This document shows positions 1-40,573 of a DNA stretch of 40,573 nucleotides, piece after piece (within the stretch, counting starts at the first letter, position 1; each line of letters opens with the position of its first letter). The translations under genes were made by a program, and so were the position numbers. Source of the DNA: Phycisphaerae bacterium (lineage in GTDB: Bacteria; Planctomycetota; Phycisphaerae; Sedimentisphaerales; Anaerohalosphaeraceae); contig JAGPMT010000028.1 of NCBI GenBank assembly GCA_018052735.1, forward strand, positions 1 to 40,573, written 5' to 3'. The notes beneath the pieces are model-generated. The model saw only the letters and a program-made list of their open reading frames with translations. It was not told where the DNA came from and ran no database searches.

Positions 1-2337
1 GAGCTGGGGGCACAGGAGTATGTCTGGGCTGTGAAGCTCAACGGTCAGAAAGCTGTAGCGGTTGCCGTTTATGCAACACCCGGCGCCAACGCGCTGCAAG
101 TCGTTAAAGGGGTGCGAAAGGCCCTTGCCGAATTAGCGCCGTCTTTTCCCGAAGGGCTGCGCTATACCGAGCCCTATAATCCAACCCAGTTTATTGAGGA
201 ATCGCTGTGGGAAGTTTTCTGGACACTGATTATGGTGGTGGTGCTGGTTGTGCTGACAGTATTTGTGTTCTTGGAAGACTGGCGAGCCACTCTGATTCCT
301 TCCATAACCATTCCGGTTTCACTGATCGGCACGCTGGCCGTGATGAAGGCGGTGGGATTGTCCATCAATACTCTTTCGCTGTTCGGACTGGTGCTGGCAA
401 TCGGGATTGTAGTAGACGATGCCATTGTGGTGGTGGAAAACTGCGTTCGTCTCATTACCGATGAAAAGCTTTCTACCAAAGCCGCTGCTGTCAAGGCAAT
501 GCAGCAGGTAACAGGACCGGTTATTGCAACCACGCTGGTGCTGCTGGCCGTATTTGCCCCAACGGTATTCAGCGGCGGAATTACCGGGCGGCTTTATCAG
601 CAGTTTACCATTACCCTGTCGATTGCGGTCTGTTTTTCAACACTCAACGCCCTGACGCTCAGCCCGGCGCTGTGTGCTATTGTCCTGCGTCCGGCCCAAC
701 AAAAGCAGGGCGGTCTGTTTCGCTGGTTTGACCGGTTTATCCGAAATACAACATCTCGCTATACTGCCGTTGTCAAAATGCTGATTCGGCGTACAGCAAT
801 AGTGCTCATTCTGTTTGTTGTCATTACAGCGTTATCGGTTATCGGTTTCGGCAAACTGCCGACGGGCTTTCTGCCGGATGAGGATGAAGGCACTATTTTA
901 ATCGGTGTGCGGCTGCCGGAGGGTTCTTCGCTGCACCGTACGATGGAAGTGATGGATACAATCGGCGGGATTCTCAGCCAAACAGAAGGCGTGGACCAGT
1001 ACGCTGCAATCAGCGGTTTTTCGATGCTGGACAGTGCGATAGCCTCCAACGGCGGGACCTGCTTTGTCCGGCTCAAGCCCTGGGCCGAGCGCAAAGACCC
1101 GCGGCTGCATGTTGCCAGCATTGCACAGCGTCTGCAGGAACAGTTGTTTATGATACCCGATGCCCTATGTTTGGCGCTGCAGCCGCCGGCGATTATGGGA
1201 TTGGGCGCAGCCGGGGGTTTTGAAGTGCGCGTGCAGGACCGCGGCGGGGCAGGGCTGCAAGAACTGGCGCGGCTCGGCAGCGACTTTGTGTATAAGGCAA
1301 TGAACGACCCGGTGATTACCCGACTGAACAATTCGTTTACGATGTCTGTTCCGCAGCTGTATATTGATGTGGACCGCGTCAAGGCCCAGACGCTGGATGT
1401 GTCCCTTGGTACAATTTTTAATACGCTTCAAACCTGCTTGGGCAGTCTTTACATTAATGACTTCAATCTGTATGGACGGACGTTCCGCGTGATTGCTCAG
1501 GCCGAACCGCACCTGCGTACTTCGGTTGAGGATATTGCCCGGCTGGAAGTTCGAAGCCGCAGCGGCCAGATGATTCCCATACGCACACTGGCAACCGTGC
1601 GCGAAACGGTAGGCCCGCGGGATGTAACGCATTACAATATGTATCCGGCCACAACGATTACGGGTGTTGCCAGAGCCGGCTACAGTTCCGGTCAGGCGAT
1701 GCAGCGTGTCAAAGAACTGCTGGATGAAATGCTCCCCCCCTCCATGGGCTATGAATGGTCCGGGATGAGTCTTCAGGAAATTAAAGCCGGCGGAAAAACA
1801 ATTTATCTGTTTCTGCTGGCATCGTTGTTTGCTTATCTGTTTTTGGCTGCCCAGTATGAAAGCTGGTCGATTCCGCTGGCGATTGTGCTGGCTGTTCCTC
1901 TCGGTCTGCTGGGAGCGGCCGGTTTAACTTGGCTGCGGGGCTACGACAATAATATCTATACCCAGATGGGAATTGTCCTGCTGATAGGTGTCGTCTGTAA
2001 AACCTCCATTCTTCTGGTGGAATTTGCCAAGCAGCTCCACGAGCAGGGGTATTCCATTTTTGATGCAGCCGTCGAGGCAGCACGGCTTCGGTTCCGGCCT
2101 ATTTTAATGACCGCTTTGACGACAGCGCTGGGAATGGTTCCGCTTACGGTTGCCGCAGGAGCCGGAGCAGCGGCTCGGCGAGCCATTGGAACATCGGTGT
2201 TCGGCGGAATGATTGTGGCGACGGTCTTGGGAGTGGTGATGATTCCCACTTTCTATGTTGCTGTCCAGTGGACCAAGGAAAAGGCACGCAGTATCGAAAA
2301 GCAGATTGAACAGAAGATTATCCATCCTTATCAGTAG
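1..2337 (+). CDS. RND efflux transporter permease, HAE1/AcrB-like (5' truncated)
   Basis: This is the C-terminal three quarters of an inner-membrane proton-driven RND pump of the hydrophobe/amphiphile efflux family. The frame is open from base 1 (E-L-G-A-Q-E-Y before the GTG at 31), so the real start lies outside the window. About 778 residues are present against roughly 1,040 in AcrB. The TM4 motif VVDDAIVVVEN carries the paired aspartates of the proton relay, and the TM10 region VCKTSILLVEFAKQ keeps the relay lysine. The segment LRPILMTALTTALGMVPL is the usual family signature near TM11. The long hydrophilic stretch between about residues 290 and 610 is the second porter/docking half. No adaptor or outer-membrane channel gene lies downstream; they would be expected upstream. 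The family call is firm; the substrate cannot be told. Confidence 0.95.
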   Translation, partial: ELGAQEYVWAVKLNGQKAVAVAVYATPGANALQVVKGVRKALAELAPSFPEGLRYTEPYNPTQFIEESLWEVFWTLIMVVVLVVLTVFVFLEDWRATLIPSITIPVSLIGTLAVMKAVGLSINTLSLFGLVLAIGIVVDDAIVVVENCVRLITDEKLSTKAAAVKAMQQVTGPVIATTLVLLAVFAPTVFSGGITGRLYQQFTITLSIAVCFSTLNALTLSPALCAIVLRPAQQKQGGLFRWFDRFIRNTTSRYTAVVKMLIRRTAIVLILFVVITALSVIGFGKLPTGFLPDEDEGTILIGVRLPEGSSLHRTMEVMDTIGGILSQTEGVDQYAAISGFSMLDSAIASNGGTCFVRLKPWAERKDPRLHVASIAQRLQEQLFMIPDALCLALQPPAIMGLGAAGGFEVRVQDRGGAGLQELARLGSDFVYKAMNDPVITRLNNSFTMSVPQLYIDVDRVKAQTLDVSLGTIFNTLQTCLGSLYINDFNLYGRTFRVIAQAEPHLRTSVEDIARLEVRSRSGQMIPIRTLATVRETVGPRDVTHYNMYPATTITGVARAGYSSGQAMQRVKELLDEMLPPSMGYEWSGMSLQEIKAGGKTIYLFLLASLFAYLFLAAQYESWSIPLAIVLAVPLGLLGAAGLTWLRGYDNNIYTQMGIVLLIGVVCKTSILLVEFAKQLHEQGYSIFDAAVEAARLRFRPILMTALTTALGMVPLTVAAGAGAAARRAIGTSVFGGMIVATVLGVVMIPTFYVAVQWTKEKARSIEKQIEQKIIHPYQ

Positions 2338-2444
2338 GATAACAGCTGCCGCATCTTCGGCAAGATCCCGGATATGAGGGATTGCACAGACAGGCCTTTT
2401 CGGGTATCCTGATGCCGTCAATGGATGCTTGATGAGGATTTGAG

Positions 2445-3764
2445 ATGCGGATAATACAATTGACGCCGGGCTCCGGGGATACGTTTTATTGTGAAAATTG
2501 TCTGCGGGACGGCCTGTTGGTGCAGACTATCCGGCGCGCGGGGCAGGATATTGTGATGGTGCCGATGTATCTGCCGCTCAGCCGCGATACGGCCGAAGCG
2601 GTCCAGACCGCTCCTTTATTTTTCGGGGGAGTGAATGTCTGGCTGCAGCAGAAATGTCCGCTTTTTGGCAAAACACCCCGCTGGCTGGATGCCCTGTTTG
2701 ATAGTCCATTGCTCTTAAAAGGTGTCCGCAGACTGGCCGGAATGACACGGGCTGCAGATTTAGGGCCGATGACGGTTTCAATGCTGGCCGGTCCCGAAGG
2801 CCGGCAGGCCAAAGAAGTTCAGCGGCTGGTGGATTTTTTTCAGCAACCTCTCCATAAGCCGGATATCTGCATCTTTTCCAATCTGCTTCTGGCCGGATTG
2901 GCCGGACCGATTAAAGAACGCTTGCAATGCAAATTGGTTTGCTGGCTTCAGGATGAAAGGGGATTTATTGAAGCATTAGGGATGCCTTGGAGCCGTAAAG
3001 TTTGGAATCGGATTTCCGAGCTTCTGCCTCTTTTTGATATGTTTATTTCAGTCAGCCGCTTTTATGCCCAAGTGATGCAGGAATGTTTGCCTATTCCCGC
3101 CGAAAAAATGGCAGTTTTGCCGCCGGGTATTGATGTGTCCCTGTATGAGCAGGCCGCTGTATCTGCCCAAGCTCCGACCATTGGTTTTCTGGGCCGAATG
3201 TGCTGGGATAACGGATTGGATATTCTGCAGGAGGCCTTTTGCCGAATCGTCCAAAGCGGCAGCGAACTATCAAAAAATCTTCGGCTTCTGATTTGCGGCG
3301 GAAGGACTTCAGCGGACAAAAAATATATCGAGCGTATAGAAAAGGGATTCGAGAATGCCGGTATCAGACAGCAGGTTCAGTTTATGGAAGACTTTGATTT
3401 TCAGGCACGGCACAGTTTTCTGAAGCAGCTGACGGTATTGTGTACCCCGAGCCGCCAGACGCCGGGATATGCGATGAATGTGCTGGAAGCGATGGCATGC
3501 GGCGTTCCGTTTGCTGCGCCGAACATCGGGGTGTATGGTGAGTGGGCTCAAATGACCGGCGGAGGAATTTTATATGAATCCAATACACCTTTGGAGCTCG
3601 AAAAAACATTGCGTCAGGTATTGCAGAATCCAGACCAGCTCAGACGACAGGGGACCAACGCCCGGACAGCTGTGCAGAACTGTTTTGATATTCGCAAAAA
3701 TGCCCAAGTACTGATGCAGCGGCTGCACGAATGCCGCGACGGAACCAAACAATGCTCGAATTGA
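2445..3764 (+). CDS. Glycosyltransferase family 4
   Basis: A 439-residue GT-B-fold retaining glycosyltransferase, expected to transfer a sugar from a nucleotide-sugar donor on the cytoplasmic side of the membrane. The C-terminal donor-binding domain is recognised by EAMACGVPFAAPNIGVYGEW near residue 347, and the domain starts at VLPPGIDVSLYE and TIGFLGRMCWDNGLD. The N-terminus (RIIQLTPGSGDTFYCENCLRDG) has a cysteine pair beside the acceptor-domain start. The ATG at 2445 has a GAGG about 7 bases upstream. The gene overlaps the following ABC ATPase gene, so the two are likely co-transcribed and translationally coupled. Acceptor unknown; a role in glycosylating something exported by the adjacent FtsX-type transporter is only a guess. 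Confidence 0.85.
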   Translation: MRIIQLTPGSGDTFYCENCLRDGLLVQTIRRAGQDIVMVPMYLPLSRDTAEAVQTAPLFFGGVNVWLQQKCPLFGKTPRWLDALFDSPLLLKGVRRLAGMTRAADLGPMTVSMLAGPEGRQAKEVQRLVDFFQQPLHKPDICIFSNLLLAGLAGPIKERLQCKLVCWLQDERGFIEALGMPWSRKVWNRISELLPLFDMFISVSRFYAQVMQECLPIPAEKMAVLPPGIDVSLYEQAAVSAQAPTIGFLGRMCWDNGLDILQEAFCRIVQSGSELSKNLRLLICGGRTSADKKYIERIEKGFENAGIRQQVQFMEDFDFQARHSFLKQLTVLCTPSRQTPGYAMNVLEAMACGVPFAAPNIGVYGEWAQMTGGGILYESNTPLELEKTLRQVLQNPDQLRRQGTNARTAVQNCFDIRKNAQVLMQRLHECRDGTKQCSN

Positions 3765-4429
3765 TAAATGTCTGCAAAAAATATTCCTCGCCAGCAGGGG
3801 ATGTAGCGGTGCTGAACAATATCAATCTGTTCATTGAAGCCGGACAAAGCGTGTCTATTATGGGGCCGTCCGGCAGCGGCAAAACAACCCTGCTGAACCT
3901 GATGGGCGGCCTGGATAGGCCCACAGAAGGTAAAGTCATTTTAGAACAGAAAAATCTCGGACAGCTCTCCGGCCGCCAGCTGGCCCGTGTGCGAAACAGC
4001 CAAATCGGCTTTGTTTTTCAGCTTCACTATCTGCTGCCCCAGTGTACGGTACTGGAAAATGTTCTTCTGCCCACGCTGGCGGTTCATCAAAGCACTTCCC
4101 AAAGAGAAGACAGCTACCATCGGGCAATGAATCTGCTGGAACGAACGGGTTTGCGCCGGTATGCCGATGCCCGCCCGGGACAGCTTTCCGGCGGGCAGCG
4201 GCAGAGAGCGGCTGTGGTGCGGGCACTGATATGCCGGCCGCGCATCCTGCTGGCGGATGAGCCGACAGGTTCGCTGGATGCCGATACGGCCGAACAGATT
4301 TCGGACCTGCTGCTGGAGCTCAACCAAAGCGAATCGGTGGCTCTGGTCGTGGCAACGCATTCGGAAAAACTGGCTGCCAAAGCACGCCGGCGGTTTCGAT
4401 TGGAAAAGGCAAATCTGACGGAAGTTTAA
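3752..4429 (+). CDS. ABC transporter ATP-binding protein, LolD/MacB type
   Basis: A 225-residue nucleotide-binding subunit of a type VII (LolCDE/MacB) ABC system. Visible motifs in order: Walker A GPSGSGKTTLLN, Q-loop IGFVFQLHYLLP, signature LSGGQRQRAAVVRAL, Walker B ILLADEPTGSLD and H-loop ATHSE. I chose the ATG at 3752 (MLELINVCKKY), which matches family N-termini, over the in-frame ATG at 3731, which would add MPRRNQT. With this start it overlaps the glycosyltransferase by 13 bases. It ends 6 bases before the FtsX-type permease, which must be its membrane partner. Such transporters use ATP to do mechanical work on periplasmic substrates rather than classical import. Confidence 0.93.
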   Translation: MLELINVCKKYSSPAGDVAVLNNINLFIEAGQSVSIMGPSGSGKTTLLNLMGGLDRPTEGKVILEQKNLGQLSGRQLARVRNSQIGFVFQLHYLLPQCTVLENVLLPTLAVHQSTSQREDSYHRAMNLLERTGLRRYADARPGQLSGGQRQRAAVVRALICRPRILLADEPTGSLDADTAEQISDLLLELNQSESVALVVATHSEKLAAKARRRFRLEKANLTEV

Positions 4430-4435
4430 TTTCGG

Positions 4436-7400
4436 ATGACATTGTTCCGTGTAATAAAACGCGATTTAGTTTTTTTCTGGAGGCGTCATATTCCAACAGC
4501 GCTTCTGGCTGCAGTCTGCTGCGCAGTCCTGACAGGAGCTATACTGGTGGGCGATTCGGTTCAGTTCAGTCTGCGGCGCCTTGGCCGTCTGCGTCTCGGG
4601 TCTGTGAAATATGCAATGGCGGTTCCGGGTTATTTTTTTCGGCAGGAGCTTGCCGATGACCTTGCTGCTGCAACCGGCATTTCAACAGCACCGCTGCTGG
4701 CGTTGCAGGGTGTTTTGGAATCAGCGGATGGTTCGGTGCATATCAGCCGTGTGAATGTCTATGGGATAGACCGCCGCTTTTGGAAATTTGCATTGACTCC
4801 GCCGGCCGATACGACAATCCCCGATGGGTCGGTCTGGGTCAGTCAGGCTGTTGCCTCGCGTCTGGGAGGACAGAAAACAAATTTGCTGATTCGCCTGCCG
4901 GCCGAATCGATTGTATCGCAGGATTTGATTTTTTCTCTGGAAGAGGCCAAAACTGCGGCTTGGCCGGTAACTATTGGCGCGACGGTCAGCGATGAAACAT
5001 TGGGACGTTTTGGACTTTCTGCCCGGCAGGAGGCGCCGCTGAATGTCTTTGTGCCGATTGGCTGGCTGGCGGAAAAAGCCCGTACGGCAGGCAAAGCCAA
5101 TCTGCTTTTAGCCGGCGACGGCGGCCAGAAGCGTCTTGGTATCTCCGCTTTAAACGCCAAGCTTAGGCTCCTGCTTCATCCGGAAGATTTAGACCTGCAG
5201 ATTGGCTGTCCAGCAGGCCAGAACGCAATCGAGCTTCGCAGCAGCCGTATTTTCATTGAGGAGCCGATTGCTCGTGCTGCACTGGCCTCCGGCAGCGGAG
5301 GAACCGGAATTTTGACATATTTTGTCAATGAAATCCGCCTGAACGACAAAAGTGTTCCCTATTCGATGATTTCCGGTGTCGGCGGAATCCCCGAATTTGA
5401 TGGTTTGCGGGACGACGAAATTGTTATTCATGAATGGCTGGCTGACCAGTTGGGGGCAGATGCCGGTGACCGTCTTAACTTGACATTCTTCAAAGTCGCC
5501 CCCACCCGGCAATTGATTGAGCAAAACGAGCTGTTTACCGTTCGGCGGGTAGTTCCCATGATGGGAGTGTATGCAGATTCTTCGCTGATGCCTGATTTTC
5601 CCGGACTGGCACAGGTTGAAAACTGCCGCGACTGGAAGCCCGGCATCCCGATAAAACTGGACAAAATACGCCCCCAAGATGAACTGTATTGGGACAGATA
5701 CAAAGGAACCCCCAAAGCATTCGTATCGCTGGCGGCCGCACAGAAAATCTGGGCCAATCGATTTGGGTCCCTGACCGCGGTGCGCTGGAATACAGACGCC
5801 GTCACGGAACAGGCGATTCGAACTGAATTAATGCAGAGAATCGATGCCGTATCATTGGGATTTCTATTCGAGGATGTCCGGTCTGCGGCTGACACCAGCG
5901 CCTCCGGTTCGACAGATTTTGCCGGTTTGTTTGCCGGATTAAGCATGTTCCTGATTTTTTCGGCAGCTGTTCTTCTGGCTCTGGTATTTGTATTTCATAC
6001 CGAAACCCGCGCCGCTCAAGTGGGGCTGCTGCTGGCCTGCGGCTGGGATTGGCTGCGAATATTTGCGCTGCTCATGGCCGAGGGAATTGCCGTGGCGCTG
6101 GGTGGCTGTGCGGCGGGTGCAGCTGCATCGATGCTCTATGCCAAGGGATTGATTGCGGCGCTTAACACCGGCTTCTGGGCAGGCGCTGTCGGCTCCCTGA
6201 ATTTAATTTTTCATGCGGCATTCCAAACCGTGCTGAAGGGTTTTTCTGTCAGTGTTCTGATATGCATATTCACCATCCAAGTTGCCCTGTACCATCGCAT
6301 CCGCCGCCCAGTTCACCAGTTTTTGACCGGGACCTTCGAAACATATCGCTCGGGTACCCCTATACGGCTGAAGCTCTTTGCCGCTTTCAGCGGAATGCTT
6401 CTCGCCGCGGGCGTCGGCTTGCCGTGGGGGGCGGATCAAGAGTCTCAGGCGGGATTATTTTTTTTATGCGGGACGCTGCTGCTGGCCGGATTCTTTTTTA
6501 CCGCCGCATGGGGCTTGGGCTGGCTGCGGCTGTCCAGCCGCTCTTTTGCCCGCTCCCAGCCGCTTTTAGCCGTCCGAAACATCCCCCGCCGCACTTGGCG
6601 GTCGCTGGCTGTTTTAATCACGCTGGCCTGCGGCGTCTTTTTGGTGCTCAGCATCGGCGCCAATTACAGACACGCCGGTATGATGATACAAAGACGCGAC
6701 TCAGGGGCAGGAGGATTTGCCCTGCTGGCCGAGACGACATTGCCTCTGACGCAGCTTCCTTCTCTGCCGGCCGATCCGCAAAGCGGCCTGCCTGCGATAG
6801 CGCCCAACAGCATTGTAGGAATGCGGGTCTACCAGCAGGAGGAAGCAAACTGTCTGAATCTCAATCGTGTTCTGCGCCCAACACTGCTGGGGGTAAAGCC
6901 TGAAGAACTGTCCCGGCGGGGCGCCTTTGCATTTCAAAAAGTCATTGAAAGCCCCGCCGCTGCTGATGGCTGGCAGCTGTTGCTGCAAACGCAGGATGAC
7001 GGAACAATTCCTGCAATCGGCGATTATGCAACCGTTTTCTGGGGTTTAGGCAAAAAAATCGGCCAGTCTCTGAATTATCGAGATGAAGGTGGAAGAAATA
7101 TTAAGCTTAAAATCGTGGGAATACTGAAAGATTCCGTCCTTCAGGGACGTTTGCTGATTTCGGAAGACCATTTTATCCGTCTTTTTCCATCCGAGGACGG
7201 AATGCGGATGTTTCTGATAGAAACAGACTGGAAAAATGACAGTCAGCAGGCAGCACGATTGTCACGATTGTATCGTGATATGGGGATGGAGGCGATTCCT
7301 GCCGGCCAAAAGCTGGCGGCATTCTACGAGGTGGAAAATACCTATATGGCGATTTTTCTTGTGCTTGGCGGCTTCGGTTTGATATTGGGATCGGCTGGAT

Positions 7401-7720
7401 TGGGATTGGTACTGGTGCTCAATATACTGGATCGGCGTGCCGAACTGGCGATGATGCAGGCAGTAGGATTCACCGGGGAGGATGTGTGCCGAATGCTTTT
7501 TATGGAGCATGCGGTCCTGCTGGCGGCAGGGGTGATCTGCGGATTGCTGCCGGCGCTGCTGGCTGTCGCGCCGGCGATAGCAGCCCGCGGGCAGGATTTC
7601 CCCGGCGGCCGTATCGCTTTGATTATTGCCGCTTTGCTGGTCAGCGGCGCCGTCTGGATTCGAGTAGCGGTTGCCGGTGCGGCAAGAATGAATTGGCTTG
7701 AAATACTTAAAAATGAATAA
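4436..7720 (+). CDS. Large FtsX-like ABC permease
   Basis: A 1,094-residue inner-membrane permease, partner of the upstream ATPase. One transmembrane segment near residues 20-42 is followed by a periplasmic domain of over 400 residues, a hydrophobic block around 505-740 with several helices, a second periplasmic domain of about 250 residues, and three C-terminal helices (about 990-1,085) containing an FtsX-type stretch (MMQAVGFTGEDVCRMLF). The duplicated plan and length resemble YbbP-type permeases more than LolC/E (about 400) or MacB (about 650). The ATG at 4436 lies 6 bases after the ATPase stop. The substrate is unknown; lipoproteins, glycolipids or cofactor assembly in the periplasm are all possible. 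The following gene encodes a periplasm-facing propeller, which may be its client. Confidence 0.88.
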   Translation: MTLFRVIKRDLVFFWRRHIPTALLAAVCCAVLTGAILVGDSVQFSLRRLGRLRLGSVKYAMAVPGYFFRQELADDLAAATGISTAPLLALQGVLESADGSVHISRVNVYGIDRRFWKFALTPPADTTIPDGSVWVSQAVASRLGGQKTNLLIRLPAESIVSQDLIFSLEEAKTAAWPVTIGATVSDETLGRFGLSARQEAPLNVFVPIGWLAEKARTAGKANLLLAGDGGQKRLGISALNAKLRLLLHPEDLDLQIGCPAGQNAIELRSSRIFIEEPIARAALASGSGGTGILTYFVNEIRLNDKSVPYSMISGVGGIPEFDGLRDDEIVIHEWLADQLGADAGDRLNLTFFKVAPTRQLIEQNELFTVRRVVPMMGVYADSSLMPDFPGLAQVENCRDWKPGIPIKLDKIRPQDELYWDRYKGTPKAFVSLAAAQKIWANRFGSLTAVRWNTDAVTEQAIRTELMQRIDAVSLGFLFEDVRSAADTSASGSTDFAGLFAGLSMFLIFSAAVLLALVFVFHTETRAAQVGLLLACGWDWLRIFALLMAEGIAVALGGCAAGAAASMLYAKGLIAALNTGFWAGAVGSLNLIFHAAFQTVLKGFSVSVLICIFTIQVALYHRIRRPVHQFLTGTFETYRSGTPIRLKLFAAFSGMLLAAGVGLPWGADQESQAGLFFLCGTLLLAGFFFTAAWGLGWLRLSSRSFARSQPLLAVRNIPRRTWRSLAVLITLACGVFLVLSIGANYRHAGMMIQRRDSGAGGFALLAETTLPLTQLPSLPADPQSGLPAIAPNSIVGMRVYQQEEANCLNLNRVLRPTLLGVKPEELSRRGAFAFQKVIESPAAADGWQLLLQTQDDGTIPAIGDYATVFWGLGKKIGQSLNYRDEGGRNIKLKIVGILKDSVLQGRLLISEDHFIRLFPSEDGMRMFLIETDWKNDSQQAARLSRLYRDMGMEAIPAGQKLAAFYEVENTYMAIFLVLGGFGLILGSAGLGLVLVLNILDRRAELAMMQAVGFTGEDVCRMLFMEHAVLLAAGVICGLLPALLAVAPAIAARGQDFPGGRIALIIAALLVSGAVWIRVAVAGAARMNWLEILKNE

Positions 7721-7744
7721 CTGTCCCAGAGAGCTGGCTTCAAG

Positions 7745-9136
7745 ATGAACAAACATGCACTGATAGCACCTATAATAACAGGATTGATCCTGACAATGGC
7801 TGTGTACCATTGGGTCAATGCTTTTAGGAGCTTTCAGGTTCCGCCGCGTCTGGCCGGTCAGGACGGCAGACCTCAGCGCGATCAGACACAAACGCAAACC
7901 GCCCAAATTGAAGGCACGCTGCAGCGCTTCGACGGCAGTGCCTCTGCTTTGCAGGCAAGCTGGCCGCAGTTTCGCGGCCCCAGCCGCAGCGGAATTATCC
8001 ATTCCGATGTTCCTCTGGCGCGTCAATGGCCTGCTCAGGGCCTCCCCAAACTCTGGGAGATTCAATTGGGCGACGGATACGCCGCTCCTGTGGTGCACAA
8101 CGGTTGTGTATATCTGGTGGATTATGATTTGCAGGCCGAAGCAGATGCTATCCGATGCTTTTCGCTGGACGACGGCAGAGAAATCTGGCGGTACAGCTAT
8201 CCGGTTAAAATAAAACGCAATCACGGGATGAGCCGTACTATACCTGCGGTAACAGACCGTTATCTGGTGGCCATGGGACCCAAATGTCATGTTACCTGTT
8301 TGGATGCTGTCAGCGGTCAATTTCGCTGGATGATTGATTTGGTCCGCGAATTTGGCGCCACAGAGCCGCTTTGGTATGCCGGCCAATGTCCGCTGATTGC
8401 GGATGGCAAAGCTATTCTGGCTCCTGCCGGGCCGGATGTTCTGATGATGGCCGTCGATTGTCAAACCGGTCAAATTGTTTGGAAATGTCCCAATCCAAAC
8501 AAGTGGAAAATGACGCATACCTCTATTTTGCCGATGCAGTTTGAGGGTATGGATTTCTATGTCTATGCCGCCAGCGGGGGAGTAGCTGCTGCGGATGCCG
8601 CACAAGGAACCCTGCTGTGGCAGACAGATGCGTGGTTTCTGCGAACCAATGTACCGACCCCTGTCGATGCCGGCGGAGGGAAGATTTTCCTGTCTGCCGG
8701 CTACAATAAAGGCAGTTTAATGCTCCAGCTGGAACGGCAGGGGGAAAAACTTATCCCCAAAGTCCTGTTTACGCGTCCGCCGGAAATTTTCGGCTCAGAC
8801 CAGCAGACTCCTATCTTTTATAAGGGGTATATTTACGGTGTCCGTCCGGACAAACAATTCGTTTGTTTGGATACAGAGGGTAATATTGTCTGGACAAGCG
8901 GTTCAGAGAACCGGTATGGTTTAGGGCCGTATATCATCGCAAACGATATGATTTATCTATTGAATGATGATGGAGTTTTGTCGCTGATTGAAGCATCCAG
9001 CGAGAAGTTTAATCTTTTATCGCAGACACGAGTGCTCAGCGGCCACGAGTCCTGGGGGCCGATGGCATTGGCGGCAGGGCGCCTGCTGGTGCGGGATTTG
9101 ACAACGCTTGTTTGTCTGGATGTCGCGGCAAAATGA
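7745..9136 (+). CDS. Membrane-anchored PQQ-like beta-propeller protein
   Basis: A 463-residue protein with an N-terminal hydrophobic anchor (about residues 7-26) and a beta-propeller of the PQQ/BamB-like superfamily. The propeller opens with SWPQFRGPSRSGI, and blades end in repeats such as CFSLDDGREIWRY, CLDAVSGQFRWMI and VDCQTGQIVWKC, the D-x-x-x-G-x-x-x-W pattern typical of this fold. It has no CxxCH haem site, so it is not a quinohaemoprotein dehydrogenase; the name refers to fold only. It follows the FtsX-type permease by 24 bases. The anchor would place the propeller on the periplasmic face. Two related propeller proteins occur at 12334 and 18030, suggesting a shared role in the downstream redox locus, perhaps as scaffold or electron/cofactor-binding component. 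Confidence 0.85.
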   Translation: MNKHALIAPIITGLILTMAVYHWVNAFRSFQVPPRLAGQDGRPQRDQTQTQTAQIEGTLQRFDGSASALQASWPQFRGPSRSGIIHSDVPLARQWPAQGLPKLWEIQLGDGYAAPVVHNGCVYLVDYDLQAEADAIRCFSLDDGREIWRYSYPVKIKRNHGMSRTIPAVTDRYLVAMGPKCHVTCLDAVSGQFRWMIDLVREFGATEPLWYAGQCPLIADGKAILAPAGPDVLMMAVDCQTGQIVWKCPNPNKWKMTHTSILPMQFEGMDFYVYAASGGVAAADAAQGTLLWQTDAWFLRTNVPTPVDAGGGKIFLSAGYNKGSLMLQLERQGEKLIPKVLFTRPPEIFGSDQQTPIFYKGYIYGVRPDKQFVCLDTEGNIVWTSGSENRYGLGPYIIANDMIYLLNDDGVLSLIEASSEKFNLLSQTRVLSGHESWGPMALAAGRLLVRDLTTLVCLDVAAK

Positions 9137-9142
9137 CGCGGC

Positions 9143-9171
9143 TTGTATTGAACAGCAAAATCCATTATACT
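9143..9171 (+). promoter_or_regulatory. Candidate sigma-70-type promoter of the redox locus
   Basis: TTGTAT (9143-9148) and TATACT (9166-9171) are separated by 17 bases in the 69-base gap before the NHL gene. The -10 box matches 5 of 6 consensus positions and the -35 box only about half. It would start a transcript 25-30 bases before the TTG start at 9206. Planctomycete promoters are poorly defined, so this is suggestive only. Confidence 0.4.
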
Positions 9172-9205
9172 CCTGTAAGTTTTCATAGCTGTAGGGTTGC
9201 TTTAG

Positions 9206-10234
9206 TTGATAAAACAGACAAATAAAATCTATTCTGCGGTCATTGTTGGGCTGGTTCTTGCAGCTGCGGCAGCGGCAGGCCTGATTGCATTTTTTTTGTT
9301 TGATGCTTCCGGTTCCCAGATAAAGCCTGCCCCGGAGTATTCATATAATATCGAACAATATGCAAAAATAGATCCGGAACTGATTTTATACCGTCAGACC
9401 GGCGACACGCTCCAGCTGCGATTTGAGAAATGTTCTGCCATTGCTGTTGATGCCGTCCGGCGGATGTACATTGCCGGCGATCAAAAAATAGCGGTTTATG
9501 ATGCCCAGCATTCCATCCAGAGGGAAATCGAGCTGAAGGATGAACCAACCTGCCTCCACATTGACTTTGACGGCGGCTTGATAGCGGGTTTGAAAAATCA
9601 TCTGGTATTTTTAGATACAGAGGGTCAAACACGGAACCAGTGGCCGGCGCCGGCTGAAAATGCGCTCCTGACCTCTATTGCAGCCGATAGGGACAACATA
9701 TTTGCCGCCGATGCAGTCAACAAGCTTGTCTGGCGGTTCAGCCGCACCGGAGAGGTTCAAAACCAGATTGGCCGCAAAGATGCAGCAGCCAATATCCCCG
9801 GTATTGTTGTTCCAAGTCCCTATTTTGACATAGCGGCCTATCCAGACGGTCTGCTCCGTGTAGTCAATCCCGGCCGGCATTGGATTGAGGCCTATACTGC
9901 TGATGGACACCGCCAATGGTATTGGGGCAGGGCCGGTGTGGATATCGAGGGCTTCAGCGGCTGCTGCAATCCGGTGGCGCTGGCTGTGCTGCCGGACGGA
10001 GGATTTGTAACCTGTGAAAAAGGATTGGTTCGTGTTAAAGTGTACAGCGCCGAGGGTCAGTTTATCGGCGTGGCGGCCGGGCCCGAGCAGCTGGGTTGGT
10101 CAGAGCCCCTGCGGATTTGCACAACAGCGGAAGAATGCAAATCCAAAGGATTTGATGTCGCTGTTGATTCCGACGGCCGTATTTATGTGCTCAATACCGT
10201 AAATAATACAGTCAAGATATTTGAAAAGAAATGA
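9206..10234 (+). CDS. NHL-repeat / six-bladed beta-propeller protein, membrane anchored
   Basis: A 342-residue protein with an N-terminal transmembrane anchor (about residues 9-32) and an NHL-type propeller. Blade-like repeats include AVDAVRRMYIAGDQKIAVYD, ADRDNIFAADAVNKLVWRF and the last blade AVDSDGRIYVLNTVNNTVKI. The segment FSGCCNPVALAVLPDGGFVT followed by EKGLVRVKVYSAEG has a striking C-C pair that I believe recurs in planctomycete NHL proteins. The start is TTG at 9206, with AGGG about 10 bases upstream and no ATG available before the anchor. Its TGA overlaps the ATG of the next gene (ATGA at 10231). Likely periplasmic face; NHL domains are usually protein-interaction platforms, so a docking role in the redox complex is plausible but not shown. 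Confidence 0.82.
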   Translation: MIKQTNKIYSAVIVGLVLAAAAAAGLIAFFLFDASGSQIKPAPEYSYNIEQYAKIDPELILYRQTGDTLQLRFEKCSAIAVDAVRRMYIAGDQKIAVYDAQHSIQREIELKDEPTCLHIDFDGGLIAGLKNHLVFLDTEGQTRNQWPAPAENALLTSIAADRDNIFAADAVNKLVWRFSRTGEVQNQIGRKDAAANIPGIVVPSPYFDIAAYPDGLLRVVNPGRHWIEAYTADGHRQWYWGRAGVDIEGFSGCCNPVALAVLPDGGFVTCEKGLVRVKVYSAEGQFIGVAAGPEQLGWSEPLRICTTAEECKSKGFDVAVDSDGRIYVLNTVNNTVKIFEKK

Positions 10235-10482
10235 ATAACAAACACACAGGACAGACTACGCGACGGCGTCTGGCTCTGGATGCCCTGCGATGGGCGATGA
10301 CATCCGGGTTTGGACTGCTGTCGCTGCGGCTGACGCGGCGGGAGTCCGGCATACAGGAACATCCCTGCATCGATGTCAAGGGGCTGACCGGATGCCGCAA
10401 TTGTCCCGTTTGGGATGCCTGCCGTCTTCCGCGGGCGCTGTCGGTTAAACAGTTTATTAACAATGACAAACAGAAATCCTGA
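10231..10482 (+). CDS. Small four-cysteine protein with Tat-like N-terminus
   Basis: An 83-residue protein of unknown function. The ATG at 10231 overlaps the NHL gene stop (ATGA) and its 3' end overlaps the next ferredoxin gene by 20 bases, so it is embedded in the operon and very likely real. Residues 10-33 (TTRRRLALDALRWAM and on) look like a twin-arginine signal or a short amphipathic anchor. The C-terminal half has four cysteines spaced C-x8-C-x2-C-x5-C (residues 46-64), followed by LPRALSVKQF. The spacing suits an Fe-S cluster or a metal site. I do not recognise a named family. Its position suggests it is an accessory or electron-carrying subunit of the redox system. Confidence 0.72.
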   Translation: MNNKHTGQTTRRRLALDALRWAMTSGFGLLSLRLTRRESGIQEHPCIDVKGLTGCRNCPVWDACRLPRALSVKQFINNDKQKS

Positions 10483-11029
10483 CAAGCTGTATCGGCGCAC
10501 TTTTTTGCGTGAAGGACTCTGGACTGCTGTGCTGACATCTCTGGCAGCGGCGGCAGCGGCTCTTTTTGCCAAATCACGCAGATCCCCCGCAATGGTCTGG
10601 CAGATTGATCCGTTGAAATGCATTGCCTGCGGCCGCTGTGCAACCCACTGCGTTCTCAATGAGTCTGCTGTCAAATGCGTCCACGCATATGCAATGTGCG
10701 GCTACTGCGATTTATGCACCGGCTATTTTGTTCCCGAACCCAAAGAATTGTCCACCGCCGCCGAAAATCAGTTATGCCCAACAGGGGCTATCCGGCGGAC
10801 TTATGTGGAAGATCCTTATTTTGAATATACGATAGATGAGTCCTTGTGCATCGGCTGCGGCAAATGCGTCAAGGGCTGCGGCGCTTTCGGCAATGGTTCG
10901 CTGTTTCTGCAGGTCCGCCATGACCGTTGTCTGAACTGCAACGAGTGTGCGATTGCAGCAGCCTGTCCTTCGCAGGCCTTCAAGCGGGTACCTGTGGAAA
11001 ATCCCTATCTATTGAAGGATCAGCTATGA
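10463..11029 (+). CDS. Tat-exported four-cluster [4Fe-4S] ferredoxin (NrfC/HybA-like)
   Basis: A 188-residue electron-transfer protein. The N-terminus YRRTFLREGLW followed by an Ala/Leu-rich stretch is a twin-arginine signal, implying export of the folded Fe-S protein or anchoring by an uncleaved helix. Seventeen cysteines form four ferredoxin-type motifs: C53-x2-C56-x2-C59-x3-C63; C72, C79, C82, C85 with C105-P (LCPTGAI); C129-x2-C132-x2-C135-x3-C139; and C156-x2-C159-x2-C162-x5-C168-P. This order resembles NrfC/HybA/DmsB-type subunits, which relay electrons between a membrane protein and a periplasmic enzyme. I chose the ATG at 10463; an in-frame GTG-type start at 10415 would add 16 non-homologous residues. 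Its stop overlaps the next gene's ATG at 11026, so it probably partners the NapH-like protein. Confidence 0.9.
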   Translation: MTNRNPDKLYRRTFLREGLWTAVLTSLAAAAAALFAKSRRSPAMVWQIDPLKCIACGRCATHCVLNESAVKCVHAYAMCGYCDLCTGYFVPEPKELSTAAENQLCPTGAIRRTYVEDPYFEYTIDESLCIGCGKCVKGCGAFGNGSLFLQVRHDRCLNCNECAIAAACPSQAFKRVPVENPYLLKDQL

Positions 11030-12324
11030 GCCGAATACCATCTGTGCTTTGGATTCTGCTATGGTTGGTTGTCGCTGCGCCGGCGCTGTCAGTGCAGCGG
11101 TTTCCCCCTCCGGAATTTGAGAATGAGTATGTAATCCCCTCTCCGACAACACCCATGCCCCGCTCTGAAATATATCAGGCGGCGGATGTTGTTGTATTGA
11201 CCGCGGCTCTGCTGGCGGCCTCTTGGCTGGTTCTCAAAAAACGCTCCCGACGAGCCATTGTCCTGCTGATGCTGGCATCTCTGGCCTACTTCGGCTTCTG
11301 GCGGAAGGGCTGCATCTGTCCGATTGGTGCTATCGGAAATATATCGCTGGCGCTGTTCAATTCAGACTTTGCCATTCCGTGGACGACGGCGGCATTTTTC
11401 TTTCTGCCGCTGGTCTTTGCGCTGTTTTTCGGCCGCGTTTTCTGCGGGGCCGTCTGTCCGCTGGGCGCACTGCAGGACATCGTGCTGCTGCGTCCGATAC
11501 AGATTCCTCTCTGGCTGGAGACTCCGCTGCGCCTGCTGGCATGGCTGTATCTGTTGATGGCGATTCTGTATGCCGCCGCAGGCAGCGCGTTTCTCATTTG
11601 CCGCTATGACCCATTTGTAGCGTTCTTTCGATTCAGCGCCAATCCGGCGATGTGGGTCATCAGCTTTGCAATGCTGGCGATGGCAGTCTTTATCCCCCGG
11701 CCGTACTGCCGCTTTTTATGTCCGTATGGCGTCATTCTGCGTCAGTTGGCGCGGTTTTCAAAATTATCCGTAACGATTACGCCGGACGAATGCATCCATT
11801 GCCGTCTATGTGAAAATGCCTGCCCTTTCGGTGCCATCGATAAGCCCACGGTCGAGTGGCCGCAGACGGAACGCTCCAAAGGCCGCCGTCGGCTGCTGCT
11901 GCTTATGGCCTTGCTGCCGGTTCTGACGGCCGCAGGCGCGGCCTTGGGCTATGCCCTGCATTCGAAAATGGCAATGAGTCATCCGGTTGTGCGGCTGGCC
12001 TATCTGACAGGCCTTGAGCAGAAGGGTCTTCTCAAAGAGCTGCCGGAGGAAATAAAAGCATTCCATGCCGCCGGACAGAGCAGTGAGGTACTCTGCCGGC
12101 AGGCCGATGCAAAACAAAGACAGTTTGCCGTCGGCGGTGCCTTGGCGGGCGGCGGGATGGGATTGATTGCCGGCGGCATGCTGATTGCCGGCAGTATTTT
12201 TTGGAAACGGACCGATTATCAGGCCAACCGCGGCAGCTGCTTGGCCTGCGGGCGGTGTTTTAACAGCTGCCCGCGTCATCGGCTGCGGCTGAAGAGAAAT
12301 CAGCAACCGGAAAAAAACGGATGA
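11026..12324 (+). CDS. NapH/NosR-like membrane polyferredoxin
   Basis: A 432-residue integral membrane Fe-S protein. An N-terminal hydrophobic segment (3-22) is followed by helices around 50-70, 78-92, 122-138, 168-190 and 210-225. Three C-x1/3-C-P motifs typical of NapH/NosR/RdxA proteins follow membrane segments (C96/C98-P, C140/C144-P, C228/C232-P). A classical [4Fe-4S] motif C256-x2-C259-x2-C262-x3-C266-P comes next, and after two more helices a second one, C405-x2-C408-x2-C411-x3-C415-P. NapH family members pass electrons across or along the membrane to periplasmic reductases. There is no FMN-binding domain as in NosR. ATG overlaps the preceding ferredoxin stop (ATGA). Predicted role: transmembrane link between cytoplasmic NADH oxidation and the exported ferredoxin. 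Confidence 0.9.
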   Translation: MSRIPSVLWILLWLVVAAPALSVQRFPPPEFENEYVIPSPTTPMPRSEIYQAADVVVLTAALLAASWLVLKKRSRRAIVLLMLASLAYFGFWRKGCICPIGAIGNISLALFNSDFAIPWTTAAFFFLPLVFALFFGRVFCGAVCPLGALQDIVLLRPIQIPLWLETPLRLLAWLYLLMAILYAAAGSAFLICRYDPFVAFFRFSANPAMWVISFAMLAMAVFIPRPYCRFLCPYGVILRQLARFSKLSVTITPDECIHCRLCENACPFGAIDKPTVEWPQTERSKGRRRLLLLMALLPVLTAAGAALGYALHSKMAMSHPVVRLAYLTGLEQKGLLKELPEEIKAFHAAGQSSEVLCRQADAKQRQFAVGGALAGGGMGLIAGGMLIAGSIFWKRTDYQANRGSCLACGRCFNSCPRHRLRLKRNQQPEKNG

Positions 12325-12333
12325 TAAGACAGT

Positions 12334-14085
12334 ATGGAAGCCCAACGGATTAGTCAACGGTACAGCAGCGCAGTTTTTCAGTCGGCTGTCGGGGTGGCGA
12401 TTGTAGCCGGCGTATTCTGTCTGATTATTGCCGGCATGATGGCTGTTCAGGCATATCATATGAAAACAGCCGATCCAGCCCGCGCAGCGGAATTGGAAGC
12501 AATGAAAGTCCAAGCCCGTCAATACCCTGCAGATGAAGCGCTCGCCCGCTCTATTCTTCAGCTTGATACGCAGATTCGGCGCGACCAGTTTGCACGTCTT
12601 TATTTCCTCCAGCGGGGAATGGTGCTGCTGGCAGCGGCGGCAGCCGTGTGTGTGGGTGCTGTTCTGGGGGCCGGTGCCTATCGTCCCCGCACTCCTGTCT
12701 TAAAGCCGCAGGGTGATTTAAAAATGCTTCAGATTCGGCAAGCTGTCCGCATTCGCACGGCTCTGACCATTACGCTGATAGTGATGGGAGCCGCTGGGCT
12801 GTTCTGGATGTTTTCGACTCCCGCCGCTGACATACTCTCTTCCGGCGGGCGTGCTGAAATCCCGGATGATTCAAGCCCTGTCGAATCCCAAACGGCATCA
12901 ATGGAGGAAATGCTAGCCCATTGGCCGACATTTCGCGGCCCTGAAGGACTGGGCATCTGCCGCTTCGAAAATATTCCCGAACAATGGGACGGCCCAACAG
13001 AAAAGAATATTCTTTGGAAAGCGGCTGTGCCGCTGCCCGGCCATAACTCCCCGATCGTCTGGGGCAATCATGTCTATTTGACCGGTGCCACAAAAGAGCG
13101 CCAGCAGATTTTCTGTTTTGATGCCCGCAGCGGCCAATTGCTGTGGGCGGGCGATGTGTCGATTCCTCCCTCGCTGCAGCGGGATGAAATGGACATTATG
13201 GAAGAGACCGGCTATGCGGCCAGCACAGCTGTAACAGACGGCAGGCGGGTGTGTGCCATTTTTGCCGGCGGGGATATGGGCTGTTTTTCAGCGGACGGCA
13301 GACGGTTGTGGGAAAAGCATCTGGGAGTTCCGGAAAGTGCCTATGGCTACGCCGCTTCGCTGACGGCGTTTGAAAATCTTGTTATTGTTCAATGGGATGT
13401 GGGCTTTGAGCCCGGCGGCAGCAAACTGATGGCGCTGGATTGGCTGACGGGTAAAACGATATGGGAAACCGCCCGTCCCGTCCCCAATTCCTGGTCATCT
13501 CCCACCGCCGCACAGGTGGGCGGGCAATGGCGTCTCTTAACCGCCGGCTCTCCCTTTGTGATTGTGTACGATCCGAAAACGGGCGCCGAGCAGTTTCGGG
13601 CCGCCTGCATTGAAGGGGATATTGCGGTTACTCCTATTACCGCCGGCGGCAGAATCTTTGTTGTCGAACCCTACAATAAACTGGTTGCCCTTGATGCCCA
13701 GAACGTGCAGGATCAGGCAGCTGCGCCCATTCTTTGGCAGGCCGAGGCGTCCATGCCCGATATCTGCAGCCCGGTCACTGACGGCCACTATATTTGGACA
13801 CTGACAACCGAAGGCGGCCTGAACTGCTTTCGTGTTTCCGACGGCAGCAAGATATATTCTCAGCAGCTGAGCGGAAACTTTCTGTCCTCGCCGACGCTGG
13901 TTGGAGATGTGCTGTATCTGCTCAGCGAAAAGGGCACAATGATTCTGGCCCGGACTGGGCAGGACTATGCCGAAATCCGGCGCAATGAGATCGGCGAGAA
14001 GTGCTTTGCCAGTCCAGCCTTTGCACCGGGACGGATTTATATTCGAACGATGAACCATTTATTCTGTATTGGAAAGTCGGATTGA
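12334..14085 (+). CDS. Membrane protein with C-terminal PQQ-like beta-propeller
   Basis: A 583-residue protein. Three predicted helices (about residues 16-40, 93-112 and 145-163) precede a propeller that opens with HWPTFRGPEGLGI. Blade signatures include CFDARSGQLLWAG, ALDWLTGKTIWET and CFRVSDGSKIYSQ. The loop between helices 1 and 2 (about 41-90) is hydrophilic and charged. The related genes at 7745 and 18030 have only an anchor or a signal peptide, so the three-helix membrane domain is specific to this copy and may be the part that docks to the polyferredoxin. It starts 9 bases after the NapH-like gene. The stop TGA at 14083-14085 overlaps the TTG start of the NuoE-NuoF fusion, indicating translational coupling of a membrane propeller with a cytoplasmic NADH-oxidising subunit. 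Confidence 0.85.
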   Translation: MEAQRISQRYSSAVFQSAVGVAIVAGVFCLIIAGMMAVQAYHMKTADPARAAELEAMKVQARQYPADEALARSILQLDTQIRRDQFARLYFLQRGMVLLAAAAAVCVGAVLGAGAYRPRTPVLKPQGDLKMLQIRQAVRIRTALTITLIVMGAAGLFWMFSTPAADILSSGGRAEIPDDSSPVESQTASMEEMLAHWPTFRGPEGLGICRFENIPEQWDGPTEKNILWKAAVPLPGHNSPIVWGNHVYLTGATKERQQIFCFDARSGQLLWAGDVSIPPSLQRDEMDIMEETGYAASTAVTDGRRVCAIFAGGDMGCFSADGRRLWEKHLGVPESAYGYAASLTAFENLVIVQWDVGFEPGGSKLMALDWLTGKTIWETARPVPNSWSSPTAAQVGGQWRLLTAGSPFVIVYDPKTGAEQFRAACIEGDIAVTPITAGGRIFVVEPYNKLVALDAQNVQDQAAAPILWQAEASMPDICSPVTDGHYIWTLTTEGGLNCFRVSDGSKIYSQQLSGNFLSSPTLVGDVLYLLSEKGTMILARTGQDYAEIRRNEIGEKCFASPAFAPGRIYIRTMNHLFCIGKSD

Positions 14086-16430
14086 GCGAGATTGATCTCA
14101 CTATTGTAGATGCCTGTATCGAACGCATCGGCAGACAGCCTTGTTATGCGCTGCCGCTGCTGCAGGCTGTTCAGGAAGCATTCGGCTATCTGCCGGAGGA
14201 AGCCATCGAGCGGCTGTCGGAAAAAACCGACTGCACCGCTTCGACACTTTGGTCGGTGGCGACCTTCTACGACCAGTTCCGTCTCAAGCCGGCCGGCAGA
14301 TATTCCATTCGGGTCTGCGTGGGAACGGCCTGTCATGTAAAAGGCAGCGACCAGATTTATGAGGCCTTTCGGCGCTATTTGAAAATCGCCGAAGGCGAGG
14401 ATACCGATGCAGACCGTCTTTTTACAGTCGATCGGGTGGCCTGTCTGGGCTGCTGCACCTTAGCGCCGGCAGTGCAGATTGGCGAGGTTACATACGGACA
14501 TGTAACACAGGAAACGGTCGGGGCAGTTCTGACGGACTTTCTCGAACGGCAGAAGACAGCAAGCCGCCATCCTGACCGTCGAGTCGGTCACGATGTGCCC
14601 CCGGAAGGGGAAATACGCATTGGTCTGGGCTCCTGCTGTGTGGCGCGAGGCAGCGCCAAGCTGCTGGCTGCAATAAAGCAGGTGATGGAAGAAACGGCTA
14701 TTCGGGCAAGCATTAAGCATGTCGGCTGTGTGGGAATGTGCTACCAAACCCCGCTTCTGGAAATCGTTTCCCCTTCTGGCCAGTCAACCCTCTATGTTCG
14801 GGTCGAACCGGAAGATGCCAAGCCCATTTTGCTCAAGCATTTTCGGCCTTCCGGAAAACTGCGCTCCCTTGCCAACTGCATCTGTGATGCGGTGGATAGG
14901 ATTTTGACGGATTCCGTTGCTTTGCCGTTCGATCGTTATCCGGCGGATGTGCGCGAACCGGATATTTCCGATTTTTTAAGCCGTCAGAAACGGATTGCAA
15001 CCGAGCATTGCGGATCCCTCAGCCCGGTGGATATCGACGAATACAAGAGCCGAGGTGGCTTCCAAGCGTTCCAAAAAGCCCTGACAGATCTTTCACCCGA
15101 AGACATTATCGAACAGATTCATCAATCTGGTCTTCGCGGAAGAGGCGGGGCAGGCTATCCGACCCATTTGAAATGGACTGCCGTTCGTCTCGCAGAGGCC
15201 GAGCAGAAATTTATAGTCTGCAACGGCGACGAAGGCGACCCCGGCGCTTTTATGGACCGTATGCTTATGGAATCTTATCCTTTCCGGATTCTGGAAGGGA
15301 TGATGATTGCCGCTCGCGCTGTCGGGGCAAGCCGCGGATATTTGTATATCCGTGATGAATATCCCCTTGCTGTGGAGCGCATCAGCCGGGCGATTGAACA
15401 ATGCCATGCCCATGGCTATCTGGGCGAAGGAATCGCAGCAAGCGATTTCTCGCTTGAACTGAAGATTTACAAAGGAGCAGGGGCATTTGTCTGCGGCGAG
15501 GAAACAGCCCTGTTGAAAAGCATCGAAGGCAAGCGGCCTGCTCCGCATCTGAGGCCTCCCTATCCGGCCCGACAGGGATTATGGGGCTATCCGACCCTGA
15601 TCAATAACGTAGAGACCTATTCGCTGGTGCCTTGGATTATCAGGCAGGGAGCCGCGGCGTTTGCCCAGCTGGGCACTCCGCAAAGCAGGGGTACGAAGGT
15701 CTTTGCTTTAGCCGGCAAGATACGCCGCGGCGGCCTGATTGAGGTGCCGATGGGTATTACGATTCGACAGGTGGTTGAGGAAATCGGCGGCGGCATTGAA
15801 GGCGATAAAAAGCTCAAGGCCGTCCAGATTGGAGGTCCCTCCGGCGGTTGTGTGCCGGCTGAAATGGCGGATATTTCTATTGATTACGAATCCCTCCATG
15901 CGGCCGGGGCGATTATGGGATCCGGCGGTTTGGTGGTATTGGATGAAACTGACTGTATGGTCGATATTGCCCGGTATTTTCTGGAATTTACACAGCGCCA
16001 GTCCTGCGGGCGGTGCACATTCTGCCGTATAGGAACCAAGCGAATGCTCGAAATCCTCCAGCGTCTCTGCAGCGGGCAGGGAAAAGCCGATGATTTGGAT
16101 AAACTTCACCAGCTGGCCGTGATGGTTCAGAATACCAGCATTTGCGGTTTGGGCAAAACCGCACCCAATCCCGTATTGTCAACATTGAAGTATTTTCGCC
16201 GCGAATATGAAGCGCATCTCAACGGCGTCTGTCCGGCCGGAAAATGCCGCGGTCTGATTACCTATTCGATTAATGATAAGTGTATCGGCTGTACAATTTG
16301 TGCCCAGCGGTGTCCGGCAGATGCCATTGCGATGAAACCGTATGAGAAACACCAAATCGACCAAGCCAAATGCATCCGCTGCGGCACCTGCAAGTCGGTC
16401 TGTCCGGCGGATGCTGTCGAGGTCAAATAA
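14082..16430 (+). CDS. NuoE-NuoF-ferredoxin fusion, NADH-oxidising flavoprotein
   Basis: A 782-residue fusion of two complex I/hydrogenase diaphorase subunits. Residues 1-155 are NuoE-like with the [2Fe-2S] ligands C79, C84, C121 and C125. Residues about 170-245 are a second thioredoxin-like [2Fe-2S] domain (C185/C186, C216, C220), as in HndC/HydB. Residues 300-715 are NuoF: LRGRGGAGYP (FMN/NADH), NGDEGDPGAFMDR, GAGAFVCGEETALL, the SLBB region, and N3 cluster ligands C642, C645, C648 and C688. The C-terminus adds two [4Fe-4S] motifs (C734-C744, C764-C774). I chose TTG at 14082, forming TTGA with the upstream stop and preceded by GGAAAG; this gives a standard NuoE N-terminus. A start at 14001 would add 27 unrelated residues. 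Expected role: NADH oxidation in the cytoplasm, paired with the next gene. Confidence 0.92.
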   Translation: MSEIDLTIVDACIERIGRQPCYALPLLQAVQEAFGYLPEEAIERLSEKTDCTASTLWSVATFYDQFRLKPAGRYSIRVCVGTACHVKGSDQIYEAFRRYLKIAEGEDTDADRLFTVDRVACLGCCTLAPAVQIGEVTYGHVTQETVGAVLTDFLERQKTASRHPDRRVGHDVPPEGEIRIGLGSCCVARGSAKLLAAIKQVMEETAIRASIKHVGCVGMCYQTPLLEIVSPSGQSTLYVRVEPEDAKPILLKHFRPSGKLRSLANCICDAVDRILTDSVALPFDRYPADVREPDISDFLSRQKRIATEHCGSLSPVDIDEYKSRGGFQAFQKALTDLSPEDIIEQIHQSGLRGRGGAGYPTHLKWTAVRLAEAEQKFIVCNGDEGDPGAFMDRMLMESYPFRILEGMMIAARAVGASRGYLYIRDEYPLAVERISRAIEQCHAHGYLGEGIAASDFSLELKIYKGAGAFVCGEETALLKSIEGKRPAPHLRPPYPARQGLWGYPTLINNVETYSLVPWIIRQGAAAFAQLGTPQSRGTKVFALAGKIRRGGLIEVPMGITIRQVVEEIGGGIEGDKKLKAVQIGGPSGGCVPAEMADISIDYESLHAAGAIMGSGGLVVLDETDCMVDIARYFLEFTQRQSCGRCTFCRIGTKRMLEILQRLCSGQGKADDLDKLHQLAVMVQNTSICGLGKTAPNPVLSTLKYFRREYEAHLNGVCPAGKCRGLITYSINDKCIGCTICAQRCPADAIAMKPYEKHQIDQAKCIRCGTCKSVCPADAVEVK

Positions 16431-16436
16431 CAATTG

Positions 16437-18002
16437 ATGATTACATTAACCATTGACAATCAGACAGTTGAGGTTGCTGCTGGAGCGACCATTCTGGAAG
16501 CCGCCCGAAAACTTGGGATTCATATCCCTGTTCTGTGTTTTGCTGACGGCTGCAAACCCTCAACAAGCTGCATGGTCTGTGTTGTGCGCGTGGAAGGTTT
16601 TAAAACACTGGTTCCAGCCTGCGGCACTCGCGCTGCCCCTAATATGGTTGTTCATACGCAGTCCGAAGAGATTGCCAAAGCCCGTAAGGCCGCCATCGAA
16701 CTGCTGTTGAGCGACCACGTCGGCGATTGCGAGGGACCCTGCGAAATGGGCTGTCCGGCCGGTATGGATATCCCGAAAATGATCCGACAGATTGCTGCTG
16801 AGGATTGGCAGGGGGCGATTCGAACTGTCAAACAGGATATTCCGCTGCCGGCGATACTGGGTCGGATTTGCCCAGCCCCCTGCGAAAAAGTCTGCCGCAG
16901 GGCACAGGCCGATGAACCCGTGGCAATCTGCCTTCTGAAACGGTTTGTGGCGGATGTGGATTTAGATTCTTCCAATCCTTATATGCCGCACTGCACCCAA
17001 CCGACTGGCCGAAAGGCCGCTGTTATCGGTGCCGGTCCGGCCGGATTGTCCGCCGCTTATTACCTTAAACAGGCCGGCATTGATTGCGATGTCTATGACG
17101 AGCATGCACAGCCCGGCGGGGCACTTCGCTTTGCAGATATTGACAGAATGCGGCTGCCTTTGTCTGTAGTCGAGCGGGAAATCGGCCAATTGTTGAGCAT
17201 CGGAGTCCGTTTTATAGGCAATATCCGCGTTGGCAGGGACGTTTCCATAGATGAATTGAAAAGTCAATATGATGCTTTCCTGCTGGCCGTCGGCCCGAAA
17301 GATGCTGCACAGGCCGCTGCTGATTGGGGTATTGCTGTTATAGACGACAAAATACAGACAGATCGTCAGAAATACTCGACTTCTGTCAAAGGTATTTTTG
17401 CGGCCGGCGGCTGTACGGGTTCACGAAATCTCTGTATTCGGGCAGTGGCCGACGGCAAAAAGGCCGCTTATGCGATACAATCGTACCTGCTGGGATTAAA
17501 CGGTGTGCCTGTACGAACCTATTGCCATCGGATGGGAGTAGTCGAAAAAGAGCAATTACAGTTTTTTCTTAAACATGCCTCCGGTGCAGAACGTACACAA
17601 CCCCTGACTGTTAATAGCGGTTATTTGCCCCAGCAGGCCCGACAAGAAGCCCAAAGGTGCCTGCACTGCGATTGCCGAAAGGCTGACCAATGCGCCCTGC
17701 GGCAGCGGGCGACAGAATTGGCAGCGCGTCAGAAAAGCTGGGAAAGCCAGGAAGATTTAGTTGCCCGGATTGTAAAGGACAAAAATATCATCTTCGAGCC
17801 GGGCAAATGTATCAAATGCGGCCTGTGTGTGCAAACGGCAAAAAAGGAAGGCCAAAAGATTGGTTTGGCGTTTGAGGGACGAGGCTTTGAGATGAAAATT
17901 GCTGTGCCGCTTAATAAATCACTGGCAGACGGTTTGACACAGGCGGCGTTGAAATGTATTGAAATTTGTCCGACGGGAGCATTGGCTCCTGCGGCTCAAT
18001 GA
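16437..18002 (+). CDS. NuoG-like [2Fe-2S] / GltD-like flavoprotein fusion lacking the NAD(P)H domain
   Basis: About 521 residues. Residues 1-90 form a NuoG/HydA-type plant ferredoxin domain (ligands near C34, C45, C48 and C62). Next comes a GltD-type cysteine helical domain (DCEGPCEMGCPAGMDIP; GRICPAPCEKVC), then an FAD Rossmann motif VIGAGPAGLSAAYYL near 197. In GltD a full NADPH-binding Rossmann domain follows LATG; here LLAVG near 285 is followed within about 35 residues by TSVKGIFAAGGCTGS, so that domain is absent, and FAAGD reads FAAGG. A C-terminal single [4Fe-4S] motif (CIKCGLC with CIEICPTGAL) resembles the end of the NuoG/HydA N-terminal region. No H-cluster or molybdopterin domain follows. 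ATG at 16437 chosen; a TTG codon sits just before it. Likely accepts electrons from the NuoE-F fusion. Confidence 0.88.
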   Translation: MITLTIDNQTVEVAAGATILEAARKLGIHIPVLCFADGCKPSTSCMVCVVRVEGFKTLVPACGTRAAPNMVVHTQSEEIAKARKAAIELLLSDHVGDCEGPCEMGCPAGMDIPKMIRQIAAEDWQGAIRTVKQDIPLPAILGRICPAPCEKVCRRAQADEPVAICLLKRFVADVDLDSSNPYMPHCTQPTGRKAAVIGAGPAGLSAAYYLKQAGIDCDVYDEHAQPGGALRFADIDRMRLPLSVVEREIGQLLSIGVRFIGNIRVGRDVSIDELKSQYDAFLLAVGPKDAAQAAADWGIAVIDDKIQTDRQKYSTSVKGIFAAGGCTGSRNLCIRAVADGKKAAYAIQSYLLGLNGVPVRTYCHRMGVVEKEQLQFFLKHASGAERTQPLTVNSGYLPQQARQEAQRCLHCDCRKADQCALRQRATELAARQKSWESQEDLVARIVKDKNIIFEPGKCIKCGLCVQTAKKEGQKIGLAFEGRGFEMKIAVPLNKSLADGLTQAALKCIEICPTGALAPAAQ

Positions 18003-18029
18003 ATAAAACTTCTTTTTCGGGAGAACAAA

Positions 18030-20441
18030 ATGGCTGTTCGTTCATTCTGCAACGTATTAGTAGCAATTGCGGCACTTTTACTGTTGGGGGCTCATTCGTA
18101 CGGGAATGACTGGCCGCATTGGCGGGGGCCTGATTACGACGGCATCAGCAAAGAAACGCAATGGGATCCATCCGGTAAAGACAGCAAAATCCTCTGGGAG
18201 GCACAGGTAGGAATCGGTTTTTCCGCTGTGTCCGTGGCCAACGGCAAGGCCTATACAATCGGCAACATCAATAAGGAAACCGATGTTGTCTATTGTTTTG
18301 ATGCCGTTACCGGCAAGGAACTCTGGCGGCATGAATATCCTGAAAAACTGGGTGCAAAATACTATGAAGGCGGCACACACAGCACCCCGACCATCGAAAA
18401 CGGAAAAGTCTATACTGTCAGCAAATTCGGCAAAGTATTCTGTCTGGATGCCGATACCGGCGCCGTTGTCTGGCAAATCGAGCTTCCCTTCAAAACGCCC
18501 GAATGGGGTTTTGCAACCTCAGCGCTGATAGTCGGCGAAAAGCTGATTTTAAATGTCGGTTCTGCCGGTCTGGCCTTGGACAAGGCCACCGGCCGGATCA
18601 TCTGGAAAAGCGACAACAGCGAGCCCGGTTACGCCACACCCGTCCCGTATATGCACGATGGAATACCTGCTGTAGCGATATTCGGCAAAGATACCGTTAT
18701 GGGTATCCAGATTGCAGATGGAAAACAGCTCTGGTCTGCCCCGTGGAAAACCCAGTATGATGTGAACGCCTCTGATCCGATTATTGTCGGCAAAGAATGC
18801 TTCGTTACTTCCGGATACAATCGGGGGGCTGGTCTTATTGATTTTTCCCAAGCCCAGCCCAAAATGGTCTGGGAAAATAAAAATATGCGCTCCCAGTTGA
18901 GCGGGCCTGTTTTAATCGATGGATACCTGTACGGTATTGATGACAACCAGCTGGTTTGTCTGGATTGGAAAACCGGACAGAAGAAGTGGGCCTTTGCAGA
19001 TGTTAAAAAGGGCGCAGTCAGTGCTGCCGGCAGCACCCTAATTGTCATCGGCGAAAAGGGAATGCTCTATACAATCAAGGCCTCCCCTGAAAGCTGTCAG
19101 CCGATTGCGTCCGTTCCGGTGCTCAACGGCAAATGCTGGACAATGCCGGTTCTGGCCAACGGACGCCTCTATGTCCGTGATACAGGGGGGCATTTGGTCT
19201 GTGTGGATATGCAGGACAAAAACGCCCCGCTGGTTACGCCGGCGATTGTCCCTGCGGAAAATCCCCAGTGGCCGCAGTGGCAGGGGCCTAACCGCGATAA
19301 TCTCAGTTCCGAAACCGGCCTTCTCAAGCAATGGCCGGCCGAAGGCCCCAAGATGCTGTGGGCCGCTGAAGGCATCGGCGAGGGCTACTCCTCCCCGACC
19401 ATTGCCGAAGGCCGCATTTATATTACCGGAATGAAAGACAACGAAGGTTTTTTGACCTGTCTGGATATGGACGGCAAACAGCTCTGGACAGCCAATTACG
19501 GCCCCGAATGGCGCCGTGCCACACCGGGCGTACGCTGTACGCCCACAGTGGATAACGGCTGTGTCTATGTCATCAGCGGCACCGGTCAGGTTGGCTGCTT
19601 TGATGCCCAGTCCGGTCAGAAGCTCTGGCTGGTGGATGCCTTCGGCCAGCTCGAAGGACAATATGGTATGTGGGGCATTGCCGAATCCCCCCTCATTGTT
19701 GAAGATAAGGTCATTTTCATTGTCGGCGGCAAGAAAGCGATGGTGGCCGCCCTGAATAAAAAAGACGGTTCAACAGTCTGGACAGTCCCCTCCAACGGCA
19801 GCCGGAGTGCCTATTCTTCTCCCATCGCCTTCCAGTGGGGCGGCAAAACCATCATCGCCGGCATGACCGAAAGCGTTTTGTTCGGCCTCAACGCCGCCGA
19901 TGGAACTGTTCTCTGGACATTCCCGATTCAGGACTATGTCTCCAGAAATCAGAAAATCCATCCCAATACACCCTATTTCAAAGATGGGCTGATTTTCTAT
20001 ACCAGCGGGTATGATATGGGGGCCGTTCAGCTTCGAATTGCACCGGATGCCGCCAGCGTTGAAAAGGTCTGGACTAATCCTGAAATCGACTGCCACCACG
20101 GCGGCTTTGTTGTACTTGACGGATATATCTATACAAGCGACTGGCGCGGCAACGATAACGGCTATTGGCTCTGCGCGGACTGGAAAACCGGCAAAATCCT
20201 CTGGACGCATAAATGGCTCAACAAGGGCAGCTTGACCTTTGCCGACGGCTTGCTCTATTGTTATGCTGAAAAGGACGGGCAGGTCGGACTTGTCAAGCCG
20301 TCGCCGGAAGCGTTTAATTTAATCAGTGCGTTTCCGATTACAAAAGGCCAGAAAGAGCACTGGGCACATCCGGTCGTCTGCGGGAAAACACTTTACATCC
20401 GCCACGGCGATGTCTTGATGGCGTATGATATTGCGGCTTAA
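18030..20441 (+). CDS. Secreted double PQQ-like beta-propeller protein
   Basis: An 803-residue protein with a clear Sec signal peptide (residues 1-25, ending near SYG-ND). It holds two tandem PQQ/BamB-like propellers of about 390 residues. The first opens with DWPHWRGPDYDGIS and the second, near residue 410, with QWPQWQGPNRDNLS; both continue with a related L-W/A-E-x-G-I-G pattern, so the gene arose by internal duplication. Blade signatures include CFDAVTGKELWRHEYP, CLDADTGAVVWQIELP and CFDAQSGQKLWLVDAF. There is no CxxCH motif. It starts 27 bases after the flavoprotein gene with GGGAGAA as ribosome-binding site. Location should be periplasmic. It may be the exported component that interacts with the electron-transfer chain or a scaffold for it; no enzyme activity can be assigned. 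Confidence 0.88.
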   Translation: MAVRSFCNVLVAIAALLLLGAHSYGNDWPHWRGPDYDGISKETQWDPSGKDSKILWEAQVGIGFSAVSVANGKAYTIGNINKETDVVYCFDAVTGKELWRHEYPEKLGAKYYEGGTHSTPTIENGKVYTVSKFGKVFCLDADTGAVVWQIELPFKTPEWGFATSALIVGEKLILNVGSAGLALDKATGRIIWKSDNSEPGYATPVPYMHDGIPAVAIFGKDTVMGIQIADGKQLWSAPWKTQYDVNASDPIIVGKECFVTSGYNRGAGLIDFSQAQPKMVWENKNMRSQLSGPVLIDGYLYGIDDNQLVCLDWKTGQKKWAFADVKKGAVSAAGSTLIVIGEKGMLYTIKASPESCQPIASVPVLNGKCWTMPVLANGRLYVRDTGGHLVCVDMQDKNAPLVTPAIVPAENPQWPQWQGPNRDNLSSETGLLKQWPAEGPKMLWAAEGIGEGYSSPTIAEGRIYITGMKDNEGFLTCLDMDGKQLWTANYGPEWRRATPGVRCTPTVDNGCVYVISGTGQVGCFDAQSGQKLWLVDAFGQLEGQYGMWGIAESPLIVEDKVIFIVGGKKAMVAALNKKDGSTVWTVPSNGSRSAYSSPIAFQWGGKTIIAGMTESVLFGLNAADGTVLWTFPIQDYVSRNQKIHPNTPYFKDGLIFYTSGYDMGAVQLRIAPDAASVEKVWTNPEIDCHHGGFVVLDGYIYTSDWRGNDNGYWLCADWKTGKILWTHKWLNKGSLTFADGLLYCYAEKDGQVGLVKPSPEAFNLISAFPITKGQKEHWAHPVVCGKTLYIRHGDVLMAYDIAA

Positions 20442-20453
20442 AATCGGGATTGT

Positions 20454-21281
20454 ATGACGATTGTTCTGTGCAGGTGCAGAAACGCCGGATGGATTGCAGA
20501 AGATATCCTTCAATCGGCCTTGGAACTGCTTAAGCCGGCCGGTCGCCGTTTGGTCTGCGTGGATGACCTCTGTGCATTGGCCGCCGAACAAGATCCTTTA
20601 TTCCAGCAGTGGGCAGCCAAAGAAAATCTGGTCGTTGCGGCCTGTTTTGAGCGGGCTGTCAGGGCCCTGTTTGCCCATGCGGGTATCCGCGAGCAGCTAG
20701 TCGCCCGGTTTGTCAACCTGCGGGCAATTCAAACACCTCAGGAGGCAAAGGCAGCTGTCCGAAATGCTATCCCGGAGCAGGGCTGTCCGGATGCTCTTTC
20801 GGGTGAGCCGGTTGATATCCAAACAGCCCAGTCGGATTGGGTGCCGTGGTTTCCGGTCATCGACCGTCAGCGCTGCCGAAACTGCATGCAGTGCCTCAAT
20901 TTCTGCCTGTTTGGGGTGTACGGTCAGGTTGACCAGACGGTTCGGGTGCTCCGGCCGAAAAAATGCAAGACCGGCTGTCCTGCCTGTGCCCGTGTCTGCC
21001 CCTATGCGGCTATTATCTTTCCTAAATATGACAAAAGCCCCATCAACGGCGATGCAGTCGACCAGCAGCAATGGGAGCAGGCATCGGCCGCCTCCGCTGA
21101 ATCGTTCAAACACCGCCTGTCGGCCAATATTTACCAGTTCCTGAAAAACCGTGCCCAGAACAGTCCCGATTCTCTTTCTCCCGACCTGCGAAAGCTCAAA
21201 GACCAGTTCGACATTCCTGACAGCATCTTTAATCCGCCGCCTTCCCAGTCGGGTCCGCCTGAACGCAGCGAAAACGGCTGA
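20454..21281 (+). CDS. HdrA-like N-terminal domain / dicluster [4Fe-4S] protein
   Basis: A 275-residue protein, last gene of the redox locus, 12 bases after the double propeller. Residues 130-190 hold two [4Fe-4S] motifs: C141-x2-C144-x2-C147-x3-C151 and C171-x3-C175-x2-C178-x3-C182-P. The first 90 residues (VLCRCRNAGWIAEDIL; VCVDDLC; NLVVAACFERAVRALFAHAGI) follow the pattern of the N-terminal domain of heterodisulfide reductase HdrA (CHCG, a CS-containing loop, VVAACSPR-x-HE-x-F). I infer remote homology; an alignment is needed. The rest of HdrA, including its FAD domain, is absent. The C-terminal 85 residues are charged and low-complexity. Probably cytoplasmic (no signal), so a candidate electron carrier to or from the NuoE-F/GltD-like pair. 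Confidence 0.75.
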   Translation: MTIVLCRCRNAGWIAEDILQSALELLKPAGRRLVCVDDLCALAAEQDPLFQQWAAKENLVVAACFERAVRALFAHAGIREQLVARFVNLRAIQTPQEAKAAVRNAIPEQGCPDALSGEPVDIQTAQSDWVPWFPVIDRQRCRNCMQCLNFCLFGVYGQVDQTVRVLRPKKCKTGCPACARVCPYAAIIFPKYDKSPINGDAVDQQQWEQASAASAESFKHRLSANIYQFLKNRAQNSPDSLSPDLRKLKDQFDIPDSIFNPPPSQSGPPERSENG

Positions 21282-21289
21282 ATTTTATA

Positions 21290-21318
21290 TTGTCAATCGC
21301 TGCGGTTTGTGCCACAAT
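21290..21318 (+). promoter_or_regulatory. Candidate promoter for lptF-lptG
   Basis: TTGTCA (21290-21295) and CACAAT (21313-21318) with a 17-base spacer lie in the 69-base gap between the ferredoxin gene and lptF. It would separate the Lpt genes from the redox operon. The -10 match is modest. Confidence 0.35.
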
Positions 21319-21350
21319 AGCACAGACAAATTGACAGGCAAGGAAATCCA

Positions 21351-22958
21351 ATGGTTTTTATACTGCACAGGTATATTTTTCGCGAATTGTTTCGCGTTTT
21401 TCTGCTGGCGACTGTCGCCATGACGCTGATGCTCAGCGCCGGGATGCTGGTTCCGATCATCAGTCAGTTCGGAGTCAGTCCCCAGCAGATGCTCCATCTG
21501 CTGGGGTATTTTCTCCCGATCACGCTGACATTTGTGCTGCCGATGAGCGCCCTTTTTGCGGCCTCCATGATTTATGGACGATTGGCTGCTGATCGTGAAT
21601 TGGATGCCTGTCGGGCCAGCGGTATCAGTCTGGGGACGCTGGTTTATCCCGGCCTGACCCTGTCCATTCTGGTGGCGGCGGCCAATCTGGGGCTGAGCTT
21701 CTATGTGGCACCGGCTTTTGTCCACCGCAGCGAGCGCAGCGTCAAGGCCAACGCCGAGCAGATATTGTTTCGCAATATTCAGCGGAAAGGGTATTATGCC
21801 CTGCCCCAGAGCCGCTATAAGCTGTTTGCCGATTTTGCGGATCCGAAGAATAACCTGCTGGAAGGGGTGGTGATTGTGGATTTGGCCGAAGACCGGCCGG
21901 CCCGCCTTGTGACGGCCGAACGGGCCAGAGTCCGCATCGATACATACAGAGACTACAACGAAGCGGCTATTGTCGCCCAGAATTCCCATCGGCTGGATGA
22001 AGTGGCTCCGGCGTTTATCGGCAACGTGTCCATTACCACACGGTTTGCCTCGCTGCTGACTGACAAAATCAAATTTCAAAAGCTCGAGCAGCTCAAGCGT
22101 ATTCAGGCAGATAAAATGAACTATTTCCCTATCCGCCAGCAGGCGCTGGAGGTTCGGGCACAGCTGGCAATGAAATTGCTGGCGGCCGATATTAACGCCC
22201 AAATGCAGACCACCAGTGAGTATTATCAATTCGAAGATGCAGATCGCACACGTGTCTATCGCCTGAGTGTCGGCCAGTGTCAAATCGATCCGAAAAAGCC
22301 CAGCCGCATCGAGCTGACCGGACCTGTCCGGCTGCTCCAAATTGATGCCTTGCGAAACAGTCTGACAATTCAGTATGACAGCCCCCGAGGCGTTTTGGCT
22401 TTTGAATTAGAAGGGGGGGATTTGCGGCTGGAGATGACCCTCGATAATCCCCTTTGGCAGCGTCCGGGTGTTCCATCAGGGCGTTCACTGCAAAAGTATG
22501 TCAATAATATCCGTTTCCCCGAAAAGCTGGCCGGCTTAATACCCGCCGACCAATTTCTGTCGAAAGCCGGCGATATCGTACTGGGGCAGTCGGATTTGCC
22601 GGTGGCGGCAGATGCTTCTCTCAAAGCGGCCTGCCGAAATCTCCTGAACCGGCTTCAGCGGGTGGACAACGAAATCTATGCCGAGATTCACTCCCGGCTG
22701 GTTTTGGGATTGGGGTGCGTGGCCTTGATACTGACGGGTATAGCCCTTGGCATTCAATTCCGCGGGGGCCATATGCTGACTGCCTTCGGAGCCAGTGCCA
22801 TTCCCGCCGGCCTGCTGGTGGTGTTTATCCTTTCCGGCAAGGAGCTGACAAAAAATCCAGCCGCTCCTGCAATGACCGGTGTCACGGTCATGTGGACCGG
22901 ACTGATTGTGCTGGGCATCGTAACCCTGATTAGCTATCGAAAACTGCTGCGTACATAA
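21351..22958 (+). CDS. lptF: LptF-like LPS export permease
   Basis: A 535-residue inner-membrane permease of the LptF/LptG (YjgP/YjgQ) family, which with LptB extracts lipopolysaccharide from the inner membrane. N-terminal LHRYIFRELFRVFLLATVAM is the family start. Helices near 12-35, 50-80 and 95-120 precede a periplasmic beta-jellyroll domain, and three helices lie at about 455-530. E. coli LptF is about 366 residues; the extra length is in the periplasmic domain (about 130-450), which includes a charged helical segment around 235-285. ATG 21351 has AGGAAAT 6 bases upstream. The second Lpt permease follows after 16 bases. The assignment as F rather than G rests on gene order. Confidence 0.88.
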   Translation: MVFILHRYIFRELFRVFLLATVAMTLMLSAGMLVPIISQFGVSPQQMLHLLGYFLPITLTFVLPMSALFAASMIYGRLAADRELDACRASGISLGTLVYPGLTLSILVAAANLGLSFYVAPAFVHRSERSVKANAEQILFRNIQRKGYYALPQSRYKLFADFADPKNNLLEGVVIVDLAEDRPARLVTAERARVRIDTYRDYNEAAIVAQNSHRLDEVAPAFIGNVSITTRFASLLTDKIKFQKLEQLKRIQADKMNYFPIRQQALEVRAQLAMKLLAADINAQMQTTSEYYQFEDADRTRVYRLSVGQCQIDPKKPSRIELTGPVRLLQIDALRNSLTIQYDSPRGVLAFELEGGDLRLEMTLDNPLWQRPGVPSGRSLQKYVNNIRFPEKLAGLIPADQFLSKAGDIVLGQSDLPVAADASLKAACRNLLNRLQRVDNEIYAEIHSRLVLGLGCVALILTGIALGIQFRGGHMLTAFGASAIPAGLLVVFILSGKELTKNPAAPAMTGVTVMWTGLIVLGIVTLISYRKLLRT

Positions 22959-22974
22959 GAAGCTGTTAAGATAA

Positions 22975-24120
22975 ATGATGAAAATCTTAGATCGTTATAT
23001 TGCGAGAAATTTTTTGGTCGGCTATGTCATCGCCTTGTGCGTGATGTTAGGGATGTTCCTGACCGTTGACCTGTTTGTCCATCTGGATGAGTTTGCCGAA
23101 CTCCGTTCGGTGGACGTGCCGGCGGATGCTGCTTGGGGCAATGTCGTTTTAGCGATAGGCCGCTTTTATGCCATTCGCTGCTGTTTGTGGTATAAAGACA
23201 TGGCCGGAATGATTATGGTTGTGGCGGCCGTTTTTTCGTTGGCCCGAATGACCCGCAGCAATGAGCTGATAGCTGTGATGGCTTCCGGTACAAGCTTAAA
23301 ACGCATTCTGGCCCCGATTCTTTTTCTGTCGCTGCTGCTGACAGGGCTGATGATTGTTGATCAGGAGGCAGTTATTCCCCGGTTTTCCTATGAATTGAGC
23401 CGCAAGCATGATGAATTATCCCAGCAGGGAACATTCGATATCTGGTTCATCGGCGACAACAACGGCAGTTTGTTCTGCAGCCCCCGCTTTGATGAAAAAA
23501 ACCGCGTTCTCTACGAACCCCTGATTATTCTCCGCCAGCCCCGTGCTGATTCCGAAGATATTTTCCGCATCCGCGGCAAAATTCAGGCCGATGCTGCTGT
23601 GTATGACAGCCAGCGCAAAGGGTGGATTCTGACCAATGGCCGCTGGATGCAGGTATCGGAAAATGAGCAGGATCTAACCCCGATTCAGCAAAGCCAGCCG
23701 ATCGATTTTTACCCCAGCAGTCTGACTGCCGACGATATTCCTGTCCGCCGCCGAGAAGGTTTCAAATCTCTGCTCAGTCTGCGTCAGCTGACCGAATTGG
23801 AAAGAAATCCCGGCACACGCCGAACCGATCTGGCCGAACTGGCAGTCCAGAAACACAGCCGCATTACCGATCCGCTGATTAATCTTATTATGCTGATGGT
23901 CGCCTTGCCTGTGCTGGTCTGCCGGGATCCCAAAGCAATGAAAAATGCAATTATTATCAGTTTTTTGACGACCTTGAGCTGCTTTGTTACGGTTTTTATC
24001 TGCAAGCTGTTTGCTGCAGAGGTAATTTTGGGTCAATTGCGGCCGGCTCTCTGGACGTGGGCGCCCATTTTTATTTTCTTTCCCATAGCCCTGATTGAAA
24101 TCGATTCAATGAGGACGTAA
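22975..24120 (+). CDS. lptG: LptG-like LPS export permease
   Basis: A 381-residue member of the same family as the preceding gene and of standard length. It begins MMKILDRYIARNFLVGYVIA, the typical LptF/G opening, with helices near 15-35, 55-85 and 100-125. A periplasmic domain spans about 130-290 and three C-terminal helices 300-378. The pair would form the heterodimeric membrane core of the Lpt exporter; lptB, lptC and lptA are not in the window. ATGATG at 22975/22978 gives two possible starts. Presence of the pair supports an LPS-like outer membrane. Confidence 0.88.
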   Translation: MMKILDRYIARNFLVGYVIALCVMLGMFLTVDLFVHLDEFAELRSVDVPADAAWGNVVLAIGRFYAIRCCLWYKDMAGMIMVVAAVFSLARMTRSNELIAVMASGTSLKRILAPILFLSLLLTGLMIVDQEAVIPRFSYELSRKHDELSQQGTFDIWFIGDNNGSLFCSPRFDEKNRVLYEPLIILRQPRADSEDIFRIRGKIQADAAVYDSQRKGWILTNGRWMQVSENEQDLTPIQQSQPIDFYPSSLTADDIPVRRREGFKSLLSLRQLTELERNPGTRRTDLAELAVQKHSRITDPLINLIMLMVALPVLVCRDPKAMKNAIIISFLTTLSCFVTVFICKLFAAEVILGQLRPALWTWAPIFIFFPIALIEIDSMRT

Positions 24121-24146
24121 AGCCCTCCTTCTGTTCACCTTTTGTA

Positions 24147-24224
24147 GCAGATAATAGTTATCGGACGGTAGTTGTCCGGCGACAAACTTTTATCTCCAAG
24201 ATAGTGGACCGATAATATCTCTGC
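24147..24224 (+). other. Hairpin-rich intergenic segment between lptG and the PilZ gene
   Basis: Arms 24147-24164 and 24209-24224 can pair (GCAGA with TCTGC and TTATCGG with CCGATAA). Alternative smaller hairpins lie inside: CGGAC/GTCCG (24162-24166 with 24174-24178) and TTGTC-CGGC-GACAA (24172-24185), the latter followed by ACTTTT. It may be an lptG terminator or a structured leader. No known riboswitch consensus was recognised. The rest of the gap (24225-24364) is AT-rich. Confidence 0.35.
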
Positions 24225-24302
24225 ATTTATCCAAATCTGAACTTAACTTCAATTTTTTCTAAAAAATAAATTATTTTATCTATATATACTAAATTGACCA
24301 GT

Positions 24303-24330
24303 TTGACATTGACGATAAGATATCTATGAC
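24303..24330 (+). promoter_or_regulatory. Candidate promoter for the PilZ gene
   Basis: A perfect -35 box TTGACA (24303-24308) is followed after 16 bases by a weak TATGAC (24325-24330), within an AT-rich stretch 35-60 bases before the PilZ start. A second TTGACC sits at 24294. The -35 is convincing, the -10 is not. Confidence 0.35.
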
Positions 24331-24364
24331 GTTATAGTTCACCACTTTTACGGAGAATGGAATT

Positions 24365-24685
24365 ATGGAGAGCACGATTGTCGAACAGCGTCAAGATGTC
24401 CGTTCGGAGTTAAGCTGGCCGGTCAGTATTTGGCTTCCACAGGCCAATCGTTTTTTCAACGGCCGAAGTGTTAATGTCAGCAGGGGCGGGGCATTCCTTT
24501 CTGTTCCTATGACCACTCCTGTCTGTCCCGGACAGGAAATCGAGATTAACTTCCCCCGTACGCCCACTCTGGCCCGTCAGAAGGGACAGTATGCCCGCAT
24601 TAAAAATGGACGTGTTTTAAGGGTTGAACGTCAGCGTATGCTGCAGGCCGGTTCCATCGGTATTGCTGTGCAGTTTGATAAATAG
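24365..24685 (+). CDS. PilZ-domain protein
   Basis: A 106-residue single-domain protein. The N-terminal RQDVRSELSWPVSIW matches the RxxxR motif and SVNVSRGGAFLSV matches the (D/N)xSxxG motif, which together bind cyclic di-GMP in PilZ domains. The C-terminus GSIGIAVQFDK is a typical final strand. The first motif is RxxxR in the sense of R9/R13, so c-di-GMP binding is plausible. Ribosome-binding site CGGAGAATGG lies just upstream of the ATG at 24365. It is a single-gene unit; a hairpin follows it. Output partner unknown. Confidence 0.85.
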   Translation: MESTIVEQRQDVRSELSWPVSIWLPQANRFFNGRSVNVSRGGAFLSVPMTTPVCPGQEIEINFPRTPTLARQKGQYARIKNGRVLRVERQRMLQAGSIGIAVQFDK

Positions 24686-24768
24686 TTGCAAACCGCCGAC
24701 ATATCTGCTTTTTTTTGGCAAGTCAAAACGGGTCCCGCGCCGTTTAAGTGCGGGTCAATATATTGAAA

Positions 24769-24797
24769 GGCCGGCATGATTTTTTATCATGCCGGCC
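24769..24797 (-). terminator. Strong hairpin between convergent genes
   Basis: Perfect 12-bp stem GGCCGGCATGAT / ATCATGCCGGCC around a TTTTT loop. On the minus strand it lies 19 bases after the DUF2959 stop and is followed by TTTCAATATATT, fitting an intrinsic terminator for that gene. On the plus strand it lacks a T-run but could still protect the PilZ mRNA end. A weaker CCCGC/GCGGG hairpin lies at 24734-24754. Confidence 0.75.
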
Positions 24798-24815
24798 GCG
24801 CTGTATCCCGGTGGT

Positions 24816-25484
24816 TTATGATTCCTGCTGGGTCATTTCCTGAATAAAGGCATCCGCTTCGTTAATCGAACGCTCCATTTCCCGAATCAATGTGCCGATT
24901 TCACTTTCCATGGTGCTTAATTCACTCTGCAGCGAAGCCACCGCCTGTGCATTGAGGTTGTGTTTGAGGAAGAGCACTTGGTCGCCGAAAGCCGCCAGCA
25001 CCGGCGCTATTTTCGATTCAGCCCGCTCCATTGCTCCTATCAGGCTCTTATAGCGCTGCTGGGTCTGCTCCAGTTTTGCCTGACTGGCTTTCCGGAGGGC
25101 GTCGCTGCTGTACTGATCCAGCTCTTTTTCCCATTCCTCAAACAGGGCTTTGGCGACCCGCTTGACATCCCCAATCCGTTCCTTTACGGCTTCGGCCTTC
25201 TTCTGGCAGCGCTGGTATTCGGCATTCAGCGTCTTGTATTTTTCTTCCAGCTTGCCCCCCTGAAAGTTTGCCACCGCACTGAACTCTTCCAGTGCCGAAG
25301 CGAACTGGGCTTTGGCTTCATTCTGTGCATCGCGGGCTTGGGCAACATTGCTGACCAGTATATCCCGCTTATGCACCCCGAATTTTTCCATCGTTCCATA
25401 ATACACTTTCTGACAGCCGGCAACAGCGGTTATTGCCGCAAGGGCTGCCAGAAGCGTGCAAAGTTGGCTTGGAATCGGCTTCAT
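24816..25484 (-). CDS. DUF2959 family lipoprotein
   Basis: A 222-residue lipoprotein. A lipobox (AVAGC, cysteine at residue 24) follows a hydrophobic signal, so the mature protein starts CQKVYYGTMEKFGVHKRDIL, which is the recognisable DUF2959 opening. The remainder is almost entirely charged alpha-helix and probably coiled coil, with long heptad-like stretches between about residues 45 and 215. Ribosome-binding site AAGGGGAAGG precedes the ATG. It lies downstream of the small YqaE-type gene on the same strand with a 30-base gap. Function of the family is unknown; the anchor suggests it faces the periplasm. Confidence 0.85.
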   Translation of the reverse strand: MKPIPSQLCTLLAALAAITAVAGCQKVYYGTMEKFGVHKRDILVSNVAQARDAQNEAKAQFASALEEFSAVANFQGGKLEEKYKTLNAEYQRCQKKAEAVKERIGDVKRVAKALFEEWEKELDQYSSDALRKASQAKLEQTQQRYKSLIGAMERAESKIAPVLAAFGDQVLFLKHNLNAQAVASLQSELSTMESEIGTLIREMERSINEADAFIQEMTQQES

Positions 25485-25514
25485 ACCTTCCCCTTTCTGT
25501 CTGTTTCGGACGGT

Positions 25515-25709
25515 TTATTTGTTTTTCAGGGCCTCAATAATTTTTTTTGTCCGTTTATCATCCAAGTGGCTGTGAACAACCAGAATGGCATGCACGACAC
25601 CCGGAATCCACCCCAGCAGCGTCAGCAGAATATTCAGCAGAAATTGTATCGGCTTGCCGCATAAAAGGACCGCCAGCGGCGGCAGAACAATCGCCAGAAA
25701 GTATCGCAT
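25515..25709 (-). CDS. YqaE/Pmp3 family small membrane protein
   Basis: A 64-residue proteolipid of the UPF0057 (YqaE/Pmp3) family with two hydrophobic segments. The pattern YFLAIVLPPLAVLLCGKP, then LLNILLTLLGWIPGVVHAI, matches the family, which is associated with stress tolerance and membrane potential in yeast and plants. The C-terminus is charged. ATAAAGGAGAGACG precedes the ATG. It is the first gene of a likely two-gene unit with the DUF2959 lipoprotein and is divergent from the E2-like gene. Confidence 0.85.
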   Translation of the reverse strand: MRYFLAIVLPPLAVLLCGKPIQFLLNILLTLLGWIPGVVHAILVVHSHLDDKRTKKIIEALKNK

Positions 25710-25856
25710 CGTCTCTCCTTTATAAAGCCTGTTTTTTGCGGCTTATTATAATCTTTGGCTTGCGTCCCGGCAATGGTATTTATGCTTGAATTGTTGTCCT
25801 GTCAAGCATACAATAAGGCTTCCAAATTGCATAAAAAAGCAGAAAGAGAAAGGACA

Positions 25857-26558
25857 ATGTTGCAGCAGAGGCATCCGGAAAACCAGCTCCCGCTGACGCG
25901 GATACAAAGGCTCATCGGCACGTATATGCTTCAGTCCAAGCGGACCAAGCCCAGCGCCTATATCCGCATGCGGGCGGATTTAACCGAGCTGGCGGCATTG
26001 CGCAAGCAGTTTTGCCGTACATCGGGCATTCGGGCTTCCACCAATGATTTCTTCATCTATGCCATTGCTCAGGCCGTCAAAGCATTTCCCCTGATGGCCG
26101 CTTCCATTGATGCCGCCGGAACGCACCGCATTATTGCCGAACACATCGGTATCGGGCTGGCCGTGGCAGCGCCGCAGGGACTGGTTGTGCCGGTTCTGAA
26201 GGATATGGAGACAAAAACCCTTGCCCAAACCGCTGCCGAAAGCGAAACGCTGCTTAAAAAAGCCCGCTCGGGTAAGCTTATGCCCGCGGATTTTGATGGA
26301 GCTACGATGGTTTTGACCGGGCTGGGGATGTACGGCATAGAGTCATTTTATGCTATCAGCCCTCCCTCTGCGACGGGGATTATCTCCATCGGCAGCATTG
26401 ATGAAGCCGTGATGCCTGCTGGGGACGGCTTTGAGATACGTAAGATGATGTATGTGGCAATGGCTTTCGACCAGCGTCTGGCAGGGGAGTTTTACGCGGC
26501 TGCCTTCTTGCGAAAAGTTGTGGATCTGCTGCAGAATCCGGCTGTGCTGATAAACTGA
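25857..26558 (+). CDS. Stand-alone 2-oxoacid dehydrogenase E2 catalytic-core homologue, degenerate active site
   Basis: A 233-residue homologue of the acyltransferase catalytic domain of lipoate-dependent E2 enzymes. It lacks lipoyl and peripheral-subunit-binding domains. Family features are present: RIQRLIGTYMLQSKRTKPSA, STNDFFIYAIAQAVKAFP, HIGIGLAVAAPQGLVVPVLK and the C-terminal AFLRKVVDLLQNPAVLI. The catalytic DHRxxDG motif reads D205-Q-R-L-A-G-E211, so the catalytic His is Gln and the second Asp is Gly. Acyl transfer by the usual mechanism is therefore unlikely. I chose ATG 25857 (AGAAAGGAC upstream); the frame stays open back to 25755 but those residues are not E2-like. No E1 or E3 genes are nearby. 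It may be a structural or regulatory paralogue. Confidence 0.8.
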   Translation: MLQQRHPENQLPLTRIQRLIGTYMLQSKRTKPSAYIRMRADLTELAALRKQFCRTSGIRASTNDFFIYAIAQAVKAFPLMAASIDAAGTHRIIAEHIGIGLAVAAPQGLVVPVLKDMETKTLAQTAAESETLLKKARSGKLMPADFDGATMVLTGLGMYGIESFYAISPPSATGIISIGSIDEAVMPAGDGFEIRKMMYVAMAFDQRLAGEFYAAAFLRKVVDLLQNPAVLIN

Positions 26559-26559
26559 G

Positions 26560-26588
26560 AGATTCTTCACAAAGCGTGCAATCTTTTT
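26560..26588 (+). terminator. Weak terminator after the E2-like gene
   Basis: A 5-bp stem AGATT/AATCT (26560-26564 with 26580-26584) is followed directly by TTTT. The stem is AT-rich and the loop is 15 bases, so efficiency would be low. Confidence 0.3.
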
Positions 26589-26624
26589 AGGAAGAAAAAT
26601 TTTGCAGCTTTTTGAAAAAAAGGG

Positions 26625-26654
26625 TTGACACAGCGCACAAATCCGGCGCATAAT
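26625..26654 (+). promoter_or_regulatory. Sigma-70-like promoter in the E2/parA convergent gap
   Basis: TTGACA (26625-26630) is a perfect -35 box; CATAAT (26649-26654) matches the -10 consensus at 5 of 6 positions, with an 18-base spacer. It points away from the E2 gene and towards the 3' end of parA, where there is no plus-strand gene. It therefore appears to drive only the short segment ending at the hairpin at 26702-26744. Confidence 0.55.
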
Positions 26655-26660
26655 TGAACA

Positions 26661-26744
26661 TTCAGAAAGACAAGATCGTTCGCCTGAGCGGTCTTTAATA
26701 TAAAAGGTTGCTTCCTTTCATCCACGAAGCGACCTTTTCTTTTT
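26661..26744 (+). ncRNA. Candidate small RNA (about 84 nt)
   Basis: The segment is delimited by the promoter at 26625-26654 and a strong terminator hairpin at 26702-26738. It has no ribosome-binding site with a useful open frame. A 5' hairpin can form between AAAGAC (26666-26671) and GTCTTT (26691-26696). The free segment between the hairpins is short and AU-rich (AATAT). The RNA would end at the stop codon of the opposite-strand parA. Family unknown; expression is inferred only. Confidence 0.4.
26702..26744 (+). terminator. Intrinsic terminator, probably bidirectional
   Basis: A 13-bp stem, AAAAGGTTGCTTC (26702-26714) with GAAGCGACCTTTT (26726-26738), includes one G-U pair on the plus strand. 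The loop is 11 bases and CTTTTT follows on the plus strand. On the minus strand the same hairpin follows the parA stop, and its final TTTT can serve as the U-run. Confidence 0.8.
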
Positions 26745-27663
26745 ACTCTTTTCCCCCGATTGGAGTTTGCTGGTTGAGCGTCTCAACAGAATGCACCGGT
26801 GTGGCGGATTCTTCGATGGATGCAGCGGCAGCTTGTGTACTGGGCTGTTCTGCTGCGGCTGCCGGAAGCAAAAACGACCGGTCGATGAAATCAGCCACGG
26901 CTTCGTAATCGGCTGCACCGTTGCAGCTGGGCTCATATTCAAAAATTGTCTGACCGTGACTGGGGGCTTCTGCCAGCTTGATGTTTCGCCGGATATGCAC
27001 CGGAATCACAGCCGCATCCGCCCACGGATGGGTGCTGCCCCGCGCACTGGATAAAAACCGTTCAATATCCTGACATACTTCATTGGATAAGCTGGTTCGG
27101 CTGTCAAACATGCACATCAAAATCGAGGACACCCGCAGTGCCGGATTGATGCGGCTGTGCACAAGCGTTACTGTCTGCAGCAGGCGGCTGAATCCCTGCA
27201 GAGCAAGAAAATGCGGCTGTATCGGAATAATCACCTCTTCCGCAGCGGCCAGAGCATTGAGGGTCAGCAGGCCCAGCGACGGCGGGCAGTCGATAAGTAC
27301 ATAGTCAAATTGTTCGCGAACCGCTTGCAGCGCCTGCCGCAGAATGATTTCCCGTCCGACTTCATTGACCAATTCGGATTCCGCCCCGACCAGATCAATG
27401 CCGGCACCCAGAAGCCACAGATTGGTTCGCACCGGCCGAACAGCATCGCCCAGCGCAAGCCCTTCAACCAGCACCTCATAAGTCCCCGCGGCTTGGGCAT
27501 CGCGGTCGGCGCCCAGATGAATGGTCAAGTGGGCCTGTGGGTCCATATCGATCGCCAGCACGCGCCGCCCTTTGAGGGCCAGCGCGGCAGCTGTGTTAAC
27601 GACCGTTGTGGTTTTGCCCACTCCGCCCTTTTGATTCAGCACCGCTATTTTTCTCGGCGGCAT
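26743..27663 (-). CDS. ParA/Soj family ATPase
   Basis: A 306-residue Walker-type ATPase. The deviant Walker A NQKGGVGKTTTVVN sits near residue 10, Walker A' AIDMDPQAHLT near 38 and Walker B DYVLIDCPPSLGLLTLNAL near 120. Such proteins position chromosomes, plasmids or protein complexes by ATP-driven DNA or membrane binding. The last about 45 residues are an Ala/Gln/Thr-rich tail beyond the usual Soj end. No ParB gene or parS cluster is next to it. GGAGG precedes the ATG. It overlaps nusB by 19 bases, so it belongs to a ribH-nusB-parA unit, an unusual place for a chromosomal partition gene. Confidence 0.9.
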   Translation of the reverse strand: MPPRKIAVLNQKGGVGKTTTVVNTAAALALKGRRVLAIDMDPQAHLTIHLGADRDAQAAGTYEVLVEGLALGDAVRPVRTNLWLLGAGIDLVGAESELVNEVGREIILRQALQAVREQFDYVLIDCPPSLGLLTLNALAAAEEVIIPIQPHFLALQGFSRLLQTVTLVHSRINPALRVSSILMCMFDSRTSLSNEVCQDIERFLSSARGSTHPWADAAVIPVHIRRNIKLAEAPSHGQTIFEYEPSCNGAADYEAVADFIDRSFLLPAAAAEQPSTQAAAASIEESATPVHSVETLNQQTPIGGKE

Positions 27664-28097
27664 GTTTCCTCCGCAGCTGAAGACTGCACAGAACGGGGCA
27701 GCATTTTCAGCACCGCATCCAGAACTCCATTGACAAAACGCGGCGATTGTTCCGTGCTGAATTTTTTAGCGATTTCGATGGCCTCGTTGATGACAACTTT
27801 GCAGGGAATATCGGGACAGTACCGAAGCTGATATACGGCCATCCGCAGAATCGCCCGATCGACATGCGACAGCCGCGATAATTTCCAGCGCACCGCTGCC
27901 TGTGCAATCAAATCATCGCAGGCCCGCACATACTCCCAAGCGCCCAGCGTCCATTTTTCCGCAAGCTGGATAGTCATCGGATCGCTGGTATTGTCGCAAA
28001 AGAAAATCCGCAGCATCGGCAGCGCATCGCTGCCCTGCACATCCAGCTGGCAGAGGGCCTGCATGGTCAGTTCTCGAGCTAATGTTCTGCGGTCCAC
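27645..28097 (-). CDS. nusB: Transcription antitermination factor NusB
   Basis: A 150-residue all-helical NusB. With NusE (S10) it binds boxA RNA and promotes antitermination, chiefly in rRNA operons. Recognisable stretches are RRTLARELTMQALCQLDV at the start, LSHVDRAILRMAVYQLRY in the middle and VVINEAIEIAKKFS then RFVNGVLDAVLK near the end. The start is GTG at 28097 with AAGGA 6 bases upstream. ribH lies 38 bases upstream, the common ribH-nusB order; the 3' end overlaps parA. Confidence 0.95.
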   Translation of the reverse strand: MDRRTLARELTMQALCQLDVQGSDALPMLRIFFCDNTSDPMTIQLAEKWTLGAWEYVRACDDLIAQAAVRWKLSRLSHVDRAILRMAVYQLRYCPDIPCKVVINEAIEIAKKFSTEQSPRFVNGVLDAVLKMLPRSVQSSAAEETCRREK

Positions 28098-28135
28098 AGC
28101 CGTTCCTTCATCACAATACTTGCTAGCTCAACCGG

Positions 28136-28600
28136 TTACAGACGGCCCAGAAGATTGGCCATCTCCATCGCTGCCATTGCGGCATGAGCGCCGGCATTGC
28201 CCTGTTTGGTGCCCGCACGTTCGATGGCCTGTTCCAGTGTCTCGCAGGTCAATACTCCGAAAATCGCCGGAACGCCCGTATCGTAATTGATTTGCCCGAC
28301 CCCGCGCGAAATCTGCTGGCAGACATAGTCGTAGTGGCTGGTGGAGCCCCTGATAACCGCTCCCAGACAAATGACAGCCGCAAACTTGCCGCTTTCAGCC
28401 AGTTTCTTGGCTGCCAGCGTTATTTCAATTGTTCCCGGCACCCAGACGACCGTAATCTGGCTGTCAGCCGCTCCATGCCGCTGAAGGGTATCTATCGCAC
28501 CCTCAACCAGTTTGCTGGTAATAAACTCATTAAACCGGCTGACAACGATCGCAAATTTATTCTTTCCGGCGGTTAATTGACCTTTGATTTCCTCAATCAT
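28136..28600 (-). CDS. ribH: 6,7-dimethyl-8-ribityllumazine synthase
   Basis: A 154-residue lumazine synthase catalysing the penultimate step of riboflavin synthesis, joining the ribityl-aminouracil and dihydroxybutanone phosphate. Key motifs are [18 protein letters not shown], the phosphate-binding loop [14 protein letters not shown] and the catalytic-His region, then [19 protein letters not shown] and NAGAHAA. Members assemble into 60-mers or pentamers. GGAG lies 8 bases before the ATG. Other rib genes are not in the window. It leads a unit with nusB and parA. Riboflavin supply also suits the flavoprotein-rich redox locus, though they are not linked. Confidence 0.96.
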
Positions 28601-28943
28601 CTATTCTGCTCCAAAAAAAGCTGTTGTTAATGCCTTCCGGCAGCAGGCCTCAATCCTATTGCCTTGCTCTGTAAAGAGTTTCGCACCCATATGCATCACC
28701 TACTATCTTATCGGACGAGCCGTCAAAAGTCATCCAGAATTTGCCTGCCGCTGGCTTTCCATCGCTGCAGCGTTTATTTAAGCCGTTAAATTATAAAAGG
28801 TTAAGGCATAGAAAGCCAGAAAAAACTTTCCCGCTTCAAAATGGCTTCAAAATCTGCTGTACCGGCTAAGACAGGAACTCTTTATGACGATATATCCCCT
28901 GTCGAGTCCGTAATGAAGAAGTAAAATTAGCTGCGGAGTGTGA
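28601..28943. other. Divergent intergenic region, ribH leader and TPR-gene upstream region
   Basis: 343 bases without a convincing gene. On the minus strand a perfect TATAAT (28790-28795) lies 190 bases before ribH, with no good -35. The intervening leader can form a long-range pairing between GCAGGC and GCCUGC. I looked for the FMN riboswitch core upstream of ribH and did not find it. On the plus side only a GGAG before the TPR start and a short repeat of GCTTCAAAAT near 28835-28855 are visible. Confidence 0.4.
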
Positions 28944-30308
28944 ATGCTGGATTGGCAGGATGAATTTGATACCTCGCATGAGTGGGATCAGGCCGAAGAA
29001 CTGGCCATAGAAGCCCATGAGCTGTATGAAAACGGCCAAATGCAGAAAGCGATGGAAAAGCTCGACTTAGCCATCCGCCAAAGACCGGAACATGGCCAAT
29101 GGCAGTTTAATATGGCTTTGACGCTGGATGCGCTGGGAGAATATGAAAAGGCCATCGCCTTCTATGAGCGGGCTGCCGAATTGGCTCCCGGCGATATCGA
29201 GATATTAAATTGTTTGGGTGTGGACTGCACCCGAACCGGTCTCTATGATCAGGCGATAGACTATTTCGAACAGATTGAGCAGATTGATCCCAATTTTGAA
29301 CCGGCCTACTGCAACCGCATCATTGTCTATACAGAAATGGAGCAGCACGACCGGGCGGAACAGATGTTTTACACCGCCCAGCAGATTAATCCGGACTGCC
29401 CGCTGTGCTTTTACAACATCGGCAACTCTCTTTTTACACGCGGCCAATACGAAAAGGCAATCTGGTGCTGGGACAAATGCGCCAGTCTCGACCCCGCCCA
29501 TCCGCAGATTCATTACCGCATTGCTCAAGCCTGCTGGATCAGCGGGCAGGGATGCCGCGCACGGCAGGAATTCATTGCTGAACTGCGCCGCAATCCGGCG
29601 GATTTGGATGTGATTCTCGATTTTGGGCTGTTCCTGCTTGAAAGCGGCGACCTCATTGCCGCCAGAGAAAAATTTACCCGGATTCTCGAATTTGACGAAT
29701 CATTTACCCTTGCTCATTTTTATCTGGGGGAGGTCTACCGCATACAGGGGGCGGAGGAACAGGCGTTTGCCTGCTATCGCCGCGCCCTGCAGGGCGATCC
29801 ATCGCTTGTCGGTCCGAGATTTCGATTGGCCGAACTCTGCCTGAAGCGCGGGCAGCCCTGCAAGGCGGTTTCCCTCCTGCGGGACGAGTTTGAGCAGGGC
29901 ATCGAAGACATTGAGGTTCTGCTGGCAATGGGCTGGATGTTTTTGCGGGCCGACACGGCTTCGGATGCCGCCAACTGCTTCGTGCAGATTCTCAATGAAG
30001 CCGGTCCGCATAATGAAGCCTTTTACGGATTGGCAATGACCTTGGCAGCCCACGCTGATTACGAGGGCGCCCTCCACTGTGTCGAACAAGCACTGTGCAT
30101 CGGTCCGTGCCGGCCGGATTGGCTTCTGGCTGCCGCGTGGCTGTGCTGCAAGCTGCGCAAGTGGCCGCAAGCCGAAGAATGCATCCGAAAGTGCCGCCAG
30201 TTGCAGCCCAACCGTCAGCCGTGGGAATCCCGATGCCGGCGCCTTCTCCGCTTCATCCGCTGCAGCCAATTCATCGACGCTGTAAAAGCCTTCTTGAAAA
30301 AGCCGTAA
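28944..30308 (+). CDS. TPR-repeat protein
   Basis: A 454-residue protein built almost entirely of tetratricopeptide repeats. Typical helices with the W/L-G-Y-A-x-P pattern recur about every 34 residues, for example ALDALGEYEKAIAFYERAAEL and SLFTRGQYEKAIWCWDKCASL. The first 20 residues are acidic. There is no signal peptide or transmembrane segment, so it is cytoplasmic. TPR arrays are protein-interaction scaffolds; the partner is unknown. ATG 28944 has GGAG 5 bases upstream. It stands alone, followed by a weak terminator, and is not obviously linked to the arabinanase downstream. Confidence 0.85.
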   Translation: MLDWQDEFDTSHEWDQAEELAIEAHELYENGQMQKAMEKLDLAIRQRPEHGQWQFNMALTLDALGEYEKAIAFYERAAELAPGDIEILNCLGVDCTRTGLYDQAIDYFEQIEQIDPNFEPAYCNRIIVYTEMEQHDRAEQMFYTAQQINPDCPLCFYNIGNSLFTRGQYEKAIWCWDKCASLDPAHPQIHYRIAQACWISGQGCRARQEFIAELRRNPADLDVILDFGLFLLESGDLIAAREKFTRILEFDESFTLAHFYLGEVYRIQGAEEQAFACYRRALQGDPSLVGPRFRLAELCLKRGQPCKAVSLLRDEFEQGIEDIEVLLAMGWMFLRADTASDAANCFVQILNEAGPHNEAFYGLAMTLAAHADYEGALHCVEQALCIGPCRPDWLLAAAWLCCKLRKWPQAEECIRKCRQLQPNRQPWESRCRRLLRFIRCSQFIDAVKAFLKKP

Positions 30309-30331
30309 ATCCCCTTTGGCATCCTCTCGCT

Positions 30332-30356
30332 TCCGCCGGAATGAGCGGATATTTTT
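30332..30356 (+). terminator. Weak intrinsic terminator after the TPR gene
   Basis: Stem TCCGC (30332-30336) with GCGGA (30345-30349), 8-base loop, then TATTTTT. Short but GC-rich stem followed by a T-run, 24 bases after the TPR stop. Confidence 0.5.
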
Positions 30357-30363
30357 GTTGAAA

Positions 30364-30391
30364 TTGACACTTCCTTGCGGTTATTAATAAG
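30364..30391 (+). promoter_or_regulatory. Candidate promoter for the GH43 gene
   Basis: A perfect TTGACA (30364-30369) lies about 65 bases before the GH43 start. The best -10 at 16 bases is AATAAG, which is poor; other AT-rich hexamers (TATTAA, TTAATA) are at wrong spacing. The -35 alone supports the call. Confidence 0.35.
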
Positions 30392-30434
30392 GTATCGAAC
30401 AGGTTCTATCGATCCTCGATTAAGGAGTTTTGTA

Positions 30435-31505
30435 ATGAACATACTGAAAAGGCATGCCGGCCTGACAGACCAGCGAGTTCCTATTCTGCTGACCGTCCTG
30501 CTTGCAGGATTTCTGCTGAGCGGCTGTGCGAGCCAATCCCTGCCGTCCGGACAATCCTCTATGCTTTCCCTGCAGGGCAATCTGGGGGTACACGATCCGG
30601 TTATCATTAAAGAAGGCGATACCTACTACATCTTTGCCACCGGCGGCAGGGCCGGCAGGGGATTTATCCCTGTCAAATGCTCCAAGGATATGCTCAATTG
30701 GGAATCGTGCGGCTATGTCTTTGAACAGCTGCCTGCTTGGGCGCCGGTCGAAATCCCCGGAACCAGCGGCATCTGGGCGCCCGATATTTCCTATTTCAAC
30801 GGCCTGTATCATCTCTACTATTCAATTTCCACCTTCGGCCGCAACAACTCTGCCATCGGATTGGCCACCAATAAAACACTCAATCCCCAAAGCCCTGATT
30901 ACAAATGGGTCGATCATGGACTTGTTGTTCGGTCAACCGAAGGCGTGGATGATTTCAATGCCATCGATGCCAATATTGCCGTTGAAAACAGCGGCAGGGT
31001 ATGGCTGTGCTGGGGCAGCTTCTGGGGCGGCATCAAGATGCGCCAAATCGACCCGGCCTCCGGCATGCTGCTGGACACCAATCCTGTGCTTTATTCGCTC
31101 TGCAGCCGCCCGCGCTTCCGAGAGCATCAAACCCCGCCGGTAGAAGGTGCCGTCGAAGCCCCGTTCCTTGTCCAGCGGGGCGGGTATTGGTATTTATTTG
31201 TGTCGTTTGATTTCTGCTGCCGCGGCCCCAACAGCGATTATAAGATTGCCGTCGGCCGGTCGAAAAAAATCACCGGCCCCTATGTTGACAAAGATGGCAA
31301 GCCGATGACCGAAGGCGGCGGCACGATTGTCCTTCAGCACGGCGACGGGCAATGGCGAGGACCGGGCCATTGTGCTGTTTTCAGCGAAGCCGGCCAAGAT
31401 TACCTTGTTTTCCATGCCTACCATTTCCAAACCGGACGGTCTGAGCTGAAAATCGCGGCTATCCAATGGCAGGACGGCTGGCCGGCGGCTCCGCCTTTGC
31501 CGTGA
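30435..31505 (+). CDS. GH43 endo-alpha-1,5-L-arabinanase, lipoprotein
   Basis: A 356-residue five-bladed propeller glycosidase that cleaves alpha-1,5-arabinan side chains of pectin. A lipobox LLSGC follows the signal sequence, so it is predicted to be membrane-tethered. Visible are the catalytic base aspartate in GVHDPVIIKEGDTYYIFATG, the pKa-modulating aspartate in NAIDANIAVE, the acid glutamate in EGAVEAPFLV, the FDFCCRG segment and the GPGHCAVF histidine, all typical of endo-arabinanases. I chose ATG 30435 with AAGGAG 7 bases upstream over an in-frame start at 30375. It heads a region of pectate lyases on the same strand, but a 441-base gap separates them, so it may be its own unit. Confidence 0.93.
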   Translation: MNILKRHAGLTDQRVPILLTVLLAGFLLSGCASQSLPSGQSSMLSLQGNLGVHDPVIIKEGDTYYIFATGGRAGRGFIPVKCSKDMLNWESCGYVFEQLPAWAPVEIPGTSGIWAPDISYFNGLYHLYYSISTFGRNNSAIGLATNKTLNPQSPDYKWVDHGLVVRSTEGVDDFNAIDANIAVENSGRVWLCWGSFWGGIKMRQIDPASGMLLDTNPVLYSLCSRPRFREHQTPPVEGAVEAPFLVQRGGYWYLFVSFDFCCRGPNSDYKIAVGRSKKITGPYVDKDGKPMTEGGGTIVLQHGDGQWRGPGHCAVFSEAGQDYLVFHAYHFQTGRSELKIAAIQWQDGWPAAPPLP

Positions 31506-31946
31506 TGAATGGCGGCTGAATTTATCTAAACAGCAGGCATGCCGTAATTTGCCGGCGGTTAGCAGCCTATTAAAACGGCACAGCGGACAAAGGGGGCGAC
31601 TCTGTTCCAACTATCGCACGCAGTCAGGCGCGGTTATCAGACCTGTAAAAACTGCTTCTTGACAGGATTAACCGTTTGATAAACCAATGGGCTGCTGAAT
31701 CGATTCCTATTAAGCCAATTGTTGAAAGGGCAGTCATCGCACCGGTGTATCAGCTGAAAGATGCTCCAAAATCACTTTTGTGCAAAAAAAGAGATAAAAT
31801 TGCGCAAATTTGGGGCTTTGCACCATTTCCACTGTTCCCTGAAATCCCATTTTCTGCTATAATATATAATTTACGGGGGTAAATAGAGTGTGTGAAAATC
31901 TCCCGATTTGTTATTACTGCCAAGCGGATGCGGCGAGGGTGTTGAA
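31506..31946 (+). other. Intergenic regulatory region before the pectate lyase genes
   Basis: 441 bases without a credible gene. A TGCCGT/ACGGCA inverted repeat flanks a 30-base segment around 31542-31576. Two octamers TTGYGCAA lie at 31778-31785 and 31800-31807. A perfect TATAAT (31858-31863) in AT-rich DNA sits about 85 bases before the first lyase; no strong -35 accompanies it (TTCCCT at 31835 has about a 17-base spacing), which would suit an activated promoter. No terminator was seen for the GH43 gene. Confidence 0.45.
31778..31807 (+). promoter_or_regulatory. Candidate operator: paired TTGYGCAA palindromes
   Basis: TTGTGCAA (31778-31785) and TTGCGCAA (31800-31807) are 22 bases apart centre to centre, about two helical turns. 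They lie 50-80 bases upstream of the TATAAT at 31858. TTGCGCAA is a perfect palindrome and resembles the core of LacI-family operators. The regulator is not in the window. Confidence 0.4.
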
Positions 31947-34103
31947 ATGAATGCGGGTTTGTATTCCTTAATTGCGGCTGTCTTATTCTGCATGATGTCA
32001 GGGGGGGCTTGGGCGGTTCCAGCGTTTCCCGGCGCCCAAGGCTACGGCGCCGCGGCTTCCGGCGGACGGGGCGGAGAGGTTTATTTTGTTACCAATTTGA
32101 ACGATTCCGGCCCCGGCTCCCTGCGTGATGCTCTCAATCATAATACCCCGCGGACGATTATCTTTCGTGTTTCCGGAACAATTCATCTCCAATCGAATCT
32201 GGATATCAAATACCCCAATGTAACCATCGCCGGCCAGACAGCTCCGGGGCAGGGCATCTGCATTGCCAATGGTTCCTTATATTGCGGCTATGATAATGTG
32301 ATAATCCGCTATATCCGCTGCCGTCTGGGCGATCAATGGCCGGACGGCACTCCAAACGGCGATGATGATGCTGTGTGGGGCCGCGGCGGCAATCGGATTA
32401 TTCTCGACCACGTCTCGGCCAGCTGGTCTGTGGATGAAACATTCTCTTTTTATACCAACAGCAATTTTACTGCCCAGTGGTGTATGATAACGGAAAGTCT
32501 TCGGTATTCGCATCACGAAAAGGGGCCGCACGGCTACGGCGGCATCTGGGGCGGAACCAACAGCTCCTGGCATCACAATCTGCTGGCCCACCACAGCTCC
32601 CGCAATCCCCGCATTGAAGGCGATGTGGTCGAGAATGTAGATTTGCGCAACAATGTCATTTACAACTGGGGCTTTAACAGCTGCTACGGGGGCGAGAAAG
32701 CATCCGTCAACATTGTGAACTGCTATTATAAATACGGCCCTGCTACCGGCTCCGGTGTGCGATACCGAATTGCCAATCCCAGTCTTCAAAAAGATGCTTC
32801 GGGCGCAGCCGTCGTGCCGCACCGCTACGGGCAATGGTATATCAGCGGCAATTATGTCTATGGAAATGCGGCCGTAACCAATGACAATTGGCTGGGTGTA
32901 AATCCCGAAGGCGGCGATGCCGAACGGAGCTTGTGCAGGGCCCAGACGCCTTTTCCCGAAGCCCAAATCTATCCGGTAGCCACGCAATCCCCGCAGGAGG
33001 CCTTTGAATCGGTTCTGAATGAGGCCGGATGCAGTCTGTATCGCGATGCGGTGGATGCCCGCATTGTCAGCGAGGTCCGAAGCGGTACGGCTAGCGGCAG
33101 CGGCCAGACCGGAGAGGGGCTGGGCATTATTGATTCCCAAACGGCTGTCGGCGGCTGGCCGCCGCTGGAGACGCTGCCGGCGCCGCCGGACAGCGATAAC
33201 GACGGCATGTCCGACGGATGGGAACTGACGCACGGGCTCAATCCTGCCTATGCGGCAGACCGCAACGGCGACCGCGACGGCGACGGCTATACCAATCTCG
33301 AGGAATACCTCAACTGGCTGTGTACGCCGGCTGCACGGGCGGATTTAAACCGCAACTGTGTTATCGACCTCGGCGACTTTGCTGTTCTGGCGGCATCTTG
33401 GAAAACCCGCCCGGGGCAGGCCCTTTGGAATCCTTTCTGCGATATTGCCCGGCCGGCAAACGGCGTCGTGGATCTGTCGGACCTGCAGGTGCTGGCCGAA
33501 AACTGGTGCAACCAGCCGCAAGCCGCACAGCCGCTGACCAAAGTCAGCATCATCGCCCGTCAGGGAAAGGCTATCCAGTACAAAAATGATTCGGGAGCAT
33601 GGATTTCCGAAACCCGCCTTAAAACACGCACCTCCGGCCAGTGGGATCCGGATCCTCTGCTCAATACGCTGGATGCCAACAAATCGTATCTGCAGTTTGA
33701 TATCTCCGGCTTCGGCGGCACTATTGTTCAGGCGACGCTGACGATTTATGCCATCACCGATGCCAAATCCTACACTGTCAGCGGCCTGCTGGATGGTGTG
33801 GACGAAGCATGGCGGATGGACACAATAGACTGGTTTAACGCCCCGGGCAACGATACCCAGAGCGGCTCGGCCTTGAATCCGGCCCAGACTGTCTTGTTGT
33901 ACAGTGTCAATCCGACGGCAGCCGATACCGCCGCCAGCGGCGATGTAACGGCGTTTGTCTGTGCCGACACCGACGGACTGGTAACATTTATCCTGACCGC
34001 CGGCGGCACAACCTATCTGTATAATATGATCGAGGGGGCTTACTTCAACGCAGCGTATGTTCCCGTTTTAACCTTGGAGGGTATCCTGACGCCTGCGGGA
34101 TAG
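31947..34103 (+). CDS. Modular PL1 pectate lyase with calcium modules and CBM96/DNRLRE-like domain
   Basis: A 718-residue secreted enzyme. A Sec signal (cleaved after AWA, residue 23) precedes a right-handed beta-helix of polysaccharide lyase family 1: FPGAQGYGAAASGGRGG, VTNLNDSGPGSLRDAL, VTIAGQTAPGQGICI, IILDHVSASWSVDETF and the catalytic-arginine-like SSRNPRIEG. From about 414, DSDNDGMSDGWE and DRNGDRDGDGYTNLEEYLN are thrombospondin-3-like calcium repeats. At about 466-530, DLNRNCVIDLGDFAVLAASW and NGVVDLSDLQVLAENW form a dockerin-like pair. The last about 185 residues resemble a DNRLRE/CBM96 carbohydrate-binding module (SYLQFDISGFGGTIVQATLT). ATG 31947 has GAGGG 8 bases upstream; the frame extends back to 31908. 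It cleaves polygalacturonate by beta-elimination. Confidence 0.9.
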   Translation: MNAGLYSLIAAVLFCMMSGGAWAVPAFPGAQGYGAAASGGRGGEVYFVTNLNDSGPGSLRDALNHNTPRTIIFRVSGTIHLQSNLDIKYPNVTIAGQTAPGQGICIANGSLYCGYDNVIIRYIRCRLGDQWPDGTPNGDDDAVWGRGGNRIILDHVSASWSVDETFSFYTNSNFTAQWCMITESLRYSHHEKGPHGYGGIWGGTNSSWHHNLLAHHSSRNPRIEGDVVENVDLRNNVIYNWGFNSCYGGEKASVNIVNCYYKYGPATGSGVRYRIANPSLQKDASGAAVVPHRYGQWYISGNYVYGNAAVTNDNWLGVNPEGGDAERSLCRAQTPFPEAQIYPVATQSPQEAFESVLNEAGCSLYRDAVDARIVSEVRSGTASGSGQTGEGLGIIDSQTAVGGWPPLETLPAPPDSDNDGMSDGWELTHGLNPAYAADRNGDRDGDGYTNLEEYLNWLCTPAARADLNRNCVIDLGDFAVLAASWKTRPGQALWNPFCDIARPANGVVDLSDLQVLAENWCNQPQAAQPLTKVSIIARQGKAIQYKNDSGAWISETRLKTRTSGQWDPDPLLNTLDANKSYLQFDISGFGGTIVQATLTIYAITDAKSYTVSGLLDGVDEAWRMDTIDWFNAPGNDTQSGSALNPAQTVLLYSVNPTAADTAASGDVTAFVCADTDGLVTFILTAGGTTYLYNMIEGAYFNAAYVPVLTLEGILTPAG

Positions 34104-34109
34104 CCGGCC

Positions 34110-34127
34110 GCAGCAGAGGTCTGCTGC
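34110..34127 (+). other. Intercistronic hairpin
   Basis: GCAGCAG-AGGT-CTGCTGC forms a 7-bp stem with a 4-base loop between the first and second lyase genes. There is no T-run, so it is more likely an mRNA stability or processing element than a terminator. Confidence 0.4.
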
Positions 34128-34167
34128 AATCCGAAATGATCCGTAATGTTTGACCGGGAGGATTAGA

Positions 34168-36033
34168 ATGAAAAAAGAAGCGGCAGTCTTTATTGTTCTG
34201 CTGTTTGCCGCATCGGCAAGGGCGGCAGTGGACGGCTTCGGCCAATACACCACCGGCGGGGCAGGAGGGCAGGTGGTTACGGTCTCGGATGCTGCACAGT
34301 TTCGGACCTATGTGGAAACTCCCAATACACCCTATGTTATTCAGGTCTCCGGCACGCTCGAACTGTCCGGCGCCGACAGCGGCCGCGTCCGCATTCAATC
34401 CAACAAAACAATTCGCGGCATCGGTGACAATCCGACCATTATTGGCAGTCTGGGCTTTAAGAATGACTGCTCCAATGTGATTATCGAACGCCTGACGATC
34501 ACCTGCCCCAAAGACTACACCAGCGAGGAAGACGGCATCAGCATCAAGGAACGCATTACCCATGTCGTCGTCACCCGCTGTACCCTTTACGACTGCTGGG
34601 ATGGACTGCTGGATGTGGCACGCCGCTCCGATTGGATTACCGTGTCATGGTGCAAATTCTTTTTCACCTACCGCAACAGCAACAACAACCGTGTCAGTCT
34701 GGTCGGCAACACCGACAGCAGCGGCGACGAAGGCACGCTGCACATCACATTCCATCACAACTGGTTCGGCGATCTGTGCATGCAGCGCATTCCCTCCGTC
34801 CGCTACGGACGCGCCCATATCTACAACAACTACTACAACTGTCCGGGCAATCTGTACTGCATCTGGTCCCGCCTCTATGCCGAATGCCTGATTGAAAACA
34901 ACTATTTCAAGGATGTGAACAATCCCTATTACAACATCGATTACGACACAACGGTCAAAGGCAAAATCGGCGCCTCGGGCAACATTTTGGACAACTGCAC
35001 CGGCACGGTTCATCCCGGCACGGATGCTGTGTTTGCCCCGCCCTATGCCTATGCGCTGGATCCGGCCGCCACGATTCCGGCCATCGTCCAGTGGGGCGCC
35101 GGCGCCGACGGCAAAGAGGGCCTGCCGCCGCATTGGCTGTTTGGGATGTATGGGGATTTTGACGGCAGCGGGCTGGTTGATATGCCGGATTTGGCGCAGT
35201 TTGCCCGATACTGGCAGGCGGCAGACGCTGTTGCGGATGCCGATTACGACGGCAGCGGGACGGTGGACATAGGCGAGCTGGCCCTGTTGGCCCATAACTG
35301 GATACAAGTGCCGGCTGACACCACGGCTCCCGAAGCCCCCGCCGGCCTGTGGGCGCAGGGCAATCCCGACGGCGTCCGGCTGGACTGGGCGGATAATGCG
35401 GAAGCAGATATGGCCGGCTACAACATCTACCGTTCCGCCGTGTTCGGCAGCGGCTATGTCAAGCTCAATGAAAGCCTGCTGACGGAGTCCTGCTATGCCG
35501 ATTCTGCGGCTGCCGGCGGAACAATGTATTACTATGTCGTCCGGGCGGTGGACGGCAGCGGCAATGAATCGCCGGATTCGCCGGCGGCCTGTGCGGTAAG
35601 CGATTCGACGGCCAATGTCATCATTCAGGAAGCCGCAGCAGGATTCTGCGCCGTTGACGGCAAGGTTGATATCAGCGGAGAGCATCCCGGCTTTACCGCA
35701 GGCGGCTATCTGGATACCACCAATGCCCTCGGCAGCGGCATCAACTGGCGCATCCATGCCGCAGCACCGGGGATGTATACCTTCCGCTGGCGGTTTGCCA
35801 ACGGCTCAACCGACCGCCCTGCGCGGCTTTTAATCAACGGCGTGCAGGAAATAGCCAGCATCGATTTCCCGTCCACTGGGGCGTGGGAAAACTGGAGCCA
35901 AGCTGTTGTGCAGATAACGCTGACAGCCGGCGTCAAGGATATCCGTCTGGAAGCACTGACCAGCGGCGGATGTGCCAATATAGATTATTTCTGTGCTGCC
36001 GGGGAAGATCCTCAAATAGCCGTTTGCCCGTAG
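34168..36033 (+). CDS. Modular PL1 pectate lyase with dockerin, FN3 and CBM6/35-like domains
   Basis: A 621-residue secreted lyase, closer to the classical PelC-type PL1 fold than its two neighbours. A signal peptide (1-19) precedes VDGFGQYTTGGAGGQVVTVS. Further PL1 marks are NKTIRGIGDNPTIIGSLGF, WDGLLDVARRSDWITVSWC, TFHHNWFGDLCMQRIPSVRY (the R-x-P-x-x-R catalytic strand) and HIYNNYY. Residues about 329-381 hold a full dockerin-like pair (DFDGSGLVDMPDLAQFARYW and DYDGSGTVDIGELALLAHNW). An FN3 domain (about 386-480) and a C-terminal jelly-roll like CBM6/CBM35 (about 484-612) follow. ATG 34168 has GGGAGG 7 bases upstream. It is 64 bases after the previous lyase, so they are probably co-transcribed. 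Confidence 0.9.
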   Translation: MKKEAAVFIVLLFAASARAAVDGFGQYTTGGAGGQVVTVSDAAQFRTYVETPNTPYVIQVSGTLELSGADSGRVRIQSNKTIRGIGDNPTIIGSLGFKNDCSNVIIERLTITCPKDYTSEEDGISIKERITHVVVTRCTLYDCWDGLLDVARRSDWITVSWCKFFFTYRNSNNNRVSLVGNTDSSGDEGTLHITFHHNWFGDLCMQRIPSVRYGRAHIYNNYYNCPGNLYCIWSRLYAECLIENNYFKDVNNPYYNIDYDTTVKGKIGASGNILDNCTGTVHPGTDAVFAPPYAYALDPAATIPAIVQWGAGADGKEGLPPHWLFGMYGDFDGSGLVDMPDLAQFARYWQAADAVADADYDGSGTVDIGELALLAHNWIQVPADTTAPEAPAGLWAQGNPDGVRLDWADNAEADMAGYNIYRSAVFGSGYVKLNESLLTESCYADSAAAGGTMYYYVVRAVDGSGNESPDSPAACAVSDSTANVIIQEAAAGFCAVDGKVDISGEHPGFTAGGYLDTTNALGSGINWRIHAAAPGMYTFRWRFANGSTDRPARLLINGVQEIASIDFPSTGAWENWSQAVVQITLTAGVKDIRLEALTSGGCANIDYFCAAGEDPQIAVCP

Positions 36034-36052
36034 CGGGAGAAAGGTTTGTCGT

Positions 36053-37840
36053 ATGCCAAAGTCTGTATCGCTGGTTGCATTGGTCACGATGGTTCTGTCA
36101 GCATCCGTTGTCCTCCGCGCCGTGCCGCCGGCTTTTCCGGGCGCTGAGGGAGCCGGCCGGTTTTCCGTCGGCGGACGCGGCGGCAGCGTCTATGAAGTCA
36201 CCAACCTGTCCAACAGCGGGCCCGGCTCGCTTGTCGATGCCGTCAGTGCAGGCAACCGGACGATTGTGTTTCGTGTCGCCGGCACGATTGAGCTGGGCAG
36301 TGTGATTCTGCGGCCCAAATCCTATACCACCATTGCCGGCCAGACCGCACCCGGCGACGGCATCTGCATCAAGGGACGCATCTACATCGGCAATGTAACC
36401 GATGTGATTATCCGTTATCTGCGAGTGCGCGTCGATGAAGGCGGCGCCAATTCCAGCGGCGATGCCATCGATATCGACGAAGGCAAAAACATCATCATTG
36501 ACCATGTCAGCGCCTCCTACGCCCGCGACGAAACCATTTCCTGTCAGGACGGCTCCAACAACATCACGGTCCAGTGGTGCATCCTCAGCGAGGCCCTGAC
36601 CTATGAAGGCCACAGCTACGGCTCGCTGATTCGCGGCCAGTACGGCGAGCGCAAAACCTACCACCACAACCTCTACGCCCATAACCGCGGCCGCAACCCC
36701 CGCCCGGGCAACTATACCCCTGCCGCCAGCGATCCCGAAGGACTGTATTTTGATTTCCGCAACAATGTCGTCTATAACTGGGCCGGCACGCATCCGGGCT
36801 ACAATGCCGACACCACCTCGATAAGCCGCTACAATTTTGTCGGCAATGTCTTTATCCGGGGACCTGAATCCAGCGGCACCAAGGCCTTTAAGGAAGATGC
36901 CAAAGGCGCCTATGCCTACTGGGCCGGCAATGCCCACGGCGCCGCTTACAGCACCATTGCTGTGCCCGCAGACCAATGGTCGCTGGTAACCTTCAACGGA
37001 TTTACCGCCGATGAAATCGCCGCCTACAAAGCTCGCTCCTGCGAGCTGGCGATGGAGCCGGTAACCACCACCTCTGCCGCCCAAGCGCTGGCGGATGTGC
37101 TGGAAAAGGCCGGCGCTTCCTTCCCCGTGCGCGATATCATCGATGCCCGCATCGTCCGGGACGTCATCAACGGAACAGGCCATTCGATTGCCGTTACCGA
37201 TGACCAGCCCGAAGGCGCATGGCCGCCGCTGGCCGGCGGTCCTGCCCCGGCCGACACGGACCACGATGGAATGCCGGATGTCTGGGAAATGGCCAACGGC
37301 CTTGATCCGTACAATCCTGCCGACCGCAACGGCTATGTGCTCCATCCGGACTATACCAATCTGGAAGTCTATCTCAATGCGATTCTGGAGGGAATGCCGC
37401 CGGCTGTCGATGCCGGCATGGATCAGGTTGTCTGGCTGGGAATGAGCGGCACAGCCGGTCAGGAAACGGTGTATCTGCACGGCAGTGTCTCCGATGACGG
37501 CCTGCCCGGTCCGGTGTCTGTATACTGGATTCAGGAAGATAACGGCAGCCCCTCTGTCAGCATCAGTCCTGCCGATTCAGAAAATCCGGCTGTCGTTTTC
37601 ACCCAGCGCGGCGTGTATCTGTTCCGGCTGACGGCCGATGACGGTTCCGGAGCGGTTTGGGATACGGCTGCCGTTATTGTCGGCGACGATGCCTGTGATG
37701 CGTCGCATCTGCTGACCGGCCGGCCGTACAGCGCCGGCGATTTGAATCGGGACTGCATAGTGGATGGAATGGATCTGGCTTTGTTCGCTGCCGGCTGGCT
37801 GGACTGCACCGACTGGCTGACGCACTGTGCGGGCTTGTAA
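36053..37840 (+). CDS. Modular PL1 pectate lyase with PKD-like domain and C-terminal half-dockerin
   Basis: A 595-residue secreted enzyme, paralogous to the lyase at 31947: AFPGAEGAGRFSVGGRGG, VTNLSNSGPGSLVDAV, TTIAGQTAPGDGICIKG, IIIDHVSASYARDET and the arginine strand RGRNPRPGN. Residues about 400-443 are thrombospondin-3-like but the second repeat has lost most acidic ligands (DRNGYVLHPDYTNLE against DRNGDRDGDGYTNLE in the paralogue). A PKD/Ig-like domain (about 445-545) is followed by a single dockerin-like repeat, DLNRDCIVDGMDLALFAAGW, at the extreme C-terminus. ATG 36053 lies 19 bases after the previous stop. The gene ends 8 bases from the stop of the convergent symporter gene. Confidence 0.9.
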   Translation: MPKSVSLVALVTMVLSASVVLRAVPPAFPGAEGAGRFSVGGRGGSVYEVTNLSNSGPGSLVDAVSAGNRTIVFRVAGTIELGSVILRPKSYTTIAGQTAPGDGICIKGRIYIGNVTDVIIRYLRVRVDEGGANSSGDAIDIDEGKNIIIDHVSASYARDETISCQDGSNNITVQWCILSEALTYEGHSYGSLIRGQYGERKTYHHNLYAHNRGRNPRPGNYTPAASDPEGLYFDFRNNVVYNWAGTHPGYNADTTSISRYNFVGNVFIRGPESSGTKAFKEDAKGAYAYWAGNAHGAAYSTIAVPADQWSLVTFNGFTADEIAAYKARSCELAMEPVTTTSAAQALADVLEKAGASFPVRDIIDARIVRDVINGTGHSIAVTDDQPEGAWPPLAGGPAPADTDHDGMPDVWEMANGLDPYNPADRNGYVLHPDYTNLEVYLNAILEGMPPAVDAGMDQVVWLGMSGTAGQETVYLHGSVSDDGLPGPVSVYWIQEDNGSPSVSISPADSENPAVVFTQRGVYLFRLTADDGSGAVWDTAAVIVGDDACDASHLLTGRPYSAGDLNRDCIVDGMDLALFAAGWLDCTDWLTHCAGL

Positions 37841-37848
37841 GCAGCGGC

Positions 37849-39960
37849 TCAGGCAATCCACCGTATCAGCCCCCAGAACAGCAGGATAATCCCGCCGGTC
37901 AAGCCCAGCGAAACCAAAAAGCCGCAGGTGTCGGTTTTGGTCCATTTGCAGAATTCCCAGTTGGACTGGGCAAACAGCTTGGTGTGGTCAAAACGGGTCG
38001 GATGGGCGTAGCTTTCTTCCAGCCGGCGGGCGTCTTCGGCCGGATCGGGGTCGACGGGCGTCTTCATTTTCACATAAAATCGGGCTATCCGCTCTTCCAG
38101 TCCCTTGTTGTCGGTGACCAAGCTGACCGGTATCAGAATCGCAAACGGCAGAAAGGCCGCCACCAGATACCGCAGGGTCAGCAGCAGCGACGGGCTGGCC
38201 TGCCGCAGGTTAAAGCCGGCCAGCTTCAGCAGAATCAGCTCGGTATGCAGGCGTCCCAGACCCGCCATCGGCGAGGTCTCATGCGTCGGATCTTCCCGCA
38301 CAACCGAATCGTAGAAAATCGCCGTCGGCTTGACCGCCACCGTTTTCTGAATATGCTCCCCGACCGCGCCGGCCAGTCCGGCCTCCACATCCCGCGCCGT
38401 TGCCGGCACGCTCCGCTGCACCGTTTGCTCGGCCGTCTGCTGTGTCAGCCAGTCGGAATTTTTTACAAATCCCAGCAGCGGCAGCGTCTGCGGCAGAAGC
38501 GCAAACAGAATCGAACAGATAATCACCTCTGCCCAAACCGCCTTGACCGTCAGCCGCTTCCAGAACAGCAGCAGCAGCACCGGCGCACCGAATATGATAT
38601 TCAGCGACGGCAGCGCCATCATCAAATGGAGGATGCTGGTTGTCGTGGACGAGACATAAATGCCCAGAAGCAGAAACACGACAATCGCCGCCCGTGAGGC
38701 GTTGATATAATGCCGCGGCGAGCGATGGGCTATCAGCGGCTTGTACAAATGCCGCACAAACAGCGCCGACAGATACACGCACACCGCATCCAGCGTGGAC
38801 ATATTGGCCGCCAGTATGCCGGCGACCATGATCCCCCGCAGTCCCGGCCCCAGCAGATTGCGGCTGAGCACCCCCCATGCCATATCCGCATCCGAAATCG
38901 ATGCCTGATACAGCGCGTAGGCAAACAGCCCGCACAGCGCCCACACAATCGTCAGCAGCCGCTTGGTGTAAGCCCCGCCGATGTTGGCGATGCGGGCGGT
39001 CAGCTCATCCCGCGCCGAGCCGTTGAGCGACATATTGCCCTGATGCCCCGTGATGCCGATAATCGTCACCAGCACCAGCGCCGCAATCGAGTTCCATGCA
39101 AACTCGTCGCTGCCCGAGCCGAACACAAACAGCATCTGGTCGGGAATCCGGCTGGTAAACTCCTCCCAGCCGCCCAGTTTGGCCAGAGCCAGCGGTATCA
39201 GCAGAAAGGAAAAAATCAGAATCAGTACTCCCTGCAGGGCATCGGTAACCGCCGCCGCCCGAAAACCGCCCATAATGATATACAGGCCGATAAACAGCGT
39301 ATAAATCAGGTAGAACCAGAACGGCTTGGTGTAGGAGGCATACGCTGCAATCTCCCCCTTTTTGTACAGATTGTCCAGCGTCTGATACTCGGCCAATTCG
39401 CCAGTGTCCAGCCGGCCGGCCTTGTACCATTCATCGAGCTGCCGGTAGCGGCTGTATTGGGCAATAGTCTGACGCTCGGCAGGGCTGCATTTTTCCATCG
39501 GCTTGATGGTCATCGCCTGAAAGGTCCGCAGCGAGGCCTTGTAGCCGGCTCCCATAATCAGAATGCTCAGCCAGATGCCGACAATTGCATATACCGATGC
39601 CAGCCGGCGGCTGCCAAACCGTTCCTCAAACAGCTCGGCCATCGTGACCAGACGCACCCGGCGAAACCAGCCGGCCATAAACCAGTAGTACGGCCCTGTG
39701 AAGATTCCTATCAGCATCAGCCAAACCCCGCCCAGCCCTTTGCTGAAAGCGAAACTGGCTGTGCGGACGGCACTGTTGGCGTCGCTGAGCGTGCCCATAT
39801 TCAGAAAGTACTGAAAAACCTTGCCCAGCGACCGGCCGGCCAGAAAAAAATCTTCTTCCGAACGGATATTAGCCCCAATCCGCTTGCCGATATAGGTAAT
39901 CGCAAACAAATAAATGCCTATCACCAGCAGGTCGATCGGACTAAAACCAAAAAATTCCAT
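37849..39960 (-). CDS. Sodium:solute symporter (SSS) family transporter, extended
   Basis: A 703-residue membrane transporter of the SSS/SLC5 family. It opens IDLLVIGIYLFAITYIGKRI, and DFFLAGRSLGKVFQYFLNMG is the family's TM1-TM2 signature; AGILAANMSTLDAVCVYLSALF carries the conserved TM8 Na+-site serine/threonine region. Typical members have about 500-550 residues. Here a charged insert of about 60 residues sits between TM5 and TM6 (residues about 152-215), and the C-terminus has about 130 extra hydrophilic residues between the last helices. Next to pectate lyases it is a good candidate for uptake of galacturonate or unsaturated oligogalacturonides, but specificity is inferred from context alone. 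AGGAACGG precedes the ATG. Confidence 0.9.
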   Translation of the reverse strand: MEFFGFSPIDLLVIGIYLFAITYIGKRIGANIRSEEDFFLAGRSLGKVFQYFLNMGTLSDANSAVRTASFAFSKGLGGVWLMLIGIFTGPYYWFMAGWFRRVRLVTMAELFEERFGSRRLASVYAIVGIWLSILIMGAGYKASLRTFQAMTIKPMEKCSPAERQTIAQYSRYRQLDEWYKAGRLDTGELAEYQTLDNLYKKGEIAAYASYTKPFWFYLIYTLFIGLYIIMGGFRAAAVTDALQGVLILIFSFLLIPLALAKLGGWEEFTSRIPDQMLFVFGSGSDEFAWNSIAALVLVTIIGITGHQGNMSLNGSARDELTARIANIGGAYTKRLLTIVWALCGLFAYALYQASISDADMAWGVLSRNLLGPGLRGIMVAGILAANMSTLDAVCVYLSALFVRHLYKPLIAHRSPRHYINASRAAIVVFLLLGIYVSSTTTSILHLMMALPSLNIIFGAPVLLLLFWKRLTVKAVWAEVIICSILFALLPQTLPLLGFVKNSDWLTQQTAEQTVQRSVPATARDVEAGLAGAVGEHIQKTVAVKPTAIFYDSVVREDPTHETSPMAGLGRLHTELILLKLAGFNLRQASPSLLLTLRYLVAAFLPFAILIPVSLVTDNKGLEERIARFYVKMKTPVDPDPAEDARRLEESYAHPTRFDHTKLFAQSNWEFCKWTKTDTCGFLVSLGLTGGIILLFWGLIRWIA

Positions 39961-40387
39961 CCGTTCCTGTTACTCCCCAACAGCGGTTTGTTGTCAGCCG
40001 CAATGCGAAAAATCTGTTGCCTTTTGAAGACTTACTGTGCCGTTAATATATCAATCTATTGTCCGTATTTCTACTGCAAATAGATAAAAAAGCCGATTAG
40101 CTGTGCAGCAGACATCTTTTTTAAACGTTGCTTGACCTCAAAACTCCAAGACAAGGCAGGCGATTAATTGTCTATCCAAACTATCCAGATGGTCCCAATT
40201 CTGCATGCACTATCTTGCTATCTTCAAAAATCCGTAAAAATCTTAACTGCCTTATCTGCAAGGATTTATCGGAATTTCACCCCCTTGCCCAATGCCCATT
40301 TTCGGACAAATTATGCAGGTTGACGGGTATTATAGAGAGACTGTTTGAAAAATGAATACCCGACATCCAAATAAGAAGGAGCAAGAC
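39961..40387 (+). other. AT-rich intergenic region
   Basis: 427 bases with no recognisable gene; a 75-codon open frame at 40128-40355 has no ribosome-binding site or familiar sequence. It must hold the symporter promoter on the minus strand. Near its 3' end is an inverted repeat (40324-40362) just before a strong ribosome-binding site. Confidence 0.4.
40324..40362 (+). repeat. Inverted repeat CGGGTATT/AATACCCG
   Basis: Perfect 8-bp arms (40324-40331 and 40355-40362) separated by 23 bases, containing a TATTAT that could be part of a -10 box. It lies 25 bases upstream of the ATG at 40388 and could be an operator or a leader hairpin. Confidence 0.45.
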
Positions 40388-40573
40388 ATGCCCAAACTGA
40401 TAGCCAATCTTCTCCAAGCAGCCAGCCGCTGCCGGCTGGTTTTCTGCCGGCCTGCACACCCACTGCGCCCTCTGCCGGCAGTTCAAGCCGGCCTGCCGGC
40501 AAACTCTGCCGGCTCAACAGCCAACCCCGCAACCGGCTCAGGCACAAGCTCTGTAACTGGTGCGAAAATGCGC
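40388..40573 (+). CDS. Possible gene start, unknown, cut by window end
   Basis: An open frame of 62 codons runs off the window from ATG 40388, preceded by a near-ideal AAGGAG at 6 bases. The translation begins MPKLIANLLQAASRCRLVFC and becomes rich in Pro, Ala and Gly. I do not recognise it. An in-frame ATG at 40352 is possible but has no ribosome-binding site. The DNA here contains five CTGCCGGC octamers in different codon phases, which suggests the repeats are a DNA-level feature; the coding call is therefore uncertain. Confidence 0.35.
   Translation, partial: MPKLIANLLQAASRCRLVFCRPAHPLRPLPAVQAGLPANSAGSTANPATGSGTSSVTGAKMR

Follow-up and report, generated by a model that had tools for sequence, protein, structure and literature searches.

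Bfu enzymes have a bifurcating core in common; what varies is the third substrate, which supplies subunit A. The family includes 17 clades without an assigned function, and the only role of subunit A is generally to link that substrate with the core (PMC9304861). The ligands of clusters B1 to B4, including a B2 His, mark a bifurcating BfuB; non-bifurcating homologues do not have the B2 His (PMC9304861). In StnC, the corresponding subunit of the Sporomusa ovata StnABC transhydrogenase (PDB 8oh5), the FAD belongs to the NADPH site and is not the flavin that bifurcates. Through the clusters, electrons from this FAD reach the FMN in the BfuBC core, and the cluster beside the FAD is held by three Cys residues and K170 (PMC10482914). 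We found no published description of a BfuA without the NADPH domain, or of a NapGH-linked Bfu enzyme, in the open-access literature.

The window is the whole stretch of DNA that was analysed, 40,573 nucleotides from a Phycisphaerae bacterium. It encodes a Bfu/StnC-type subunit A in which, as judged from alignments, one domain has been lost. The loss is real and conserved.

Domain structure of the window protein

The protein (P0001) and its parts are as follows.

16437-18002, plus strand: BfuA/StnC-like subunit without the NADPH Rossmann domain, 521 amino acids (continuous open reading frame, P0001)
16437-16727, plus strand: N-terminal [2Fe-2S] domain with C34, C45, C48 and C62 (Pfam PF13510; ligands invariant, 90/90)
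16716-17006, plus strand: GltD-type Fe-S domain (PF14691; ligand table; StnC K170, PMC10482914)
17007-17300, plus strand: N-terminal part of the FAD half-domain with GAGPAGL, PGG and LLAVG (Pfam and homologue alignment)
17295-17378, plus strand: joint, the site of the missing NADPH domain of about 137 residues (comparison with solved chains, alignment and motif positions)
17379-17495, plus strand: C-terminal part of the FAD half-domain with TSVKGIFAAGG and RAVADGKKAA (Pfam and homologue alignment)
17649-17984, plus strand: C-terminal Fe-S domain with C408/C411/C413/C419 and C458/C461/C464/C511 (PF22117 just below cut-off; ligand table)

Pfam recognised Fer2_4, Fer4_20, Pyr_redox_2 as two fragments, and Fer4_Nqo3 below threshold. 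The closest NCBIfam model was PRK12814, which is 657 amino acids long and matched in two pieces. The GltD-type Fe-S domain carries the set H94/C98/C102/C153, invariant in the ligand table. A further set in it, C106/C145/C149/K168, corresponds to cluster C7 of StnC, the one next to the FAD. The C-terminal Fe-S domain has lost the second cluster of the NuoG-type dicluster. A sequence-only reading of the window had described NuoG-type Fe-S ends as added to a GltD-like protein. They are not additions but the ordinary StnC/PRK12814 layout.

The same reading had proposed that the NADPH domain was lost, and this was borne out. LLAVG occupies residues 282 to 286, TSVKG begins at 315 and FAAGG at 321. 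The spacing from LLAVG to TSVKG is 28 residues, where solved relatives have a full domain. Residue 288 of 9bov_A pairs with residue 288 of P0001, and 9bov_A is matched again only from 426 (against P0001 from 278), which leaves about 137 residues unmatched. Chains 8oh5_C and 9n5u_A, also among the nearest solved ones, likewise match in two stretches about 137 residues apart. What is absent is the second Rossmann domain: at this place the GGGN-A-D and RR motifs occur in L002, a GltD paralogue encoded by the window's own genome, and in intact relatives, L099 for example. Together with the spacing, these motifs indicate that the deletion in P0001 is real and spans one domain. A structure prediction of P0001 from a 7-row alignment had a mean pLDDT of 45, too low to count as evidence.

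One alignment placed the NADPH motif GGGDTGSD of GltD proteins from viral contigs on FAAGGCTGSRN. Since the alignment of relatives that have the domain with those that lack it is consistent, we took this placement for an alignment error and trimmed the viral-contig GltD rows.

Gene cluster and BfuBC partner

The neighbouring genes are as follows.

7745-9136, plus strand: BamB/PQQ_2 propeller with an N-terminal hydrophobic segment (profile matches, hydrophobic segment)
9206-10234, plus strand: NHL-repeat protein with an N-terminal hydrophobic segment (profile matches, hydrophobic segment)
10415-11029, plus strand: NapG-like ferredoxin with a Tat-type RRTFL signal (profile matches, signal motif)
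11026-12324, plus strand: NapH-like polytopic Fe-S membrane protein with an extra C-terminal Fe-S motif (profile matches)
12334-14085, plus strand: membrane-anchored BamB-like propeller with three hydrophobic segments (profile matches, hydrophobic segments)
14001-16430, plus strand: NuoE-NuoF (BfuC-BfuB) fusion, EF (profile and structure-chain matches, ligand check)
18030-20441, plus strand: double BamB/PQQ_2 propeller (profile match; downstream of A in many relatives)
20454-21281, plus strand: small Fe-S protein with a ferredoxin domain (adjoins A in 7 fetched loci only)

The genes of the plus-strand run from 7745 to 21281 overlap or lie close together; only the NapG gene is preceded by a longer gap, of 180 bases. 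The order NHL-NapG-NapH-BamB8-EF-A is widely conserved. The A gene starts 6 bases after EF. The NuoE-NuoF fusion had been named as the partner, and its position directly upstream and the conserved association support that. Its true start is probably near 14076-14082.

EF has a full-length match to 9bov_B and a strong match to 8oh5_B, both bifurcating subunits. The tested B1-B4 ligands are present, including the B2 His, which was found in 84/84 aligned rows; B2 has Thr at the position that varies between Thr and Cys. BfuC-type NuoE is fused at the N terminus of EF with all four [2Fe-2S] Cys residues. P0001 is the BfuA homologue with NuoG-type clusters. By its ligands and domains, EF carries the bifurcating BfuBC signature. 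Searches of the neighbouring cluster genes turned up no pyridine-nucleotide domain outside EF.

In fetched DNA, NapG/H genes accompany A at 53/69 domain-less, 3/3 FAD-eroded, 6/8 FAD-less and 0/4 Stn-type intact loci; some loci without NapG/H are on short contigs. L054 and L061 are among the few loci without NapH near A. L054 (G047, about 10500-16400) has EF-A with no NapGH nearby and lies beside NAD-linked NiFe hydrogenase-like genes on the opposite strand.

Several further features of the window were seen. The NapH-like protein has its further Fe-S motif at residue 405, after an additional hydrophobic segment. The three BamB/PQQ_2-type propeller genes of the cluster (7745-9136, 12334-14085 and 18030-20441) are without CxxCH haem motifs. 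Three large open reading frames in 31908-37840 and 37849-39960 share a start like that of secreted polysaccharide lyases (FPGAxGxG), by eye. They are followed by a transporter-like open reading frame on the minus strand, also by eye.

Homologues of subunit A

Full-length homologues without the same domain (45-73% identity) occur across the genus, family and order, and others across the class and phylum. Proteins of about 500-590 amino acids with no room for an NADPH domain were common in the class, phylum and relatives searches. A scan of genome contigs returned only a Winogradskyella GltD. We found nothing in favour of a local deletion or assembly error. The reading frames of the domain-less homologues are open and full-length from genus to phylum, which excludes chance or assembly error; the probability left to it is negligible.

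We extracted 90 A subunits and sorted them by domain scores and length. Six were intact, 4 had a degenerate NADPH domain, 69 (including the window protein) were without it, 3 were FAD-eroded and 8 were FAD-less. The homologue alignment that had been asked for thus showed the deletion to be conserved, with 69/90 proteins lacking the domain in the same way. By domain content the homologues form a graded series. It runs from intact proteins to a degenerate NADPH domain, to loss of that domain as in the window, to a decayed FAD half-domain and to none.

L099 and L106 have an intact NADPH domain and lie inside or beside a NapGH cluster. They are likely ancestral intermediates. L108-L111, L113, L114, L118 and L178 are BfuA-type proteins of 340-390 amino acids with no FAD domain, and most still adjoin EF and NapGH. 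They are possibly the smallest form of a BfuA-type subunit. L135 (G248), and also G367 and G587, seem to represent genomes in which a domain-less A gene is accompanied by a second, StnC-like one; in G248 the StnC-like gene is intact.

The window's genome also encodes a separate HydABC and Rnf complex subunit C. It contains two GltD paralogues elsewhere, which could in principle supply NADP(H) binding in trans, as could a protein of the cluster. This is highly improbable. The paralogues are unlinked to the cluster, and no pyridine-nucleotide domain turned up in its genes outside EF.

Iron-sulfur ligands, flavin site and selection

Sixteen ligands in four clusters were invariant in the 90 proteins but for one substitution in one protein; their assignment to clusters was inferred from StnC and from residues lost together. 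The sets are C34/C45/C48/C62, H94/C98/C102/C153, C408/C411/C413/C419 and C458/C461/C464/C511. In FAD-less L110, the otherwise invariant C464 is Phe, and one C-terminal cluster of that protein may be lost or altered. The FAD-proximal set C106/C145/C149 was complete in intact proteins, present in 66-67/69 domain-less proteins and often lost in FAD-eroded and FAD-less ones.

The flavin site has changed more. The FAD-site Arg (Arg239; R239 in StnC) is present in 6/6 intact proteins versus 13/69 domain-less ones. The FAAGD Asp is present in 6/6 versus 25/69. The Asp-to-Gly change noted earlier is real (Gly325). It was rejected as the key change and is not diagnostic: the position varies freely, and the 25 domain-less proteins that keep the Asp lack the domain all the same.

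The fold motifs are kept. GxGxxG is present in 69/69 domain-less proteins, and the PGG motif is almost invariant. Pooled dN/dS over nine close pairs was 0.245 for the N-terminal FAD part, 0.116 for the C-terminal part and 0.134-0.184 for the Fe-S domains; some dS values were saturated, and the ratios are rough. The idea that the FAD half-domain is junk was rejected on GxGxxG and a dN/dS of 0.12-0.25. These values indicate that it is under purifying selection in the window's lineage.

The sequence-only reading favoured an FAD/Fe-S relay. Bound FAD would carry electrons between the FAD-proximal cluster and a partner docked at the former place of the NADPH domain. The fold motifs, the purifying selection and the retention of C106/C145/C149 agree with this. 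HdrA, an FAD protein tied to Fe-S partners, counts for it too. However, 11 homologues that keep the other four clusters intact have a decayed FAD half-domain (3) or none at all (8). The low counts of Arg239 and the FAAGD Asp also weigh against a relay, as do L100, L123 and L124, which drop the FAD-proximal ligands yet keep the FAD fold. A relay is possible for the window's lineage, is not the best-supported reading and seems to us rather unlikely. The alternative offered with it, a degenerate FAD site, came closer, although by GxGxxG and the dN/dS values the half-domain is not junk in the window's lineage.

A half-domain without FAD that only holds the Fe-S domains together would explain why the flavin-site Asp and Arg are often lost. 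It would also fit the loss of the whole half-domain in some lineages. It is hard to reconcile with the nearly invariant GxGxxG and PGG, and the C-terminal part, which contacts the flavin, has the lowest dN/dS of all. We regard such a flavin-free scaffold as improbable.

Evolutionary history

The history was read from a tree of the partner, EF, with A left out; the careful version had 38 rows. Intact proteins of the Stn type, which are not accompanied by NapGH, fall outside the group. Within it, the two intact Nap-linked proteins diverge first (98/94). The next branch holds two degenerate proteins and one deleted protein, followed by the rest, in which one further degenerate protein stands beside a deleted one. 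At least three changes are needed on this tree. A single loss of the NADPH domain, with all deleted proteins in one clade, was rejected (p-AU 2e-46). If lost domains are not regained, the tree implies that the NADPH domain was lost at least three times independently. A wider, quick tree also shows repeated loss. It places the intact Nap-linked pair inside the cluster and not at its base, so the number of losses is better established than the base of the tree. The NADPH domain was apparently lost once the enzyme had become attached to a membrane Fe-S module.

Proposed function

P0001 is probably a BfuA-type subunit of a Bfu-family bifurcating (or confurcating) enzyme with a StnC-like NADP(H)-linked ancestor. 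NADP(H) would no longer be an electron source or sink. The claim that this is not an NADPH enzyme is very probably right, given the conserved domain loss and the NuoEF association. Electrons would be exchanged between the membrane NapH/NapG-like proteins and the BfuBC core, where NAD(H) acts at FMN and ferredoxin at B3/B4. Their route through subunit A would be the [2Fe-2S] and three [4Fe-4S] clusters. The FAD half-domain would be a folded, possibly flavinated remnant that helps structurally and lies off the obligatory electron path. GxGxxG in 69/69, C106/C145/C149 in 66-67/69 and the FAD-part dN/dS of 0.12-0.25 count against this last step, and a working flavin is possible.

With the NADPH site gone, the four clusters kept and NapG/NapH adjoining, the membrane module is most simply read as the present third partner. 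The A-NapGH link is inferred from gene neighbourhood, and the few loci with no NapH near A count against this reading. The final partner would more likely be a periplasmic carrier than menaquinone. In the genome, which is 96% complete, two menaquinone marker families were searched: MqnA/MqnD gave no match, and MenD matched only below cut-off. A quinone partner therefore appears unlikely in the window's organism.

We propose tentatively, as a possible extension, a membrane-tethered, quinone-independent Bfu subtype. Its BfuA would have swapped its substrate site for a NapG/NapH-like module. Electrons from NADH and ferredoxin would be carried over the membrane to acceptors associated with the propellers in the periplasm, or would flow in the opposite direction. 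Repeated erosion of the NADPH and FAD domains would have followed.

The lineage would show how a substrate site is discarded. With a membrane partner present, the nucleotide domain decays and is lost at least three times, the flavin domain is sometimes lost, and the four clusters are kept. The invariant clusters would identify the minimal electron path in subunit A and predict a membrane-linked Bfu subtype in anaerobic bacteria. Such genes should not be annotated as NADPH-dependent glutamate synthase small subunits.

Comparison with known systems

StnC is among the closest described systems. It shares the [2Fe-2S] N terminus, the GltD Fe-S domain with HxxxCxxxCxxxCP and a Lys ligand, the FAD half-domain, the CxxCxC motif, NuoG-type Fe-S and a NuoE/NuoF (BfuBC) core as partner. 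The StnC motifs (PMC7483475) appear in P0001 as H94-C98-C102-C106-P, C408-C411-C413-C419 and the C7 Lys ligand K168. Three parts of StnC are missing from the window protein: the NADPH Rossmann domain, the FdhF-like domain at the C terminus and one C-terminal cluster. A further difference is the linkage of the window gene to NapG/NapH genes and propeller genes.

Nfn-Bfu subunit A (PDB 9n5u, NfnA; Thermococcus sibiricus, PMC9304861) is an A subunit of the same kind; cluster A4 is missing from the T. sibiricus enzyme too. It differs in that its NADPH domain is retained, and NADPH use has been demonstrated for the T. sibiricus enzyme (PMC9304861). Stn and Nfn-Bfu enzymes have the NADP(H) Rossmann domain in the A (StnC) subunit; P0001 has none.

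PRK12814 (NCBIfam NF009454) has the same domain order and no FdhF domain. Its 657 positions include the NADPH domain, and P0001 scores 440.7 against a cut-off of 916.

GltD/NfnB proteins share the Fe-S domain and the FAD half-domain. They differ as two-Rossmann flavoproteins with an NADPH site and no NuoG-type ends. A GltD has FAD and NADPH domains and GltB as partner; P0001 has no NADPH domain, and its neighbours are NuoEF and NapGH-like. The NuoG of complex I has membrane-arm subunits nearby, and no such genes were found among the neighbours examined.

Nuo-Bfu and other Type 3 Bfu enzymes (PMC9304861) differ from the window cluster, which has NapGH-like proteins and no complex-I membrane arm. 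They resemble it in having a BfuABC module joined to additional subunits, which bring in the third redox partner.
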